Shown: in pieces, positions 1 to 64,000 of the stretch
Layout: every line of letters begins with the position of its first letter
Position numbering within the stretch: the first letter of the stretch is position 1
DNA from: an uncultured Eubacteriales bacterium
GTDB taxonomy: Bacteria; Bacillota; Clostridia; Lachnospirales; Lachnospiraceae
DNA length: 64,000 bases
Assembly (NCBI GenBank): GCA_900319795.1
Contig: ONPU01000002.1
Span: 119,681-183,680 of the forward strand
Direction of reading: 5' to 3'
Position numbers and translations under genes: made by a program
The notes under the pieces: generated by a model
The model's database searches: none
Seen by the model: the letters and a program-made list of their open reading frames with translations, nothing else
Told to the model about the DNA's origin: nothing

Positions 1-612
1 GGCTTCCGTAAGAGACGTCGCGTCCGTAATCGCGAGCGGCACGTCGAGAATCTTCGCCAGAGTCTGTACCAGATACGTTTTCCCGCATCCGGTCGGGCCG
101 ATCATGAGGATGTTGGATTTATCGATTTCCACGATGGAATCAGTGGAATCCGAGATCTCCTTTTTGGCTGCTTCCCGGTCCGCTTTCTTCTTTCGTTCGC
201 TTTCAATAACACGCTTATAGTGGTTATAGACCGCAACCGACAGTACTTTTTTCGCATGTTCCTGGCCGACAACATACCGGTCCAGGCTATGTTTAATCTC
301 ATGGGGAGCCGGAAGATCGAGGAGATCCGGAATCTCCTTCCCGCTCTCCTTTTTCTTCTCCTCTTCCTCGGGAGCTTCCTGCTTCGGACCGAAAAAGTCG
401 CTCATATTCATAAAGGTCATATGGGGAATTTTCTCAAACAGCCCTTTCAGGTCATCTCTGCCTTTGATCATGTCCAGACTTTTATTGATGCAGTCGTTGC
501 ATACGGTCCCCGCGCCCGGCAGATCAATCAGTCCGCCGCAGTCCTCCTCGGATCTGCCGCAGACCATGCAGTACCTGATTTCATTTTTCTTATCGTTCTT
601 ATCTTCACTCAT
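1..612 (-). CDS. clpX: ClpX ATPase, N-terminal part (cut by window edge)
   Basis: ATP-dependent unfoldase subunit of the ClpXP protease, acting in the cytoplasm. The first 204 codons are present and the gene runs off the left edge in frame. Reading the minus strand from the ATG at 612 gives an N-terminal four-cysteine zinc-binding domain (YCMVC, then VCNDC about 20 residues later), a short acidic/lysine linker, then the AAA+ start with '[11 protein letters not shown]' and a Walker A loop 'GPTGCGKT'. This order is that of ClpX rather than ClpA, ClpC or HslU. A Shine-Dalgarno-like AAAGGA lies about a dozen bases before the ATG. The htrA terminator separates it from the upstream gene, so its promoter should lie in the short space after that hairpin, though I see no convincing one. 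The zinc finger spacing is slightly wider than usual. Identification is firm. Confidence 0.95.
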
Positions 613-655
613 TAATTGTGCAATCCTTTATCCTATCGATTTTTTCTGTAATCGT

Positions 656-687
656 AAAAATGGGCATCGCTTTTTGCGATGCCCATT
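656..687 (-). terminator. Rho-independent terminator after htrA
   Basis: A perfect 12-bp stem (arms 659-670 and 676-687) with a 5-base loop is followed on the minus strand by a run of T. It sits 14 bases past the htrA stop and just before clpX, so it should end the htrA transcript. Confidence 0.85.
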
Positions 688-700
688 CGCGTTCAGGCGT

Positions 701-2599
701 TTATCCGAAGAAATCGAAGAATCCTTTGTCATTTCCGAAGAACTCGTCGAAATCCGGCAGCGGCTCTTGATTGCCTTCCTGACTGTCAGGATTTCCGCCG
801 CCCTCTTCAGGCGCTCCGTTTTCCGGATTCGGAGTCGGCTGCTGCTGTTCGTCGGTGAGTCCCGCTTCCTTCTTGCTTCCCAGAACCACATCAAGGCGAA
901 GCTTTTCAAATGCGTTCTTCTCCTCATTGAGCCGGCTGATCGAAAGCGTGATGGTTTCGTCGACGGAATAGGTGGACATGATATTGACCACATCGTCCTT
1001 CGTGGAAACGGCCACACCGTCCATCGCGGTAATGATATCTCCCGGCTTCACGCCGGCTTTATCCGCAGGACCTTCTTTTACGACCTCGCTGATGTAAGCG
1101 CCGGCCGGATAACCTTGCATCGTATACTGGGAAGGCATGGTCATGCAGCTGATGCCGAGATATCCGGCCTGGTCCGCGTCAACAACTTCTCTCGCCGTTT
1201 TACTTCCGAGCTCTGTAAGAATCGGCTTTGCGATCGACATCGGAATCGCGTATCCGATTCCTTCAACCATCACGCCGACGTCTTTCTGCTCGTTAATTCC
1301 GATCAGTTCTCCCCTCATGTTTACGAGAGCGCCGCCGGAATTGCCGGGGTTGATGGAAGCGTCTGTCTGAATCAGCGTTCTGACAGTCCCGTCAGCTTCC
1401 GTCACCTGTCTGCCGAGTGCGGATACGATTCCCTGTGTAACGGACTGGCCATAGCCCATGGCATTGCCGATGGCAAGGATCGGCTCTCCGAGCATCAGGC
1501 TGTCGGAATCGCCAATGCTCACGATACGGATACGGTTCTGCGTTTCCTCCGATACTTCCGATATCGGCACCGCGACGATCGCGAGGTCATAGTCCACATC
1601 CGAGCCTTTTATTTCGCCCGAAGCTGTTGTCTCATCTTCAAAAGTAACCGTAATGTCGGTCGAATTGTCAATAACATGATTGTTGGTCGCGATCAGATAA
1701 GCTTCTTCCGTCTGTCCGACGATAATACCCGATCCGGCGCCCTCACCTCTGTAGACTTCTTTCTGGCCGAATATATTCTGATATTCCTGCTCCGTCACAT
1801 TGGTGATTGAAACCATGGAAGGCATGATCTTTTTGACTACTTCGGGAGCTGTCAGCGTTTCTGCTTCAGCCGCAATTCCCTCATCGATCTGCGGGGCGGC
1901 TCCTTCTTCAGAAGAATTGCTCTCTTCAGCTGCAGCGGCATCCTGATTCTCACTGCTCTGAGTGACACTGTCCTGATTTCCGATCACTACTTCTTCCGCT
2001 GCCTTTTCTTCAGGCTGTTCCGCAACAGCTTCCGACTGATTCCGGGAAGAACTCTTTACAGCCCTTTTGAGAATCATGCTGGCGCCCGTGAAAATCAAAG
2101 CGAGCATCAGAGCGAATACGACTGCCAGACCGGCTACAAAACCGACGGTCCTTAAAGTATCCTTCTTCGACGGCTTGTTCTTCGGCTTTGTAGGAGTGGT
2201 GCCATATCTGCGGTCTTCATACGGGGACTGTTTCCTGTACTGATCATACTTGCTGTAGTACCGGCCGGACTCCTGCTGATTTTTTCCGCTTTCCTCAAGA
2301 CGCGGCGTCTCGGGAATCTGTTCGAATTCCGCGTCAGCAACTGTATTTCCTGTTTCTGCCGCTGTCTTTGCGGTGTCTGCAGCGGTGTTCGCAGCTGTCT
2401 CTACTGTGTCTGCAGTTGTGTTCGCGACTGTCTCAGCTGTGTCTGCAGCTGTGTTCACAACGGTCTCTACTGTGTCTGCAGCTGTGTCTCCAACTGTCTC
2501 TACTGTGTCTGCAACGGTCTTTGCAGCCTCCGCTTCGAACACCTCTGTCTCGTTTTTGTTCACTTCGCCTTTTTCATTTACATTAAACAATTCATCCAT
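701..2599 (-). CDS. htrA: HtrA/DegP-type membrane-anchored serine protease with PDZ domain
   Basis: Trypsin-like envelope quality-control protease, 632 residues. A cytoplasmic N-terminal region contains five 11-residue repeats (residues 30-84). One membrane segment lies at about 151-177, followed by an acidic Ser/Glu linker. The protease domain (about 250-450) has the full triad: His308 in 'NNHVID', Asp338 in 'DYDLAIV' and Ser421 in 'NPGNSGGAL'. One PDZ domain follows (about 475-575, 'GVKPGDIITAMDG'). The tail is acidic and aromatic, rich in Phe and Asp. The ATG at 2599 has a GGAG about ten bases upstream. The protein is longer than typical HtrA because of the repeats and the linker. The triad is complete, so it is expected to be active. 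Its nearness to wall-polymer genes fits a role in surface stress, which is inference. Confidence 0.93.
   Translation of the reverse strand: MDELFNVNEKGEVNKNETEVFEAEAAKTVADTVETVGDTAADTVETVVNTAADTAETVANTTADTVETAANTAADTAKTAAETGNTVADAEFEQIPETPRLEESGKNQQESGRYYSKYDQYRKQSPYEDRRYGTTPTKPKNKPSKKDTLRTVGFVAGLAVVFALMLALIFTGASMILKRAVKSSSRNQSEAVAEQPEEKAAEEVVIGNQDSVTQSSENQDAAAAEESNSSEEGAAPQIDEGIAAEAETLTAPEVVKKIMPSMVSITNVTEQEYQNIFGQKEVYRGEGAGSGIIVGQTEEAYLIATNNHVIDNSTDITVTFEDETTASGEIKGSDVDYDLAIVAVPISEVSEETQNRIRIVSIGDSDSLMLGEPILAIGNAMGYGQSVTQGIVSALGRQVTEADGTVRTLIQTDASINPGNSGGALVNMRGELIGINEQKDVGVMVEGIGYAIPMSIAKPILTELGSKTAREVVDADQAGYLGISCMTMPSQYTMQGYPAGAYISEVVKEGPADKAGVKPGDIITAMDGVAVSTKDDVVNIMSTYSVDETITLSISRLNEEKNAFEKLRLDVVLGSKKEAGLTDEQQQPTPNPENGAPEEGGGNPDSQEGNQEPLPDFDEFFGNDKGFFDFFG
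2348..2512 (-). repeat. Five 33-bp in-frame repeats in htrA (11-residue helix repeats)
   Basis: Residues 30-84 of HtrA are five units of the pattern A-D-T-x-E-T-x-x-N-T-A. An 11-residue period of Ala, Thr, Asp and Glu predicts an amphipathic helix of the kind seen in LEA or lipid-surface-binding proteins. The DNA units are also similar (gtctctactgtgtctgcagc-like), so copy number may vary between strains. Plus-strand reading frames over this stretch are by-products of the repeat. Confidence 0.8.
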
Positions 2600-2732
2600 A
2601 GCCTAATCTCCGTCCGCAAAAAAACGGCTGCTCCTTTGCTTTATCAATAGCAACAGAATAGCCGTAATATGTGTTAAAAATGTGACGTTTCCGGACGGTT
2701 TTTTAAATAATTCCGTAAAACAAGTTTTCCCG

Positions 2733-3683
2733 TCAGCCTGCCGTCTTTTCTTTAAAAATGTGATTCCAGAAGCCCTTGTTCATACTGATTCTCCGAATCA
2801 GCCACTCGGGAAGCTTTTCATAACTTTTGCCCAGCCGAAATCCCAGATACCGGCAGCAGCACTGCCATAAAAATCCCGGCACAAGATAAATTCTGCCGAA
2901 GTCAACAAGCTGCGTGATGACGGTCCTGACCATCTTCCCGCCCTCTTTTTCGGAATGAATCTGGCGAAACACTTCCGGGTGCATCGTCTGGGAGACTCCG
3001 TTGTCGAAGTTCCTTTTCAGCTGCTCCATATTGCTGTAGTTATGAGAGTGAAATACTTTTGCTTCCGCGCAGTAAGCGACCGCGTATCCGAGATTTAAAA
3101 TTCTGGCGGTATAGACGGTATCCTCATTAAAAATAGCAGGGGCCGAGAACCCGCCCATCTCCTGAAACGTCCGCCGCTCATACATGGCGCAGGTGTTCGA
3201 GCAGAAATAAGTTTTAATGCCGTATACCGGCAGATCATCGATGGTACGTTTTACGCTCTCATCCGGATAGTTGAAACTCCGGACGCATCCCTCGACAAGC
3301 TTCGCGTCTCTCTTGGGCAGCTGACGGGCATATGCCGCCTTCACAAGCGGGTCGGAAAACTCAGCAAGGAGCGCGCTGATCAGCTTCTCATCCGCCGGAA
3401 CCGCGTCCTGTGTCATAAAGAGGAGGTAATCGGCACCGGACATGCCGGCGCCCATGTTTCTCGTCGCGGCATGGTCGAACTCTTCCCTGCGGATATGATA
3501 AACTTCCGCGACAGGATTGGCGCTTAACACAGATTCGTCAAATTCCTGTTCATCCGTATTGATGATCAGAATATGAAGAGGCAGGATGTCCTGCTTTCCG
3601 AGCATTTGTAAGAGATCAGCGAATTCCGGACCGGGATTTTTGGTCGGAATAATCACGTCAATTGTTGGTTTCTTTTCTTTCAT
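2733..3683 (-). CDS. Family 2 glycosyltransferase, rhamnosyltransferase-like
   Basis: Cytoplasmic GT-A fold transferase of 316 residues, probably adding one sugar to the wall polymer. The N-terminus 'VIIPTKNPGPEF' is the nucleotide-binding strand. 'FMTQDAVPAD' near residue 92 is the position of the metal-binding DxD, and 'FNEDTVYTARIL' near 185 carries the usual acidic pair. The general look is that of rhamnosyltransferases of the RfbF/WbbL type, but the acceptor cannot be read from sequence. The gene lies between htrA and the LCP gene, and a terminator-like hairpin falls immediately upstream of it. It may therefore depend on read-through or on a promoter I cannot see. The Shine-Dalgarno sequence is weak (GAAGT). 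Confidence 0.8.
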   Translation of the reverse strand: MKEKKPTIDVIIPTKNPGPEFADLLQMLGKQDILPLHILIINTDEQEFDESVLSANPVAEVYHIRREEFDHAATRNMGAGMSGADYLLFMTQDAVPADEKLISALLAEFSDPLVKAAYARQLPKRDAKLVEGCVRSFNYPDESVKRTIDDLPVYGIKTYFCSNTCAMYERRTFQEMGGFSAPAIFNEDTVYTARILNLGYAVAYCAEAKVFHSHNYSNMEQLKRNFDNGVSQTMHPEVFRQIHSEKEGGKMVRTVITQLVDFGRIYLVPGFLWQCCCRYLGFRLGKSYEKLPEWLIRRISMNKGFWNHIFKEKTAG

Positions 3684-3710
3684 AGTATTACTTCATTTTG
3701 CTGTTTCGAA

Positions 3711-3748
3711 AAAAATACCATCCTCTTACATTCCGTAAAAAGGATGGT
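3711..3748 (-). terminator. Terminator-like hairpin between LCP gene and GT2 gene
   Basis: An 8-bp stem (3717-3724 with 3741-3748, ACCATCCT/AGGATGGT) is followed on the minus strand by TATTTTTTT. It lies 57 bases past the LCP stop and 28 bases before the next start codon, so it could end or attenuate the transcript. Confidence 0.6.
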
Positions 3749-3805
3749 ACTTTATTTTTCAATGAACATGTTCGGTCCTAAGACCCATAAAGACGCCGGA
3801 CCGTT

Positions 3806-5626
3806 TTACTTCACAACGTCCGCTTCACCTCCGGATTCCGCGATGACACTGTTCTTGACCGCGACATCACGGCTCTTCTCGGTAAGACCGGACAGAGCGG
3901 CGATATCATTGCTGTATTCAACCACAGTGCCGCTGCATGCATAGTCCTTCTCGTTGAAGAGGAATTCATGAAGCTCTTTGACGTTCTGTTCAAGTGTAAC
4001 GGGTACAACCGCATCCAGCTTCTTGGATCCCACATAGACATTCTTCTCGATGTGCTCAAACGGGAAGCCCGTCGTAGCTTCGATCTCAAAGTTGAACATC
4101 TGCGTGGCCAAAGAGATAATATCCGAGTTCGAAAGAGACGTCTTGCACATGGGGAAGACATCGTTGATCATGGCATTGACGGTATCCATACCGCGCTTCT
4201 TCGCCTTGTTGACCACTTTCTGAATCACAACTCTCTGACGCTGCGTACGCTTCATATCGTTTCCCGCGGTATAGCGGATACGGGCATATGAAACCGCCTG
4301 CACGCCGTTCAGATGGTATTCCCTGGGCATTTCTTCCGGAGGAATCGGCTCATATTCAAGGCCGGTTACCTTGGATGTTTCCTTGCAGTAATTGTTCATA
4401 TGGGTCACTTCCTCAAAAGTCATCCATACGTCAATACCGTCAATATCGTCCACCAGTTTCGCGACAGCCTGGAAGTCCACCACGACGTAGTCATGGATAT
4501 TGAGGTCCAGATTGCGGTTCAGCATGCTGAGAAGCTGACGCGCGCTGCCGTTCGCGTAAGCGGCATTGGACTTATCGTACTTTCCTTCCGCGGTCGTATC
4601 CGCGATCTGATAGGATACGGCGGAAGTATCTTTTCCATCCTCACTGTAATTGAAGAACTCGTTGTCCCTGTATTCGGAGTCCAGTTCTTCCTCTTCGGTA
4701 ATAGTCGGTTCCGCGACAAGCTCCGAGTCATCGGGAAGTTCGGCTTCTCCGCTGCCCTCTACCGGGACATCAGCCGCTTCACTGCCCGCCGGAACAGAGC
4801 TGCCGTCGTTGTCTTCCTCCACCGGCAGATATTCGCCGCTTCCGGAACCACTGCCGGAGCCGCTGCCTGAGCCACTTCCGGAACCACTGTCGGAACCGCT
4901 GCCCGAACCGCTGCCCGAGCCACTTCCGGAACCGCTGCCTGAACCGCTGCCCGAGCCGCTTCCGGAACCGCCTTCGTCATATTCCTCTACAGCTTCGTAA
5001 TCGTTTCCGCCTTCATCGCTTCCGCCTTCATCGTAGCTGCCTTCGTCATCTCCGCCTTCTTCGTAAACATCCAGTTCGCCTTCGTCATCGTCGCCCTGGG
5101 AAGAAACGGTAGGTCTGTTGCCGATATTCAGAAGGGTATCACGATAAATGGAGACCATGCGGATCTTTCCGGTATCATTGTTAATGCTGGCAATGATCAT
5201 CGTATCACTGTTGGCATAGTCGATCTGATCCGTATCTCTTGTATCAATTCCGACCAGAGCAATATTGGTATACCCTTTGAGGCTCTGATTCTGTGAGATG
5301 CCTTCATTTTCTTCCGCGGCGTCCGCATCGGCATTGGGATCCTCGGAAGCATCCGTATGAGCGATGATTTTCTCACCGTTCTCACCGGTCTTCGGAGCCG
5401 TTTCCGCTCCTTCCAAAGGCTCCGTGCTGTTCTGATCCGCGCTGACAACCCCACCGGAGGAAGTTTTGGCGGAACCGCCCTGTCCGGCAGCCGTACCGAT
5501 GTTCCGAAGACCGCTGTTAATTCTCGCAAGTACGAAAATCCCCGCCACGAGAACCATAAGCACAATCAGTTCGATCACGAAAATGATAATACCGGTCTTT
5601 TTTTTCTTAGGTCTTTTTCCAGCCAT
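3806..5626 (-). CDS. LytR-CpsA-Psr (LCP) family wall-polymer ligase with long insertion
   Basis: LCP enzymes transfer lipid-linked glycans to peptidoglycan on the outer membrane face. This one has 606 residues. There is a short basic N-terminus, one membrane segment (about 12-34), and an acidic Ser/Asn stalk to residue 117. The LCP core starts at 'NIALVGIDTR'. The first conserved arginine motif is 'SIYRDTLLNI' (Arg162), and the second arginine-rich motif is 'ARIRYTAGNDMKRTQRQR'. Between 'SIYRD' and the expected 'YDKSNAAYA' motif the core is interrupted by about 175 extra residues: an acidic Gly/Asp/Glu part, then about 40 residues of alternating Gly-Ser, then another acidic part. Typical LCP proteins are 300-450 residues. 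The context (wall-polysaccharide locus, next to a polyprenyl-phosphate sugar transferase) supports the role. Family assignment is firm; the polymer is inferred. Confidence 0.9.
   Translation of the reverse strand: MAGKRPKKKKTGIIIFVIELIVLMVLVAGIFVLARINSGLRNIGTAAGQGGSAKTSSGGVVSADQNSTEPLEGAETAPKTGENGEKIIAHTDASEDPNADADAAEENEGISQNQSLKGYTNIALVGIDTRDTDQIDYANSDTMIIASINNDTGKIRMVSIYRDTLLNIGNRPTVSSQGDDDEGELDVYEEGGDDEGSYDEGGSDEGGNDYEAVEEYDEGGSGSGSGSGSGSGSGSGSGSGSGSGSDSGSGSGSGSGSGSGSGSGEYLPVEEDNDGSSVPAGSEAADVPVEGSGEAELPDDSELVAEPTITEEEELDSEYRDNEFFNYSEDGKDTSAVSYQIADTTAEGKYDKSNAAYANGSARQLLSMLNRNLDLNIHDYVVVDFQAVAKLVDDIDGIDVWMTFEEVTHMNNYCKETSKVTGLEYEPIPPEEMPREYHLNGVQAVSYARIRYTAGNDMKRTQRQRVVIQKVVNKAKKRGMDTVNAMINDVFPMCKTSLSNSDIISLATQMFNFEIEATTGFPFEHIEKNVYVGSKKLDAVVPVTLEQNVKELHEFLFNEKDYACSGTVVEYSNDIAALSGLTEKSRDVAVKNSVIAESGGEADVVK
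4838..4972 (-). repeat. Gly-Ser codon repeat tract inside the LCP gene
   Basis: Alternating Gly and Ser codons (units such as ggaagc, ggcagc and ggttcc on the minus strand) form a short tandem repeat coding for about 40 residues, broken once by Asp. Such 6- and 12-bp repeats often change length by slippage, and any change in multiples of 6 keeps the frame. Confidence 0.85.
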
Positions 5627-5689
5627 AATACTCCTTTAAATGCTGCGGATTCATTTTCCTTTAAGCGGAAAAACCGCACATACATTCCT

Positions 5690-7096
5690 TCAGTAGGCAT
5701 TTTTATTGACAAAGCCCCTGAATACCGTCAAAAACAATATTTTTATATCAAGTCCGATCGTCCAGTTTTCTATATAATACAGGTCATAATCAATCCTTTT
5801 CCGGATGGATGTATCACCCCTGTATCCGTGAATCTGAGCCCAGCCCGTCATGCCGGGGCGCACCTGATGCTTGATCATGTAGCGCGGAATCTCTTCCTGA
5901 AACTTTTCCACGAAATACGGCCTTTCGGGCCGCGGTCCCACAAGGGACATGTCCCCTTTCAGAACATTGAAAAGCTGCGGCAGTTCATCGATGCTGGTTT
6001 TTCTCATAAACCGACCGATCGCTGTCACACGCGGGTCATCGCGAACTGTCCACTTTTTCTTTTCCGAAGACTCTTCCTGTACAACCATGGAGCGGAACTT
6101 GTACATCATAAACGGTTTATTCCGAAGTCCCACTCTCTCCTGACGGTAAATCAGGGGACCCGGTGAAGTAATCTTCACCAAAGCGCCGAATACGATCATC
6201 ACCGGAGAAAACAGTACGATGCACAGAAGGGATCCGACAATATCCATCAGCCTTTTGATCGCCGCGTAAAATGTATTGGTCAGCGGTACGTACCGGATAT
6301 TGATTACGGGAAGCCCCAGAATGTCCTCCGTATAGGGCTTCGTCGGAATGATATTATTATAGTCCGGTATAAATTTCGTGTGAACTCCGGATTTCTCACA
6401 CAGAGTCACGATCGTTTCCAGTCTGTAATATTCGGACAGACCCAATGTAATCGCAATCTCGTCCAGATGATTTTCCGGCAGAATGATCATCAGATTGTCA
6501 ATTCTGCCCAGCACCTTGATTTTCTTGTATTCCGTCCCCGCTTCCACGCGGTCATCCAGGATTCCCCGGATATTGAGGCCCCACTGAGGGTTGGCCTTTA
6601 CCCTGTCGATATACTCCTCGGCAGCCCTGCTGTATCCCACAAGCAGGATATTCCGGACAAAGCGTCCGTCTCTCCTCAGCTTCTTAATCACTTCCCGGAT
6701 CAGGAGCCGGATCAGCGAATCCGTAAATGCGTTGAGCGCGAAGAACGTCGCGAGCATCGAACGCGACCAGTGCATCCTTCGCGTCATGAAGAGCGCGAGA
6801 ATAACCAGCAGATATCCGAGAATGTTGACCAGAAAGACATTGCTGATTTCAGAACGCCTTCCCCGCATCCGGTTGGAGCGGTACAGCCCCACTGCCCAGT
6901 ACATGATGATGATCAGCGGAATAATAAAGAACAGCGCCGTCATATACTCCGAGAACGACACTGCCTCCACTGAGTTCACAGAAAATACAGGGCTCCGGTA
7001 CCTCAGATACCAGGCAAACCAGTAGGTACCGAAGATCACGAGTGCATCCATGATGGCAAGAAGATTATTGAAATACTTCTGATTCTTCTCGATCAC
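5690..7096 (-). CDS. Polyprenyl glycosylphosphotransferase (WbaP/CpsE-like)
   Basis: Initiating transferase that moves a sugar-1-phosphate from a nucleotide sugar to undecaprenyl phosphate. It has 468 residues: four to five N-terminal membrane segments (to about 130), a CoA-binding-like Rossmann region ('RNILLVGYSRAAEEYI'), a further membrane hairpin near 285, and the C-terminal bacterial sugar transferase domain. That domain shows 'SPGPLIYRQERVG', 'YKFRSMV' and 'GDMSLVGPRPERPYF'. The start is a GTG at 7096 with AGGGGA eight bases upstream. A candidate promoter and an inverted repeat lie directly upstream, so this gene probably heads its own unit with the LCP gene. It is likely to prime synthesis of the polymer built by the neighbouring transferases (inferred). 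Confidence 0.92.
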   Translation of the reverse strand: MIEKNQKYFNNLLAIMDALVIFGTYWFAWYLRYRSPVFSVNSVEAVSFSEYMTALFFIIPLIIIMYWAVGLYRSNRMRGRRSEISNVFLVNILGYLLVILALFMTRRMHWSRSMLATFFALNAFTDSLIRLLIREVIKKLRRDGRFVRNILLVGYSRAAEEYIDRVKANPQWGLNIRGILDDRVEAGTEYKKIKVLGRIDNLMIILPENHLDEIAITLGLSEYYRLETIVTLCEKSGVHTKFIPDYNNIIPTKPYTEDILGLPVINIRYVPLTNTFYAAIKRLMDIVGSLLCIVLFSPVMIVFGALVKITSPGPLIYRQERVGLRNKPFMMYKFRSMVVQEESSEKKKWTVRDDPRVTAIGRFMRKTSIDELPQLFNVLKGDMSLVGPRPERPYFVEKFQEEIPRYMIKHQVRPGMTGWAQIHGYRGDTSIRKRIDYDLYYIENWTIGLDIKILFLTVFRGFVNKNAY

Positions 7097-7136
7097 TTCT
7101 CTTTCCCCTGACTGCTGAGATTCATTCGCAAGATTT

Positions 7137-7165
7137 TAGGAACCCTGACACAAACAGCGTTCCTA
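7137..7165. promoter_or_regulatory. Inverted repeat just after predicted transcription start
   Basis: Two perfect 7-bp arms, TAGGAAC and GTTCCTA, are separated by 15 bases. They lie a few bases downstream of the -10 of the candidate promoter at 7175-7203 and upstream of the sugar transferase start. A repressor operator or a leader hairpin would both fit. Confidence 0.4.
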
Positions 7166-7174
7166 TAAACTCAC

Positions 7175-7203
7175 AATCTATCATAAGACTCCCGCTTTGG
7201 CAA
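7175..7203 (-). promoter_or_regulatory. Candidate sigma-A promoter for the sugar transferase and LCP genes
   Basis: On the minus strand, TTGCCA (7198-7203) is 17 bases from TAGATT (7175-7180). This is near consensus in the -35 and fair in the -10, about 80 bases before the GTG start. Confidence 0.45.
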
Positions 7204-7249
7204 GTTTTCTTTTCCCCGGGAGCCGTTTTTCGGTATAAATACAGAAACT

Positions 7250-8230
7250 TCAAAAAAATTCCGCAAGTCGTCTGACTACATTGATCCAAAGCTGGATCTG
7301 GATCCTTAAGAACGTCCGGGCCGAGCCCTTGAGGTAAAACGGCTCTCTTCCGTCCTTTCGGGACTCCGCGCTCATCCGGTATCCTTTTACAAGACCTTCC
7401 CGGTACTCTTTTCCGAACCCTCTGCGGGCGAAAAATACCGCCTTAATCAGGAATCCGGGCAAAAGCAGAGGCAAATTGAGGGCAATCTGCCACGGCGGCA
7501 TATTTTTGAAAATGAGGTACACACTGTTTCTGGACGTATTCCTGACCTTGAACAGGTTGTAAATGGATCCGCTCGAGGCGCTTCCCACATGCATGACTTT
7601 GGCGGAAGGCACAAACAGGTTCCTCCATCCGAGGAGCTGGGCCCGCCATCCCAGGTCGCAGTCTTCCAGGTAGGCGAAATGGTTCTCGTCGAAAAGACCG
7701 ATCTTAAAGAGCATGCTCATCCGGTAAATGGCGGCACCCGCGCAGGCCGAAAAGATCTCGCTGTTCTTTCGGAACGCTTTCTCATCCTTTCCCTTTCCGC
7801 GCGCGAACGACCATCCGAGTGCGCAGTAAAGGTCTCCCGCGTCGTCGATCTTCGAAGGATCGTCCATCCGAAGCATCTTGGCCTGGGCGGAGAACGCGTT
7901 CGGGTACCGTTCCATCGCTTTGACCAGCTGTTTCGTAAAAGCCGGATCCACTCTCGTGTCATTGTTGAGAAGGATCACATAGTCCATATCCCGGGAAGCG
8001 AGAATTCCGGTGTTCACTCCTCCGCAAAAGCCTGTGTTGGAGGCGAGAGGAATCAGGCTCACCCACGGATATTCCTTTTCCACATACTCCCTGCTGCCGT
8101 CGTCCGATCCGTTGTCCACAACGATGACCCTGTCCGGTTTCAGCGTCTGAAACTCGAGGGATCTCAGGCATGCGTCGATATATTCGATTCCGTTGTAATT
8201 CGGTATGACTACCGCTGTCTTCTTTCCCAT
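7250..8230 (-). CDS. Family 2 glycosyltransferase (rhamnosyltransferase WbbL-like)
   Basis: GT-A fold transferase, 326 residues, cytoplasmic and probably membrane-associated at the C-terminus. 'VVIPNYNGIEYIDACLRSL' is the nucleotide-binding start. 'LLNNDTRVDP' near residue 98 holds the metal-binding acidic pair, and 'YLEDCDLGWRA' the catalytic-base region. The whole pattern is typical of dTDP-rhamnose-using enzymes of the WbbL type, but the sugar is inferred. It is the last gene of the long minus-strand run beginning at the peptide transporter. Only one base separates it from the stop of the upstream two-domain transferase, which implies coupled translation. Confidence 0.85.
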   Translation of the reverse strand: MGKKTAVVIPNYNGIEYIDACLRSLEFQTLKPDRVIVVDNGSDDGSREYVEKEYPWVSLIPLASNTGFCGGVNTGILASRDMDYVILLNNDTRVDPAFTKQLVKAMERYPNAFSAQAKMLRMDDPSKIDDAGDLYCALGWSFARGKGKDEKAFRKNSEIFSACAGAAIYRMSMLFKIGLFDENHFAYLEDCDLGWRAQLLGWRNLFVPSAKVMHVGSASSGSIYNLFKVRNTSRNSVYLIFKNMPPWQIALNLPLLLPGFLIKAVFFARRGFGKEYREGLVKGYRMSAESRKDGREPFYLKGSARTFLRIQIQLWINVVRRLAEFF

Positions 8231-8231
8231 A

Positions 8232-10028
8232 TCACGCCTTTAAGGAGTAGTTCCATTTCTTCAGTGACAGATTCGGATTATAGCACGGATCCCCTTCTTT
8301 TAAAAGCGTTTCGTACTCAGTCCTCATATATTCGATCTCATTCTGGAAACGTCTTGTCTTTTCTTTGGTGTCTTCGGCGCCCCGCGTCCTGGACTCGTCG
8401 TGGATCAGTTCCGCGTAAGGATCATAGACGATCCGAAACCCCATTTCCCCAAGCCTTAAGCAAAGATCCACGTCGTTGAAAGCCACCGCGAGCTTTTCCT
8501 CAAAGCCGCCCGCCTGAATAAAAAGTTCCTTTTTGGTCATCATGCAGGCGGCGGTAACAGCGCTTAAGTCCTGCATAAGAGCCGCTTTGTGCATATACCC
8601 GGAATGGCCTTTTTTCAGATCCGTGAAGACCGATCCCGCCACACCGCCGATTCCGATGACAATGCCCGCGCTCTGGATCTTCATGTCCGGATAGTAAAGG
8701 CGCGCGCCGACGGCCGCGACATCGGTTCTCTGCACGACGCCCAGCATCTCCGTCAGCCATTCGGTTCCCAGGGTTCCGTACACATCGTTATTGAGGAAGA
8801 GCAGGTATTCCCCACGCGCGAATTTTGCCCCGTAATTATTGATCGCCGAATAGTTGAACCCCTTTCCTTTCCAGCGGACAAGCCGGATTTTCGGATGCTC
8901 TTTCAGCTCCCCGTAAAGATCAAATATTTCACGGCTTGTGCTGTTATTTTCCACAATAATGATTTCCAGGTTTTCATAGCCGGTCTGAAGGACGGAATCC
9001 ACACATTTTCGAAGTGCTTCCGCTTCGTCCTTGTTCGGAATGATCACGGAAATCATCGCGGACGTGTCCGCCGGATAGCGCACTCTGTAAAAACCGAAGT
9101 CCGGAAGCGGCTCCACCGTTCCCTGTACTCCGCATCTTCTTAAGTTTCCTTCGATCGCCCGCCTGCCGGCTTCATAAGCATATTGCTTGCTCATCGGATT
9201 GTCCGCGGTGGAGGCCTCATGCGTCCTCCAGTGATAGAGGATCCGCGGAATCCGGACGATCCGTTCCGCTTTTTCCGCGCATCTGAAAATAAAATCGTAA
9301 TCCTGCGCCCCGCTCATGCTTGCGTCAAAAAGCCCGGCTTCCTCTGCCAGCGATTTCTTCACGATCAGGAAATGAGTGATGTAATTGTTCGAACGAAGCA
9401 GATCGATGTTGAATTCCGGTTTCAGATGAGGCTGAAAATGGCTCTTTCCGTCAGAACGGATCTTGTCCTCGTCCGTATAGATCATGTCCGCTCCTTCGGA
9501 AGTGATCCGAATGGCCGCCTCGTAGAGCGCGTCCGGAGCGATCAGGTCGTCATGATCCAGAAATGCGAGAAAGGAACCACGGGCTTGGGCCGCCGCGGCA
9601 TTGGTATTGGCCGCAATCCCCGCGTTTTCCGGCAGAGGGATATAGCGGACTCTGCTGTCGGAAGCGGCGTATTCTTCCGTCATCGCTTTAACGTTATCCT
9701 CTCCTTCGGAAGCGCCCGCGTCGGCGATGATCAGCTCCAGGTCCGGATAGGTCTGGGCCAGGACGGAGTCGATCATTTCACAAAGATACTTCTTTGGAGT
9801 GTGATACGCGGGAACAAGCACGGAGAACTTCGGCCCTCCTTCGATGGGATGGCTTCTCTGCCGTTCCAGTTCCTTTTCGGATGCCTTGTGTTTCTCATAC
9901 CACGGGCCGTAGGGAACCTCCTCCGGCTCCATACGGTCGGCAAGGCGGATCAGGAATTCTTTTGTTCCGAAATGCTTCCAGTAGAGGAAACCTTTCTTTA
10001 TTTTATAAGGTGTGATCGGAAAATTCAT
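8232..10028 (-). CDS. Tandem two-domain family 2 glycosyltransferase (598 aa)
   Basis: Two GT2 catalytic domains in one chain, so it may add two successive residues or alternate linkages of a repeating unit. Domain A (about 70-300) has 'FSVLVPAYHTPKKYL', 'FLDHDDLIAPDAL' and 'GAQDYDFIFR'. Domain B (about 330-580) has 'ISVIIPNKDEAEAL', 'ENNSTSREIFDLY', 'FLNNDVYG' and 'FNDVDLCLRLGE'. Both domains keep the acidic motifs, in contrast to two relatives upstream in the same operon. It ends with 'GDPCYNPNLSLKKW', a tail shared by the other tandem transferases. The start ATG has GGAGAG upstream. It is likely part of the rhamnan backbone assembly (inferred from linkage to rfbD). Confidence 0.88.
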   Translation of the reverse strand: MNFPITPYKIKKGFLYWKHFGTKEFLIRLADRMEPEEVPYGPWYEKHKASEKELERQRSHPIEGGPKFSVLVPAYHTPKKYLCEMIDSVLAQTYPDLELIIADAGASEGEDNVKAMTEEYAASDSRVRYIPLPENAGIAANTNAAAAQARGSFLAFLDHDDLIAPDALYEAAIRITSEGADMIYTDEDKIRSDGKSHFQPHLKPEFNIDLLRSNNYITHFLIVKKSLAEEAGLFDASMSGAQDYDFIFRCAEKAERIVRIPRILYHWRTHEASTADNPMSKQYAYEAGRRAIEGNLRRCGVQGTVEPLPDFGFYRVRYPADTSAMISVIIPNKDEAEALRKCVDSVLQTGYENLEIIIVENNSTSREIFDLYGELKEHPKIRLVRWKGKGFNYSAINNYGAKFARGEYLLFLNNDVYGTLGTEWLTEMLGVVQRTDVAAVGARLYYPDMKIQSAGIVIGIGGVAGSVFTDLKKGHSGYMHKAALMQDLSAVTAACMMTKKELFIQAGGFEEKLAVAFNDVDLCLRLGEMGFRIVYDPYAELIHDESRTRGAEDTKEKTRRFQNEIEYMRTEYETLLKEGDPCYNPNLSLKKWNYSLKA

Positions 10029-10071
10029 CGTCTGTGTCTCTCCTTCTCCATAAGCCGTATGCTGTCCGGAA

Positions 10072-12132
10072 TCATTTCAGAAGATACGCGCCCATGACCG
10101 TATCCAGAAAAATGTTGAGCATCATAAGCGCGGAAAGAGCCGCGGCCGCGCTTCCGGGCTGCAGACAAATACGCGTACCCTTCCGTCCTGCGGGTATTCC
10201 GCTGAGCTTCTTCTCAATCGCTTCCAGTCCTTTTGAGATGAAAATCAAAAGAGGAATCAGCGCTCCCAGCGCATATCGTCCCTGAGGCTGAAAATCAGCG
10301 GTATAGGAATAGTATACCGCCAGAACAGGCGGGATGCACGCCGCCGCGACAAGGATTCCATAGAAAAACAGCGGCACGGGATCCTCTTTTTGTTCTTTCC
10401 GTGTTCCGAAATGGCTGCCGGCTTTAAGGACCAGCCCGGCCGCCCCGGTCAGGGCAAGCAGTTTCCAGAACCTGTAGACATAAGGCCTTACATATAAAGT
10501 GAGATTGGAAAAAACAGCAATAAAACTCTGGACGGTCTGCCGGATCCAGCCCCGCGTAAAGAGCATATAAATAAGGCTCTGGCCCTCTTTTTGAGGCGTT
10601 AGAATATTGGAAGGCCTGCAGAACTCCGCCGCGTAAAGTTCCGCGTTGGCGTTCAGCGCGTTTCTCGCGAAAAGATCCCCGTTGTAGAGAATCAGGTTTC
10701 GGACAAACCACCACCCTGCCAAAAGGAAACTGAACGCGGTGATCATTGCCGCCAGCCTGACCGTCTCCTGCCTGCTCTTGCCGGAAGATACAGCACTGAT
10801 GAGAACAAACGGAATGCTCATCAGAATGAAGCCGTAGTAATAATAATAGGACAGCGCGCATAGCGCCAATCCGGCGGACAGTCCCGCGGCGTCCCTGACG
10901 GTCCAGCCGTTTTCATGGCCCTTAAGCCAGTACAGGATGATCACGGCAGAAGAAAGCATCGCGAAGCAGTCGGTATTGACATAGGTGCTGATAAAGACAA
11001 GCTGCGGGAAAAATGCCGTAAGAGCGGGGAACGCGTACTTCATCGAGCTTCCCGGGAATAGTTTCCGGGAAATCCGAAAGACATACCATACTGTCAGGAG
11101 ATGCGCAGCGCCATTTACAGATCGGGACAGATGAAGCATCGCCTTTCCGCCGATCGTGATTCCGGGGATCAATTCGGCCGCTCTGGCCAGATAGCCGCTG
11201 ATCATATATGGCAGGATCGGATAATAGGCATACGAAAATCCCCAGATGGCATCTCTGATTTCGGGATCGTCCCCCCGCGGAAGCACGCCGTGACGGTGGA
11301 TATATTCTGCCACTACAAGCCGCATCCCCTCGTCGGGCCCCTCTCCTCCGGGACTTTGGAATATCCAGTAAAATGAAATCAGTCCGGCGCTGACAAGGAG
11401 GAACAGCAGGAAAAATCTGTCTTTTTTCTCCCCTTCAAATACAATCAGCGCGGTCAGCATCAGAAAGACAGAGAACGCCAGCGCAAAAGCCGGCAGACGG
11501 ATTCCCGTATAGCCGCTCCTCATAACCGGTATGCCGGCAAAAAGAACCACCAGAACGGAGGCTATGCTCTCTCTCGCCCAGACGTCCCATCCCGAATGAA
11601 TAGAAAACAGAAACGCGCAGACGGAAAACAGCAGCGCTGCCAGAACCACTCCCGGCATATTCGGATATGCCATGTTCTTCGGGTTGATCGTCAGCGAGGA
11701 AAACTTCACCGAATTTCCGGAATTCGGGAAGAAATTGATCCTGAGGCGCTTTACATGCGTATTTTCCGGAAGGAAAAAGCGGATCTTTCCTTTTTTGAGC
11801 GCTGCCGCCGTCGAGTGTTCCGGCACAAAGCCGCTGCCGGTATCGTAGAGAAGCAGCACGTATACATCGAAATTCCTTTTATATTTTTTCTTCGGAATAT
11901 GGAGTTCAACTGCCCGTACGCGGCAGTTGACATTTTCCAGAATGACATAGGGGTCCGACTCCTCGGCGCGAAGCCAGGTCTTCTTCATCACCCTCATGCC
12001 GTGGGTTTCAAATTCCTTCAGGCTTTTTACTTCCCGTTCCGGATAAAGAGAAAAAGGATCGGTTCTAAGACACGCGAAAATTCCTGCTGTAAGAAGAAAC
12101 AGCAGGATTTGTATACTTATTCTCTTTATCAC
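10072..12132 (-). CDS. Polytopic GT-C-like membrane protein (DUF2142-like)
   Basis: A 686-residue integral membrane protein with about a dozen hydrophobic segments, resembling polyprenyl-phosphate-sugar-dependent transferases (GT-C fold). After a first membrane segment (about 4-20) there is an extracytoplasmic beta-rich domain to about residue 160, then the polytopic part. The loop 'GGEGPDEGMRLVVAEYIH' matches the acidic 'PDE' loop of the DUF2142 group, where a catalytic acid would be. It starts at GTG (12132) with a poor ribosome site, 18 bases after rfbD. It may transfer a lipid-linked sugar to the exported polymer, cooperating with one of the GtrB-like enzymes of the window. Family placement is moderate and the substrate unknown. 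Confidence 0.7.
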   Translation of the reverse strand: MIKRISIQILLFLLTAGIFACLRTDPFSLYPEREVKSLKEFETHGMRVMKKTWLRAEESDPYVILENVNCRVRAVELHIPKKKYKRNFDVYVLLLYDTGSGFVPEHSTAAALKKGKIRFFLPENTHVKRLRINFFPNSGNSVKFSSLTINPKNMAYPNMPGVVLAALLFSVCAFLFSIHSGWDVWARESIASVLVVLFAGIPVMRSGYTGIRLPAFALAFSVFLMLTALIVFEGEKKDRFFLLFLLVSAGLISFYWIFQSPGGEGPDEGMRLVVAEYIHRHGVLPRGDDPEIRDAIWGFSYAYYPILPYMISGYLARAAELIPGITIGGKAMLHLSRSVNGAAHLLTVWYVFRISRKLFPGSSMKYAFPALTAFFPQLVFISTYVNTDCFAMLSSAVIILYWLKGHENGWTVRDAAGLSAGLALCALSYYYYYGFILMSIPFVLISAVSSGKSRQETVRLAAMITAFSFLLAGWWFVRNLILYNGDLFARNALNANAELYAAEFCRPSNILTPQKEGQSLIYMLFTRGWIRQTVQSFIAVFSNLTLYVRPYVYRFWKLLALTGAAGLVLKAGSHFGTRKEQKEDPVPLFFYGILVAAACIPPVLAVYYSYTADFQPQGRYALGALIPLLIFISKGLEAIEKKLSGIPAGRKGTRICLQPGSAAAALSALMMLNIFLDTVMGAYLLK

Positions 12133-12150
12133 TGTCTGTCGGTTGATGTC

Positions 12151-13059
12151 TCAGTCCTCCGGCATTTCCTTCAGGTACCGGCGCAAAGCGTCGCGCCAGT
12201 CCGGAAGCGGTTCAAATCCCATTTCACGGATCTTCGAACGGTTCATGCGGCTGTTATAAGGACGTTTTGCCGCGGCGCCGTACTCTTCGGACGTCACGGG
12301 CAGCACCGTCATTTGATTGATACCGGCCTCTTCAAAAATCGCCTTCGCGAAATCAAACCACGAAATATAACTGCCTTCATTGGTGACATGATAGATGCCG
12401 TAGCGGTCCGTCACGATCATATCCACGATCAGGCGTGCCAGATCATAGGTATATGTAGGTGTGCCGACCTGATCATTGACAACCCTGAGGGAATCGTGGG
12501 TTTTGGACAGACGGATCATCGTCCGGATAAAGTTGTTTCCGTTTTTACCGAAGACCCACGCGATCCGAAGGATAAAGAACTTTTTGCAGAACTGCTCTAC
12601 GGCGTCTTCTCCTTCCGCTTTTGTCTGCCCGTATACGCCTAAAGGATGCTTCTCGTCATCCGGCTCCCAGGGCCTTGTGCCGTTTCCGTCGAATACATAA
12701 TCCGTCGAAAAGTACATCATCGGAATGTCTTTTCCCCCGCAATAACGGGCAATCAGCTCCGTGCCGTACGCGTTGACCCTGCGGACCGTCTCCGGAACCT
12801 CTTCCGCCTTGTCGACAGCCGTCCAGGCAGCGCAGTGAATGACGGCATCCGGCGCCGACTCTGCAAGGGTTTTCGCCACCGCTTCCGGATTTGTGATGTC
12901 CAGCGAAACATAGGGCATCTGCGTTACCGCCGATCCGTCCGCTATGCCGCTGTACGACTCCGCCAGATCGCTGCCGATTCCTTCGATCCCTCTTTTTGCA
13001 AGCTCATTCATTACATCGTGACCGAGCTGCCCGCCAACGCCTGTTACAAATATTTTCAT
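12151..13059 (-). CDS. rfbD: dTDP-4-dehydrorhamnose reductase
   Basis: Last step of dTDP-L-rhamnose synthesis, NAD(P)H-dependent reduction of the 4-keto group; cytoplasmic. It has 302 residues, the usual length. The Rossmann start is 'IFVTGVGGQLGHDV'. The SDR catalytic Tyr-Lys is in 'GVYGQTKAEGE', and the 'STDYVFDG' motif is characteristic of RmlD. The start ATG has a strong AAAGGAG. It lies inside the transferase operon, whereas rfbA, rfbC and rfbB sit in two other units of the window. The four-enzyme pathway is thus complete here but dispersed. Confidence 0.95.
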   Translation of the reverse strand: MKIFVTGVGGQLGHDVMNELAKRGIEGIGSDLAESYSGIADGSAVTQMPYVSLDITNPEAVAKTLAESAPDAVIHCAAWTAVDKAEEVPETVRRVNAYGTELIARYCGGKDIPMMYFSTDYVFDGNGTRPWEPDDEKHPLGVYGQTKAEGEDAVEQFCKKFFILRIAWVFGKNGNNFIRTMIRLSKTHDSLRVVNDQVGTPTYTYDLARLIVDMIVTDRYGIYHVTNEGSYISWFDFAKAIFEEAGINQMTVLPVTSEEYGAAAKRPYNSRMNRSKIREMGFEPLPDWRDALRRYLKEMPED

Positions 13060-13078
13060 CCTTTACTCCTTTCGCGTT

Positions 13079-15523
13079 TCAAATGTGCTTCAGGGAAAAG
13101 TCCTGTGTAATCATGCTGAGATTCGGGCTGTAGTAAGGGTCTCCGTCCCTTAGGATTTCCGGCCATCTCTTCCGGAAAAACGTCAGTTCCTTCCCGAAAC
13201 GGCTCTTCTTCTCGGGTGTATTCTCCAGTCCTCTGGATTTCGACTCGTAGTGATAGAGTTCCGCGTAGGGCTCATAGATGATCAGATATCCTTCCTTCCG
13301 GATCTTCATGCACAGATCGATATCGTTAAATGCCACGGCCAGTTCTTCCGTAAAACCTCCGACCCGGTCGAACACTTCCTTCCGGACCATCATGCACGCC
13401 GCCGTAACGGCGCTCATATCCTGCTGGCAGATGATTCTGTGCTGGTATCCGGTCTCCCCTCTCTTCTGGTTGACGAACGCGTGCCCCGCGACACCGCCCC
13501 AGCCGATGATCGCGCCGGCATGCTGGATGGTGTCGTCTCCGTAATAGAGCCTCGCGCCGACGGCGCCGACGTCCGGCCGCATCGCGTATCCCATCATCAG
13601 CGTCATGGCATCCGTGATGAATTCCGTATCGTTATTGAGGAGAAGCAGGTACTCGCCCTTCGCCTCACGGGCGCCGAAATTGTTGATCGCCGAGTAGTTG
13701 AAGGGTCCCTCATAGTGAATCACCCGGATCAGCGGGTCCTCTTCCATCTCACTGTAAGCGGTAAAGGTCGACTCTTCGGTACTGTTGTTCTCAATTACCA
13801 GAATTTCGAAGGACGGCCATTTCACATGCTCCGCCATCGAGTGAAGGCATTTTTTCAGATCGTCGATATGGTCTTTGTTGGGAATGATCACCGACACCAT
13901 CGGCTTCTCCTCCCATTTCCAGATCGTCCGGTAAAGGCCCGGATATTCTCCTTCGCATACTTCCGCCGGCCATCCGAGGCGGTCATAGTGAGCCTGAACG
14001 GCTCGTTTCCCGGCTTCAAACGCCCACGTCTTGCTCTCGGGATCCGCAGCCGTGCTTCCCTCGAAAAATCTCCAGTGATAGAGCACTTTCGGGATATGGG
14101 CGATCCGTTCCGTCCGCTCACTTAAACGAAGGAGCAGATCGTGATCCTGGGCACCGTCATAGGCCGGGTCGAGCCAGCAGGTCCTTCCGTCCCCGTCTGT
14201 AAACCGAACCCCGTCCAGCGTGCTTTTCTTCACAAAGAGCAGATGACAGATATAGTTGACCGAATTGAGGAAATCCGGATCCCAGTCCGGCTTCATATTC
14301 GGCTGGAGCAGCTGGTCGCCGGTCCCGATCTTGTCCTCATCCGTGTAGATTACTTCGGTATCCCCGCGCTCATTGATCAGCTTCACCGCTTCGTAAAGGG
14401 CGCTCTTTACAAGGATGTCGTCATGGTCGGCGAAGGCAATCCAGCTTCCGCCTGCCGCCGCGATTGCCGCGTTGGTATTTTCGGAAATGCCTTTCTGCTC
14501 CTTATGGGAAATGACACGAATCCGTTCGTCCGACTCTTCCAGTTCCTTAAGGATCCCCCGAATCGGGGAATCCGGGCCGCTTCCGTCGCTCAAAATGAGT
14601 TCCCATTTTCCATAGCTCTGTCCCTTAACCGAATTCACGAGCTCGCGGAGATATTTCTCCGGAGTCCTGAAACAGGGAACGACGATGCTGATCAGAGGCG
14701 ACATGGCAAAGTCTTCTTTGCTCTGAAGCGCGAGAACCCGGTCCGACGGCAGATGTTTCTTAATCCAGTCACTGTAGTTGACCCGCCTCATGGCCGGGTT
14801 GAAAAGCTTGTTATAAGTCTTGACCCACAGTGCCTCCGGGCCGTTGTATTTCAGAGCGTCCGCGGCTTTGCCAAGGAGCTGTCCGGCTCTTTTTGCCATA
14901 AAGCCCGTCATGGAAGTGGGATAAGAAAGAATCGTTTCAAACAGTCCCGCGTGAAGACGGACCCGTACGCCGCCTTTCGGAATAGGACGGATTTCAATAT
15001 TGAAGCCGTTGTACTCCTCAACCGGGTATTCGTCGAACAGTTCCACCGTATCGAGACGCTTATAGCGTTCGCATACTCCGTCCAGCCTGTTTCCGGAAGC
15101 TTCGTAGACCCGGATCTCCACCGGTTCTTTCGCTACGGCCCAGCCGGTCAGCCGGAAGAGATTTTCCTTCGGATTCACGGTATAGTCGTCGATAAAATAG
15201 CGGATCGCTCCGCGCTTTTCACGGAGCTCCCTGCCGGAGATCTCAAAGGAGAGTTTTCTTCCGAGGTCACTCTCCGCGTAGATTTTCAAAGAGTTAAGGC
15301 TTTCGATTTCACTGCCGAAGCGAAGAACAGCGGAGGTTTCACAGCCGCCGTAGCGTTCATCGCTGTTGCCGGTCATTACCTCGACGTCCATCGGGAACGG
15401 CTTCCCGTCTACAAAGGCATGGAGAGTCGAATCCGGCCTCAGCCATCCGTTTAAGAGGTATACGGTATCATCATTCATCGAAAACCGGTCGCTTCGTACC
15501 AGAAAACCCGGATTTGTGATCAT
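13079..15523 (-). CDS. Tandem two-domain family 2 glycosyltransferase with N-terminal beta modules (814 aa)
   Basis: A large cytoplasmic transferase. Residues 1-230 form beta-rich modules with a recurring Gly-Trp (for example 'LNGWLRPDS' and 'LTGWAVAKEP'). GT2 domain A (about 270-510) has 'ISIVVPCFRTPEKYL', 'FADHDDILV' and 'GAQDHDLLLRL'. GT2 domain B (about 540-790) has 'VSVIIPNKDHIDDL', 'ENNSTEESTF', 'LLNNDTEF' and 'FNDIDLCMKI'. Both catalytic domains look intact, so two linkages could be made by one protein. Its ATG overlaps the stop of the upstream 733-residue transferase (ATGA), which implies translational coupling and perhaps a complex. It ends with 'GDPYYSPNLS'. The role in the rhamnose-rich backbone is inferred from position. 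Confidence 0.88.
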   Translation of the reverse strand: MITNPGFLVRSDRFSMNDDTVYLLNGWLRPDSTLHAFVDGKPFPMDVEVMTGNSDERYGGCETSAVLRFGSEIESLNSLKIYAESDLGRKLSFEISGRELREKRGAIRYFIDDYTVNPKENLFRLTGWAVAKEPVEIRVYEASGNRLDGVCERYKRLDTVELFDEYPVEEYNGFNIEIRPIPKGGVRVRLHAGLFETILSYPTSMTGFMAKRAGQLLGKAADALKYNGPEALWVKTYNKLFNPAMRRVNYSDWIKKHLPSDRVLALQSKEDFAMSPLISIVVPCFRTPEKYLRELVNSVKGQSYGKWELILSDGSGPDSPIRGILKELEESDERIRVISHKEQKGISENTNAAIAAAGGSWIAFADHDDILVKSALYEAVKLINERGDTEVIYTDEDKIGTGDQLLQPNMKPDWDPDFLNSVNYICHLLFVKKSTLDGVRFTDGDGRTCWLDPAYDGAQDHDLLLRLSERTERIAHIPKVLYHWRFFEGSTAADPESKTWAFEAGKRAVQAHYDRLGWPAEVCEGEYPGLYRTIWKWEEKPMVSVIIPNKDHIDDLKKCLHSMAEHVKWPSFEILVIENNSTEESTFTAYSEMEEDPLIRVIHYEGPFNYSAINNFGAREAKGEYLLLLNNDTEFITDAMTLMMGYAMRPDVGAVGARLYYGDDTIQHAGAIIGWGGVAGHAFVNQKRGETGYQHRIICQQDMSAVTAACMMVRKEVFDRVGGFTEELAVAFNDIDLCMKIRKEGYLIIYEPYAELYHYESKSRGLENTPEKKSRFGKELTFFRKRWPEILRDGDPYYSPNLSMITQDFSLKHI

Positions 15524-17721
15524 ATATACTGTCCTTTCAAAGCATAGTCACTGCGGTTCAGATCCAGATTCGGATTAAAGTAGGGATCTCCCTTTTCGAT
15601 CAGCGCATGCCATTTTTCCCTGAAACCGGTTCTGTCCGCCGGATTCAGAAGGTTTTCAGACCATTCCGTCTGATCCGTATTGAGAATCACTTCCGCCGAA
15701 GGGCAGATCACCGACGCCTGATTTCTCATCATGAGCCGGATACAAAAGTCCGCGTCGAACAGATCCTCCTCATAGCGGGTGTCAAAGCCCCCCAGTTTCT
15801 CAAAGAGTTCCTTCCTCGTCATAAGCGAATCCGAACTCAATGCCGTCACGGTATGAGGCAGATTGGCATAGCCGCCATAGCTGAATACATCCGTGCTCAA
15901 ATCCGCGAACGCCGGAACTGCCGTCCGTTCCCGGCCGCCGGCTCCGATCAGCCAGCCGGCCGAACAGATCCTGCCGTTGGCCGCGCTCACTCTTCCTCCC
16001 GCGGCTCCGACTTCCGCCCTTTGGAAAAAGCCTCCGAGAATCCGGGCAAAGCCGTCTTCGGCCTCTTTCAGGCGGTCTGAAAGAAACAGAAGGTATGTGC
16101 CTTTTGCCTCTTTCGCGGCACGGTTGAGGGCTTCGGGAAGGCTGGCATTTCGCGCGTCCGCCAGTATGACCTCCGCGATTTCCGTCCCTGCATTCTTTCG
16201 GATGAGGGCGGATCGGTCCTCCGCCTTCCTGCCTTTCCCGGGCACCAGAATGACGGAAAGACTGAAGTCGTCCGGAAGTTCGTACCGGACATCGTAACGT
16301 CCGGTATACCGTCCGATCGCGACCTGTCCTTTCAGCCCCTGTCTCTTAAGGTGCGCCGTGAGGGCTCTCCTTCCGTTTTCATAGGCATAGTCCTTGCTGT
16401 CCGAGTTTCCGGCCGTGGACAGCTCGTGCGCCCTCCAGTGATAGAGACTCTTCGGGATATGGACCGCTCTTCCCGCCTTCTCGCTCATCCTGAGAACAAA
16501 ATCGTAATCCTGCGCCCCGTCAAATGCGCCGTCCAGCGCCTGATCCGGCTCCGTAAGGTCTCTTTGGACCGCGACGAGGTGGGTAAAATAGTTATAGCTG
16601 GTCAGAAGAACGGGATCGAAATCCGGTTTGAAGAACGGATCGTAGAGATAGTCCCCGTCCTTGGTCACCTTGTCCTCATCCGAATAGATGAGTTTTATCT
16701 CTTCTTCCTTCTTCCTGTTGAGAACAGACGCCAGTTCAAACAGCGCGTCAGGTGTCAGTATATCGTCATGATCCGCAAATACCAGGAAATCACCCCCGGC
16801 CATCGCGATCGCCGCGTTGGTATTGCCAGCAATCCCCTCGTTGGTGTCCAGCTTCCGGTAGCGGATCCGGGAATCTGTACCGGCAATGCGCTCGATCATT
16901 TCCCGAAGGCCTTCGCCGGAACTTCCGTCCGCAAGACAGAGCTCCCAGTTTGAGTAGGTCTGGGAAAGGACCGATTTCAGCAGGTCATTGAGGAAGCGCC
17001 GAGGAGTGTTGAAAAGCGGCACGACAATGCTGAAAACGGGCGCATAATCAAAGACAGTCTCCCGCTGCTTCTGAAGTTCGTCTTCCTGAATCCTTTTTGC
17101 ATAAGCCCAGTCATCATACGCGATCAACGGGCCGTCCGAAGGAGCCTTCTTCTCCGCAAGCGCTTTTTCCCATGCGGCAATCCGCTTTTCCCTGTCCGGT
17201 TCGATCTGAAGCGGAATCCGGGAAATGCCGGAGGCGCTCTCCGCTTCCAGGGTATACGGGAGTGGCCGGGAGGTGAAGATTTCATTTTCAAAATGAATCA
17301 CAAAGCCGCACTTGCGCTCTTTTGAAAGAGAAAGCGTACTGTTGACGTCCGCCCGTATGGATCTTGTAATGAGGGACGGAACGATCGAACCATCCGCGGC
17401 ACGTATACGCAGATATTCGGAAGACGCGTCCGGATCCGCCGCCCATCCGCGGATTTCGGTCTTTTCTTCCTGATAAATGTATTCTCCGATCCAGACCCGG
17501 ATCCGCTCCTGGGGCTTTAATTCCCTGCGAACCGAATCAAAAGGATCCCCTTTTCCCATCCTCACACTGGCAGCCCGGTAGAGCTTCGCGAATTTCATTT
17601 CCCGGATCTCTTCCACCATATGAAGCCGCGCTTCATAGACCTCTTCAAGAGCGTCCTTTGCAGCGAGGGCCTTGCGAAGTTCCGCGATCTCATTTTGAAG
17701 CTGTACGATCTTCTCTTCCAT
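15520..17721 (-). CDS. Family 2 glycosyltransferase with coiled coil and degenerate second domain (733 aa)
   Basis: Layout: N-terminal coiled coil (about 1-45, heptads of Glu/Lys/Leu), a beta module with 'IRGWAADPD' (about 80-175), GT2 domain A (about 230-470) and a second GT2-like domain (about 500-720). Domain A has 'FSIVVPLFNTPRRFL', 'FADHDDILTPDAL' and 'GAQDYDFVLRM' and looks active. In the second domain the nucleotide-binding strand reads 'LSVILVPGKGRKAE' and the usual 'LNND' is replaced by 'LLFLSDRLKE', so the acidic pair is lost. The frame is open throughout and the family tail 'GDPYFNPNLDLNR' is kept, so this is not a recent frameshift. The second domain may be a structural or acceptor-binding relic. 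The coiled coil could tether it to partners. Confidence 0.85.
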   Translation of the reverse strand: MEEKIVQLQNEIAELRKALAAKDALEEVYEARLHMVEEIREMKFAKLYRAASVRMGKGDPFDSVRRELKPQERIRVWIGEYIYQEEKTEIRGWAADPDASSEYLRIRAADGSIVPSLITRSIRADVNSTLSLSKERKCGFVIHFENEIFTSRPLPYTLEAESASGISRIPLQIEPDREKRIAAWEKALAEKKAPSDGPLIAYDDWAYAKRIQEDELQKQRETVFDYAPVFSIVVPLFNTPRRFLNDLLKSVLSQTYSNWELCLADGSSGEGLREMIERIAGTDSRIRYRKLDTNEGIAGNTNAAIAMAGGDFLVFADHDDILTPDALFELASVLNRKKEEEIKLIYSDEDKVTKDGDYLYDPFFKPDFDPVLLTSYNYFTHLVAVQRDLTEPDQALDGAFDGAQDYDFVLRMSEKAGRAVHIPKSLYHWRAHELSTAGNSDSKDYAYENGRRALTAHLKRQGLKGQVAIGRYTGRYDVRYELPDDFSLSVILVPGKGRKAEDRSALIRKNAGTEIAEVILADARNASLPEALNRAAKEAKGTYLLFLSDRLKEAEDGFARILGGFFQRAEVGAAGGRVSAANGRICSAGWLIGAGGRERTAVPAFADLSTDVFSYGGYANLPHTVTALSSDSLMTRKELFEKLGGFDTRYEEDLFDADFCIRLMMRNQASVICPSAEVILNTDQTEWSENLLNPADRTGFREKWHALIEKGDPYFNPNLDLNRSDYALKGQYI

Positions 17722-17793
17722 AGCTTTAGCTTACCATCTTTCAGCTGATTTATCATCTCTTCCGGATACGTTTTTATACGCGGCACACGGATT

Positions 17794-20700
17794 TCACCGA
17801 AGCGAAAAATCCGGTCTTTCCAGCGCCAGCGCGGGATGATAGTACGGATCTCCCTCCTTAAGAAGCTTTTCCCAGCGGTTCATGAATATCTGTTTTTCAC
17901 GCTCAAAGCGGGCCTTTTTCTCAGGGCTGTCCTCATAGCCTCTCGACTTTGATTCATAGTGATAGAATTCGGCCGCCGGCTGGAAAAGCACCCGGTATCC
18001 CAGGTTCCTCAACTTCAGGCACAGATCGATGTCATTGAGAGAAATCTTCAGTTCCGCCGTGAACCCGCCCGCCGCAAAGAACAGTTCCTTCGGTACTAAA
18101 AGGCAGGCAGCCGTTACGGCCGAAAGATCCATCTCGCACACCGCGCGTTTCATATAGCCTTCGTAAGCGCGGTCGGCGCCGCTCATGCAGTGTCCCGCAA
18201 AGCCGCCGTACCCGATAATGACACCCGCGTGCTGAATGGTGTTGTCCCCGAAATAGAGCTTCGCTCCGACTGCGCCGATCTCCGGACGCATCGCGCTTTC
18301 CATCATGACGCGCACAGCGCCGTCCGAAATGACTTCCGTGTCATTGTTCAGGAAGAGAATGTACTCTCCATCGGAGCTGCGAACGCCGAAATTGTTGATC
18401 GCGGCATAGTCGAATTCCCCTTCGTAGGTGACACATTTCACACGGGAATCCGCCTCCTGAAGTTCCTTATAAAGCCGGAACGTCTCTTCCTCTTTGCTGT
18501 TGTTTTCGACGATCAGGATCTCAAGATGGTCCCAGCCGCCGCGCTCCCGCAGCGAGTTTACGCATTTCCGGAGGTCCTCCCGGTGATCCATATTCGGTAT
18601 GACAACCGTCAGAAGCGGCTCTTCCTTTGCCTGATAGCGCCGTTTCAAAACCCCGTATACCGCATCCGCGGTCACGTCCGCCGAAATTTCATTTTTTTGA
18701 AAATGGTCTCTCAGCGCGTCCGCGCAACGATCAAGAGTCCGTTCGAACGACTCTTTTTCGGTCATGCTCGCAAGAACCTGCGGCAAATGGCCGATGTTTT
18801 GGATCTCAGCCGACGCCGTGAGAAGAAATGCGTACACCTCCGGCTCATCCGCAAATGAGACCTTCTCGTACCCCATCTCACGGAGACGGTCCTTTTTGAC
18901 CGCAAAAGCCCCTCCGATATAGTCGTAGCTCATCAGATAATCGGGATCTGAGTCCGGCTTAAAACGGGGTTTTGTCCGGACGCCGCTGCCGGACAGAAGA
19001 TCGTCGTCGCAATAGATCAGTTCGCACTCCGGATGTTCTGCGGCAAAGTGCGAAAACGCGTCGTAGGCACTCGGATCAAAGACAAGGCCGGGCATTTCCG
19101 CGAACACCCACTCCTTTTCGAAAGCGTCCATCTCCGCGTCCGTAGCTTCCTGAAGCAGACGGCTGCCGAGGTAGTTCCTGTATGCTTCATCCGGAATCGG
19201 ATCATTTCCGGTCCGGGCAAGCTGTGCCCGCTTTTCGGGATCCGTCTCGATCCGGACCGCATTTCTCACATAGCCTCTCAGAGAGCGCGCTTCAAGAAGC
19301 AGGTTTCCGTCGCCCGCTTCCATCACGGGAATCTCTGTCCAAAACCCATAGTAAACGGAGGGATCCAGGTCAAAAGCGGCTGCCACATCCGGCCTTGCCG
19401 CTCTTTTGAACGCACACGGAACCTTCGTTCCGTCCGCTCTCAAAAGCGTCAAAGAACAGTTTCCGAAAGTGCGGTCAAAGCACCAGCCGCGAAGCCGTAC
19501 CCTGTCCATTCCCGTGACCTGCTCATCGACTGTCAGGCAGATTCCGGAAGGATCGGAAGGAAGCTGCGGATCAAAATTGCGGAAAGGGTCTTCCCTGCCG
19601 GCAAGAGAGGCGAGCTTCCGCATCGCTTTTTCAGAACGCATGCCCCGGATCTCACCCGCGAGAGCTTTCAGATGAACGATGAGCGCGTCCCTGCCCTCGA
19701 TCTCACGCTCCATAAACCGGAGTTTCGTCTCCCCGGCTTCCTTTCCCGCCTTCAGGATTTCCGGCGGACAGTTTTCGGGAAGAAGAGCCCGCAGTTGGGC
19801 CGTAAAGCGCTTTGCTCCTGAGGGAACCGGGATTTCGATCGCCGGATCCTCTGTTGTAAAGAAGAAGCCGGATGCCCCGATCCTTACGCCGTTCGACCGG
19901 AACTCTCCCATGTCCGCCGCTTCCTCGTCAAATTTCAACTGATTGATTTCCGCATAGCACGGACACTCCAGAGGATCCAGCCGGATCTTTTGGATCCCGC
20001 TGACCGGAAGCGAGAAAAAGATCTCCCCGTTCTCCGATACTTTGGTCATCGTCCGTTCGTCTTCACTGTATCCGTTTCCGCTGTCCGTATATACGGAAGC
20101 CAGATGCGCGCCTTCATAGGCCGCCGTCAGGCGTCCGATATCGATCGTACCGTCCGAAATGGCTCCGTACAGATCTCTTCTCGGAACATAGCCGCCTTTG
20201 ACATATTCCTGAAAATGTCTCTCCATCTCTTCATAAACAGCCTCGTCCCCGGACGAAATGCCGAAATGTTCCATGATTTCAGCGCCCGGCAGGCTGAGCC
20301 GCGCGGAATTGCCGCGGAGATAGTAGTGGAGAACGCGCCATTTTACAAATGAAACAGGTACGGGAAAGGAAAAGGTCCACTCATAGTCGATCACATGAAG
20401 GAGACCGTCCTTCATGACGATATTGTTGAGCACCAGATCGATATCCGAAACCGAAAAAGCGGGAACACCGGATCCGTTCGCGATGCCGGTCTCTCCGAAG
20501 ACCCTGCGGAAGTCGTCCGTAAGGACAAAGTCCGTGTCCGAGAGGGCATCGAGTCTGTCCAGATACTCCCGGAGGCGCACTTCGACGTCCTTAGGACCTT
20601 TTTTCAAAACCTCATCGCAGTATTCTTCGTAAGTCTTTCCTTCGAGGTATTCAAAAGAGACCGCGCCGTCCTTCGGATCACAGCGGTTGACCCGGAAATC

Positions 20701-20880
20701 GCTGTTCGCGAATAATACCGCCAGCTCATTCGCATGGGCGGCAATTCCCGCGACATGCCCCTCAGCTTCCGGATACTGAGGCATTTTCAATACGGTCCGC
20801 ACCCCGTTTTCTTCGCGGATTTCCGTGCGGATTGAAAGAGAGCGCCTGCGTTCGTTTGAATATTTGGCATACAGGATCAT
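17794..20880 (-). CDS. Kinase-like domain fused to family 2 glycosyltransferase (1028 aa)
   Basis: The N-terminal 240 residues resemble a small-molecule/LPS kinase: 'VRTVLKMP' (Lys32), a hinge-like 'FEYLEGKTYEEY', a catalytic loop 'SDIDLVLNNIV' (Asp148 and Asn153 spaced as in HxDxxxxN) and a metal site 'VIDYEW' (Asp165). A beta region follows, then a coiled coil (about 385-430) and a 'RLRGWCFD' beta module. Next comes a GT2-like domain lacking its nucleotide-binding half (only 'IYCDDDLLS' and 'KPRFKPDSDP' remain), and finally an intact GT2 domain (about 765-1010; 'LTVVIPNMDHREDL', 'LNNDTEVIS', 'LNDIDLCLKL'). It starts 6 bases after the methyltransferase stop, with GAGAGG upstream. Kinase, methyltransferase and coiled coil together recall the chain terminator WbdD. 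The kinase reading is by motif only. Confidence 0.75.
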   Translation of the reverse strand: MILYAKYSNERRRSLSIRTEIREENGVRTVLKMPQYPEAEGHVAGIAAHANELAVLFANSDFRVNRCDPKDGAVSFEYLEGKTYEEYCDEVLKKGPKDVEVRLREYLDRLDALSDTDFVLTDDFRRVFGETGIANGSGVPAFSVSDIDLVLNNIVMKDGLLHVIDYEWTFSFPVPVSFVKWRVLHYYLRGNSARLSLPGAEIMEHFGISSGDEAVYEEMERHFQEYVKGGYVPRRDLYGAISDGTIDIGRLTAAYEGAHLASVYTDSGNGYSEDERTMTKVSENGEIFFSLPVSGIQKIRLDPLECPCYAEINQLKFDEEAADMGEFRSNGVRIGASGFFFTTEDPAIEIPVPSGAKRFTAQLRALLPENCPPEILKAGKEAGETKLRFMEREIEGRDALIVHLKALAGEIRGMRSEKAMRKLASLAGREDPFRNFDPQLPSDPSGICLTVDEQVTGMDRVRLRGWCFDRTFGNCSLTLLRADGTKVPCAFKRAARPDVAAAFDLDPSVYYGFWTEIPVMEAGDGNLLLEARSLRGYVRNAVRIETDPEKRAQLARTGNDPIPDEAYRNYLGSRLLQEATDAEMDAFEKEWVFAEMPGLVFDPSAYDAFSHFAAEHPECELIYCDDDLLSGSGVRTKPRFKPDSDPDYLMSYDYIGGAFAVKKDRLREMGYEKVSFADEPEVYAFLLTASAEIQNIGHLPQVLASMTEKESFERTLDRCADALRDHFQKNEISADVTADAVYGVLKRRYQAKEEPLLTVVIPNMDHREDLRKCVNSLRERGGWDHLEILIVENNSKEEETFRLYKELQEADSRVKCVTYEGEFDYAAINNFGVRSSDGEYILFLNNDTEVISDGAVRVMMESAMRPEIGAVGAKLYFGDNTIQHAGVIIGYGGFAGHCMSGADRAYEGYMKRAVCEMDLSAVTAACLLVPKELFFAAGGFTAELKISLNDIDLCLKLRNLGYRVLFQPAAEFYHYESKSRGYEDSPEKKARFEREKQIFMNRWEKLLKEGDPYYHPALALERPDFSLR

Positions 20881-20886
20881 TCTCGC

Positions 20887-21804
20887 TTACCTCTCAAGTT
20901 CGATAAAATAGGAATTGGAAAACAGTGGGAAGAGTCCCGCTTTGATGATCGAATCCAATGCCCGCGCCTCGTCAAACAGCATCATGCGGGAACGGTCAAA
21001 ATTTTCCAGATTCTGACGCAGTTCTCCTGTTTTCGGAAGATACTCATCCGAATAGATGCTCATGGGGAATTTGTAGTCCGGATAGGGATAAAAGAAACGG
21101 AAACGGTCAAATCCTGCCTCCCGGAACAGCTCCTCCAGTTCGGGCCTTACAAATGTCCGCGCATAGGTATTCTCGCCGTATCCTTCGATCCCGTCGAACC
21201 AGCGTCCCGTGTGGTCTTCCCTGCACCCCGCGAAATACTTGATGCCGAGACGGTTTTCGATCGCGATCAGAAGCTTCCCGCCTTTCTTAAGATGTCTGCC
21301 GACAATCCTGAGGAATTCCGTGTACGGCTCCTCCGAGGCGATATAGCTGTTCGCGTATTCAAAAACCCCGATCAGCGTGATGATATCATAGTCCCGGTCC
21401 AGCTTCTTCTCGACGTCCTGAAAATTGCCGAGACGGATCTCAAGCCCCTTGGCATCGCGATGCCGGTAGGCATTGACAAGGGAGCGTTTTCTGGAGAGGT
21501 CCACGCAGGTCACCGAAGCTGTCCTGCCAAGCACGGCACCGGTCACGGCCCCGCAGCCCGACCCGATCTCAAGCACTTTTTCGTGTCCTTCAAACGGATA
21601 CCAGCTCAGGATATTTTCCCTCAGTCTTGAAAAATGATACATCACGGGCCAGCTTTTCCTGGCCGCGATCTCCCGGTCAAAACCGGACGGTTCCGTATTC
21701 ATCGCGATTTCGAGAAGCTCATCCTCGACCGCGCCGTCGGAATACAGATCCGTACCCGGATAGTCGTCCGTATTGATTTTTACATTTCCGATCGTCTCTG
21801 CCAT
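20887..21804 (-). CDS. Class I SAM-dependent methyltransferase, possible glycan-capping enzyme
   Basis: A 305-residue methyltransferase. The SAM-binding core is 'KVLEIGSGCGAVTGAV' (about residue 75), followed by 'VTCVDLSRKRS' (acidic end of strand 2), 'YDIITLIGVFEY' (motif IV) and 'LKKGGKLLIAIEN' (motif V). The C-terminal part is rich in Phe, Tyr and Arg and may hold the acceptor site. The start at 21804 was preferred over the upstream in-frame Met at 21879, because GAGGGG lies eight bases before it and the longer form would overlap the oppF stop. It is almost contiguous with the kinase-glycosyltransferase gene. In view of Wzt with a C-terminal domain in the same window, methylation of a phosphorylated chain end is an attractive but unproven role. 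Confidence 0.82.
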   Translation of the reverse strand: MAETIGNVKINTDDYPGTDLYSDGAVEDELLEIAMNTEPSGFDREIAARKSWPVMYHFSRLRENILSWYPFEGHEKVLEIGSGCGAVTGAVLGRTASVTCVDLSRKRSLVNAYRHRDAKGLEIRLGNFQDVEKKLDRDYDIITLIGVFEYANSYIASEEPYTEFLRIVGRHLKKGGKLLIAIENRLGIKYFAGCREDHTGRWFDGIEGYGENTYARTFVRPELEELFREAGFDRFRFFYPYPDYKFPMSIYSDEYLPKTGELRQNLENFDRSRMMLFDEARALDSIIKAGLFPLFSNSYFIELER

Positions 21805-21857
21805 ATTTGAAGCCCCTCGTTCAAAATGAAGATCCAAATAAAACTGCTTTTGGATGG

Positions 21858-22826
21858 TTAGTAAAGCGGATGAAAACATGCGACGGAATGGCCGTCCCGT
21901 TCCGTCAGCGCCGGTTTTTCACTCCGGCATCTCTCATCGGCATAAGGACAGCGCGTCTGGAAGCAGCATCCTTCAGGCAGATGAACGGGGCTCGGGACTT
22001 CGCCCTTGATCAGCTTCTTTTCCCTTGTCCTTCGATGAGGATCCGCCTGCGGAATCGCGTCCAGAAGAAACTCCGTATAGGGATGCCTCGGACGGGAATA
22101 CAGTTCGTCCTTCGGGGCAACCTCGCAGATGGTTCCGAGGAACATCACACAGACCCTGTCCGCAATAAAATGGATGACCGACAGGTCATGCCCGATGAAA
22201 ATACTGGTCAGCCGCATCTCTTTCCTCAGCCGCTTCAGAAGATTCAGAATCTGACTTTGGACCGAAACGTCCAGTGCCGAAACCGGTTCATCGCAGATGA
22301 GGATGTCCGGATCCAGAGCGATCGCTCTCGCGATTCCGATTCTCTGTCTCTGACCTCCGGAGAACTGGTGCGGATACCGTGTCAGGAACTCTCCCGGCAG
22401 CCCGACTTTCTCCATCAGCCCAAGCACTTTGTCGTTCGTCTCCGCAGCTGTCCCGGTGACATGCCAGGTCACAAGCGGTTCTGCGATCAGGTCCCTCACG
22501 TTCATGCGCGGATCCAAAGAGGCATAGGGATCCTGAAACACCATCTGCATTTTCCTTCTTAGCGGACGAAACTCCTTCTCCTTCATCGCGGTGATGTCCT
22601 GACCGTTAAGCAGGACTTTTCCGGAAGTCGCCGGCAGAAGGCGGATCAGCGTTCTGCCAAGCGTGCTTTTCCCGCAGCCGGATTCGCCGACAACCGCAAG
22701 GGTTTCGCCTTTATAGAGGGTCAGGTCCGCCTCATTTAAGGCATGCACAATCTGCTTTTTTTTCGTCAGGAAATGTTTCGTCAGCTTTTCAGCGCGCAGG
22801 ATCACTTCCGTCCGGTTTTCGTTCAT
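21858..22826 (-). CDS. oppF: Oligopeptide ABC transporter ATPase
   Basis: ATP-binding subunit (322 residues) of a peptide importer, on the inner face of the membrane. Walker A is 'GESGCGKSTLGR', the signature 'FSGGQRQRIGIARA' and Walker B 'ILICDEPVSALD'. The C-terminal cysteine cluster 'CCFQTRCPYADERC' is the iron-sulfur-type motif common in OppD/F and DppD/F. The start at 22826 has a strong GAGGGGGT; the longer in-frame extension to 22934 would overlap oppD and lacks such a site. It is the last gene of the transporter set and is followed after 53 bases by the methyltransferase gene with no terminator seen. Confidence 0.93.
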   Translation of the reverse strand: MNENRTEVILRAEKLTKHFLTKKKQIVHALNEADLTLYKGETLAVVGESGCGKSTLGRTLIRLLPATSGKVLLNGQDITAMKEKEFRPLRRKMQMVFQDPYASLDPRMNVRDLIAEPLVTWHVTGTAAETNDKVLGLMEKVGLPGEFLTRYPHQFSGGQRQRIGIARAIALDPDILICDEPVSALDVSVQSQILNLLKRLRKEMRLTSIFIGHDLSVIHFIADRVCVMFLGTICEVAPKDELYSRPRHPYTEFLLDAIPQADPHRRTREKKLIKGEVPSPVHLPEGCCFQTRCPYADERCRSEKPALTERDGHSVACFHPLY

Positions 22827-22836
22827 TTCTACCCCC

Positions 22837-23814
22837 TCATTGACGTTCCGAAAGGAAACAGCTGCACAGATGTCCCTCTTCCACCGGATACAGGCCCGGC
22901 TGTTCTTCCGAGCATCGGCCGAACGCCTTCTCACAGCGGGGATGGAACGCGCATCCCGACGGCAGGCGCTTCAGATTCGGGACGACACCGCTGATCGTGT
23001 GCAGATATTCCGGGTTGTCATAAAGGCCCGGGATCGAGGCAAGAAGCCCCTGTGTGTACGGATGAGCGGTATTGTCGAACAGAGAAAACACTGATGCCTT
23101 CTCTACAATCCTTCCGGCATACATCACGTATACTTCATCGCAGATTTCCGCCACGACTCCCATATTGTGCGTAATGATCAGAACACTCATACCCTGCTCT
23201 TCGCAGAGCTGTTTCATCAGTCTTAAGATCTGTGCCTCCACCGTCACGTCCAGAGCCGTAGTCGGTTCGTCGGCGATCAGAAGTTTCGGATTTCTGATCA
23301 TCGCCATCGCGATCATGACGCGCTGCCGAAGACCGCCCGACAGCTCATGAGGATAAGCGGAATACCTCTCCTCCGGCTCCGGGATCCCGACCTTCTGAAA
23401 CATTTCCACCACCATTTTTCTGGCTTCCGCATGAGAGGAAATGCCTCCGTGTATACGCAGCGCTTCCTCCACCTGTCTTCCGACGCGGATCACGGGATTC
23501 AGCGACGTCATCGGTTCCTGAAAGATCATGGAGACTTCGTCTCCGCAGAGCTTCCGGAGTTCTTTTTCCGGAAGGCCCACGAGTTCTTTTCCGTCGAGGA
23601 GAATGGAGCCGCTTTCGATCCGTCCGGGGTTTCTTACAAGTCCCATCACGGATTTGGCGGTCATGCTCTTTCCGCATCCCGATTCTCCCACAAGGCCCGT
23701 TATCTTTCCCCGGGGCACGTTCAGGCTCACGCCGTTTACAGCCTTTACCACGCCGGAATCCGTGAAGAAAGACGTATGGAGATCCTTTATTTCCAGTATA
23801 TTCGGACTGTCCAT
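22837..23814 (-). CDS. oppD: Oligopeptide ABC transporter ATPase
   Basis: Partner ATPase of OppF, 325 residues. Walker A is 'GESGCGKSMTAKSV', the signature 'LSGGLRQRVMIAMA', Walker B 'LLIADEPTTALD' and the switch His is in 'ITHNMG'. The C-terminal 'GCAFHPRCEKAFGRC' is the cysteine motif of this subfamily. It lies 9 bases after oppC and 10 before oppF. A peptide substrate is assumed from the subfamily; metal chelates or other solutes cannot be excluded, since NikD/E look alike. Confidence 0.93.
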   Translation of the reverse strand: MDSPNILEIKDLHTSFFTDSGVVKAVNGVSLNVPRGKITGLVGESGCGKSMTAKSVMGLVRNPGRIESGSILLDGKELVGLPEKELRKLCGDEVSMIFQEPMTSLNPVIRVGRQVEEALRIHGGISSHAEARKMVVEMFQKVGIPEPEERYSAYPHELSGGLRQRVMIAMAMIRNPKLLIADEPTTALDVTVEAQILRLMKQLCEEQGMSVLIITHNMGVVAEICDEVYVMYAGRIVEKASVFSLFDNTAHPYTQGLLASIPGLYDNPEYLHTISGVVPNLKRLPSGCAFHPRCEKAFGRCSEEQPGLYPVEEGHLCSCFLSERQ

Positions 23815-23823
23815 CTTCCGTTC

Positions 23824-24786
23824 TCACCCTTTCTTAAGATACGGATCCAGGGCATCCCTCAATCCGTCGCCGAGGAAATTAAACGCCAGCACCACAATCA
23901 TGATCGTAAGACAGGGCGCGAGTGCCAGCCACGGCATGGTAAACAGATACTGTTTTGACTGGTTGACCATGAGGCCCCATGAAGCGGCCGGCGGCTGAAC
24001 ACCGATTCCGAGGAAGCTGAGCGTGCTCTCGGAAAGAATGCAGGAAGGCACATTCAGTGTATAAAGAACGATCAGAGACGGAATGCAGTTCGGCAGGATA
24101 TGCCGCAGCATGATTTTCGGGCGTCCTACACCGATGGAACGGGCAGCGTCCACATACTCCGTCTCTTTAAGGCTCAGCGTTACGGACCGTACGACACGCG
24201 ACACCGAAGCCCAGCCGACAAGAGAAAGCGCGCCGAAGATACAGAGCACGGAATTGGCATACCGTCCCAGCGTATACATCAACGCCATGGCAAGGAGGAG
24301 GGAGGGAAATGACAGCATGACGTCCGCCACTCTCATGATCACATAATCGATCCATCCTCCGAAATAACCCGCGATCAGTCCGAAGAAGATTCCGATGAGA
24401 AGGGAAATCATGGAAGGGAAAATCCCGATCACAAGGGACACTCTGGCCCCGTAGAGAATTCTCGAAAAAACGTCCCGGCCGAGTTCATCCGTCCCGAACA
24501 GATGCGCCCTGCTCGGAGGCTGAAGCCTCATGAGAAGATCCTGATGCGCCTCTTTGTACGGAGCAATATACGGAGCGAATACCGCCAGAAGAATCATCAG
24601 AATAATCAGGGCAGCCGAAAAAGCCGCCAACCGATTATTGCGGTACATGCGTATGATTTTCTCTTTGAGTCCGTCATAATCTCCTATTTCCGAAAGGAGT
24701 TCATCCCGGGTTTCCTGTTTCTTGTATTTCTCTGTCACAGTTCTTTCCTTTTCGAATTCAGAAATGACGCTTTGCTCATTCGTCAC
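23824..24786 (-). CDS. oppC: Oligopeptide ABC transporter permease
   Basis: Inner-membrane permease, 320 residues, with one N-terminal membrane segment, the OppC_N-type region ('FAPYIAPYKEAHQDLL') and five further segments. The EAA loop that contacts the ATPases reads 'EYVDAARSIGVGRPKIMLRH'. The next motif 'GIGVQPPAASWGLMV' is usual for DppC/OppC. Its start overlaps the end of oppB by 11 bases, so translation is probably coupled. Confidence 0.92.
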   Translation of the reverse strand: MTNEQSVISEFEKERTVTEKYKKQETRDELLSEIGDYDGLKEKIIRMYRNNRLAAFSAALIILMILLAVFAPYIAPYKEAHQDLLMRLQPPSRAHLFGTDELGRDVFSRILYGARVSLVIGIFPSMISLLIGIFFGLIAGYFGGWIDYVIMRVADVMLSFPSLLLAMALMYTLGRYANSVLCIFGALSLVGWASVSRVVRSVTLSLKETEYVDAARSIGVGRPKIMLRHILPNCIPSLIVLYTLNVPSCILSESTLSFLGIGVQPPAASWGLMVNQSKQYLFTMPWLALAPCLTIMIVVLAFNFLGDGLRDALDPYLKKG

Positions 24787-25693
24787 CGATCCTCGGATCG
24801 ATCACCGAGTACAGGAGATCCGCGGCAAGGTTGCCCAGTATCACCAGAATCGTCGTAAAAAGAATGGTTCCCTGAAGAAGCGGCATATCCCTGTTCTGAA
24901 TCGCCTGTGTGGCCAGGCGTCCGATTCCCGGAACAGAGAAGACGCTTTCCGTAATGACGGCCCCGGACATCAGAGAAGAAATCTGAAGGGCCATCATGGT
25001 CACTACCGGAAGAAGCGCGTTTTTCAAGGCATGACCGAAGATCACGGCGGGTCTTAAAAGGCCCTTGGCCCGCGCGGTATCGATATAATCCGCCTGCAGC
25101 GTCTCAATAAGGCTGGATCTCGTCATACGGGCAACAGATCCGGCACTGTTCCATCCTAAGGCAATAGCCGGAAGAATCAGGGAGGCCGCGCTCCCGTCGC
25201 TCGTCAGGGGAAGTATTTTCAGTCTGTAGGAAAAGAAATATTGCAGGAAAAGAGCGCTCATGAAGATGGGTACGGACACCCCCGCCAGTGAGAAGCCCAT
25301 AAACAGATGGTCCGGAAGCTTGTTCTGCTTCACCGCCGCTGTAATTCCCGCGATCAGGCCGACTGCCCACGCGATTGCGGCAGCCATAAGCGCCAGGCGG
25401 AATGTCTGCGGAAATGCCTCGGCGATAAGGCCCGTCACGGGCTTGTTCATCATATAGCTGACGCCCAGGTCCCCGCGAAAAGCACCCAGCATATAGGAAA
25501 CAAACTGTTCCCACATCGGCTTATCCAGGTTCATCGCCCTGGTCAGCCTGTCAATTTTAGCCTGCGAGTAGTGTTCCCCGAGCATGATCGACACCGGATC
25601 CCCGGGAACAACCCTCAGCATAATAAAAGTCAGCAGCATGACCCCGATGAGAACCGGGATCATGCTGACTAAGCGCTTTACTGCAGCTTTCAT
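24776..25693 (-). CDS. oppB: Oligopeptide ABC transporter permease
   Basis: Inner-membrane permease, 305 residues from the ATG at 25693. Six membrane segments are visible. 'LRVVPGDPVSIMLGEHYS' after the first segment and the EAA loop 'DYIDTARAKGLLRPAVIFGH' define the DppB/OppB family. The start at 25693 rather than 25753 gives the normal N-terminus (Lys-rich, then hydrophobic) and avoids overlap with oppA. It is 11 bases downstream of oppA. Confidence 0.92.
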   Translation of the reverse strand: MKAAVKRLVSMIPVLIGVMLLTFIMLRVVPGDPVSIMLGEHYSQAKIDRLTRAMNLDKPMWEQFVSYMLGAFRGDLGVSYMMNKPVTGLIAEAFPQTFRLALMAAAIAWAVGLIAGITAAVKQNKLPDHLFMGFSLAGVSVPIFMSALFLQYFFSYRLKILPLTSDGSAASLILPAIALGWNSAGSVARMTRSSLIETLQADYIDTARAKGLLRPAVIFGHALKNALLPVVTMMALQISSLMSGAVITESVFSVPGIGRLATQAIQNRDMPLLQGTILFTTILVILGNLAADLLYSVIDPRIGDE

Positions 25694-25704
25694 ATAGCAA
25701 TCTC

Positions 25705-27471
25705 TTATTTCATTGTGACGCCGTACGCATTGAAGTCGCCATATCCTGCCCAATGCGGTGTGAAATGTTCGATTCTGTCACTGATGACAAATGTATGCTG
25801 AAGCGCGAACAGCGGCACCCAGGACGCGTCCTCTTCCACGATCTTCTTCTCAAGATCCGCATACTCCTTCAGGCGTTCCGTCTCGTCAACAATGGACTTG
25901 GCGGAAGTGACACGCGCCATCACATCCGTATCCGCATAATTCAGTGAACGGCCCTTGGTGCTTTCCGCGGAACCGAAGAATGTGTCGATGATATTGGACG
26001 GATCGTTGTAGTCCAACGTCCAGACGCCTGCGAACAGAGGCATCTCTCCGCTCTTTCTCTTCGCGAGCCAGCTGGACTCGTCATAGGTTTCGATATGGGC
26101 ATTGATTCCGATATCCGTCAGATTCTGCTGGACGACCTGAATAATGCTCGCGATATTGGAAGAACCGCTTGCGTTCGCCGAGATCTCAAGGTCGAATCCG
26201 TTTTCGTAGCCGGCCTCTTTGAGGAGGGCTTTCGCTCCTTCCGGATCATACTGAAGCCATCCCTGGTTTTCCGCGGTAAATCCGATGCTTCCTGCCGGAT
26301 AGATGCCGTCAACCAGTTCACCGTGTCCTCCGAAGATCGAATCGAGAATGCCCTGACGGTTCACCGCCATCTGGATGGCCTTGCGGACACGGACGTCACT
26401 CATCGGCTCGATTCCCGCGTTGATGCTGATCATATAAGTACCAAGTCTGTTGACGCGAATCAGCTTGTCCTTGTACGCGTCCGTTTCATAGGTAGATGTC
26501 ACGATCGAAGAATCGAGGAAATCGCAGTCCAGGATATCGACTTCACCGTTCTGGAACGCCATATTGAAGGTAGAGGGTTCCGGATAGACCTTGTAATGGA
26601 CTTCCGACGCGCTCGCGGGCTCGCCCCAGTAATAGGGATTCCGGACAAGCGTCAGGGAGTCATTGGTCTTCCAGTCCGTTACCATATACGGCCCGGAACC
26701 GATCGTCTTCGCGGGAACCATTCCGAAGTCATCTCCCGCTTCTTCCAGATTGGCCTTGCTGAAAATGCAGCAGGTCGGTGTTGCAAGGACCGAAAGGAAG
26801 CCGGCGAACGGTTCTTCCAGTTCAATCTCAAAATGTGTATCGTCGATCACTCTGAATCCTTCCAGAGAGTCCGCGTTTCCGTCCAGGATTGCCTGAGCAC
26901 CTTTGATGCAGGTGGTGAAGTCCGTCTGAACACTGTCTTCCAGCGTGAACATTCTGGTAAATGTCGCCTCGACGTCGGCCGATGTCAGCGGCGTGCCGTC
27001 GCAGAACTTCACATCATCCCGAAGTTCGAAGGAATAGACAAGGCCGTCGTCCGAAATGCTGTAGTCCTTGGCAATGCTGTTCACAAGCTCTGTGCTTCCG
27101 TCTTCGTTGAGCTTCACTTCCAGAAGTCTGTCGAAGATATTGAGCGGAACCGCGTAATTGTCCGTTGTTCTGTGGACATCCATCGTCTGAATATCCTTGC
27201 TCCAGCCGAGGCGGAGAATTTTGTCTTCTCCATCCGCGGGTGCCGCTTCGGCAGCAGACTCTTCCGCGGCCGGCTCTTCTGCCGCTGTCTCTTCTGCCGC
27301 AGCCTCTTCAGCGCCTTCGTCAGCAGCCGGTGCTTCTTCCGCAGCTGCCTCTGTCTCCGGTTTTGCTTCCGCCGTCTGGCCCTCAGAACCGGAACCGCCG
27401 CATCCGGCCAGTATTCCCGCAGTCAGGCTTCCGCATAAAAGTAACGCCATAATTTTTTTCGTCATCATCAT
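25705..27471 (-). CDS. oppA: Peptide ABC transporter substrate-binding lipoprotein
   Basis: Extracellular lipid-anchored receptor of the importer, 588 residues, SBP family 5. The signal peptide ends with the lipobox 'LAGC' (Cys24), followed by an Ala/Glu-rich linker of about 50 residues as in many Clostridia lipoproteins. The mature domain has the signatures 'YSFELRDDVKFCDGTPLTS' and 'GSGPYMVTDW'. Three Met codons begin the frame; the first has GGAG eight bases upstream. A good promoter lies about 90 bases before the start. The ligand is not predictable from sequence. The gene heads a run that continues without a visible terminator into the polysaccharide genes. Confidence 0.93.
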   Translation of the reverse strand: MMMTKKIMALLLCGSLTAGILAGCGGSGSEGQTAEAKPETEAAAEEAPAADEGAEEAAAEETAAEEPAAEESAAEAAPADGEDKILRLGWSKDIQTMDVHRTTDNYAVPLNIFDRLLEVKLNEDGSTELVNSIAKDYSISDDGLVYSFELRDDVKFCDGTPLTSADVEATFTRMFTLEDSVQTDFTTCIKGAQAILDGNADSLEGFRVIDDTHFEIELEEPFAGFLSVLATPTCCIFSKANLEEAGDDFGMVPAKTIGSGPYMVTDWKTNDSLTLVRNPYYWGEPASASEVHYKVYPEPSTFNMAFQNGEVDILDCDFLDSSIVTSTYETDAYKDKLIRVNRLGTYMISINAGIEPMSDVRVRKAIQMAVNRQGILDSIFGGHGELVDGIYPAGSIGFTAENQGWLQYDPEGAKALLKEAGYENGFDLEISANASGSSNIASIIQVVQQNLTDIGINAHIETYDESSWLAKRKSGEMPLFAGVWTLDYNDPSNIIDTFFGSAESTKGRSLNYADTDVMARVTSAKSIVDETERLKEYADLEKKIVEEDASWVPLFALQHTFVISDRIEHFTPHWAGYGDFNAYGVTMK

Positions 27472-27561
27472 TCACTTTTCTCCATATTGCATGTTAGTTT
27501 TAAAAAACAGCTGAAAAATGACAGCCAAAGGTCATATACAAAAGATGTACATAACTTACTA

Positions 27562-27590
27562 ATTTTACCATACTATAAAGTCCGCGTCAA
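27562..27590 (-). promoter_or_regulatory. Sigma-A promoter of the opp-polysaccharide operon
   Basis: Minus strand TTGACG (27585-27590), a 17-base spacer and TAAAAT (27562-27567), followed by a leader of about 85 bases to oppA. Both boxes and the spacing are close to consensus, in an AT-rich gap after larB. Confidence 0.65.
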
Positions 27591-27597
27591 AAACCTC

Positions 27598-28347
27598 TCA
27601 GCTTCCTTTAATCGCAAGACGGTTGATCATTGTCGCCATATAACCCGCGCCGTAGCCGTTGTCGATATTGACGACCGCGATGCCGTTCGCGCAGGAGTTG
27701 ATCATCGTAAGAAGCGCGGAAATCCCGTTCATGCTGGCACCGTAACCCACCGACGTCGGGACGGCAATGACCGGATTCGATACGAGCCCTCCGACCACGC
27801 TCGCGAGTGCCCCCTCCATTCCGGCCACGGCCACGACGCAGTTCGCTTTTCTGATCTCGTCTGTCTTTGACAAAAGCCGGTGCAGACCGCTCACTCCGAC
27901 ATCGTAATACCTCTCGACCTTTGTGCCGAAGTATTCCGCTGTCTGGGCGGCTTCCTCGGCAACGGGAATATCGGCCGTTCCCGCGCTTAAGACCGCGATC
28001 CGTCCGCGGAGTTCTTTTTTTGTCCGTTCCACTTTGAGGATCCGGGAAACGGGATCATACTGTACATCCGGGATTACTTCCTGCACCAGGCGGAACTGAT
28101 GCTCATCCGCTCTGGTTCCGAATGCTCTTCCCTCTTCTTCCGTCATTTTCTGATAAATCGACACCAGAAATTCATCGGGTTTCCGGCTGCAGAAGATCAC
28201 TTCCGGAAAGCCCGTCCGGATCTCGCGATGATAGTCGAGTTTGGCATATCCGAGTTCCTCATACGGCTTTCTCGCAAAATACTTCTCTGCTTCCTCCGGT
28301 GAAATCTCACCGCTCCTCACTTGTTCCAGAATTGTTCTTGTATCCAT
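27598..28347 (-). CDS. larB: LarB, nickel-pincer cofactor biosynthesis carboxylase
   Basis: LarB carboxylates and hydrolyses the pyridinium ring of nicotinic acid adenine dinucleotide, the first step to the nickel-pincer cofactor of lactate racemase. It has 249 residues. The N-terminal part has 'LDYHREIRTGFPEVIFC', a LarB hallmark. The C-terminal half is PurE-like, with 'VVAVAGMEGALASVVGGL', 'AVPTSVGYGASMNG' and 'NGIAVVNIDNGYGAGYMA'. The start has AAGGGAG. It lies 48 bases after the ECF ATPase gene, so the transporter is more likely for nickel than for cobalt. LarC, LarE and LarA are not in this window and must be elsewhere if the pathway works. Confidence 0.92.
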   Translation of the reverse strand: MDTRTILEQVRSGEISPEEAEKYFARKPYEELGYAKLDYHREIRTGFPEVIFCSRKPDEFLVSIYQKMTEEEGRAFGTRADEHQFRLVQEVIPDVQYDPVSRILKVERTKKELRGRIAVLSAGTADIPVAEEAAQTAEYFGTKVERYYDVGVSGLHRLLSKTDEIRKANCVVAVAGMEGALASVVGGLVSNPVIAVPTSVGYGASMNGISALLTMINSCANGIAVVNIDNGYGAGYMATMINRLAIKGS

Positions 28348-28395
28348 ATTGCTCCCTTATAGAATGATTCTTTCTGACAAAAAGTACGAATAGAC

Positions 28396-29133
28396 TTAGT
28401 TGCGGCTCAAAGACAGCGGAAGTTCCATCCCATGTTGTTCCAGAAGTTCCCGATTGCACATAATCTCTTCAGTAGGGCCATCCCATATAAGATTCCCCCG
28501 TCCTAGAAGAATTGTCCGAGGGCAGGTATCCCAGATAAAATCCAGGTCGTGACTTGCTATGAGCTTCGGTATTTTCAACCCGTTCAGAATTCGAATGAGA
28601 TTTCTTCTGTTTTTAGGATCCAGCGCCACTGACGGTTCATCCATGAGGATCATCTTCGGTTGCATTGAGAGGATAGTCGCAATGGATGCGAGTTTCTTTT
28701 CTCCTCCGGAAATCCTGTAAACAGAAGCTTCCTTCAGATGCTCGATATGAACATCCTTAAGGGCATTTTGGACACGAACTGATACTTCCTCTTCCGAAAG
28801 ACCTGCGTTTTCCGGCCCGAATGCAACATCCTCCCCCACAGTGGACATAAACAGCTGGCTTTCCGAATCCTGAAATACATAGCCGACTTTAGCCCGGATG
28901 TTCCGCACTGTTGAAGGCTTCAGAGGTTCATCTTCAATCTCAATCTGTCCTTCGAACCCTTCCTCCAAACCAACAAGCAGTTTTAGAAGAGTAGATTTAC
29001 CTGCACCATTTGCCCCGATGAGGCCCACGGATTCAGACCCGTCTATCTCAAAGCTGAGATCCCTAAGGACAGGATCTTTCTCCTTACTATATGAAAAGCA
29101 GACATTCTGAAGTCTGATATGCGTTTCTCCCAC
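28396..29133 (-). CDS. cbiO: ECF-type metal transporter ATPase
   Basis: ATPase of a nickel/cobalt energy-coupling transporter, 245 residues. Walker A is 'GANGAGKSTLLKLLVG', the Q-loop 'YVFQDSESQLF', the signature 'ISGGEKK', Walker B 'MILMDEPSVALD' and the switch 'ASHDLDF'. It begins at a GTG (29133) with AGGAG upstream. Only one ATPase is present, so it would act as a homodimer. By eye the gene is richer in A and T than its neighbours. It is separated from cbiQ by about 310 bases containing a palindromic repeat element, which is unusual for this operon type. Confidence 0.9.
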   Translation of the reverse strand: MGETHIRLQNVCFSYSKEKDPVLRDLSFEIDGSESVGLIGANGAGKSTLLKLLVGLEEGFEGQIEIEDEPLKPSTVRNIRAKVGYVFQDSESQLFMSTVGEDVAFGPENAGLSEEEVSVRVQNALKDVHIEHLKEASVYRISGGEKKLASIATILSMQPKMILMDEPSVALDPKNRRNLIRILNGLKIPKLIASHDLDFIWDTCPRTILLGRGNLIWDGPTEEIMCNRELLEQHGMELPLSLSRN

Positions 29134-29444
29134 AATACTACTCCTATTATAGTGTCATAGTCTTTATTAAAATCACTCTCGTTTCCAGATCATACACTTT
29201 ATGCTTCTTCCGTCTTTGATACTGTGTTACAGAGTCATCATTGCAGAGTTTTTGAGGACATCTACAGCCGACACAGTTTTCTTAGGCTCCCGGCTTTGAC
29301 GTTGTCCGGCTTTCGAGAAACGACCCCTTGCACATTTATTTCTCGAAAGCCGGACGCTTTTAGGAGAAGCCGGGAGTCTTAGAAACCCTGCGAGGCGCAG
29401 CCGTCCTCAAAAGCTCTGTAATGATGGCGACTGCGCTGCATTTC
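29134..29444. other. Gene-free gap between cbiQ and cbiO
   Basis: About 310 bases without a credible gene. It holds palindromic repeat element copy 1 (29235-29427). The remaining 100 bases before cbiO are AT-rich and hold only the ribosome site and a poorly placed TATAAT. Confidence 0.7.
29235..29427 (+). repeat. Palindromic repeat element, copy 1 (about 193 bp)
   Basis: The element folds almost end to end. The outer arms (29235-29259 and 29403-29427) pair with few mismatches. The middle arms include CTCCCGGCTT with AAGCCGGGAG, and the inner stem is a perfect 16 bp (TCCGGCTTTCGAGAAA with its complement). Related copies lie at 48546-48701 (opposite orientation) and 48873-49076. Shared core words include GAGGAC, TCTACAGCCGACACAG and CTTAGGC. 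It separates cbiQ from cbiO. Confidence 0.85.
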
Positions 29445-30221
29445 TCAAAGCACGACAAAGCGCAAGGCAACCAGCACTCCTGCCCAAACAAAGCCGTACA
29501 GCAAATCCAAGGCCCTCAGCTTCTCCGACCCTTTAAGCGCATACTCCCCCTGAAACCCCCGAAGCAGCATACTCTGATAAACCCGTTCCGCGCGGTCCGC
29601 GCTCCGAAGGAGCAAAAGCCCCGGCAGAGAACCCCAGGCCTTCAACGCAACCCCTTTTTTGCCCGGCGCGCGCAGCTGATACGCGTCCCGGATTCGTTCG
29701 ACCTCCTGCAGAAGCAGGATAATATACCGGTAGATGAGCAGAAGCTCCGTGACGAAAATCTTCGGGACGTGGAATTTCCTTAAAGCATAGCAGATCTTGC
29801 GGATCGATGTTGTGGCAATGAGAAGATAGGCAGCCGAAACCGTATTGAAGGCTTTCAGCATCAAAGTCAGCATGGAAATGATCCCGCCGGATACGGGAAT
29901 TCCCGCCGCATTCATCATGACGGTCCTGTCAAAAAACGGGTTCAGAATGCCCAGAAAAAGAACAAAGGGCAGCACAAAACGAAGCCGCTTCATTGCCTGT
30001 CCGAAAGAGACATCTCCCAGGATAAACAGTGCCGCGGGATAAACCGTAACCCTTATGACGCCTCCGAGGTCGTATTTTGAATAAGATGCCGTAAGGGCAA
30101 TAAAGAGCAGTGTCACCGGAAGCTTTACGGCCGGATGGACCCGGTTCAGCCAGGTATCCCTTCCTGCTTCATTGTCCAGTGCGTGAACATCCTTTATTGC
30201 GCTGTGAATACGATCTGCCAT
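29445..30221 (-). CDS. cbiQ: ECF-type metal transporter transmembrane subunit
   Basis: T subunit of the nickel/cobalt transporter, about 259 residues, with five to six membrane segments. The coupling motif near the C-terminal third reads 'AYQLRAPGKKG' and a second basic motif is 'ERVYQSMLLRGF', which is typical of CbiQ. The frame could begin at a GTG at 30275, but no ribosome site precedes it and the region contains a hairpin. The ATG at 30221 has GGTG at good spacing and gives the usual N-terminus. It follows cbiM after a hairpin that could weaken or time expression. Confidence 0.85.
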   Translation of the reverse strand: MADRIHSAIKDVHALDNEAGRDTWLNRVHPAVKLPVTLLFIALTASYSKYDLGGVIRVTVYPAALFILGDVSFGQAMKRLRFVLPFVLFLGILNPFFDRTVMMNAAGIPVSGGIISMLTLMLKAFNTVSAAYLLIATTSIRKICYALRKFHVPKIFVTELLLIYRYIILLLQEVERIRDAYQLRAPGKKGVALKAWGSLPGLLLLRSADRAERVYQSMLLRGFQGEYALKGSEKLRALDLLYGFVWAGVLVALRFVVL

Positions 30222-30231
30222 TTCCATTACA

Positions 30232-30269
30232 CCAAAAAGGAAAGAATGGGGACAGATGTTCTGCCCCCA
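30232..30269 (-). terminator. Hairpin with T-rich tail between cbiM and cbiQ (attenuator-like)
   Basis: Minus strand TGGGGGCAGA, loop ACA, TCTGTCCCCA (30247-30269), with one bulge on each arm, followed by a pyrimidine-rich TTCTTTCCTTTTT. It lies just after the cbiM stop, so it is either a partial terminator or an RNA-stabilising hairpin. Confidence 0.5.
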
Positions 30270-30276
30270 TTTCACG

Positions 30277-31275
30277 TCAAGACTGTTTTTGTTTCATAAA
30301 ACTTCTTATAAGCCAGCTGACGGCCACCACAAGAATCAGTACCATGGCGGACCCGACAATGCCGGAAACGGACGTTCCTGCCGCACTCTCCGAGCCGGGG
30401 AATGAATAGTCCGGAAGGAACGCGAAGAAGTTCTGAATCCTCTCCGCAATCGTATAGGCTCCTCCGCCGGCGCCTTCGACTTCTCCGGCCACCCGTTCGA
30501 CAGACCACTCCAGACCGTCCGGAAGACCGGATGCGAAAAGAGATACCACACCGCCCACGACAGCGGCCGCAACTCCGATCACAGTGATCACTGTGCCGCG
30601 TTTCATGCGGGAGCTGCCGGACACATCGTTCTTTCCGATTCCTTTGAGCATTTCCGGTCTGGTTTCATAGATGAAGCAAAGGACTGCCGCTGTAATCAGC
30701 CCTTCCACAAGGCCAATCGCCACATGGATCGGAAGCATGGCTCCAAGGAACACGTTGAACGGAAGCTCCGTAATTCCGGAGAGCGTCGTCTCGATCGTGA
30801 CGGACAGCGCTCCGAGCTCCATCGAAAGGATGCAGCCCAGAATGGAGGCCGCCGTAATTCTCTTTTTGGAAATACCGCCTTTTAAAATGGCTCTCCAGAT
30901 CAGCCCTCCGCCAATAAAGCAGCCGTAAAATGCCATATTCCAGATATTGCATCCGAGGGCAAGCAGTCCCCCGTCCGCAAAAAACAGGCATTGAATGGTA
31001 AGGACGCCGATCATACTTAAGAATGCCGCTTCCGGTCCCAGCACTGCAGCCAGCATCATGCCGCCTGTCAGATGTCCGGATGAACCCGTTCCCGGAATCG
31101 AAAAATTGATCATCTGAGCGGCGAATACAAACGCGCCCATAACTCCGGCAAGCGGGATGTTTTTCCTGTCATCCGAAAGACGGACGGTACGAATAGAGTG
31201 AGCGGCCACCACGCCGGAACAAACAGCCATGGTTCCCGCTACAGCAGGTGCAATTAAAGCATCCGCCATATGCAT
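30277..31275 (-). CDS. cbiM: ECF-type nickel/cobalt transporter substrate subunit, CbiM-CbiN/NikMN fusion
   Basis: Substrate-binding membrane subunit, 332 residues. The N-terminus 'MHMADALIAP' keeps His2, which with the amino group coordinates the metal in this family. This fixes the start at 31275, where AAAGGAGGT lies seven bases upstream. A second metal-site motif is 'GSSGHLTGGMM'. The C-terminal extension has an extracytoplasmic 'PDGLEWSVERV' loop and a last membrane segment, which corresponds to NikN/PDGLE. Together with cbiQ, cbiO and larB this suggests nickel uptake. The start lies only 13 bases after the wzt stop, so the metal genes may be co-transcribed with the polysaccharide exporter. 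No metal riboswitch fits in that space. Confidence 0.9.
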   Translation of the reverse strand: MHMADALIAPAVAGTMAVCSGVVAAHSIRTVRLSDDRKNIPLAGVMGAFVFAAQMINFSIPGTGSSGHLTGGMMLAAVLGPEAAFLSMIGVLTIQCLFFADGGLLALGCNIWNMAFYGCFIGGGLIWRAILKGGISKKRITAASILGCILSMELGALSVTIETTLSGITELPFNVFLGAMLPIHVAIGLVEGLITAAVLCFIYETRPEMLKGIGKNDVSGSSRMKRGTVITVIGVAAAVVGGVVSLFASGLPDGLEWSVERVAGEVEGAGGGAYTIAERIQNFFAFLPDYSFPGSESAAGTSVSGIVGSAMVLILVVAVSWLIRSFMKQKQS

Positions 31276-31288
31276 AAAGATACCTCCT

Positions 31289-32572
31289 TTAATATTCGAC
31301 GGTAACCTCCGAGTTCATGTCATAGAACCCGACCGTATTCTTAACAGATACAACAGTCACATTGAGGATGTCATAAAGCCTCTGGAACACGCGGAACTCC
31401 CCTTCGTGATACCCGGTGCAGCCAAAGCTCAGCAGATACTCCCCGCCCTGCAGATCCATCTTCTGCCGGAAGCGGACGACGACATCCTGCCCGGCCTTCA
31501 TGCTTCCGATATCATGGCCCTCAAAAAGAGTATTGGTCCCGCAGATCTCCGTTCCCTTCAGATCCTTGAACGTGAACGCGCAGATCGGATCCTCGACATC
31601 CCTGTGAAAATGGATGCGCGCCTGAATCGTGAAATACGCGCCTTTTTCCACGCTGTTCGTGATCGTTCCCTTTTCGTCAAAGGTCGTAATCTTTGTAAAT
31701 GTAGCCTGATGCTCCCCGTATTCGAGCATATTCGGATTCATCGGGAGGATGCCGGTCAGCGAATTGCTGCCTTCCTGTTTCGCCGCTATTTCCGCGACAG
31801 TAGGCTCAGACTCCTCTTCCGCTGTATCACTGTCACCGTAATCCACAAGCAGTTTTTTGTAGAGATCGACAATCTGTTTCGGCTCGCCCTCTGCCATTTT
31901 GACGCCCTTGTTGAGAAGGACGACCCGGTCGCAGTATTTTGAGACCGAACTTAAGTCATGGCTGACGAAGAGAATCGTCTTTCCGGCTTTCCGGAACTCT
32001 TCGAACTTGTGATAGCATTTTGACTGGAAGAAGACGTCGCCGACCGAAAGAGCCTCATCCACGATCAGGATTTCCGGATCGATATTGATCGAAAGCGCGA
32101 AAGCCAGACGGACGAACATGCCGCTCGAATAGGTTTTGACCGGCTGGTTGACGAAATCCCCGATATCCGCGAAGCTTAAGATGTCATCCAGTTTCGCGTC
32201 GATTTCCTCTTTGGAAAAGCCCATCATCGTCCCGTTCAGATAGATGTTCTCGATCCCGGTGTATTCCATATTGAACCCGGCTCCGAGTTCCAGAAGCGCC
32301 GAGATGCGGCCGTTGGCCGTCACTGTCCCCGATGTGGGAGCAAGAACGCCGGTGATGATTTTTAAAATGGTCGATTTGCCGGATCCGTTCGTTCCGATGA
32401 TACCGACAGTCTCCCCCTTGTTCACTTCGAAGCTCACGTCGTTGAGAGCCCGAAGTTCCTTATATTTCTTCTTCCGGGAGAGCCCGAGGGCCTCCTTCAG
32501 ACGGTCCGACGGTTTGTCGTAGAGTTTATAGATTTTCGTAAGGTGGTCAATACGAATGACCGGATTTTCCAT
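31289..32572 (-). CDS. wzt: Polysaccharide ABC transporter ATPase with C-terminal glycan-binding domain
   Basis: ATPase of the glycan exporter, 427 residues. The N-terminal ATPase has Walker A 'GTNGSGKSTILK', signature 'YSSGMFVRLAFALS' and Walker B 'ILIVDEALSVGD', as in Wzt and TagH. The C-terminal part (about 270-427) is a beta-sandwich of the Wzt_C type, starting near 'GEHQATFTKITTFDEKG' and containing 'GTEICGTNTLF'. In Gram-negative systems this domain recognises the capped chain end. The start at 32572 (MENPVIR) was chosen for its GGGAGG six bases upstream; the longer frame begins at 32599. It is cotranscribed with wzm. Confidence 0.93.
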   Translation of the reverse strand: MENPVIRIDHLTKIYKLYDKPSDRLKEALGLSRKKKYKELRALNDVSFEVNKGETVGIIGTNGSGKSTILKIITGVLAPTSGTVTANGRISALLELGAGFNMEYTGIENIYLNGTMMGFSKEEIDAKLDDILSFADIGDFVNQPVKTYSSGMFVRLAFALSINIDPEILIVDEALSVGDVFFQSKCYHKFEEFRKAGKTILFVSHDLSSVSKYCDRVVLLNKGVKMAEGEPKQIVDLYKKLLVDYGDSDTAEEESEPTVAEIAAKQEGSNSLTGILPMNPNMLEYGEHQATFTKITTFDEKGTITNSVEKGAYFTIQARIHFHRDVEDPICAFTFKDLKGTEICGTNTLFEGHDIGSMKAGQDVVVRFRQKMDLQGGEYLLSFGCTGYHEGEFRVFQRLYDILNVTVVSVKNTVGFYDMNSEVTVEY

Positions 32573-32588
32573 ACAGTGCCTCCCTTCC

Positions 32589-33386
32589 TTATAGGACATC
32601 CGCGAAATGAATGCGGAGGCGCCTGTAGATCATATTTCCAAGAACAAATACCACAATCGCCCAGAACCAGAAATACAGCGTTTCCGTACCGCGCTCGAAA
32701 AACCATCTCCGGCCGTAGATCGCGTCCCGGTAGCCGGTTACGATGTAGTACATCGGGTTGATCTTAAAGAGCCAGCCGATATTCTCAAAGCTTCTGATAT
32801 CAAACATGATCGGCACGGACCAGACTCCGAACTGAAGGCCGATCCCGACGATCTGGGACATATCCCTGAAGAAAATCACAATGGCGCTTGTCGCGTAGAC
32901 CAGCCCGAGAAGGAACACGAGCATGCCGAAATAGTAATAGACAATCTGGATCAGATAGATATTCGGATAGTATCCGTAGATTGCCGCGATGACCAGTGCC
33001 ACCAGAATAAAGAACAGGTGTGAAAAGAGCGCGGAAAAAGCCTTCACGAACGGAAGCACCCTGATGTTGAACACGAGCTTTTTCACAAGGTAGCTGTATT
33101 CGAGGAACGTGTTCGTCCCGGCGCTCATGACTTCCTGACAGTAGAACCAGGGCACGATGCCGCATACGAGATAGACCAGGAACGGCACATCGAGCGATTT
33201 CCCGGACTTCAGGCCGTGGCCGAAAACCAGCCAGTAAATAAGGACGGTGACAACCGGCTGTACAAAAGCCCAGATGACACCGAGATAAGACCCGGCATAG
33301 CGGGTCTTAAAATCGTTCTTGGCCAGTTTCCAGATCAGGCGTCTGTTTTTGATAATCTGATAAGGCAGGGTATTTTCCAACGTCAT
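32589..33386 (-). CDS. wzm: Polysaccharide ABC-2 type permease
   Basis: Membrane component of the glycan exporter, 265 residues with six membrane segments, of the ABC2_membrane/TagG type. The N-terminal amphipathic 'RRLIWKLAKNDFKTRYAGS' and the following 'LGVIWAFVQPVVTVLIYW' are typical. Its ATG overlaps the rfbC stop (ATGA), so exporter and rhamnose synthesis are translationally coupled. It works with Wzt to move a completed undecaprenyl-linked polymer outward. Confidence 0.93.
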   Translation of the reverse strand: MTLENTLPYQIIKNRRLIWKLAKNDFKTRYAGSYLGVIWAFVQPVVTVLIYWLVFGHGLKSGKSLDVPFLVYLVCGIVPWFYCQEVMSAGTNTFLEYSYLVKKLVFNIRVLPFVKAFSALFSHLFFILVALVIAAIYGYYPNIYLIQIVYYYFGMLVFLLGLVYATSAIVIFFRDMSQIVGIGLQFGVWSVPIMFDIRSFENIGWLFKINPMYYIVTGYRDAIYGRRWFFERGTETLYFWFWAIVVFVLGNMIYRRLRIHFADVL

Positions 33387-33946
33387 TTGGCTTCTGCTTT
33401 CCTGTACTTAGCAAGGCTGCCCCATTTCTCATCCTTTGCTGAAAGATTGAGCGGCGTGTCCGGATCAAGTGGCCATTCGATGCCGATGTCCGGGTCATTC
33501 CAGATGAGGCCGCCCTCATCGTTCGGATGGTAGAAGTCCGAACATTTGTAGCAGAATTCCGCGACATCCGAGAGCACATAAAAGCCATGGGCAAAATTCT
33601 TCGGAATGAACAGCTGTTTCTTGTTCTCTTCAGACAGGACCGCGCCGAACCACTTCCCGAATGTCGGGGAGCCTTCTCTCAGGTCCACTGCCACGTCGAA
33701 CACGGCTCCGCGGACGACTCTCACCAGTTTGTCCTGGGGATAATTGATCTGGAAATGGAGTCCCCGGAGGACGCCTTTTGTCGAAGAGGACTGATTGTCC
33801 TGGACAAAGCGCACGTCGATTCCGGCATTTCGGAAGTCCTCTTCCTGATATGTCTCCATGAAGTATCCGCGGGCATCCCCGAATACCTGGGGCGTAATGA
33901 CTTTCACGCCTTCAATGTCGCATGTTTCTACCGTAATTTTTCCCAT
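33383..33946 (-). CDS. rfbC: dTDP-4-dehydrorhamnose 3,5-epimerase
   Basis: Cupin-fold epimerase of dTDP-rhamnose synthesis, 187 residues, the normal length. Seen: 'FVQDNQSSSTKGVLRGLHFQ' with the catalytic His, 'KLVRVVRGAVFDVAVDLR', 'FIPKNFAHGFYVLSD' and 'WNDPDIGIEWPL'. The 110 bases between rfbA and rfbC contain an imperfect hairpin (about 33998-34021) with no T-run, so I do not call it a terminator. Confidence 0.96.
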   Translation of the reverse strand: MGKITVETCDIEGVKVITPQVFGDARGYFMETYQEEDFRNAGIDVRFVQDNQSSSTKGVLRGLHFQINYPQDKLVRVVRGAVFDVAVDLREGSPTFGKWFGAVLSEENKKQLFIPKNFAHGFYVLSDVAEFCYKCSDFYHPNDEGGLIWNDPDIGIEWPLDPDTPLNLSAKDEKWGSLAKYRKAEAK

Positions 33947-34056
33947 AATCTGCTTTCACTTTCCTTATGTCTTTTGATAGCCCCACCAGTAGCACACGCT
34001 GAGATCATTGTGATCTTCAGCTATACTTCCAGCGTTGCATAATAAATAATTTAAAC

Positions 34057-34926
34057 TTACAGACCCTCGGCGATCTCCATGAGATACTGGCCGTACGCGG
34101 TTTTAAGCAGCGGCTGCGCAAGCTTCTCCAGCTGCTCCCTGTCGATGAAACCGCGCTTGTAAGCAATCTCCTCAATGCAGGAAATATAGAGCCCCTGCCT
34201 CTTCTGGAATGCCGACACGAAATCCGCCGCGTCAAGCAGCATGTCGTGATTGCCGGTATCGAGCCACGCAAAGCCCCTGCCCAGCGTCTCGACATACAGA
34301 TCCCCGCGATCCAGGTACGCGTTGTTGACGCTCGTGATTTCAAGCTCACCTCTTGCGGACGGTTTGACGGCGGCCGCGATGTCAACCACGTCATTGTCAT
34401 AGAAATACAGTCCCGGAACGGCGTACTTGGATTTCGGGTTCTCCGGCTTTTCTTCGATCGAAATCGCCTTGCCGTTGGCGTCGAACTCGACTACGCCGTA
34501 TTCACGCGGATCTTTGACATAATAGCCGAAAATCGTGGCCCCCTTTTCCCTGGCAGCCGCTCTCTTCAACACCTCGCTGAAGCTCTGTCCGTAGAAAATG
34601 TTGTCTCCGAGCACGAGCGCCACGTTGTCATTTCCGATAAATTCACGGCCGATGATAAATGCGTCAGCCAGCCCGCGGGGCTTATCCTGTATCGCGTAGG
34701 AGAAACTCATTCCGAGCTGGGAACCGTCACCGAACAGTTCCTCAAAGACGGGCAGATCCCGGGGAGTCGAGATAATCAGAACTTCCCTGATGCCTGCCAG
34801 CATCAGCGTCGACAGAGGATAGTAGATCATCGGCTTGTCATAGACCGGCATGATCTGCTTGCTGACCGCCTTTGTCAGCGGATAAAGCCTGGTCCCGGAT
34901 CCTCCGGCGAGAATAATTCCCTTCAT
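34057..34926 (-). CDS. rfbA: Glucose-1-phosphate thymidylyltransferase
   Basis: First step of dTDP-rhamnose synthesis, making dTDP-glucose from dTTP and glucose-1-phosphate. It has 290 residues. '[18 protein letters not shown]' is the nucleotide-binding start, '[11 protein letters not shown]' holds the metal-binding Asp and '[10 protein letters not shown]' the sugar site. The start at 34926 has AGGAGGG; the frame extends to 34995, but that extension covers the promoter. It heads the unit rfbA-rfbC-wzm-wzt and possibly the metal transporter. Confidence 0.96.
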
Positions 34927-34960
34927 GTGAAGCCCTCCTGTATTTCCTGATATTCCAAAG

Positions 34961-34990
34961 ATTATAACATGAACCTTCTTTTCTTGTAAA
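34961..34990 (-). promoter_or_regulatory. Sigma-A promoter of rfbA
   Basis: Minus strand TTTACA (34985-34990), an 18-base spacer and a perfect TATAAT (34961-34966), placed so that transcription begins about 30 bases before the rfbA start. Confidence 0.6.
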
Positions 34991-35022
34991 ACCATGCCGA
35001 CGGGAGATCTTTTACAGATCCG

Positions 35023-36069
35023 TCAGCCCGCAGTACACTCCCGGGAAGAAGCTTTTTTCTTCTTGTTGAGCGTTGAGGTGCGGTCCTTATAAAAACGGCT
35101 GACGTCAACGAGGAAAAAGGATGTGGTGTCCGTCTCCCGCGGAATGTCCGCTTTGACTACGGATTTCCCGTTTTCCTTACGCAAAACGACGCTGTCGCCT
35201 ATCGCCATATTGCGAAGGCTTACCGTCCCGTCGGAATTGCTCAGAATCCGGAATCTTCCTGAAGCGCTCTCTTTATTTCCCGAAAGCGTCAGATCCGAAC
35301 CGTTGACCGCCATCACGCCTCCCGTGTAATCGGAGCTCAGCCTCCACGATCCGTCTGAAAGCGCGGTCATAAGAAACACGCCCCTTGAAGAGCCGGAAAA
35401 CGTGTTGCATTTGATCTGCACTTTTCCCTTCTTTTTCTTCACAAACAGGAGCTTTTCGGGATTTTTGGAAGAAAGCAGCAGATACAGATGACCGTCCACA
35501 GGTGTATCCGCAGGAGTACAGCCGAAGAAGTGCCGGGGCATCTGCCCGTCAAGCGCTTTCATCCGCCAGATCGCGTCCGGTTCTCTCCCGCCTCCCGGAC
35601 GGGTGTAATAACTCTGCGAGACCGAGCCCGTAGTCGGCGAAGAACCATTGCAGCCGACTACCTGCAGGGCGCCGACATACATGACGACGTGTCCCCTCGG
35701 CGTTCCGTCTTCCTCAAAACCTTCCGTCCAGAAGAGGACATCTCCCGGTATGGCGTCTTCGATCCGGTCCACCCGGACCGTCTCGGGAACATTTCCGCTT
35801 CCCCAGGTCGTCGATTTCTGCCATTCATCGAGAAGTCCGAAATGATTGAAGATGTGGAACAGGAACCACGAACAGTCCGATTCCCCTCCCTCGTGCAGTT
35901 CTTCGCGGGCGCCGAGCCTGTAGCTGATCTTTCCGACCCAACTCATGGCATAGTCCGCTACTTCCCTCGGGGAAACGCCGGAATCCGTCCCGTCTTCCGC
36001 TCTTACCTCCAAGGGAACTAACGAAAGCGTCAGTATCAGGCATAAAAGAAATGCTGCTCTTGCTCTCAA
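35023..36069 (-). CDS. Secreted NlpC/P60-like cysteine hydrolase with C-terminal beta domain
   Basis: Probable cell-wall hydrolase or amidase, 348 residues. A signal peptide (cleavage near 'VRAED') is followed by an NlpC/P60-like domain with catalytic Cys in 'GGESDCSWFLFHIF' and His in 'GHVVMYVG'; 'IPGDVLFW' is also characteristic. The C-terminal 150 residues ('GHLYLLLSSKNP...', 'GGVMAVNGSDLTLSGN', 'GTVSLRNMAIGDSVVL') are beta-rich with three loose repeats and may be a beta-trefoil binding domain. The start is TTG (36069) overlapping the stop of the ATP-grasp gene (TTGA), with GAGGT upstream. Substrate unknown; action on peptidoglycan or on the modified polymer is inferred. Confidence 0.8.
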   Translation of the reverse strand: MRARAAFLLCLILTLSLVPLEVRAEDGTDSGVSPREVADYAMSWVGKISYRLGAREELHEGGESDCSWFLFHIFNHFGLLDEWQKSTTWGSGNVPETVRVDRIEDAIPGDVLFWTEGFEEDGTPRGHVVMYVGALQVVGCNGSSPTTGSVSQSYYTRPGGGREPDAIWRMKALDGQMPRHFFGCTPADTPVDGHLYLLLSSKNPEKLLFVKKKKGKVQIKCNTFSGSSRGVFLMTALSDGSWRLSSDYTGGVMAVNGSDLTLSGNKESASGRFRILSNSDGTVSLRNMAIGDSVVLRKENGKSVVKADIPRETDTTSFFLVDVSRFYKDRTSTLNKKKKASSRECTAG

Positions 36070-37322
36070 TCAGATACCTCTTCTGTTTTATAGATCATCT
36101 CATTGCCCTGATCGTCTTTCGCGGACATCCGGCCGGTCAGTTCCGCGGTCAGTTGTTCCAGCTCCGCGCGTGATTCCGCCGCTATATGATAGCGCGCAAA
36201 ATAAGGTCTCTCTCCGACCGGTCCGACGGTCTCTCCCTCGCTGTAAAACAGCTCGCTCAGCCGCACCTGAGGGTGTGAGCAAAGCTCTTTAGCCACGCCA
36301 AGATCCGCAAGTCTGCCTTCTTTTGCCCAGAAATACAGCACCGCGGCATATCCGTCGCCCAGCGGACGGCATTCTTCCAGTATTTTATCAACTTCCTGGT
36401 CGTTTCCTTCGGCCGCCGCAATAAGCAGATCCTCCAAGGAAACATGGCATGCGTCTTCCAGAAGTTCGTGCTCATAGCCTAAGAAGCGGGCCGCGATCTC
36501 ATTGACGCAGACTCCGTTAACGGGATCCGCGAAGCACTGCATGCACAGCGGGCCGTCCTTCTGCCCGGTCGCTCCGATGTATTTCTGCAGAAGCTCCCGC
36601 GCGGGATCGAGAATCGTTTCCACGGAACGGGAGGGGTAGACATTTCTCGTGCTGAACGGAATCGTTCCCGGAATAAACTCCGTTTTTTCCCGGTCACAGA
36701 TCCCGAGAACATGGACGATCCCATTTCTTACCCAGCACTGAACATTGTACTCATTGCCGCTCTGGTACTCTTCGGCAAGCATGGCGTGCATGTCCGGATA
36801 GAGCTGTGTCATTTTCTGAAAATGAATCCGCGCGTCTTCCGCCGTTTTCGCGATGCAGATCCCCCTTGATCCATACAGATCCAGCGGTTTGATTACCAGA
36901 GGGAAATGAAGGCCGGCGAGCTCATTTTCATCAAATGGCTCGTGGAGCACGCACCCATTCGGAGAGGAAAGGCCCAGTGACTGAAGCGTTCGTTTCATGA
37001 CCCCTTTGTCTCTGTAAAACGGGATCTGCTCCGGCTTCAAATGATAGGGCAGCCCTGCTCTGTCGGCAATTTTGACCGCCTCTTCCAGAAGAAGATCCGA
37101 AAAAGAGGTCGTTATGGCCGTCACGCCTTCCTGTTTCGCGATTGACGCGACCGTTTCCGTATCCCGGATATCCGCGTCATAAGACCGCGAGGCATATTTT
37201 TTGGCGTCCGTTCCGGGGTTCGCGTCCACGACAACCGTCTTTATTCCCCGGCTTTCCGCCTTCCGTACCAGTTCCGTGAATTCCGTAAGGGAACCGAGAA
37301 CCAGCAGTTTTGTATCTGACAT
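36066..37322 (-). CDS. ATP-grasp family ligase
   Basis: A 418-residue enzyme resembling biotin carboxylase/carbamoyl phosphate synthetase-type ATP-grasp ligases. The pre-ATP domain is 'LLVLGSLTEFTELVRKAES'. The ATP-grasp begins near 'YRDKGVMKRTLQSLGLSSP', with 'FPLVIKPLDLYGSRGI' (ATP-binding Lys and Gly loop) and 'GVCVNEIAARFLGYEHEL' (metal-binding Glu/Asn). Such enzymes in surface-glycan loci join an amino acid or carboxylate to an amine. A DegT-like gene directly upstream might supply an amino sugar. The product is not predictable. A strong AAAGGAG precedes the ATG. Confidence 0.8.
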   Translation of the reverse strand: MSDTKLLVLGSLTEFTELVRKAESRGIKTVVVDANPGTDAKKYASRSYDADIRDTETVASIAKQEGVTAITTSFSDLLLEEAVKIADRAGLPYHLKPEQIPFYRDKGVMKRTLQSLGLSSPNGCVLHEPFDENELAGLHFPLVIKPLDLYGSRGICIAKTAEDARIHFQKMTQLYPDMHAMLAEEYQSGNEYNVQCWVRNGIVHVLGICDREKTEFIPGTIPFSTRNVYPSRSVETILDPARELLQKYIGATGQKDGPLCMQCFADPVNGVCVNEIAARFLGYEHELLEDACHVSLEDLLIAAAEGNDQEVDKILEECRPLGDGYAAVLYFWAKEGRLADLGVAKELCSHPQVRLSELFYSEGETVGPVGERPYFARYHIAAESRAELEQLTAELTGRMSAKDDQGNEMIYKTEEVSD

Positions 37323-37338
37323 GATGATTGATCTCCTT

Positions 37339-38325
37339 TTACTCTTCCCCGATGAGCCTCAAAACCGCCTCCGCGACGGTCTTCATCTCCGAAGCCCCAT
37401 AGCGCTGGTCACAGGGAAGCGCGAGAATATCCGAAGCATATCTGTATTCCAGTGACCCTTGCGGCATCTCGTCTATCACATTTCGCCAGTAGGTCGGCAC
37501 GTAAATATTCTCCTTCGCCAGTTCCTTCCGGATCCGGCTCCCGTCCCTGATCAGCAGGGGATAGCAGAACGCTCCGCCCTCAGGCGTCTTCAGAATACCC
37601 TTTTGTTTCAGTTCGTTCACCGCTCCGAGCAGTTCGTCGAGAATCCCGAAATTCGTGTTTCTTACCGACGCCGCATATTCATAATCGATGCCTCGCATAA
37701 GATTCTCCGTGAGGGCGGACATCCTCTTCGGCTCCGCGCCCACATAGCTTTCGGCATTCTCAAGCATCTGCCGGTAGAATTCAGACGCATTTCTCTCATA
37801 ACGTCCGAGCACATGGGCAAAGCGCGTATGGGATTCATCCTGCTCTTTGGGCAAAGAAATATCCTCCGCCGCGAACAGATAGGCTCCGTCCGTCACTCCG
37901 AAGAACTTCCTGACAGACATCAGAGCAGGCATGCCCGCGGGCGGTTCCTGAAAGAAGGAATGTGTAAAATCGAGGAACACATTTCCCCATCGTTTCTTCA
38001 TCGCAAGGAGCCTGTCGTTGTCGATCTGGCCGTAGAAATTCACGACAAAAAGGCATTCGTCCTCTTCCATGGGACGGTCCGGAAGATCCTTTTCATCCGG
38101 TGTAAAATCCGGCAGGATTCCGTAAAAGAGGAGTTCCATTTCCTCTTTTTTAAGCGCGTCCGTGACAGAAGTGCACAAAAAACGGGGAAGCCAGACCCTG
38201 CGCGCGCCCGTTTCCTTAAGATAGAGCGCCGCTGCCGTTCTTCCCAGATTCAGTTTCATGGCATGGGGATAGAGTTCATTTCCCCTGAAATGTTCCGCTT
38301 CGAGATATCCGCCGATTTCTTTCAA
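37339..38325 (-). CDS. DegT/DnrJ-like PLP-dependent enzyme, divergent
   Basis: A fold-type I PLP protein, 328 residues, shorter than usual sugar aminotransferases (about 370-390). 'NVFLDFTHSFFQEP' holds the Asp that contacts the PLP nitrogen. 'LMSVRKFFGVTDGAYLF' holds the likely Schiff-base Lys, a variant seen in atypical DegT relatives. 'LPRFLCTSVTDALKK' near the N-terminus is the usual cofactor region. It starts at TTG (38325), two bases after the GT2 stop, with a weak ribosome site. It may make a 4-amino or 3-amino sugar or a related amine. The annotation is based on motifs and is moderate. Confidence 0.72.
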   Translation of the reverse strand: MKEIGGYLEAEHFRGNELYPHAMKLNLGRTAAALYLKETGARRVWLPRFLCTSVTDALKKEEMELLFYGILPDFTPDEKDLPDRPMEEDECLFVVNFYGQIDNDRLLAMKKRWGNVFLDFTHSFFQEPPAGMPALMSVRKFFGVTDGAYLFAAEDISLPKEQDESHTRFAHVLGRYERNASEFYRQMLENAESYVGAEPKRMSALTENLMRGIDYEYAASVRNTNFGILDELLGAVNELKQKGILKTPEGGAFCYPLLIRDGSRIRKELAKENIYVPTYWRNVIDEMPQGSLEYRYASDILALPCDQRYGASEMKTVAEAVLRLIGEE

Positions 38326-38327
38326 TC

Positions 38328-39254
38328 TTACAACTCTTTCTTTCTGATCGTATACTGTGGCATCTTCTTGGCTTCATTTAGGACATGCAGCATATAGTCT
38401 CCGAGAATCCCGACTGACAGAAGCGTCAGGCCCGTCGAAGCCAGGAGCACCAGGATGATGGATGTCCATCCGGGTACCGAAATCCTGCCGGTCAGATACT
38501 GGATCAGAAATACGAAGCCCAGAATGATACTGATGAGAAATGTCACGATTCCGATGTTCCTGACAATGATCAGCGGAAGCGCGGAATGCGTAGTAATATC
38601 GTAAATGAGGTCATGGACCAGTCTTCGGAAGCTGTAACCGCTGTGGCCGTATGCCCTCGCGTCGTGATGCACGTCCACATTGATGATCCTGTTGGAGTTC
38701 ATCACCAGAAGGTTGCCGATCTGCGGAAGGTGGACCGTCGTATCCATGATGGCGTCCGCGATAAAACGGCGCATCAGTCTGAAGGACGTAATCTCCAGAT
38801 CCGGGTCCTTGTTCAGCATCTTCGTGGTCATGGAAACCGACACCCAGGTGCCGAGCCTTCTGACCAGGTTGTGTTTCCTGTTCTCATAGCGGGCCAGAAT
38901 GACATCCACGTCGTCCCGTTCGTTCATCACCTTGATCATCTTCGGGATCTCTTCGGGCGGATGCTGAAGGTCGTCGTCCATGGTAATGACAAAGTCGCCG
39001 CTCACATAATGGAAGCCGCACAGAAGTGCCGGATGCTGCCCGAAATTGCGCGCCATCTGGATGATCTTGACACGCGGATCGGCATTGTGCAGCTTTTCCA
39101 TGATCTCAAACGAGTGGTCCTTTGATCCGTCGTCGACGAGTATGAGTTCGAAATCCTCGTGGAGGACTTCTTCGAAGACGGCTTTCAGTCTGGAGTACAG
39201 GGGCTCCAGTGTATGTTCGGAATTATATACAGGTACTACAACTGAATAGAGCAT
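38328..39254 (-). CDS. Polyprenyl-phosphate glycosyltransferase, GtrB/ArnC-like
   Basis: A 308-residue GT2 that moves a sugar from a nucleotide donor to undecaprenyl phosphate at the inner face, for later use outside. 'SVVVPVYNSEHTLEPLYSRL' is the start, 'ITMDDDLQHPPEEIPK' the metal site, and two C-terminal membrane segments lie at about 230-290. GAGG lies seven bases before the ATG. It heads the small operon with the DegT-like, ATP-grasp and NlpC/P60 genes, and shares the intergenic space with a divergent membrane protein gene. Confidence 0.9.
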   Translation of the reverse strand: MLYSVVVPVYNSEHTLEPLYSRLKAVFEEVLHEDFELILVDDGSKDHSFEIMEKLHNADPRVKIIQMARNFGQHPALLCGFHYVSGDFVITMDDDLQHPPEEIPKMIKVMNERDDVDVILARYENRKHNLVRRLGTWVSVSMTTKMLNKDPDLEITSFRLMRRFIADAIMDTTVHLPQIGNLLVMNSNRIINVDVHHDARAYGHSGYSFRRLVHDLIYDITTHSALPLIIVRNIGIVTFLISIILGFVFLIQYLTGRISVPGWTSIILVLLASTGLTLLSVGILGDYMLHVLNEAKKMPQYTIRKKEL

Positions 39255-39288
39255 GCTTTAACCTCGTGAATGATAAAAATCCACGATC

Positions 39289-39317
39289 ATTCTACCATGA
39301 ACGTGCCTCTTTCGCAA
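39289..39317 (-). promoter_or_regulatory. Promoter for GtrB-like gene (minus)
   Basis: Minus strand TTGCGA (39312-39317), a 17-base spacer and TAGAAT (39289-39294) preceded by TG at the extended -10 position. Its -35 abuts the -35 of the divergent promoter. Confidence 0.5.
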
Positions 39318-39347
39318 TTGCATGCACTCCCCGCTCTATGGTATGAT
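39318..39347 (+). promoter_or_regulatory. Promoter for membrane protein gene (plus)
   Basis: Plus strand TTGCAT (39318-39323), an 18-base spacer and TATGAT (39342-39347) with a TG extension. It lies about 80 bases before the start at 39428. Confidence 0.4.
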
Positions 39348-39427
39348 CTCGGAATGGTACTTCGGCTTTCATCGCCAGCGTCAGCTTTTGACGTGTCGGA
39401 AAAACAAATCGAGCAAGGATGATACAT

Positions 39428-40687
39428 ATGAACAAACTCACGAAAAAGGATTCCGCGAAGATCCTCTGGATTCTGATCTTCGCAATACTGTATATCGCCG
39501 TCGGTGCCTTCTCATACCGGCTGTACCTCCGCCAGGCCATCCATTTTGAAGGCCCTATGGGTACGTACCGCGCGGATCTGGGGCCTCATATCGAAGCGGG
39601 CCTTACAGGCGACGGCTACAGCCTGATGGAAGTGCTCTACCGCTTCCTCCTCGTGAATCTGGGCCTCAATGAAAAGGCCATCGCCGTTGTTTTGGCATTT
39701 CTCACGGTCGGCTGCGTTCCGCTGGCCTATAAATTCATGAGAAATCTGAACCCCGATTCGGATCCGCGGCTCATTCATCTGCTCGGTTTCGCTTCTCTGT
39801 TCGTCTTCGCGATTTATATGCCCTTCCTGAACCCCCAGTGGCAGATGGGCATGCAGAACGGCACAAACTGGCACAATGACACTTATATGGCCATGCGCTT
39901 TTTCGCGATGCTGGTCATCCTGTTCTATTTCGCGCATCATGAAACATACCGGGAGCGCTTTACCGCGAAGGACTTCATCCTTTTTACGGTTCTTATGACG
40001 GTCACGAACATGATCAAGGCGAGCTTTTTGCTGGCATTTGCTCCGGCGATGGGATTGGTGCTTCTCTATGACTGCATCCGCGACAGGGGAAAGACGATTC
40101 TTCGGCAGATCCTCTTCGGCCTGCCGGTGCTTCTGTCCGTTCCGATTCTACTCATTCAGATGACGCTGCTCTTCCCGTCGGGAGGAGACGGCTCCTCCGG
40201 CAGCATGATCGGAATGTCCTTCGCTTACATTGTCAGGCTCTACGCGAAACATCCGCTGGCGGCGGTCCTTCAGTCCACCGCGTTTCCGCTGCTCGTATTC
40301 CTTCGCAACCGGAAGCTGCTCGGAAAAGACCGCGTCTTTACGACCTGCTGGCTGATCTGGCTGTTCGGATTCATCCAGTTCTTCTTTTTCCACGAGGAAG
40401 GACCGAGAAAGGATCACTGCAACCTGATCTGGGGATACAGCTTCTGCATGTACCTCGTATTTCTGCTTTGCTTCGCTCTCTTTTCAAAGAGCCTTCATGA
40501 AACAACCGAAAAAATAAAACGCGGCGCCAAAGGCGCCGGCGTCTTGACTGCCGCCGGAGAACTTCCGCGAACGGAAGTCCTGTACCATGCGGCAGGTATT
40601 ATTCTGTTTTTCGCTCATCTGATTTCCGGAATCGCGTATTTCTCACTTGCTCTTCAGGGAGCTTCGATCCGCGTTCCTCTTCCGTAA
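39428..40687 (+). CDS. Polytopic membrane protein, unknown (GT-C-like)
   Basis: A 419-residue integral membrane protein with about ten hydrophobic segments. An early extracytoplasmic loop has 'TYRADLGPHIEAGLTGDGYS', with acidic residues where GT-C transferases keep their catalytic Asp. I do not recognise a named family. The start at 39428 is preferred to 39419 because AAGG lies nine bases before it. It faces the GtrB-like gene across a divergent promoter region, and such pairs often work together as donor synthase and outer-face transferase. It ends 5 bases before the convergent carboxypeptidase gene. Confidence 0.65.
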   Translation: MNKLTKKDSAKILWILIFAILYIAVGAFSYRLYLRQAIHFEGPMGTYRADLGPHIEAGLTGDGYSLMEVLYRFLLVNLGLNEKAIAVVLAFLTVGCVPLAYKFMRNLNPDSDPRLIHLLGFASLFVFAIYMPFLNPQWQMGMQNGTNWHNDTYMAMRFFAMLVILFYFAHHETYRERFTAKDFILFTVLMTVTNMIKASFLLAFAPAMGLVLLYDCIRDRGKTILRQILFGLPVLLSVPILLIQMTLLFPSGGDGSSGSMIGMSFAYIVRLYAKHPLAAVLQSTAFPLLVFLRNRKLLGKDRVFTTCWLIWLFGFIQFFFFHEEGPRKDHCNLIWGYSFCMYLVFLLCFALFSKSLHETTEKIKRGAKGAGVLTAAGELPRTEVLYHAAGIILFFAHLISGIAYFSLALQGASIRVPLP

Positions 40688-40692
40688 AGGCT

Positions 40693-42081
40693 TTACTTTC
40701 TCTTAAAGAGCGCGGAGATGATCACCAGAATGAGTCCCAGAAGGACAAGGAATGACAGTACCGAAATGACAAGAAATGCCGGACGCGCGATGGAGATGCC
40801 AAACGGAAGCTCCACTCGATCGTTGCCTTCATTGAGGGTCACATTTTCGGAAAGAGGCTGCTGATTCTCCGTCTCATCCGTCTGAACCGTCGCGCTGCCG
40901 TCATCGGCTGCCGCGCCGGTGTCCGCGGTCTCCTCCGGAGTCGGTGTTTCTTCCGGAGTCGGGGTCGGAGTCTCAACCGGCTTTTCTCTCAGGATCGTGC
41001 TCGTTCCGACCTTCACGCCCGACCAGTAATAGACGGTTTCAATCCGTTCCCTGCCGTCCTCTTCTTCTGTGACGGTCTCTTCTTTTTCGCAGTCCTCAAT
41101 GCCCTTCTTCTTCGGAGTCAGGACTTTCCCGCCTTCGATCAGTTCCTCATTTTCCGCCGGCTTCACCGTTCTGGTCTTCCATTTGGAATAACCGTAAGAG
41201 AACGCGGCTTTCGTATCGTTGTAGGAATTGCCGATTCCCTGCGCGTGAAGGGTGATGCAGATCATGAGGCGGCCTTTTCTTTCGGCAAATGTAGCCAGGC
41301 AGTTCTGCGCCAGATCCGTATAGCCCGTCTTTCCTCCGCAGACGCCCTTGATCGGGAAATTCTCCGGCTCGGAAATGGACGGATGGTGATTGGTAATCTC
41401 TCTTGGCGCGTAGATCTCGGATGCGGCAATCGTATAATGCGTCGTTCCCGTGATTTCCCTGAAGGTCTCATTTTGCATGGCTGCAAGGGAGATCAGGGCC
41501 AGATCATGCGCGGTGGACACATGACCTTCCGCTGGCATTCCGCAGGCATTTACAAAATGAGTCCCCGTGCAGCCGAGCTCTTCGGCTTTCTGGTTCATCA
41601 TCGCCACGAAATTCTCTACGGAACCGCCGATGTGCTCCGCCACCTGCGTAGCCATATCATTGGCGGATGCCAGCATCACGCCGTAAAGCATGTCCCTTAA
41701 CGTGAATGTCTCTCCCACTTCCGTATAGAGATTGGAGCTTCCGGATACCGCGTAGGCGGTTCCGGTCTCCGTCATCGTGACACGGTCGTCGAGATTTCCG
41801 TTCTCAAGCGCCACAAGCGTCGTCATGATCTTCGTCAGAGAGGCGGGAGGGGTCTGGACATCCATCCCCTTATTGATCAGAATCACCCCTGTCCGCGCGT
41901 CAAGAAGACAGACATAATCGGACACTTTCGCTGCCGCCTTGGGCCACCCTTCGATCCGGTTCGTCTCGATGGGATCCTCTTCCGTCTCGGCGGCATATAC
42001 CGCCTGCGGCAGCAGCATGGCCAGAATCATCAGGACGCTTAAGAGGGCCGCAAGCCTTCTTCTGCATTTCATTTTCCGCAT
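40693..42081 (-). CDS. D-alanyl-D-alanine carboxypeptidase (penicillin-binding protein 5 type)
   Basis: Membrane-anchored enzyme that trims the peptidoglycan stem peptide, 462 residues. There is a signal peptide (about 1-30), then 'PPASLTKIMT' (SxxK), 'MLASANDMA' (SxN) and 'GVCGGKTGYTD' (KTG), all intact. A Pro/Thr/Glu-rich linker ('TPTPEETPTPEE') and a C-terminal membrane segment ('FLVISVLSFLVLLGLILV') anchor it, instead of the usual amphipathic helix. It lies 24 bases after rfbB and is probably transcribed with it. Confidence 0.93.
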   Translation of the reverse strand: MRKMKCRRRLAALLSVLMILAMLLPQAVYAAETEEDPIETNRIEGWPKAAAKVSDYVCLLDARTGVILINKGMDVQTPPASLTKIMTTLVALENGNLDDRVTMTETGTAYAVSGSSNLYTEVGETFTLRDMLYGVMLASANDMATQVAEHIGGSVENFVAMMNQKAEELGCTGTHFVNACGMPAEGHVSTAHDLALISLAAMQNETFREITGTTHYTIAASEIYAPREITNHHPSISEPENFPIKGVCGGKTGYTDLAQNCLATFAERKGRLMICITLHAQGIGNSYNDTKAAFSYGYSKWKTRTVKPAENEELIEGGKVLTPKKKGIEDCEKEETVTEEEDGRERIETVYYWSGVKVGTSTILREKPVETPTPTPEETPTPEETADTGAAADDGSATVQTDETENQQPLSENVTLNEGNDRVELPFGISIARPAFLVISVLSFLVLLGLILVIISALFKRK

Positions 42082-42105
42082 GAATCCAAAAATCCTTTCC
42101 GGAAC

Positions 42106-43188
42106 TTATCGGTTCGCGTACATATCTTCGTAATACTTCAGATAATCACCCGAGGTGACATTCTGCATCCAATCGGCATGATCGAAATACCATTCGATCG
42201 TCTTTTTGATGCCTTCCTCAAAGCAGGTCTCCGGATACCAGCCGATCTCCTCTTTGATCTTGTCCGGGGCAATCGCGTATCTGCGGTCATGGCCCTTACG
42301 GTCTGTCACGTAGGTGATCAGGTCCTCATTGATATGGGCAAGACGCGGGTCGTCTTCCGGAAGCATATCCTGAAGCGTATCGAGGATCGTGTGGATGATC
42401 TGAATGTTCTGGCGCTCGTTGTGTCCGCCGATATTGTAGGTTTCGAACAGGCGGCCTTTCTCCTGCACCATGTCGATTCCCTTGCAGTGGTCTTCGACGA
42501 AGAGCCAGTCACGGACATTTTTGCCATCGCCGTAAACCGGCAGGGATTTGCCCTGAAGCGCGTTGTTGATCATAAGCGGGATCAGCTTCTCCGGGAACTG
42601 GTACGGGCCGTAGTTGTTGCTGCAGTTCGTAATATTTGCCGGGAAATGATACGTGTCCATGTAGGCCTTTACAAGGAAGTCCGAAGAGGCCTTGGACGCC
42701 GAATACGGGCTGTGCGGATCGTAGGGAGTTGTCTCATAGAAATAGCCTCCGTCTTCCGGCAGAGATCCGTAGACTTCGTCCGTCGAGACGTGCAGGAACT
42801 TGTGATCCGGCAGGAAACTTCCGTCCGGCTGCTCCCATGCCGCCTTCGCCGCGTTCAGCATGACCAGGGTTCCGAGCACGTTGGTCTTCACGAAGACTTC
42901 CGGATTCTTGATGCTGCGGTCAACATGGCTTTCCGCCGCGAAATGCACCACGCGCTGGATATCCTCTTCCTCAAAGATCTTCGAAATCGCCTCGCTGTCG
43001 CAGATGTCCGCTCTGACGAAGCGGTAGTTGTCCCTGCCTTCGATATCCTTCAGGTTCTCGAGATTGCCGGCATAAGTCAGCTTGTCCACATTGATGATTT
43101 TGATCTCGTCGCCGTATTTGCGGAACATATAATGAATATAATTGGATCCGATAAATCCGGCACCGCCGGTCACTAAATAAGTACGCAT
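42106..43188 (-). CDS. rfbB: dTDP-glucose 4,6-dehydratase
   Basis: Second step of dTDP-rhamnose synthesis and source of dTDP-4-keto-6-deoxyglucose, which WecE also uses. It has 360 residues. 'YLVTGGAGFIGSNYIHYM' binds NAD, 'STDEVYGSLP' and 'SPYSASKASSDF' hold the catalytic Thr/Asp/Glu and Tyr-Lys, and 'NNYGPYQFPEKLIPLMI' is the substrate loop. AAGGAAAG precedes the ATG. It is driven by the best-looking promoter in the window, with an 80-base leader containing an inverted repeat (CCGGCAT arms). Confidence 0.96.
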   Translation of the reverse strand: MRTYLVTGGAGFIGSNYIHYMFRKYGDEIKIINVDKLTYAGNLENLKDIEGRDNYRFVRADICDSEAISKIFEEEDIQRVVHFAAESHVDRSIKNPEVFVKTNVLGTLVMLNAAKAAWEQPDGSFLPDHKFLHVSTDEVYGSLPEDGGYFYETTPYDPHSPYSASKASSDFLVKAYMDTYHFPANITNCSNNYGPYQFPEKLIPLMINNALQGKSLPVYGDGKNVRDWLFVEDHCKGIDMVQEKGRLFETYNIGGHNERQNIQIIHTILDTLQDMLPEDDPRLAHINEDLITYVTDRKGHDRRYAIAPDKIKEEIGWYPETCFEEGIKKTIEWYFDHADWMQNVTSGDYLKYYEDMYANR

Positions 43189-43274
43189 ATACTTTCCTTT
43201 CGTTTAAATGGCATGTTTCAGAATGCCGGCATCTTCTGCTTCTTCTCATTATTCCTTACCGGCATACGCAGTTT

Positions 43275-43303
43275 ATTATATCATCCGGCCGAAAAGCTTT
43301 CAA
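43275..43303 (-). promoter_or_regulatory. Strong sigma-A promoter of rfbB
   Basis: Minus strand TTGAAA (43298-43303), a 17-base spacer and TATAAT (43275-43280) with a TG extension. The leader to rfbB holds a 7-bp inverted repeat, ATGCCGG/CCGGCAT. Confidence 0.7.
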
Positions 43304-43314
43304 TCCGCACTTAC

Positions 43315-43343
43315 TTGACGCTTCCGTCCCGAAAAGCTAAGAT
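43315..43343 (+). promoter_or_regulatory. Promoter of the YfhO-like gene
   Basis: Plus strand TTGACG (43315-43320), a 17-base spacer and TAAGAT (43338-43343), about 30 bases before the start. It is divergent from the rfbB promoter, with 11 bases between the -35 boxes. Confidence 0.5.
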
Positions 43344-43375
43344 GGAATGCATACGAAATCGGAGGATCCAATAAT

Positions 43376-46201
43376 ATGAAAGAAGGCCGAAATATCCGGA
43401 ATGTATTGCTGGTGCTCATCGGCACCAGTCTGGTTTTCGCCGTTCTGTACCGGCGCTTTCTGATCGGAAACCTGATCTATCTCTATTCCGATACGGGATC
43501 GGATTCCATCGCCGCGAGCTACCCGATCCTTTCCATGCTGTCCTATCTGTTCCAGAACAGACAGTTCTCCTACTATACGCTGTTTTCGGGCCTCGGGCAG
43601 GATACGACCGCGACGTTCCTTCAGTTCATCAATCCGCTCAAGGCGTTCATGCTCTTCTTCGACAAGGACAGCATGCCGACAGCGATTATGATCCAGCTCT
43701 ACCTGCAGACAGTTGTTTCGGGCATGGCATTTTACGGATATATCCGCAGATATATGCGCTTCGACGCCGCCGCCGTTCTCTCCTCCGTGATCTGGCCCTT
43801 CGTCAGCTTCACGATGCTCTGGAGCCAGAATCTCTCCTACGGAACGGCCGTGTGCATGTTTATGGTCGCGGTTTTCCTCATCGAAGAACTGCTGGACCGT
43901 CTCTCCCTTCGAACATTTCTCCTTCTTTCGCTGATGCTGGCGGTCTTTATCTGCTCGAACTATTACTTCACCTATATGACCGGAATCTTCACGATCCTCT
44001 ATATCCCGGTCCGTTCCATTCTGAAAAAGGTAAAATTCCTCGATTTTCTGAAAGGTTATTTTCTGACCGCCCTTTCAGCGGTTTTCGCGCTTTTCATCTC
44101 AGCGGCCGCGGCGGCGGCCATCGCGGCGAATTTCCTTCAGTCCGCGAGAACCGGCGACGTGATCAAACTGAGGAATTTCATTCCGGGCATTATCCGTCCT
44201 TCATTTGCCGTCGCGGCATTGGCCAGACTGTTTTCGGAAAATACCCTCGGCATCGGGAACGAATATGTCGGCCCGACCAATTACTACGAAATCGCCGCGA
44301 TCTTTACGAGCGCGCTCTTTCTGTTCGCGTTTTTCTATTTCCTCTGGAAGAAGGGAATCCGCATTCAGCTGATCCTGATCACGCTTTTTGGGGTGGCGTG
44401 CATCATGCACCCGCTGGCCAGATATATTCTGGACCTGAGTTCTCTGTGTATGCGGTTCGGCTTTATGATCTGCTTCCTGGAATGCGTCCTGATCGCCTAT
44501 TTCCTTGACGATCTCATGTCCGGAAGAAGATATGTGGAGGAAAATGAGACCGCCCGGCCCCGGAAGCTGGATAAAACCGCTCTCCTTTTCTCCATCATTG
44601 TCACGGTTCTTTTCACGGCCGGATCCTTTGTCGGGCTCTATCTCATCAAAGACCGCTTCGGACTGACCCTTTCGATAAGAACCATCATCTTCTCCGCCGG
44701 ATGGACGCTCATTTTCGCGATCTTCCTCTTCTTCGTCCGGCAGAGGAAGATCCCGGCGAAACTGCTCCCCCTCGCGGTATTTTCTTTGATCGCGGGAGAA
44801 ATCCTGATCATGCACCACGATGTGCTCTACCTGCGGCTCTATCTTACGAAAGACAGCTTTTCGAACTCCTTTTTCTCGAGCGGAACGGAAGAAGCCGTGC
44901 GGGCCATCGAATTCCAGGACAGGGATCTGTACCGGATCGCGACCGTAACCGACCCGGATCTGTCGAATGAGGGGCAGGTTCTCCATTTCAACGGAATGAG
45001 CCTTCGGAACAACACGAATCCGCAGCCGCTGATCGACCTGGAAAAGGTTCACGGAACCAACGAGCGCTACACGCCCTATTTCCTGACGGGATATCCCCAG
45101 TATTTCCAGTTTGCCCTGCTCTCCGGAAAATACATCGTCACCGACGAGACCAACGGAAGCCTGGACAGCTTCGAAAACCAGCTCTTCCGCCGGATCCGGA
45201 CCTATGAAAATCCTCTGCCCGGCGTTGACAAGGTTGTCTACGAAAATGCCGCCGCTCTTCCCTTCGGGTACCTGTACACGAAGCAGGTGGGCGCCGAAGC
45301 CTATAAGGACACGGATCTGATCGACCGCATGCATCTCCTCACGAGTGCATGGTTTTATACAGATCCCGCGGACGAAGAAAACGATCCGTATTCCTCCGTC
45401 ACTCCGGTCTCGGAACTGTCCGTCGATGAAGGAAGCACCGGCCTTAGGGGTGACGACCGCACGATCGACCTCATTAAAGAAGCCGAATTCTACGACGCGC
45501 ACAATCTGGAAATCGAGGAGACTAAGAACGGGCTCAAACTGACCGCCACCGGGGAAGACCCCTACATCTTTGTAAAGCTTCCGGAATCGTTCAAGCCGGA
45601 AGACTGCTCGGCGTTCTTAAGCGTCCGTGAGACAAAGAAAAAGAGAAAGAATTACACACTGGAATACTTCTATCTGAAAGACGGGAACTCCAACCCGGAT
45701 CCCGCGTTTTCGGCCAGGATGTATTTAAGTCCCGAATATCCGGAAAGCCTCATTCTGCTGCCGGAAGGCATCAGCGGCTTCCGCTTCGACTTCGACGACG
45801 ATACGGAAAGCGCCGTGATCGGCGCGATGGATCTGATCGTCTGCGAAAACCCTTATTCGCATCTGGAAGCCTTGAGGGAAACGTCGATCCACGATATTTC
45901 CTTTGAAAATGACACCTACAAGTCCACCGTTCAAAGCGACGGCGGCGTACTCTGCATCCCGCTGCTCTATTCCAGGAACTGGCATGCGTCCGTCAACGGT
46001 GAGGAGGCGCCTGTTATGAATATCAACGGAGGACTGTGCGGCATCCGCTTAAAGAGAGGAACCAGCGAAGTCAGTATGAGCTACGTGGAACCGCATTTCA
46101 AGACCGCGGTCCGAATTTCCATGGTCTCCGTCGTCCTGTGGATCGGACTCTTTGTGTGGTCCTTCATCCGGAAGAGACGGGATGAATTTGAGCAGATCTG
46201 A
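43376..46201 (+). CDS. YfhO family membrane glycosyltransferase-like protein
   Basis: A 941-residue integral membrane protein of the YfhO family, in which Bacillus and Listeria members add sugars to teichoic acids outside the cell using lipid-linked donors. Twelve or so N-terminal membrane segments carry the typical start 'LYSDTGSDSIAASYPI' and 'YYTLFSGLGQDTTATFLQ'. A large extracytoplasmic region (about 490-900) follows, with 'CIPLLYSRNWHASVNG' and a final membrane segment near the C-terminus. GGAGGA lies upstream of the ATG. Its partner is likely one of the GtrB-like enzymes. The sugar is unknown. Confidence 0.87.
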   Translation: MKEGRNIRNVLLVLIGTSLVFAVLYRRFLIGNLIYLYSDTGSDSIAASYPILSMLSYLFQNRQFSYYTLFSGLGQDTTATFLQFINPLKAFMLFFDKDSMPTAIMIQLYLQTVVSGMAFYGYIRRYMRFDAAAVLSSVIWPFVSFTMLWSQNLSYGTAVCMFMVAVFLIEELLDRLSLRTFLLLSLMLAVFICSNYYFTYMTGIFTILYIPVRSILKKVKFLDFLKGYFLTALSAVFALFISAAAAAAIAANFLQSARTGDVIKLRNFIPGIIRPSFAVAALARLFSENTLGIGNEYVGPTNYYEIAAIFTSALFLFAFFYFLWKKGIRIQLILITLFGVACIMHPLARYILDLSSLCMRFGFMICFLECVLIAYFLDDLMSGRRYVEENETARPRKLDKTALLFSIIVTVLFTAGSFVGLYLIKDRFGLTLSIRTIIFSAGWTLIFAIFLFFVRQRKIPAKLLPLAVFSLIAGEILIMHHDVLYLRLYLTKDSFSNSFFSSGTEEAVRAIEFQDRDLYRIATVTDPDLSNEGQVLHFNGMSLRNNTNPQPLIDLEKVHGTNERYTPYFLTGYPQYFQFALLSGKYIVTDETNGSLDSFENQLFRRIRTYENPLPGVDKVVYENAAALPFGYLYTKQVGAEAYKDTDLIDRMHLLTSAWFYTDPADEENDPYSSVTPVSELSVDEGSTGLRGDDRTIDLIKEAEFYDAHNLEIEETKNGLKLTATGEDPYIFVKLPESFKPEDCSAFLSVRETKKKRKNYTLEYFYLKDGNSNPDPAFSARMYLSPEYPESLILLPEGISGFRFDFDDDTESAVIGAMDLIVCENPYSHLEALRETSIHDISFENDTYKSTVQSDGGVLCIPLLYSRNWHASVNGEEAPVMNINGGLCGIRLKRGTSEVSMSYVEPHFKTAVRISMVSVVLWIGLFVWSFIRKRRDEFEQI

Positions 46202-46209
46202 GCTTCCGG

Positions 46210-47376
46210 TCAGTTCTGAATTTTCAATCCGCCCACCCGGACTTCTTCCGCGTTGAGTTCGCTGTCGCAGATTACGAAGTCCGCGAGTTTTCCGTCTTCG
46301 ATCGTGCCGATTTCGCTGTCGGCTCCGACGACTTTCGCCGGATTGAGCGTTGCCGCGCGTACTGCTTCCGTCTCCGGCACACCGAAGGATACGGCTCTTC
46401 TTAATCCTTCAAAAAGGGTTGTTGCGGAACCGGCGATCGTGCCGTCGGAAAGGCGCGCGACCCCATCCTTAAGGAAGACCTCCTGTCCTCCAAGCTCATA
46501 GGCTCCGTCAGGCATCATCGCGCATCGAAGCGCGTCCGAAATGAGGCAGATCCTTCCCGGGAACATGCGGAAAGCCGCGCGAACCGCCGACGGATGCACG
46601 TGGTATCCGTCCGAAATCAGTTCCGCAGTGACGTTCGGAGCGTCCATTGCCGCGCCGATCACGCCCGGGTTTCTGTGCAGAAACGGAGGCATCGCGTTGA
46701 AGAGATGCGTCAGGTGGAATGCTCCCGCTTCGAAAAATGCCTTCGCCTCATCATAGTCCGAGTCCGTATGCGCGGCGGATACGACACAGAGTTCACTGGC
46801 TTTTTCCGCAAATGCCGCTGCCCCCGGAAGCTCCGGAGCCACGTCTGCGATGCGGATCAGCTCTCCGCTCTCCCGATACAGCTCACAAAACATTTCAAAA
46901 TCCGGATTTCGAAGCCACGCGCCGTTCTGTGCCCCTTTGCGTTTTTCCGCAAGCCACGGTCCTTCCATATGGATTCCCAAAAGGCGCGCTCCCTTTCTGC
47001 TCTTTCCCTCATTTTCCCGGAACTCTTTTGCCGCCGCGAAAACTGTCGCCAGCCGCTCATACGGCAGGGTCATGGACGCGGGAGTAAAGGATGTCACACC
47101 CGCCTTCGCAAGTGCCCGCGACATCCGTTCGAGCCCATCCGGATCCCCGTCGGAAAAGTCCGCGCCGGCACAGCCGTGGATATGAATATCCACAAGTCCC
47201 GGGAGTACTTTTCTGCCTTGAAGATCCCGGACTTCTGTCTCCCGCCCATCTTCTGATGAGCTTTCGGCATCCTCCGCAAGGCAGCATTGGAAGCGGCCTT
47301 CACAGACGGAAAAACCGCCCCGGACATATCCGTCCGGCGTCCAGACCGAAGCATTTTCAAAACGGATTCTTTTCAC
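46210..47376 (-). CDS. nagA: N-acetylglucosamine-6-phosphate deacetylase
   Basis: Releases acetate from GlcNAc-6-phosphate, feeding amino sugar recycling; cytoplasmic, 388 residues. The metal and substrate motifs are 'DIHIHGCAGADFSDGD', 'HMEGPWLAEKRKGAQNG', 'AAHTDSDYDEAKAFFEAG', 'THLFNAMPPF' and 'LISDALRCAMMPDG' (catalytic Asp). It starts at GTG with GGAGGA eight bases upstream. It lies 25 bases downstream of the DMT transporter gene. nagB is not in the window. It converges with the YfhO gene, 8 bases apart, without a clear terminator. Confidence 0.93.
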   Translation of the reverse strand: MKRIRFENASVWTPDGYVRGGFSVCEGRFQCCLAEDAESSSEDGRETEVRDLQGRKVLPGLVDIHIHGCAGADFSDGDPDGLERMSRALAKAGVTSFTPASMTLPYERLATVFAAAKEFRENEGKSRKGARLLGIHMEGPWLAEKRKGAQNGAWLRNPDFEMFCELYRESGELIRIADVAPELPGAAAFAEKASELCVVSAAHTDSDYDEAKAFFEAGAFHLTHLFNAMPPFLHRNPGVIGAAMDAPNVTAELISDGYHVHPSAVRAAFRMFPGRICLISDALRCAMMPDGAYELGGQEVFLKDGVARLSDGTIAGSATTLFEGLRRAVSFGVPETEAVRAATLNPAKVVGADSEIGTIEDGKLADFVICDSELNAEEVRVGGLKIQN

Positions 47377-47401
47377 TTGTTCGTTCCTCCGGATTCCACT
47401 C

Positions 47402-48277
47402 TCATGTCTTTTTGTTTTCGCTTTTCAGCCCGGTCAGGTTGTAGAAAAGCACACCTCCGATCACGACTGCTGCCCCGATCACCGAAAGCATGCCGAGACG
47501 TTCTCCGTAAAATACCGCCACCAGAATCGGATTCAGAATCGGCTCCACGGCATTGAGTATCGAAGCCGTGACGGGATCCGTATACGCAGTGCCAACCGAG
47601 AACAGAATATAGGCCAGGCCCACCTGAACCGTACCGAGTACGAAGACGGCTGCCAGTACAGGAAGTGTGAAAACCGTTTCCCCGAGCACGAACGGAGACA
47701 GGCAGATTCCGCAGAGGAGCTGGCCAAAGAACATGGACGACAGAGCGTCTCCCTTTTCAAAACTGTTCAGCATGAACACGCCGGCATAGAAAAAGCCGGA
47801 CAGAAGCGCTGTCAGGTCTCCCGCTATTTTCCCCGTGGTAAGGCCCTCAAAAAAGAAGCAGACGATTCCGGCAAGGACAATCCCGATTGCCGTGACTTCC
47901 CGTTTTCCCGGCTTCTTCCCGAAGAACAGGTACATCAGCACGATGATCCAGATCGGAGCCGTGTACTGCAGCACGATGGCATTTCCGGCCGAGGTCAGCT
48001 TGTTGGCAATCGTGTAGAACGTCGTCACGCCGGCCATGCATACGGCTCCGGCGAGGACTGTGAGGTTCATCTTTAGACGGTGACGCGTCACGATGAGAAA
48101 GCAGCCGATTACGGCAGAGGCGATCAGGTTCCGGACTCCGTTGATCGCCAGCGGATTCCAGGGAATCAGCTTGATCAGGAGGCCGCCGAGGGAGAAGCAG
48201 AAGGACGCGCCCAGCATCGCGGCCGTTCCGAGTTTCCGCTTTCCCTTATCAGATGCATTATTCACAGTTCCGCTCAT
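47402..48277 (-). CDS. EamA/DMT family transporter
   Basis: Ten-segment drug/metabolite transporter, 291 residues, made of two EamA repeats. The first starts 'LGTAAMLGASFCFSLGGL' and the second near 'IAGDLTALLSGFFYAGVF'. 'PLAINGVRNLIASAV' and 'FFGKKPGKREVTAIGIVL' are usual cytoplasmic loops. The substrate is unknown, possibly amino acids or small organics. GGGAG precedes the ATG. A TATAAT at 48307-48312 on the minus strand may be its -10. It borders the repeat island. Confidence 0.88.
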   Translation of the reverse strand: MSGTVNNASDKGKRKLGTAAMLGASFCFSLGGLLIKLIPWNPLAINGVRNLIASAVIGCFLIVTRHRLKMNLTVLAGAVCMAGVTTFYTIANKLTSAGNAIVLQYTAPIWIIVLMYLFFGKKPGKREVTAIGIVLAGIVCFFFEGLTTGKIAGDLTALLSGFFYAGVFMLNSFEKGDALSSMFFGQLLCGICLSPFVLGETVFTLPVLAAVFVLGTVQVGLAYILFSVGTAYTDPVTASILNAVEPILNPILVAVFYGERLGMLSVIGAAVVIGGVLFYNLTGLKSENKKT

Positions 48278-48306
48278 CGAATTACTCCCAAAAAATACTG
48301 CTCCCT

Positions 48307-48312
48307 ATTATA
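48307..48312 (-). promoter_or_regulatory. Possible -10 box of the DMT transporter gene
   Basis: TATAAT on the minus strand 30 bases before the start. The GC-rich sequence further upstream gives no clear -35, so this is weak. Confidence 0.25.
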
Positions 48313-48342
48313 CACGAAAGCGGCCGCTTCCGCTCGCGGATG

Positions 48343-48372
48343 TTGCCGGGCCCGCGAAATCGGTTGTATAAT
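48343..48372 (+). promoter_or_regulatory. Possible promoter reading into the 34-bp repeat array
   Basis: Plus strand TTGCCG (48343-48348), an 18-base spacer and a perfect TATAAT (48367-48372). Transcription would start near 48379, just before the first repeat unit, and would copy the array and both palindromes. Confidence 0.35.
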
Positions 48373-48385
48373 TCTGTCAGCGCAA

Positions 48386-48548
48386 GGCTTTTGATTCAGC
48401 TGCACGGACGTCAAAGCAGGGCTTTTGATTCAGCTAAACGGTCGACAATGCAAGGCTTTTGGTTCAGCTGCACGGTCGCTAAAATAAGGCTTTTGGTTCA
48501 GCTGCACGATCGCTAAAATAAGGCTTTTGGTTCAGCTGCACGGTCGCC
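48386..48548 (+). repeat. Five tandem 34-bp repeats
   Basis: Units begin at 48386, 48420, 48454, 48488 and 48522, an exact 34-base step. The conserved part reads GGCTTTTGGTTCAGCTGCAC followed by GGTCG. The last 9 or so bases vary, and units 3 and 4 are nearly identical. No unique spacers separate the units, so this is not a CRISPR array. Confidence 0.92.
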
Positions 48549-48701
48549 ATCGACACAGAGCTTTTGGGAACGGCTGCGCCTCGCAGGGTTTCTAAGGCTC
48601 ACGGCTTCTCCTAAAAGCGTCCGGCTTTCGAGAAATAAATAGGCAAGGGGTCAGAAAACTGTGTCGGCTGTAGATATTCCCAAAAGCTCTGTGCCGACGG
48701 C
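48546..48701 (-). repeat. Palindromic repeat element, copy 2 (about 156 bp, inner arm deleted)
   Basis: The reverse complement of copy 1 in its core (CGCCTCGCAGGGTTTCTAAG, GCGTCCGGCTTTCGAGAAAT). The outer arms 48546-48570 and 48677-48701 pair at 23 of 25 positions, yet differ in sequence from the outer arms of copies 1 and 3. About 38 bases corresponding to one inner arm are missing, so the inner stem cannot form. Confidence 0.82.
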
Positions 48702-48732
48702 ATCGCAAAGCGAAAACCGGAATTAAAATAAA

Positions 48733-48836
48733 CACCATGCTGTCCTCATCCTAAGAAGCATCATTTTGTCCTTAATATAACAGGCATCATGCCATCCTTA
48801 TTCTGGTAAGCATTATGATGTCCTTACAGGACAATT
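48733..48836. repeat. Four degenerate 26-bp repeats
   Basis: Units begin at 48733, 48759, 48785 and 48811 with the pattern CATCATnnTGTCCTTA plus ten variable bases. The step is exactly 26. They lie between the two palindromic elements and are more AT-rich than the surroundings. Confidence 0.7.
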
Positions 48837-48872
48837 GTCAGCATATCGGTCATGAATGTTGCTGTTCCCGAG

Positions 48873-49076
48873 CCGGGGATGCAGATCTGTCTGAGGACAT
48901 CTGCAGACTTCGACAGTTTTGTTAGGCGGTCAGGTTCTGCGTTGATTGCTTCGAAATCGGCACCTATAATCATCCACATACAACCCCGATTTCGAAGCAA
49001 TCTGCCCTTAGCAGGTTCTGAGCGTCTTAGAAAACTGCGAAGGGGAAGCCGTCCTCAGACAGATCTGCATACCCGG
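48873..49076 (+). repeat. Palindromic repeat element, copy 3 (about 204 bp)
   Basis: Same orientation and layout as copy 1, with different sequence in most stems. The outer arms 48873-48898 and 49051-49076 pair at 25 of 26 positions, and the inner stem GATTGCTTCGAAATCGG is a perfect 17 bp. The middle arm CAGGTTCTGC pairs with GCAGGTTCTG mainly if G-U pairs are allowed, which favours an RNA structure. It shares GAGGACATCT, ACAGTTTT and GTCCTC with copy 1. Confidence 0.82.
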
Positions 49077-49180
49077 CGACCGTGCAGCTGATACCGAAAG
49101 CAGCGACCAGCGACCGAATAGCTGATTACCCAGTCAGTGACCGCGCAGCTGATTCCTAAAGCCGTGAAGCTGATTACGAA
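49075..49180 (-). repeat. Inverted copies of the 34-bp-type motif
   Basis: Four copies of GCAGCTGAT-like sequence, with AGCTGA at 49086, 49120, 49147 and 49168; steps are 34, 27 and 21. Read on the minus strand they match the core of the array at 48386-48548 (ATCAGCTGCACGGTCGC). The last copy runs into the Shine-Dalgarno of the gene at 49193. Confidence 0.75.
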
Positions 49181-49192
49181 AGGAGCGAACCC

Positions 49193-49813
49193 ATGACAAC
49201 CCGCGAAGAAGCCCTCGCCTTTGGCCTCAGCCTCCCCGACACCTATAAGGACGCGCCCTTCCACGACCAGAACTGGCAGCTGGTCCGCTACAGGGGCAAC
49301 AAAAAAGCCTTCCTCTGGACTTACGAGAAAGACGGCATGATGTGCATCAACGTGAAGGCGACCCCGGACCACGTGTTTTTCTGGCGTTCGGTGTACCGCT
49401 CCGTGAAGCCCGGCTGGCACCAGAACAAGGATCACTGGAACACAGTCCTTCTTGACGGAAGCATTCCGGATGAGGAAATTCAGGCCATGATCGCGGAAAG
49501 CTACGGCCTCATTTCGGACAGCCCCACAAAGCGGATCTACGAAGCCGTTAAGAAGATTCCGAAAGGAAAAGTGGCCACATACGGAAAAATCGCCGAAATG
49601 GCCGGGAACCCGCGCATGTCAAGGGCCGTGGGAAACGCGCTTCACAAGAATCCCGATCCGGAACACATTCCGTGCCACAGGGTTCTGAACGCGCAGGGCC
49701 GGCTGGCGGAGGCCTTTGTCTTCGGCGGGCCGCATGTGCAGGAAGACCGCCTTAAGGCGGAGGGCGTGGAAGTGATTGACGGAAAAGTGGACCTTCTGAA
49801 ATACGGGATCTGA
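49193..49813 (+). CDS. YjbR/MmcQ-like domain fused to alkylguanine transferase-like domain
   Basis: A 206-residue two-domain protein. Residues 1-105 match the YjbR/MmcQ fold ('FHDQNWQLVRYRGNKKAFLW', 'WRSVYRSVKPGWHQNKDHWN'), a small DNA-binding-like domain. Residues 107-206 match the C-terminal domain of O6-alkylguanine-DNA alkyltransferases: 'IPKGKVATYGKIAEMAGNPR' (helix-turn-helix) and 'HIPCHRVLNAQGRL' (active-site PCHRV). The cysteine is present, so real alkyl transfer is possible, unlike Atl proteins that carry Trp there. The ATG has AAAGGAG seven bases upstream, and this site sits in the last repeat unit of the adjoining island. It is likely a DNA repair protein unrelated to the polysaccharide genes. 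Confidence 0.88.
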   Translation: MTTREEALAFGLSLPDTYKDAPFHDQNWQLVRYRGNKKAFLWTYEKDGMMCINVKATPDHVFFWRSVYRSVKPGWHQNKDHWNTVLLDGSIPDEEIQAMIAESYGLISDSPTKRIYEAVKKIPKGKVATYGKIAEMAGNPRMSRAVGNALHKNPDPEHIPCHRVLNAQGRLAEAFVFGGPHVQEDRLKAEGVEVIDGKVDLLKYGI

Positions 49814-49832
49814 CAAAACCTCATCAGAATCC

Positions 49833-49861
49833 TTGCCACTTCGGCATTTTTGAAGTAAGAT
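49833..49861 (+). promoter_or_regulatory. Promoter of the flippase-wecE-cysK unit
   Basis: TTGCCA (49833-49838), a 17-base spacer and TAAGAT (49856-49861). A start near 49868 would leave no leader for an ATG at 49869, which favours the internal ATG at 49911. Confidence 0.45.
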
Positions 49862-49910
49862 AGCAGACATGAGTGATTTAGACAAAACAACTGAGGAGAT
49901 GACTTCGGAA

Positions 49911-50318
49911 ATGTCCGATGTCAGCGGCGCGCCTGAAAAGAAGAAGCTGACGATTTCCGCAATCCTGCTGATTCAGGCCGCTGTGATTATTTATACATTT
50001 TCCGCGATCTGCGGTAAAATGGCCGGAAGCCATACCGGATCGGCGCAGCTTTTCGGGATTACGATCCCGGGCTTTACGCTGACCGGTTTTTTGTGGATTT
50101 TCGGGGAAATCGCCTGTCTCGGATTCTACGCGATCTTCTGGCAGCAGATCATCAAGAGATTTGATCTTTCGATCGCCTACGCGAACCGCGCTTTCGCGAT
50201 TTTCTGGACGTTCCTCTGGAGCATCCTTTTCTTCCATGAGCAGGTTCGTCCCGCGAATATCATCGGAATCATCATCGTTTTTCTGGGAATTCAACTGGTA
50301 AATAAAGATGCACGCTAA
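49911..50318 (+). CDS. Small EamA/SMR-type membrane protein (flippase subunit 1)
   Basis: A four-segment membrane protein of about 135 residues, half the size of an EamA transporter. Segments start at 'ISAILLIQAAVIIYTFSAI', near 'TLTGFLWIFGEIACLGFY', at 'FAIFWTFLWSILFF' and at 'IIGIIIVFLGIQLV'. The frame opens at 49869, but the ATG at 49911 is preferred: GAGGAG lies 12 bases before it and the likely transcription start coincides with 49869. It overlaps the next small transporter gene by 11 bases. The pair resembles ArnE/ArnF, which flip undecaprenyl-phosphate-aminoarabinose. Here it may flip a lipid-linked amino sugar made with WecE (inferred). Confidence 0.78.
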   Translation: MSDVSGAPEKKKLTISAILLIQAAVIIYTFSAICGKMAGSHTGSAQLFGITIPGFTLTGFLWIFGEIACLGFYAIFWQQIIKRFDLSIAYANRAFAIFWTFLWSILFFHEQVRPANIIGIIIVFLGIQLVNKDAR

Positions 50319-50661
50319 CTTCAATCCATGGGTGCTGATGTTCGCGCTCTCCTCTTTCATTGCGGCTCTTTCGCAGATGCTGCTGAAAAAAAGCGCGTCG
50401 GAGCATCATAAAAATGTTATTTTTGAATATCTGAATGTCAAGGTCATCGTCGGCTACGGGCTGATGTTCCTCGGAATGTTCTGCTGCATTTTCGGCTACT
50501 CGAAAAGCGTCACGCTGCAGGCCGGTTCCGTAATGGAGAGCATCGGAAACCTGTGGGTCATGATCCTGAGTTTTTTATGCTTCCGCGAACCGCTGACGCG
50601 CAACAAAATTCTGGGAAATCTGCTGATCATCGCGGGAATTGTGATATTCAATCTGTTTTGA
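50308..50661 (+). CDS. Small EamA/SMR-type membrane protein (flippase subunit 2)
   Basis: A 117-residue, four-segment protein starting inside the end of the previous gene. 'MFALSSFIAALSQMLLKKSA' is the first helix with the Lys pair common in SMR-like proteins, and 'SVMESIGNLWVMILSFLCF' is the third. Two unequal short halves encoded in tandem suggest an obligate heterodimer equal to one EamA transporter. A transport role for a lipid-linked sugar is inferred from wecE 19 bases downstream. Confidence 0.78.
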   Translation: MHANFNPWVLMFALSSFIAALSQMLLKKSASEHHKNVIFEYLNVKVIVGYGLMFLGMFCCIFGYSKSVTLQAGSVMESIGNLWVMILSFLCFREPLTRNKILGNLLIIAGIVIFNLF

Positions 50662-50680
50662 TTACATAAAAGAGGTTCAC

Positions 50681-51811
50681 ATGATTTATTTTAATCAGGC
50701 ACCATTTACGGGAAGAGAAATTGACTACATGAAGGACGCCGCCTGCGGCCGCAAGATCTGCGGGGACGGCAAGTATACCAAGAAATGCCATGCCTTCCTG
50801 AATGAATTTTTCGGCATTCCGGCATCCTATCTCACCACTTCATGCACGGCGGCTCTGGAAATGTCCGCCCTCCTTTGCGACCTGGAACCCGGTGACGAGG
50901 TCATCCTTCCGTCCTTTACGTTCTGCTCTACGGCGGACGCATTTGTGCAGAGGAAAGCAACGCTGGTGTTCTCGGATATCCGGCCGGATACGATGAATAT
51001 CGACGAAAAGAAGATCGAGGACGCCATTACACCAAAGACGAAGGCGATCGCGGTCGTGCACTACGCCGGCGTCGCCTGCGAGATGGATACCATCCTCGAC
51101 ATCGCGAAGCGGCACAACCTGATGGTCGTGGAGGACGCCGCCCAGGCGATCGGCTCTACCTATAAAGGCCGCAAGCTCGGGACCATCGGCGACTTCGGCT
51201 GCCTCAGTTTCCACGAAACCAAAAACTATTCGATGGGGGAAGGCGGCGCGCTTCTACTTCCGTCGCTTAAATACCGTGACCGGGCAGAGATCTTAAGGGA
51301 AAAGGGAACGGACCGCAGCCGCTTCTTCAGAGGCCAGGTTGACAAATACACCTGGCAGGACTACGGCTCTTCCTACCTTCCGAGTGATCTCAACGCGGCC
51401 TATCTCTGGGCGCAGCTTGAGCAGTTCGACCTGATCATGGACGACCGCATGAAGACCTGGAATACCTATGACGAAGGGTTGAAGGATCTTGCGGACCGCG
51501 GCCTCATCGAGACGCCGTTCATTCCGGAAGGCTGCACGCATAACGCGCATATGTACTATATCAAGCTGAAGGACCTGGAAGAAAGAAGCCGTATGATCGA
51601 GCATCTGAAGGCAAACGGCGTTATGGCGGTCTTCCACTATATTCCGCTGCACAGTTCTCCGGCCGGGATGAAATTCGGACGCTTCCACGGCGAAGACGAA
51701 TTTACGACCCGCGAGAGTGAGCGTCTGGTCCGCCTGCCGCTTTATTTCGGTCTTACCGACGAGGAACGCGAGCAGGTCGTCAAGGCCGTGCGTGGTTTCT
51801 TCGGCTGCTGA
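50681..51811 (+). CDS. wecE: dTDP-4-amino-4,6-dideoxygalactose transaminase
   Basis: PLP aminotransferase (376 residues) converting dTDP-4-keto-6-deoxyglucose to dTDP-4-amino-4,6-dideoxygalactose, precursor of Fuc4N-type sugars. The match to WecE/RffA is close along the whole length: 'AACGRKICGDGKYTKKC', 'YLTTSCTAALEMSALLCD', 'PSFTFCSTADAFV', 'VHYAGVACEMDTILDIAK' and 'SFHETKNYSMGEGGALL' (Schiff-base Lys). The substrate is supplied by RfbB of this window. AGAGG precedes the ATG. A Fuc4N-like side group on the polymer is therefore plausible. The acyltransferase for Fuc4NAc (WecD) is not seen. Confidence 0.93.
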   Translation: MIYFNQAPFTGREIDYMKDAACGRKICGDGKYTKKCHAFLNEFFGIPASYLTTSCTAALEMSALLCDLEPGDEVILPSFTFCSTADAFVQRKATLVFSDIRPDTMNIDEKKIEDAITPKTKAIAVVHYAGVACEMDTILDIAKRHNLMVVEDAAQAIGSTYKGRKLGTIGDFGCLSFHETKNYSMGEGGALLLPSLKYRDRAEILREKGTDRSRFFRGQVDKYTWQDYGSSYLPSDLNAAYLWAQLEQFDLIMDDRMKTWNTYDEGLKDLADRGLIETPFIPEGCTHNAHMYYIKLKDLEERSRMIEHLKANGVMAVFHYIPLHSSPAGMKFGRFHGEDEFTTRESERLVRLPLYFGLTDEEREQVVKAVRGFFGC

Positions 51812-51852
51812 GCACCATCATTTCCAAAAAAGATTTTTAAAAAGGGGTTTCT

Positions 51853-52779
51853 ATGATCTGCAATACCATACTGGATGCGCTTGGCCACACACCGATCATC
51901 CGCCTGAACCATATGACAAAACCGGGAGACGCGGAAGTTCTGGTCAAATTCGAAGGCCTCAATGTCGGCGGATCCATCAAGACCCGTACCGCCTACAATA
52001 TGATCTGTGAGGCGGAAAAATGCGGAAAGATCAAGGAAGATACGATTATCGTGGAGCCGACCAGCGGCAATCAGGGAATCGGTCTCGCGCTGGTGGGCGC
52101 TGTCCGCGGTTATAAGGTCCGCATCATCATGCCGGACTCCGTCAGCGAAGAGCGTAAAAAGCTCATGGAGCATTACGGCGCGGAAGTCATTCTCATTCAC
52201 GATGAAAATGATATCGGCAAATGCATCGCCGAATGTCTGGAACTGGCCCTGAAGATGGAACGCGAAGACCCGCGCGTCTTCGTGCCGCAGCAGTTCGCGA
52301 ATCCGGCCAACACCCAGACGCACCGGAACCATACCGCCCTTGAGATCATGGAGCAGGTCGCGAAGCCGATCCACGGCTTCTGCTCCGGCATCGGCACCGG
52401 CGGCACGATCACCGGCATCGGAGAGACTTTGAAGAATCAGTTCCCGGATATCTGGATCTGGGCTGTCGAGCCCGAAAATGCGGCCATTCTTTCCGGCGGC
52501 AATATCGGCACACATGAGCAGATGGGCATCGGCGACGGCATCATCCCTCCGATTCTCAATCAGCAGATCTACCAGCGCATTTATATCGTGTCCGACGAGG
52601 AGGCCATCCGGACCGCGAAGGACCTGGCGAGACTGGAGGGCATCATGTGCGGCATTTCCAGCGGCACAAATGTCGCTGCCGCGCTTCGCATGGCACGTAC
52701 TTTAGGAGAAGGAAAGACAGTCGTGACGGTTCTGCCGGATACGGCGGAGCGCTACTTCTCCACTACACTGTTTCAATAA
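51853..52779 (+). CDS. cysK: Cysteine synthase family PLP enzyme
   Basis: Beta-replacement PLP enzyme, 308 residues. 'NVGGSIKTRTAYNMI' contains the Schiff-base Lys, but the usual NPxGSxKDR reads GGSIKTR. 'EPTSGNQGIGLALVG' is the phosphate/substrate loop and 'GIGTGGTITGIGETLK' the PLP phosphate loop. The length and motifs place it in the CysK group. The altered residues after the Lys could mean a different acceptor or donor, for example diaminopropionate-type chemistry, so cysteine synthesis is the default rather than proven. It lies 41 bases after wecE and is followed by a strong terminator. Confidence 0.85.
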   Translation: MICNTILDALGHTPIIRLNHMTKPGDAEVLVKFEGLNVGGSIKTRTAYNMICEAEKCGKIKEDTIIVEPTSGNQGIGLALVGAVRGYKVRIIMPDSVSEERKKLMEHYGAEVILIHDENDIGKCIAECLELALKMEREDPRVFVPQQFANPANTQTHRNHTALEIMEQVAKPIHGFCSGIGTGGTITGIGETLKNQFPDIWIWAVEPENAAILSGGNIGTHEQMGIGDGIIPPILNQQIYQRIYIVSDEEAIRTAKDLARLEGIMCGISSGTNVAAALRMARTLGEGKTVVTVLPDTAERYFSTTLFQ

Positions 52780-52812
52780 AAAACCGCACCAGATGTCTGG
52801 TGCGGTTTTTTA
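52778..52812. terminator. Bidirectional terminator between cysK and the GtrB-like gene
   Basis: An 11-bp perfect stem (52783-52793 with 52796-52806) is flanked by a run of A and a run of T, so it works on both strands for the two converging operons. A second weaker hairpin (TGCACCA/TGGTGCA, 52814-52844) follows. Confidence 0.88.
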
Positions 52813-52847
52813 TGTGCACCACAGGTGCCTGACCCCTCTGGTGCAGT

Positions 52848-53792
52848 TCAGTCCAGAATGTCCTCGATGATGTAGCGCGGACGGTCTTTCACTTCCAGAT
52901 AGATCTTGCCGATATACTCGCCCACCACTCCGATGGCCAGGAGGATCAGGCCTCCGATGGCCCACACGGATGTGATCAGGGAGCTCCAGCCCTGTACGGT
53001 GAGTCCGCGGAATTTCTGTACGACTCCCCATATGAGGAACAGGAGGCTGATCAGGAAGATCATGACGCCCAGATAGGTGATCATGCGGATCGGAACGATG
53101 CTGAAAGAAGTGATTCCCTCAAAGGAGAACGCCAGCATCTTGCGGAGCGGATACTTGCTCTCTCCCGCCGCTCTGGACGCGCGCTTATAAGTGACGGTTC
53201 CCTGTTTGAATCCGAGCAGCGGAACCATGCCGCGAAGGAACAGGTTTACCTCCCTGAATTCCGAAAGGGCTTCGAGGGCCCGTTTGCTCATCAGGCGGAA
53301 ATCCGCGCTGTTCTCCTTGACTTCTGTTCCGAGAAACGTCATCAGGCGGTAGAAGCATTCCGCGCTTTTTCTTTTGAAAAATGTATCTTCCTTCCGGTCG
53401 TCCCTGACTCCGTATACGATGTCGCAGCCATTTTCATAGCATTCGATCATCCCGTTGATCGCGTTCGGATCGTCCTGCAGATCCGCGTCCATGGAAATGC
53501 TGATGTCCGCGTGGTCCTTCGCGTACATCAGGCCCGCCAGAAGGGCATTCTGATGTCCGCGGTTGCGGCTCAGGTTGAGGCCGCTGAACGCTCTGTTCTT
53601 CTCATGAAGTCCCTTTATGATGTCCCATGTGGCATCCTTGCTCCCGTCATTGACAAAGAGAATTCTGCTTTCGGGGGAGATCTTGCCCAGGCGGATCAGT
53701 TCCTCCCTTTTGTTCAGGAGGACTTCCGAAGTAATGGGCAGCATCTCCTCTTCGTTGTAACAGGGGATGACCAGATATAAAATCGCACTCAT
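52848..53792 (-). CDS. Polyprenyl-phosphate glycosyltransferase, GtrB-like
   Basis: A 314-residue GT2 loading a sugar on undecaprenyl phosphate. 'LYLVIPCYNEEEMLPIT' is the start, 'SISMDADLQDDPNAI' the metal site, and two membrane segments lie at about 235-295. The start at ATG 53792 forms TGATG with the stop of the upstream gene; GAGG lies eight bases before it. The GTG just upstream is an alternative. It is the last gene of the eight-gene right-hand operon. With the adjacent polytopic protein it forms a GtrB-GtrC type pair. Confidence 0.9.
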   Translation of the reverse strand: MSAILYLVIPCYNEEEMLPITSEVLLNKREELIRLGKISPESRILFVNDGSKDATWDIIKGLHEKNRAFSGLNLSRNRGHQNALLAGLMYAKDHADISISMDADLQDDPNAINGMIECYENGCDIVYGVRDDRKEDTFFKRKSAECFYRLMTFLGTEVKENSADFRLMSKRALEALSEFREVNLFLRGMVPLLGFKQGTVTYKRASRAAGESKYPLRKMLAFSFEGITSFSIVPIRMITYLGVMIFLISLLFLIWGVVQKFRGLTVQGWSSLITSVWAIGGLILLAIGVVGEYIGKIYLEVKDRPRYIIEDILD

Positions 53793-55483
53793 CACATAAA
53801 CCTCACTATGCCGACGCCGCTTTGTTCAAATAAGATCTCCGCTTCCTTACGGACTTTCCTGCCGCACTGTTCACCGAGGAACTTCGCCACTCCCCTGGAA
53901 TCCAGTGTCACGAACCGGACATTTTCTTCGCGGACGAGAGCCGTCAGAAGATGATCCGGGTCATCAATATAGCTTCCGGCCTGATTGTAGAAGCGCGGGG
54001 AATAGCTGTCCCAGCTGCCGCTGCGGATGATATTTTTAAAATCGTCCGTCCGTTTCAGCTGCTGTACCGGAAGATCATAGTAATAGATGTTGCTCAGAAT
54101 TCCGGCGTCCATGATATAGAGCGTCTCCGGATGGCTTCTCAGTTCCTCCCGGATCTGAGAAGCGTCCGGAAGAGCCAAATTCCGGAAGGAAAGATAATTG
54201 GTATTCCGATAATCCCGCACGTAGGATACTCCGAAGATCAGAATCAGGATTCCCAGAACCGTCCCTGCCGCACACTTCGGAACCGTAAAGAGCTTTTTCT
54301 TTGCCTCCGCGTTCAAGGGAGCTTCGCATAAGAGAAGCGAAAATACCGTTCCCAGAGCCATGGGCATACCCACGCGATGGACGAAACGCATTTTGACAAA
54401 TGCCAGCATCACAAGAAGCGCGGCGTAAATCAAAAGAATCAGGATCCCTGAAAGCTTATGCGGATCCCGCGACCGGATCAGAAGAAACAGCCACACGATC
54501 AGCGGAATCAGAACCAGCATGATATTGTATTTCGTGGCGACACGCTTTACATAGGAAAGCCTCATCGCATTTGTCACGTACTCGTGGGTCCTTACTGCCA
54601 GTTTTTCCAGGGTCTCCGTAGAGAAAACGGCCTTCTCACAGAATTTCCAGCCTTCCAGCATGTCATAGTCCGTTTTCGTAAGGCCCAGCTCCGTCAGGAT
54701 TCCCTCCATGTAGTCATAAGGAGGCATGATGTAATCGACGACGTCCGTACGCGCCTCATTGTACCTCGTAAACTCGCGCCACTCATCCGAACTGTAATCG
54801 ATATGGTTCCATACGGCGGAAATACCGACCACAAGGAGAAATGTAAGGCACGGAATGCAGGCTTTTCGAATAGCCGCTGTCAGGGTTTTGACTGAAAAGA
54901 CATTTTTCAACACAGCAGGTTCATCTGCCATCCTCCCTGTCAAAACCGCGTCCAGCATCACCGGGCAGGCCAGCGCCGTCCCGACGAAAAAGGAATCCTT
55001 TCTCAGGTTGAACGACAGACCGAACAGAACGGCGGCTAAAAGGATCCAGGGCCATTTCCGTTCCTTCTCTTTCAGATCCATGCTCATGGCGGCTCCTGCC
55101 GCGACTGCCGTGAGGATGGCTACCACCGTATAGGTGAAAAAGAACGGCACGATGAACAGTTCCGGCAGAAGCGGAATGAACGCGAACATAAGGGATCCGC
55201 TTCTTTTGTAAATGACGTACATCACCACGGCAAATGAAACCGCGATCATGACGGCCAGAAGCACCATATACCAGTTGACGTCCGGCATGACGCCGTACAG
55301 CATTTTCAAAAATCTGCCGAGCGGCGACTCGATGTAGATCAGATGATCGCTGTGTTCCGTTCCGTAGGAACCGTTGGCAATATAATTCAGCAGATAGTCA
55401 TCCGCCACCATAAAGTAGACCGGCCGCAAATTAAGCGGAACGGCCACCGCGAGGGCGGACAAAACGAAAAACAGAACTCCCAT
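53792..55483 (-). CDS. Polytopic membrane protein, GtrC/GT-C-like
   Basis: A 563-residue membrane protein with about ten segments. An early outer loop holds 'FMVADDYLLNYIANGSYG', whose Asp-Asp is placed like the catalytic acid of GT-C enzymes. A C-terminal soluble part (about 440-563) has 'LYIMDAGILSNIYYYDLPVQ'. No exact family recognised. Position between two GtrB-like genes suggests that it transfers a lipid-linked sugar to the exported polymer, as GtrC does for O-antigen. It overlaps the next gene by one or a few bases. Confidence 0.72.
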   Translation of the reverse strand: MGVLFFVLSALAVAVPLNLRPVYFMVADDYLLNYIANGSYGTEHSDHLIYIESPLGRFLKMLYGVMPDVNWYMVLLAVMIAVSFAVVMYVIYKRSGSLMFAFIPLLPELFIVPFFFTYTVVAILTAVAAGAAMSMDLKEKERKWPWILLAAVLFGLSFNLRKDSFFVGTALACPVMLDAVLTGRMADEPAVLKNVFSVKTLTAAIRKACIPCLTFLLVVGISAVWNHIDYSSDEWREFTRYNEARTDVVDYIMPPYDYMEGILTELGLTKTDYDMLEGWKFCEKAVFSTETLEKLAVRTHEYVTNAMRLSYVKRVATKYNIMLVLIPLIVWLFLLIRSRDPHKLSGILILLIYAALLVMLAFVKMRFVHRVGMPMALGTVFSLLLCEAPLNAEAKKKLFTVPKCAAGTVLGILILIFGVSYVRDYRNTNYLSFRNLALPDASQIREELRSHPETLYIMDAGILSNIYYYDLPVQQLKRTDDFKNIIRSGSWDSYSPRFYNQAGSYIDDPDHLLTALVREENVRFVTLDSRGVAKFLGEQCGRKVRKEAEILFEQSGVGIVRFM

Positions 55484-55511
55484 CGTATCGGAAACCTCTA
55501 AAAAGCCTGCC

Positions 55512-56477
55512 TCATTCGACCAGAGGCGTATTGTCCTCGAAATTCAGACGTTCCTCCTCCACAACCAGAGGCCGGTTCAGAACGCGCTGATTGATCGAGA
55601 GAATGTACTCTCCCATCAATCCGATAAAGAACAGCTCAACCCCTCCGAGGAAGAACACGCCGATCACAAGCGGCGCGATGCCCGTGCGGAACCAGTCCCA
55701 GCGGACCAGCTTCATGACAAAGTAGAAAATCGCGATCAGAAAACTCAGGAAACCGATTCCGAATCCCACGAACGTCGCGAAGCGGAGCATGACCTTGGAG
55801 TAGGAAGTGATGCCGACCATCGCGATGTCGTAAAGGCTGTAGAAATTGTTCTTGCTCTTTCCCGCCTTCCTCTGCGGACGGTCGTAGAGGACCGTCTTGT
55901 AATCAAATCCGAGCTCGGCGATCATGCCTCGAAGATACGGCACCGGATCGTGAATTCCGCGCACCACGTCGACAAATGCCTTGTCATACAGCCCGAAACC
56001 CGTGAAATTCTCGATGTGCCCGATATCCGTAATCTTCCTCAGGATCTTGTAATACTGCCTTCTCGCGAATCCGATGAGCGGGCCGTCTTCCGTCTTTCTC
56101 TTAATCCCGATCACGATGCGGTTGCCGGCTTCCCACTCGCGCACAAGCTCCGGAATCATCTGCGGCGGATCCTGAAAATCCGCGTTGAGCCTTACGACAC
56201 AGTCGCCGTAGGCCTGCTTGAGCCCGTGCACCGGGCTTCTCAGCTGTCCGAAATTTCTCGCGTTGAAAATGGCTTTTACATGCCGGTCCGCTTCACACTG
56301 CTTCCGAAGGAGAACACGTGTATTGTCCTTCGAATGATTGTCAATATAGATAATCTCATAGTCGTATTCCGGCAGCTGTTCACGAAAAATCTTCGTCAGG
56401 GTCTCCGTCATCGGCCCTACGTTCGCCTCTTCGTTATAAGTCGGAATGACAACCGAAATCAGTTTTTTCTTTTCCAT
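55512..56477 (-). CDS. Polyprenyl-phosphate glycosyltransferase, GtrB-like
   Basis: A 321-residue GT2 with C-terminal membrane segments. 'ISVVIPTYNEEANVGPMTE', 'VRLNADFQDPPQMIPELV' (metal site) and 'YLRGMIAELGFDYKTV' (the loop before the membrane part) define the group. GGAG lies eight bases before the ATG. It is the third such enzyme in the window, so at least three different lipid-linked donors, or one donor in three strain-specific copies, could be made. Confidence 0.9.
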   Translation of the reverse strand: MEKKKLISVVIPTYNEEANVGPMTETLTKIFREQLPEYDYEIIYIDNHSKDNTRVLLRKQCEADRHVKAIFNARNFGQLRSPVHGLKQAYGDCVVRLNADFQDPPQMIPELVREWEAGNRIVIGIKRKTEDGPLIGFARRQYYKILRKITDIGHIENFTGFGLYDKAFVDVVRGIHDPVPYLRGMIAELGFDYKTVLYDRPQRKAGKSKNNFYSLYDIAMVGITSYSKVMLRFATFVGFGIGFLSFLIAIFYFVMKLVRWDWFRTGIAPLVIGVFFLGGVELFFIGLMGEYILSINQRVLNRPLVVEEERLNFEDNTPLVE

Positions 56478-56525
56478 AATATTTGCTCCACACGTGACTT
56501 ACGGTTCCCGAAGGCCCCTTCAACG

Positions 56526-58370
56526 TCAAAGTGCCGCTTCCCCTTCCGTCAGCGGAATTTCCAGGTTTTCCCGCAGCTCTTCTCTGGAAAGGAACGGTGC
56601 CATGTCTTCCAAGGGCGATGATACCATACTTCCGTCCGAAAGTCTTCTCGAAGCGCTCTTCGGCTCGGTATTCTGCAAAGGAGTGACCTGCACCTCCACA
56701 AACGCCGGAAGCGGCAGGGACATCGATTTGTCCAGCACTTCCTCCAGTTCCGGATTGGAGGTCACCCGCGCGAAGGAAAAGCCGAACAGGTCCGCAAGCT
56801 TTTCCATATCCGGGAATCCGAGGTCTCCGCTCTCCTCGCCGATACCGATGAGCGGCTCGCCGAAATAGGCCCTCTGCGTCTGGCGGATCGAATGATAGCC
56901 GCCGTTCATAATGACAAAGACCCTGACCGGGAGGCGGTTTGTGGCAATGGTCTGCATTTCCTGCAGATTCATCATCAGGCTTCCCTCTCCCGTAACCAGA
57001 TTGATCTCTTTCCCCTCGTTCGCTCTGGCCGCGCCGATCGCCGCCGGCAGGCAGTAACCCATGGAAGCCGTCGCCGAATTGTTGTAATAGCGCTGGTCCT
57101 TCCGGATCCGGAGGCTCTGCGCCGCTGCCATGCGGGCCGTCCCCGCGCTCGTCACGATGACATCGCCCTCATGTAGCGTATCCGACAGCCTGTCATAAAA
57201 TGCGTAGATATTGGACCGGCCGTCCTTCTGCGGGGCAAGCTGCGCCGCCGTGGTGCCGGGAAATTTCATTTTCCGCTCGACAGAACGCGTAAGCCAGCCG
57301 CCTGCTTTTCGGCACCAAGGATGCTCCGCGGAGGCGCCGTGTCCGGCCAGATAGTCATTCATTTTGCAAATGAGTTCCTTCGCGTCCCCGATGACAGGCA
57401 GGTCGCAGCGGACATTCGCTTTCCGGAGTTCATTTTCATCGAGTTCATTCATGATGGTAAATGCTTCCCTCGCCCAGTCCTTATAATTAAAGCCGGTCTG
57501 AAGGAAGCTCATGCGGCTTCCGATCGAAAGGAAGACATCGCTTCCGGCCATCGCAAGATTGCCCGAACGCGTTCCGGTCATTCCTGTCCGGCCGGCGTAA
57601 TACGGGAAATCCTCCTCGACAAGATCGAGGCTCGACATGCCTGTAAGCACCGGAATTCCGAGCAGTTCCGCCAGCGTCCTGAAATCCGAAGCGGCGTCTG
57701 CCGCTCTCACGCCCGCTCCTCCGAAGAGGACGGGACGTTCCGCGTCGCGCAGGCGGGTGACGATCTCTTCGACCACGCTGTCCGGAATCTCCGGCACTTC
57801 CTCCCTGTAGGACATATCCCCGGAATCCACCTGAATCGAAGGGTCATACTCCGCGGCCTGAACGTCCAGCGGGATATCGAGCCACACCGGGCCCTTTCTT
57901 CCGTGATTCATGAGATACAGGGCCTTTTCAAGCGCGTAACGCACTTCTTCCCTGCGTTCGATCATCACGGCATATTTGCACATCGGGGCGGCCGACTTCG
58001 TGATGTCGAATTCCTGGATTCCGCTGGTCCTAAGCGGCAGTCCGCTGCCGCGTACCGTAGTCGCGAAGCGGGCCTGTCCGGACAGGACGAGCATCGGAAT
58101 GGACTCCATCCAGCCGCACAAGACCCCGGTAAGGGCATTCGAAGCCCCGGGGCCGGTCGTCACCAGAGTGACCGCCGGGCGCATTTCTTTTCTGGCATAG
58201 CACTCCGCGGCCATCGCCGCCGCCTGTTCGTGATGATGATAGGTGCAGCGAAAATTCGGGCTGTGTCCGAAGGAATCATCCAGGTACATCGCGCCGCCGC
58301 CGCAGACCATGAACACTTCCCGGATGCCTTCTTCAGCGCAGCGCTGTACGATATAATCCGTAACTCTCAT
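56526..58370 (-). CDS. Thiamine diphosphate-dependent enzyme, acetolactate synthase-like
   Basis: A 614-residue protein with the three-domain plan of acetohydroxyacid synthase. The N-terminal domain holds the ThDP-activating Glu48 in 'YHHHEQAAAMAAE'. 'GPGASNALTGVLCGWMES' follows, then a central domain ('PVLFGGAGVRAADAAS'). The C-terminal ThDP site reads 'VTGEGSLMMNLQEMQTIA' and 'IMNGGYHSIRQTQRAYF'. The canonical GDG...NN is GEG...NG, still compatible with metal binding. Its place in a glycan operon with RfbH suggests a sugar-modifying enzyme like YerE (adds a two-carbon unit from pyruvate to a 4-keto sugar) rather than branched-chain amino acid synthesis. No small regulatory subunit is present. 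Confidence 0.82.
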   Translation of the reverse strand: MRVTDYIVQRCAEEGIREVFMVCGGGAMYLDDSFGHSPNFRCTYHHHEQAAAMAAECYARKEMRPAVTLVTTGPGASNALTGVLCGWMESIPMLVLSGQARFATTVRGSGLPLRTSGIQEFDITKSAAPMCKYAVMIERREEVRYALEKALYLMNHGRKGPVWLDIPLDVQAAEYDPSIQVDSGDMSYREEVPEIPDSVVEEIVTRLRDAERPVLFGGAGVRAADAASDFRTLAELLGIPVLTGMSSLDLVEEDFPYYAGRTGMTGTRSGNLAMAGSDVFLSIGSRMSFLQTGFNYKDWAREAFTIMNELDENELRKANVRCDLPVIGDAKELICKMNDYLAGHGASAEHPWCRKAGGWLTRSVERKMKFPGTTAAQLAPQKDGRSNIYAFYDRLSDTLHEGDVIVTSAGTARMAAAQSLRIRKDQRYYNNSATASMGYCLPAAIGAARANEGKEINLVTGEGSLMMNLQEMQTIATNRLPVRVFVIMNGGYHSIRQTQRAYFGEPLIGIGEESGDLGFPDMEKLADLFGFSFARVTSNPELEEVLDKSMSLPLPAFVEVQVTPLQNTEPKSASRRLSDGSMVSSPLEDMAPFLSREELRENLEIPLTEGEAAL

Positions 58371-58387
58371 ACTGATTGCTTCTTTCT

Positions 58388-59800
58388 TTAAAGATATTCC
58401 GGCACCTGCTGTTCGGATACCATCGTCTTTCCGGACGCCTGAATCGGCAGTCCTTCCACATATTCGATCGTCACTTCCGCGTCGTCGCCGAGATAGCGCT
58501 TGTAGGAAGCGATGATGCTCTCCTCGTCGGGATGCGCGCCCATTTCCTTATTGAGCTGCAGAAGATATTCCTTCTTCCCGGTCTGGATGCACTTTCCCTG
58601 ACGGATCTGGCCCTCAAAATTGAGGAGGTTGTTCATGAAGACATGTGTGGACAGCGGTTCTCCCTTTGTATTGCGGATGAGGGACCCTCTTCTGCCCCAG
58701 ATCTCCGTGAACACCTTCCGGACCCGCTCTTTCCCGGGATGTTTCTTCTCGACGATCGCTCTCTTTCTGCTGATCGAAGAAGGAATCGTTCCCTCGTAGA
58801 GGTCCCTGTCCACCATGATTCCGGTGTCCCCGGTGTCATAGCGGATCATCGGAAATGCCTTATTGTAGTAATCCGTCACGACAATGCGTCCCACTTCACC
58901 GGGCGCGGCGGGTTCGTCGGAATCCATTTTCAGAATTTCCACAAAGAAGTTGTAAAGGTCGATCGTGTAGACATCCTCTCCCGGAAGGCTCACCGCGATG
59001 AAGCCATTTTCATTATTGCCATACGAAAGGACGGGTGTAATGCCGAAGATCCGCTCCGCTTTTTCGCGGGTGGACGAAGGCAGAGCCTCTCCCATCGTAA
59101 AGATCATTTCCACAGCCCAGCCGCTGACATCGAGGCTGCTCCGCTCCGCGTAATCGACGAGGGCCGTAATGGCGCTCGAATAGGCTACGAGAACCTGGAT
59201 CCGCTCTTCAAAGATCCGGTCGTAGATCTGACGGATACTCTCGTCTCCCATATTGGAAATATCGATCATCATCAGGTTGTTCGTAAAGGATCTGAAATCG
59301 GAAATGGTATTTTTCCCCTTGATCCAGGCCCGGAATTCTCCGCGCTTCATCCCGAGACGGAATCCGTTCAGCTCCATCACGGACATGAAATTCATATTCA
59401 CGCGCATCTGCTTGTCGTCGTCGGCCAGAACCGTAAATGGCGTGCCGGTCGAGCCGCTCGTGGAAAAGCGGTGAAGGGAATCCCTCTGGTCCCGGAATAC
59501 GTCGCTAAGGATTCCCTCGTAGTTCTCGAGGAAATCTCCTTTTGTCAGAACCGGAAAATCCTCGAGGCGAAGCGTATCGTCGGCTTTCAGAACGCCTTGG
59601 AACCGCTCTCTGTAGAATGGGCAGGTCTCGGCGGCATAGTCCATAATCGCCCCGAGCCTCCTGTTGATATAGGCCGGGGTCACTCCGTCCAGAATTTCCC
59701 TTTTATTCACTTCTTTCAGCTTCTGCTGTTTTCCGCCGTGCAGAAGATCCAGCGTCTGCCATGCTTTTCTTCTTAAGATTTCTCCGCTTTGTTTTTTCAA
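58388..59800 (-). CDS. CapK/PaaK-like adenylate-forming enzyme (470 aa)
   Basis: Member of the phenylacetate-CoA ligase-like group often called CapK in capsule loci. 'HRFSTSGSTGTPFTVL' is the ATP-binding loop, 'VLSYGNNENGFIAV' the adenine/acid-binding segment and 'MIRYDTGDTGIMVD' the ATP-ribose motif. A C-terminal small domain follows ('VTIEYVEGLPIQASGKTM', with the catalytic Lys). The start is TTG (59800) with GAGG ten bases before it, inside the end of the flippase gene. These proteins probably activate a carboxylic acid as an AMP ester for transfer to a sugar; the acid is unknown. A relative of similar layout lies two genes upstream. Confidence 0.85.
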   Translation of the reverse strand: MKKQSGEILRRKAWQTLDLLHGGKQQKLKEVNKREILDGVTPAYINRRLGAIMDYAAETCPFYRERFQGVLKADDTLRLEDFPVLTKGDFLENYEGILSDVFRDQRDSLHRFSTSGSTGTPFTVLADDDKQMRVNMNFMSVMELNGFRLGMKRGEFRAWIKGKNTISDFRSFTNNLMMIDISNMGDESIRQIYDRIFEERIQVLVAYSSAITALVDYAERSSLDVSGWAVEMIFTMGEALPSSTREKAERIFGITPVLSYGNNENGFIAVSLPGEDVYTIDLYNFFVEILKMDSDEPAAPGEVGRIVVTDYYNKAFPMIRYDTGDTGIMVDRDLYEGTIPSSISRKRAIVEKKHPGKERVRKVFTEIWGRRGSLIRNTKGEPLSTHVFMNNLLNFEGQIRQGKCIQTGKKEYLLQLNKEMGAHPDEESIIASYKRYLGDDAEVTIEYVEGLPIQASGKTMVSEQQVPEYL

Positions 59801-59812
59801 GGCCGTTAATCC

Positions 59813-61078
59813 TCATATTCTCTTTCTTTCTATTGTTATCTGTTTTCCGTCATCCGTGCCCGCTTTTAAGACGCCAAGCAAAAGAACGGCCAGAACTCTT
59901 AAAAGACCGGCGATCAGCACCGCCAGAGCGAATCCCTTCATTCCCCCGGCTGCTGTCATCGGGAACATCAGCACGATGAGAAGGATCAGATGCGCGATCT
60001 GAAGCGCCAGCTGCCATCTTACGGACGTAAACGTCAGGACAATGATAAACAGATAAGCCGAATACATCGCCAGAACCTGCGCCGCGGATGTGATCACAAC
60101 GAGGCCGTGAATCCGGTCCGCGAGCTGGGGATAGAAAAGGCGAACGAAAATCGGCGTCGCGATTGCACAGAAGGCCAGAAACAGCAATGATACTGCCGCT
60201 CCCGCTGCGGCGAAAACAAGGAAGCGTTTCCTCCCGAGCCGCTTGCCTTCCTTCGTCAGATACGAAATGATGATCGTGTTCACAGGCGCCACAAAGAGCA
60301 CCAGGGTTTTTCCGATGAGGGACACCACGTAATAGATCGACACCGCTTCCCCGCCGAGACGGGCATTGAGGAACAGGCGGTCAATATTCAGCGTCAGATT
60401 CGTCACCAGATAGGAAAGGACCAGAAGGCCTCCGCTGCGGACCACATTTCCAAAACAGAGCGACCGCCGGAGGAAATCGCGATAGATCGTTCCTTTCAGC
60501 AAAATAAAGCAGAACGCGCAGATCTCGCCCGTAAGGAAGACGACCGGCCAGTTTCCGGTAAAGCGGTACAGCAGAAATCCTGCCGCGTAACCCAGTGAAC
60601 AGATCAGATAGTAAAGAAAATAGCTTCCGTACTTGAGGCTCAGACGGTATTCGACATCGCCGTAATAGCGGAAGTCCGTCATAAAAATGAGCAGGATAAG
60701 AAGGATTGAGACAGGAATCGCTCCGCCTGCCATGGAGGTGGCCGACCCGCCGGCACCCGGAAGGAGAACCAGCCACATATAGATCAGGGAAATGACCGCG
60801 CCGACTGCCGAAAACAGAAGGATGACCGTATTGTAATCGCCGTTCGAAACGTCCATGTCACGGCGGAGTACAAGGCGGCTGTTGTTGAGCGCCTGGCCGA
60901 TCGACGGTCCCAGAATATTGACAAGCGCCATCAGGGACAGAATGGTACCGTTCGCTTCCGCGCCGACATCGTAGGCAAGACGCGGATATATGAAAAGCTG
61001 GAGCACTCCGTTCAACACCAGTGCTCCGCCGATTGTAAATGCCGTATTTTTCAGAATTGCTTTTCGCTCAGCTGCCAT
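59813..61078 (-). CDS. Wzx-type polysaccharide flippase
   Basis: MOP superfamily flippase, 421 residues with about twelve membrane segments. 'NTAFTIGGALVLNGVLQLFIYP' starts helix 1, and 'ILGPSIGQALNNSRLVL' and 'YLVTNLTLNIDRLFLNARLG' are positions typical of Wzx. It would move a lipid-linked oligosaccharide across the membrane. There is no Wzy polymerase in the window, and the main polymer seems to be exported by Wzm/Wzt. This flippase may therefore serve a separate short glycan or the decoration made by its own operon. Confidence 0.85.
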   Translation of the reverse strand: MAAERKAILKNTAFTIGGALVLNGVLQLFIYPRLAYDVGAEANGTILSLMALVNILGPSIGQALNNSRLVLRRDMDVSNGDYNTVILLFSAVGAVISLIYMWLVLLPGAGGSATSMAGGAIPVSILLILLIFMTDFRYYGDVEYRLSLKYGSYFLYYLICSLGYAAGFLLYRFTGNWPVVFLTGEICAFCFILLKGTIYRDFLRRSLCFGNVVRSGGLLVLSYLVTNLTLNIDRLFLNARLGGEAVSIYYVVSLIGKTLVLFVAPVNTIIISYLTKEGKRLGRKRFLVFAAAGAAVSLLFLAFCAIATPIFVRLFYPQLADRIHGLVVITSAAQVLAMYSAYLFIIVLTFTSVRWQLALQIAHLILLIVLMFPMTAAGGMKGFALAVLIAGLLRVLAVLLLGVLKAGTDDGKQITIERKRI

Positions 61079-61125
61079 TCGATCTTTTCATTCCAAAGCT
61101 TAAGTCCGGCCGGAACCCGGCCTTC

Positions 61126-62442
61126 TTAAGCCTTCCAGAGATTTTCGATGTATTTCCGTTTCCCGCTTGCAAGGACCGGAATCTCGTCGACATATTCCAC
61201 GGTGATTTCGGCGTCCTCGCCGAACGCGGGGCGGATCCTTGAGAGCATATTTTCCACATCCATCTTTTCACGGTCGCCGTTCAGGAGCAGCTTGTACTCC
61301 TTTTCCCCCAGCTGGAGGAACCGGTACTGGTCCACCCCTTCCACGTCCCACAGATTGTTCGTGATGACGTAGGGCGTTACCGCTCCGCCTTTGGTGTCAT
61401 ACAGAATATCGCTTCTCCGCCCGTACAGCTCCGTCAGGGTAAGCCGCACCCTGCCGTTTTTGCGTTCAAACTTCGCGCGGGCCGTGTCCCCGTTGTCATA
61501 GCGGATGACGGGAAACGCGTAATTATTGAGATCCGTAATCACGATTCTGCCGAGCTCCCCGTCTTCGCAGGGCTCGTCGGAATCCATTTTCAAAAGCTCA
61601 TAATAGTAGCTTTCCGTGTTGATATAATAGCCGGCGTCGTCTTTGTGCTGCATGCCCATGATCCCGTTTTCCTCATTGGAATAATAGGCGCACACTGGGC
61701 AGCCGAATTGTTCCTTCAGCCTCTGCCGCACAGGGGCGGGCATGGATTCGGAAATCGGCAGGATCGCGTGGACCCGGAAACCGCTCAGATCATAGCCGGT
61801 CCGGTCGATATAGCGGCTGATCTCACCAAGCGCCGAGGCATAGCCGGTCAGAACCGACACACCCTCTTTCCGGATCGTCTCCAGCATTCCTTTTACGGAT
61901 TCGTCATTTAAGGACGAGCTCTCCATCATGATGGAATTCTCCATGGTCAGCTGAAGGCGGCTCTTCTTGACGTTGTCAACCCACACGCGGATAAAGGCGA
62001 TCTTGTCCCCGATCCGGTAGCCTCCGAGTTCACTTAAGAAAATGCTGTCCGCCGTATTCTTCAGGATCTTTCCGCGATCCTGGATCATGGAAAATGGCGT
62101 ACCTGTGGAACCGGACGTCGTCATGACGCGGTTGTCCTTCGCCTCTTTAAAGGCAGAGGACTGAAACTCTTCATAGTGGTCACGCCAGATCTGCTTGTCG
62201 ACAAGCGGAAATGAGGAAAGACCTGCCGCCGCGTTACAGTTTTTGTAATAGTCCGTCGTTTTCACCGCATGGGAAAGGAGAGCGTTTATACGCTCCCGGA
62301 TCACCTTCTCATCGGAACCGAACGTCAGCGCTTCGAGATCCCGTTCATACTTTTTCCGGACCTTGCCGCCCTTCACGCGGTCCAGCGCGAAATACGCGTT
62401 CCACCTGGCCTTTTCCCCGGCCTTAATCCATAATTCCTTCAT
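61126..62442 (-). CDS. CapK/PaaK-like adenylate-forming enzyme (438 aa)
   Basis: Second member of the CapK group in this operon. 'MTTSGSTGTPFSMIQD' is the ATP loop, 'CAYYSNEENGIMGM' the acid/adenine segment, 'VIRYDNGDTARAKFE' the ribose motif and 'ITVEYVDEIPVLASGKRKY' the C-terminal domain with the catalytic Lys. The ATG at 62442 is preferred to the GTG at 62460, since GGA lies nine bases before it and it clears the rfbH stop by five bases. The two copies share motifs and length but differ widely, so they may take different acids or act as a pair. Confidence 0.85.
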   Translation of the reverse strand: MKELWIKAGEKARWNAYFALDRVKGGKVRKKYERDLEALTFGSDEKVIRERINALLSHAVKTTDYYKNCNAAAGLSSFPLVDKQIWRDHYEEFQSSAFKEAKDNRVMTTSGSTGTPFSMIQDRGKILKNTADSIFLSELGGYRIGDKIAFIRVWVDNVKKSRLQLTMENSIMMESSSLNDESVKGMLETIRKEGVSVLTGYASALGEISRYIDRTGYDLSGFRVHAILPISESMPAPVRQRLKEQFGCPVCAYYSNEENGIMGMQHKDDAGYYINTESYYYELLKMDSDEPCEDGELGRIVITDLNNYAFPVIRYDNGDTARAKFERKNGRVRLTLTELYGRRSDILYDTKGGAVTPYVITNNLWDVEGVDQYRFLQLGEKEYKLLLNGDREKMDVENMLSRIRPAFGEDAEITVEYVDEIPVLASGKRKYIENLWKA

Positions 62443-62447
62443 CGTTT

Positions 62448-63809
62448 TTATTCCAGACACTCATGCAGCATTTTGGCCATATAGGCAAGCTTCTGCTCCG
62501 TCATTCCCGGATACACTCCGATCCAGAACGAATCGCGCATGATCCGGTCCGTCGTGCTTAAGTCTTTGACAACGCGCCATTTTCCCGCAAGATAAGGATC
62601 GTCCGTCATCGCGGGATGTTTGGTCAGATTGCCCGCGAAGAGCATTCTGGTCTGAACGCCGTGGTCTTCGAGATAGCGGACGACCTTTTCCCTTTCGACG
62701 CCTTCCTTCACGGTGATGAGGAAACCGAACCAGCACGGATCGGAATTCTCAGCCGCTTCCGGAAGCATATAATACTGCTCGGTATCGGCCAGAGCTTCCT
62801 TCAGATACGTGAAATGCTCTCTCCGAAGCCGCGCGAATTCCGGGAACTTCTTCAGCTGGGCCACGCCCACCGCGGCCTGCATGTCGGTCGCCTTCAGATT
62901 GTAACCGAAATGGCTGTACACATACTTGTGGTCATATCCCTTCGGAAGTTCTCCGAACTGTCCGTCATAGCGGTGTCCGCAGAAATTGTCGCGTCCCGGA
63001 GGACAGATGCAGTCCCGTCCCCAGTCGCGTAAGGAACGCACGATTCTCGAAAGCAGCGGATTGTCCGTATAGACCGCTCCGCCCTCGCCCATTGTCATGT
63101 GGTGTGGCGGATAGAAACTCGATGTACCGAGGTCCCCGAACGTACCGGTCAGCTTCGTCTCGCCGTTCAACGTATAGGTACTTCCGAGCGAATCGCAGTT
63201 GTCTTCGACGAGCCACAGTCCGTGCTTTTCGCAAAATGCCTTCACAGCGGCGATATCAAACGGATTTCCGAGTGTATGCGCGATCATGACCGCCTTGGTT
63301 TTCCCGCTGACAGCATCCTCAAGCTGTGACACTTCGATGTCCGCGTTCGGAAGCTTTACGTCGAGGAAGACCGGGATGGCTCCGTACTGGATGACCGGGG
63401 CGACCGTCGTCGGGAAGCCCGCTGCCACCGTGATCACTTCGTCTCCCGGCAGAATTCTGCGCTCCCCAAGAAGCGGAGAAGTCAGGGCCATGAAGGCCAG
63501 GAGATTCGCCGAGGATCCGGAGTTGACGAGGGAGACGTATTTGACGCCGAGGTAAGCGGCAAAGTCCTTTTCGAACTGCTGCGTATACCTGCCGGCGGTG
63601 AGCCAGAATTCCAGCGCGGAATCCACGAGATTGCCCATTTCCTCTTCGTCGTAGACTCTGGAGGCATAGGGGATCCGGTCCCCTTCGTGATACTCTTTGT
63701 TCTGATTGTGGTATTTCCTGCAATAGGCCTTAGCCGCGCCGAGAATCTGCTCGCGCGCCTCGGCTTCGCTCATTCCTTCAAATGCATTTTCAAATAACTG
63801 ATCGTTCAT
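62448..63809 (-). CDS. rfbH: RfbH, CDP-4-keto-6-deoxy-D-glucose 3-dehydrase (E1)
   Basis: PMP- and iron-sulfur-dependent dehydrase that removes the 3-hydroxyl group of CDP-4-keto-6-deoxyglucose on the way to 3,6-dideoxy sugars. It has 453 residues. It is a DegT-fold protein in which the Schiff-base Lys is replaced by His in 'SFYPPHHMTMGEGG' (His236-237), the hallmark of this enzyme. The iron-sulfur motif C-x-C-x7-C is seen at Cys267, Cys269 and Cys277, with a further Cys205. GGAG lies six bases before the ATG. It heads the right-hand operon. CDP-glucose synthase (RfbF), 4,6-dehydratase (RfbG) and the E3 reductase are not in the window; they may lie beyond the right edge. Confidence 0.95.
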   Translation of the reverse strand: MNDQLFENAFEGMSEAEAREQILGAAKAYCRKYHNQNKEYHEGDRIPYASRVYDEEEMGNLVDSALEFWLTAGRYTQQFEKDFAAYLGVKYVSLVNSGSSANLLAFMALTSPLLGERRILPGDEVITVAAGFPTTVAPVIQYGAIPVFLDVKLPNADIEVSQLEDAVSGKTKAVMIAHTLGNPFDIAAVKAFCEKHGLWLVEDNCDSLGSTYTLNGETKLTGTFGDLGTSSFYPPHHMTMGEGGAVYTDNPLLSRIVRSLRDWGRDCICPPGRDNFCGHRYDGQFGELPKGYDHKYVYSHFGYNLKATDMQAAVGVAQLKKFPEFARLRREHFTYLKEALADTEQYYMLPEAAENSDPCWFGFLITVKEGVEREKVVRYLEDHGVQTRMLFAGNLTKHPAMTDDPYLAGKWRVVKDLSTTDRIMRDSFWIGVYPGMTEQKLAYMAKMLHECLE

Positions 63810-64000
63810 CTTAAGCTCCGTGTTTTATTTTCCGATTTGATTTTTACATTTTTATTTGGTTTTATTTGTTTTTACCAAGTGTTATTAAACACCTCAAAAA
63901 GCCTTATATTTACTGAATTTAATCAATTCAACTTTTCAAGAAATACTATTTCAGATTATATCATCTTATATCAAGTCACGAAAGTCATAAGGGAAAATAT
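63810..64000. promoter_or_regulatory. AT-rich leader and probable promoter region of the rfbH operon
   Basis: A strongly AT-rich stretch with no gene. On the minus strand a perfect TATAAT lies at 63955-63960 with a TG extension (TGATATAAT); the -35 is poor. The leader of about 140 bases before rfbH is long and U/A-rich and could hold regulation that I cannot read. Confidence 0.45.

What the first reader, a model, noticed from the sequence alone, without database searches (positions are those of the whole stretch)
17794..21804. Possible Gram-positive counterpart of the WbdD chain terminator: methyltransferase next to a kinase-glycosyltransferase fusion
A SAM methyltransferase is followed after 6 bases by a protein whose first 240 residues carry kinase-like motifs (Lys32, Asp148 with Asn153, Asp165), then a coiled coil and GT2 domains. 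In E. coli O9a, WbdD joins a methyltransferase, a kinase and a coiled coil; it caps the chain with methyl phosphate, sets length, and the cap is read by the Wzt C-terminal domain. Here the same functions would be split and re-fused to a polymerase-like GT2, and Wzt of this window has the C-terminal domain. What is seen: the motifs and gene order. What is inferred: capping.
Basis: partly seen in the sequence, partly recalled or inferred. Interest (0 to 1): 0.8.

Follow-up and report, generated by a model that had tools for sequence, protein, structure and literature searches.

The report
Gram-positive methyltransferase–kinase glycan-cap module
Near a sugar-chain exporter, this bacterium carries a methyltransferase and a kinase that probably work as a pair to cap growing surface sugar chains with methyl phosphate, a mechanism shown so far in Gram-negative bacteria and apparently common in this Gram-positive family.

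Summary
The core observation holds: an MT gene and, 6 bases on, a 1028-aa protein whose residues 1-250 are an APH-type kinase (K32, D148, N153, D165 invariant in relatives; AF2 pLDDT 94). Corrections: a beta-domain follows the kinase, the first GT2 module is truncated, and a coiled coil is not supported in this copy. The pairing is not chance: all 80 MT homologues kept carry the kinase (60 fused, 20 adjacent), 79 beside a Wzt with C-terminal domain; in 299 genomes of the family all 111 with a strong MT match have the kinase, and kinase and Wzt_C coincide in 149 (91 expected). The fused MT-kinase model's four best PDB hits are WbdD, so the analogy holds in architecture. But the kinase is not WbdD-like: the closest characterised protein is Klebsiella O7 ORF6 (2024), an MT–kinase–CBM–coil–GT2–GT2 terminator that puts methyl phosphate on terminal rhamnose; a Pseudomonas relative matches its published MT residues number for number. 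Best reading: a Gram-positive branch of O7-type methyl-phosphate terminators, split into two genes here. Capping is inferred, not shown. New variant of a known kind.

The parts
20887..21804 (-). SAM-dependent methyltransferase, 305 aa (ORF open to 21879; start taken at the conserved Met)
   Evidence: Pfam Methyltransf_23 1.7e-10; family alignment A2, 27 sequences; Y21, Y56, G81, G83, D102, Y150 align with Y28, Y66, G91, G93, E112, Y158 of the Pseudomonas relative, the residues named for Klebsiella O7 ORF6
20131..20880 (-). Kinase domain, residues 1-250 of the 1028-aa protein; K32, D148, N153, D165
   Evidence: invariant in aligned relatives; AF2 pLDDT 94; Foldseek APH/Mph/PRPK/LicA
19783..20109 (-). 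Beta-rich domain, residues about 258-366, at the place of the Ig-like CBM reported for O7 ORF6
   Evidence: nine strands in the AF2 model; position compared with PMC11231755 section 11; fold not searched separately
19591..19728 (-). Linker, residues about 385-430; coiled coil not supported in this copy
   Evidence: helix begins at 373 in the model, which ends at 385; heptad scans
18769..19044 (-). Truncated first GT2 module, residues 613-704: DxD half only, Rossmann half missing
   Evidence: phmmer of the halves of the GT2 modules of the 814-aa protein against the fusions
17866..18624 (-). Intact second GT2 module, residues about 753-1005
   Evidence: Pfam Glycos_transf_2 3.8e-15
31289..32599 (-). 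Wzt: ABC ATPase with C-terminal carbohydrate-binding domain (PF14524), presumed reader of the cap
   Evidence: Pfam 4e-39; the only Wzt_C match in the genome, which is 82% complete
32589..33386 (-). Wzm, ABC exporter permease (name from recall)
   Evidence: ORF; homologues next to Wzt in relatives
15520..17721 (-). GT2 protein, 733 aa, two GT2 modules, the second weak
13079..15523 (-). GT2 protein, 814 aa, two GT2 modules; presumed polymerase component
12151..13059 (-). RmlD, dTDP-rhamnose synthesis (name from recall)
   Evidence: ORF; homologues in the loci of many relatives
33383..34995 (-). RmlC (33383-33946) and RmlA (34057-34995) (names from recall)
   Evidence: ORFs; homologues in 67 and 58 of 80 named loci

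Best explanation
The two genes encode a split methyltransferase-kinase chain terminator of the Klebsiella O7 ORF6 type, working in an ABC-transporter (Wzm/Wzt) pathway for a rhamnose-containing surface glycan. The kinase domain would phosphorylate the non-reducing terminal sugar of the lipid-linked chain, the partner MT would methylate that phosphate, elongation would stop, and the C-terminal domain of Wzt would recognise the capped end and admit the chain for export. The beta-domain would hold the glycan, and the attached GT2 would keep terminator and polymerase together. Shown: predicted kinase fold with an intact catalytic set, obligate pairing with the MT, repeated fusion and fission of the pair, operon context with Wzt_C in relatives, homology and architecture shared with proteobacterial relatives. 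Inferred: substrate, methyl phosphate, Wzt recognition, length control.
For: Catalytic K/D/N/D invariant; kinase fold; fused MT-kinase model ranks WbdD 1-4 among 350,542 chains; 80 of 80 MT homologues kept have the kinase, 60 fused and 20 adjacent, 79 of 80 with Wzt_C on the same strand, 73 of them within 300 bases of the MT; 29 of 29 congener loci with the MT fused to (7) or directly upstream of (22) the kinase and Wzt_C on the same strand; 111 of 111 genomes with a strong MT match have the kinase; kinase and Wzt_C together in 149 of 299 against 91 expected; fused/split state changes at least 12 times on the MT tree, 6 forced by supported branches; Pseudomonas relative of 1457 aa after ABC permease and ATPase genes, with O7 ORF6 residues at identical numbers; ORF6-O7 shown in vitro to phosphorylate and methylate terminal rhamnose, D441A dead (PMC11231755 section 11).
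Against: No biochemistry here. The ORF6-O7 sequence was not held, so the link runs through the Pseudomonas relative and published residue numbers; the kinase profile scores that relative only weakly (8.6 bits with A1; 42.9 bits with A3, which includes the beta-domain). A Gram-positive phosphate cap already known (C. difficile Ox247) was reported as cyclic phosphate, not methyl phosphate (PMC6254364, passages). Two relatives have a degenerate kinase site (Citrobacter L171, Bacillota L191). 44 of 155 kinase genomes have no MT at E <= 1e-40, perhaps divergent ones; not followed up. Two extra kinase copies have no MT beside them. 27 of 176 Wzt_C genomes lack the kinase and 6 of 155 kinase genomes lack Wzt_C. 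No coiled-coil ruler is evident in the window. Wzt is not adjacent in this genome, and the attached first GT2 is truncated.
Confidence: 0.73

Rival explanations
1. The kinase caps the chain with phosphate, but the MT acts elsewhere (O-methyl on the sugar) or the phosphate is cyclised, giving a cap other than methyl phosphate.
For: C. difficile Ox247 S-layer glycan ends in 2,3-cyclophosphoryl-rhamnose in an ABC-transporter locus (PMC6254364, passages); Geobacillus WsaE makes a 2-O-methyl rhamnose cap (PMC2943079, passages).
Against: Strict MT-kinase coupling with repeated fusion fits successive steps on one site, and the O7 protein was shown to methylate the phosphate.
Confidence: 0.12
2. The pair makes a side-chain decoration such as phosphocholine or methylated phosphoethanolamine rather than a terminal cap (LicA-like kinase plus phosphobase methyltransferase).
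For: LicA appears among fold hits of the kinase (4r7b), and phosphoethanolamine methyltransferases among hits of the fused model.
Against: Those are superfamily-wide hits; the module sits with a Wzt carrying the cap-reading domain in 79 of 80 loci. LicC/LicD-like genes were not searched for.
Confidence: 0.07
3. The kinase domain is catalytically dead here and serves only as a binding module; the MT alone caps by O-methylation, as in E. coli O8.
For: Two distant relatives (Citrobacter L171, Bacillota L191) have lost the metal-binding Asp, and O8 shows that an MT-only terminator suffices (PMC3482155, passage).
Against: In the window and the relatives aligned, D148, N153 and D165 are invariant, 78 of 78 and 28 of 28.
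Confidence: 0.04
4. It is a true WbdD orthologue rearranged.
For: WbdD chains are the four best Foldseek hits of the fused model.
Against: TM-scores only 0.19-0.29 and rmsd 14-17 A, so the domains are packed differently; the window kinase model ranks APH, Mph and PRPK first with no WbdD in the 50 rows shown of 1929; no WbdD in the rows shown of the PDB profile searches (9 of 9, 60 of 202, 8 of 8).
Confidence: 0.03

Closest known systems
Klebsiella pneumoniae O7 ORF6 methyltransferase-kinase terminator (PMC11231755, 2024)
   Same: Domain order MT, unannotated APH-like kinase, Ig-like domain, coil, two GT2 modules; wzm/wzt and rml genes in the cluster; SAM-site residues and catalytic Asp correspond; four congeners have MT, kinase and both GT2 modules in one 1457-1477-aa protein (L035, L037, L039, L051).
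   Different: Gram-positive host; MT and kinase are two genes in the window; first GT2 truncated; no coil found.
WbdD of E. coli O9a / Klebsiella O3
   Same: MT followed by kinase in an ABC-transporter pathway, cap read by Wzt (PMC3482155, passages); best PDB matches of the fused model.
   Different: Different kinase family and domain packing; WbdD carries no GT2, and its coil is a ruler.
Lcin_0519 kinase-MTase family (Legionella survey, PMC9758233)
   Same: Kinase-MTase with frequent coil; Wzt, Wzm and GT neighbours in a share of genomes (section 9).
   Different: No experiment; the taxa named there are Gram-negative; sequence not compared here.
WsaE of Geobacillus stearothermophilus (PMC2943079)
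   Same: Gram-positive rhamnan, Wzm/Wzt export, MT fused to two rhamnosyltransferases, methyl cap (passages).
   Different: Three active domains described, none a kinase; cap is 2-O-methyl. Sequence not compared here.
C. difficile Ox247 S-layer glycan (PMC6254364)
   Same: Gram-positive rhamnose/ribose glycan with terminal phosphate on rhamnose and an ABC exporter (passages).
   Different: Cyclic phosphate; 'kinase' and 'methyltransferase' each occur 0 times in the paper's main text.

Membership tests
Klebsiella O7 ORF6-type terminators | MT with SAM residues Y28, Y66, G91, G93, E112, Y158 | tested here: met
   Window Y21, Y56, G81, G83, D102 (Asp for Glu), Y150, through the Pseudomonas relative that has all six at identical numbers
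Klebsiella O7 ORF6-type terminators | APH-like kinase after the MT with catalytic Asp | tested here: met
   D148 aligns with D443 of the Pseudomonas relative (ORF6 has D441), invariant in 78 of 78; APH-family fold hits
Klebsiella O7 ORF6-type terminators | Ig-like CBM after the kinase | tested here: inconclusive
   Beta-rich domain at the right place; its fold was not searched on its own
Klebsiella O7 ORF6-type terminators | Coiled coil before the GT modules or at the C-terminus | tested here: inconclusive
   Crude heptad scans do not support one in the window, but do at this place in 5 congeners
Klebsiella O7 ORF6-type terminators | Two C-terminal GT2 modules (not universal: some orthologues end after the coil) | tested here: not met
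   One intact, the first lacks its Rossmann half; since orthologues without GT modules are accepted in the paper, this does not exclude membership
Klebsiella O7 ORF6-type terminators | wzm/wzt in the same cluster | tested here: met
   Window 31289-33386, 9.5 kb from the MT; Wzt_C in 79 of 80 related loci
Klebsiella O7 ORF6-type terminators | Phosphorylation and methylation of terminal rhamnose | not testable with these tools
   needs enzyme assay or glycan NMR
WbdD (O9a/O3) | Eukaryotic-type kinase packed against the MT as in WbdD | tested here: not met
   APH-like kinase, WbdD absent from the 50 rows shown; fused model aligns over 490-513 columns but at rmsd 14-17 A
WbdD (O9a/O3) | MT phosphate pocket R31, C33, N34, Q35, R36, F194, D195, H197 | not tested
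   WbdD sequence not held; residues read in PMC3482155
APH/protein-kinase-like superfamily | N-lobe Lys, catalytic Asp, Asn at +5, metal Asp | tested here: met
   K32, D148, N153, D165

The most novel reading that the evidence does not exclude
Half of the sampled genera of the window's family (Lachnospiraceae, inferred) end Wzm/Wzt-exported rhamnose glycans with methyl phosphate made by an O7-type MT-kinase pair, so that a chain-length and export checkpoint known from Gram-negative O antigens also operates on the surface of a major Gram-positive gut family, with the pair repeatedly fused, split and joined to polymerase modules.
Probability: 0.6. Interest if true: 0.75.

Novelty: new variant of a known kind. 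Interest (0 to 1): 0.63.

Why it matters
[quoted passage not shown] A family-wide MT–kinase pair next to a cap-reading Wzt domain gives a concrete hypothesis with clear mutants and a measurable end group, in a family whose rhamnose-rich polysaccharides are described as immune stimuli (PMC12413058, passages). It also gives a likely function to domains for which Pfam names only generic methyltransferases and no kinase above cut-off.

Tried and rejected
Pfam and NCBIfam name no kinase in residues 1-250; phmmer of the whole fusion against the PDB found only GT2-type and weak matches. Profile searches of the PDB gave JAK-type protein kinase matches at 1.5e-4 with the MT-kinase profile, but 0.24 or worse with the kinase profiles, so I rest on the fold result. 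The second look by VIA-align (pdb_via) was not available. tblastn of plasmids with a fused MT-kinase found only 2 records, MT part only; the kinase part of the Citrobacter protein is degenerate and not significant. My regular expression was one residue short and returned nothing; the Bacillota relatives L187-L192 were judged by eye from the printed sequence: D–N–D pattern intact in L187, L188, L189, L190, L192, lost in L191; L193 and L194 have an adjacent separate kinase by profile. Literature searches for a Gram-positive or Lachnospiraceae methyl-phosphate terminator (open-access PMC only) showed none among the rows listed, which does not show that none exists.

A1 used 26 of the 29 congener loci (not L034, L038, L058), with two kinase copies from L033; A3 used 77 of 80 named loci (not L120, L128, L136); A4 used 54 of 56 listed fused proteins (not L080, L120); the tree dropped L061 and L062 as duplicates of congener loci, and had 104 inner branches of which 37 were supported. 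Two extra kinase copies (L033, L034; 371 aa) have no MT next to them. The map hides some overlapping ORFs (for example the Wzt of L039 and the fusion of L051); the counts used are those. The same-contig check (30 of 30) covers 30 of the 149 genomes with both, taken from the top rows, not a random draw. Genomes in the co-occurrence table are related, so its p-value overstates independence.
Full report
What is there. On the minus strand, the MT (20887-21804) and a 1028-aa protein (17794-20880) are 6 bases apart. The MT matches several Pfam methyltransferase families; the large protein matches only GT2 families, at residues 757-979. Wzt (31289-32599) has the C-terminal domain PF14524 (4e-39), the only such match in this 82%-complete genome. 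GT2 genes and, by recall of their sequences, rml genes flank the pair.

The N-terminal domain is a kinase. The 247-residue query found matches in 36 of 61 genomes: 35 of 37 of the genus (own included) and 1 of 24 others of the order. K32, H42, D148, N153 and D165 are invariant in 28 of 28. In a second set of 78 sequences, 21-38% identical to the window, D148, N153, D165, E167 and W168 are invariant and K32 is present in 77, with one gap. AF2 gives mean pLDDT 94 for residues 1-385. Foldseek ranks macrolide and aminoglycoside phosphotransferases, PRPK, homoserine kinase and LicA, from E 2.7e-7. A beta-rich domain follows at about 258-366.

The pair is a unit. Selection was by MT similarity only. 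In 29 congener loci the kinase has the MT fused (7) or directly upstream (22, gap at most 285 bases), with Wzt_C on the same strand in all 29, within 300 bases in 20 and at about 3.5 kb in 9. In a sample of 299 genomes of the window's family (298 genera) the kinase is in 155, PF14524 in 176, both in 149 against 91 expected (Fisher p 5.8e-48; genomes are related, so p overstates independence); 6 have the kinase only, 27 Wzt_C only, 117 neither. The MT at E <= 1e-40 is in 111, all with the kinase; 44 kinase genomes lack an MT at that threshold. On an MT tree of 107 rows (quick method) the fused/split label needs at least 12 changes, 6 forced by supported branches. So the order MT-kinase is kept while the gene boundary comes and goes.

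What it resembles. The model of a fused relative (L088, 686 aa, pLDDT 91) has as its four best matches among 350,542 PDB chains four WbdD entries (E 1.1e-12 to 8.1e-11). They align over 490-513 columns, which must span both domains, but with TM-scores of 0.19-0.29 and rmsd 14-17 A. The bifunctional architecture is WbdD-like; packing and kinase are not. The paper on Klebsiella O7 (PMC11231755; passages, part 1 of section 11) describes ORF6: MT, an unannotated 223-aa domain closest to the kinase AmiN, an Ig-like CBM, a coiled coil and two GT2 modules. It phosphorylates and methylates terminal rhamnose in vitro, and D441A abolishes this. The paper names orthologues in alpha- and gammaproteobacteria and cyanobacteria; 'gram-positive' has 0 occurrences in its main text. 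ORF6 itself was not held, but tblastn found a Pseudomonas asturiensis plasmid protein of 1457 aa directly after ABC permease and ATPase genes. It has Y28, Y66, G91, G93, E112 and Y158 at exactly the numbers given for ORF6, plus D443/N448/D461, aligned with window D148/N153/D165. Four congener loci have MT-kinase-GT2-GT2 in one protein of 1457-1477 aa (L035, L037, L039, L051). Elsewhere in the phylum the module is rare: 12 of 398 sampled genomes at E <= 1e-30, 8 of them outside the window's family; of these 8, 7 keep an intact kinase motif or an adjacent kinase and one, L191, does not (six of them judged by eye).

Peculiarities of the window copy. The first GT2 module has lost its Rossmann half, while 25 of 28 other kinase fusions over 950 aa (all 16 congeners among them) keep both modules; of the other three, L140 also lacks that half and L082 and L086 match no GT2. 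An oligopeptide-type ABC transporter, an AIRC-domain protein and CbiM/Q/O genes lie between Wzt and the MT; the largest Wzt-MT distance in the 108 other loci measured (two of them duplicates) is 5.1 kb. A coiled coil is not supported.

Mechanism. Phosphorylate the terminal sugar, methylate the phosphate, stop elongation, license export by Wzt_C. The first two steps rest on ORF6-O7 and WbdD; the last on WbdD/Wzt work (PMC3482155, abstract and passages). For Gram-positive bacteria a 2-O-methyl cap (WsaE; PMC2943079, passages) and a terminal cyclic phosphate on rhamnose (C. difficile Ox247; PMC6254364, passages) are known, so a phosphate cap as such is not new there; an MT–kinase enzyme pair for it, as far as my searches reach, is.

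Verdict. A real, conserved, obligate MT–kinase module in Wzm/Wzt loci; most likely the Gram-positive branch of O7-type methyl-phosphate terminators. Function inferred. 

Noticed in passing
window 21858-31275 (minus): Oligopeptide-type ABC transporter (2 ATPases, 2 permeases, SBP_bac_5), an AIRC-domain protein (LarB-like by recall) and CbiM/Q/O cobalt-type uptake genes sit between Wzt and the MT gene; in 29 of 29 congener loci Wzt and MT are at most 3.7 kb apart. Insertion island, or a MAG assembly join.
   Followed up: partly
window 18769-19044: Loss of the Rossmann half of the first GT2 module in the kinase-GT fusion with the frame kept, while 25 of 28 other kinase fusions keep both modules.
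   Followed up: yes
L033:3897-5012 and L034:3901-5016: Second, stand-alone kinase copies (371 aa, about 25-27% identical) upstream of Wzm, without an MT of their own; in L033 the copy follows two large ORFs of 633 and 570 aa, and L057 has similar-looking ORFs of 624 and 563 aa between Wzt and MT.
   Followed up: no
L171:7944-9893 and L191: Relatives whose kinase domain has lost the metal-binding Asp; possibly methyl-only terminators, as E. coli O8 is to O9a.
   Followed up: no
window 15520-17721: The second GT2 module of the 733-aa protein scores only 51 bits against the GT2b query, with 277 for the 598-aa protein, so it may be degenerate.
   Followed up: no
L082 and L086: Kinase fused to over 1100 further residues that match none of the GT2 queries (1406 and 1419 aa); partner domain not identified.
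   Followed up: no
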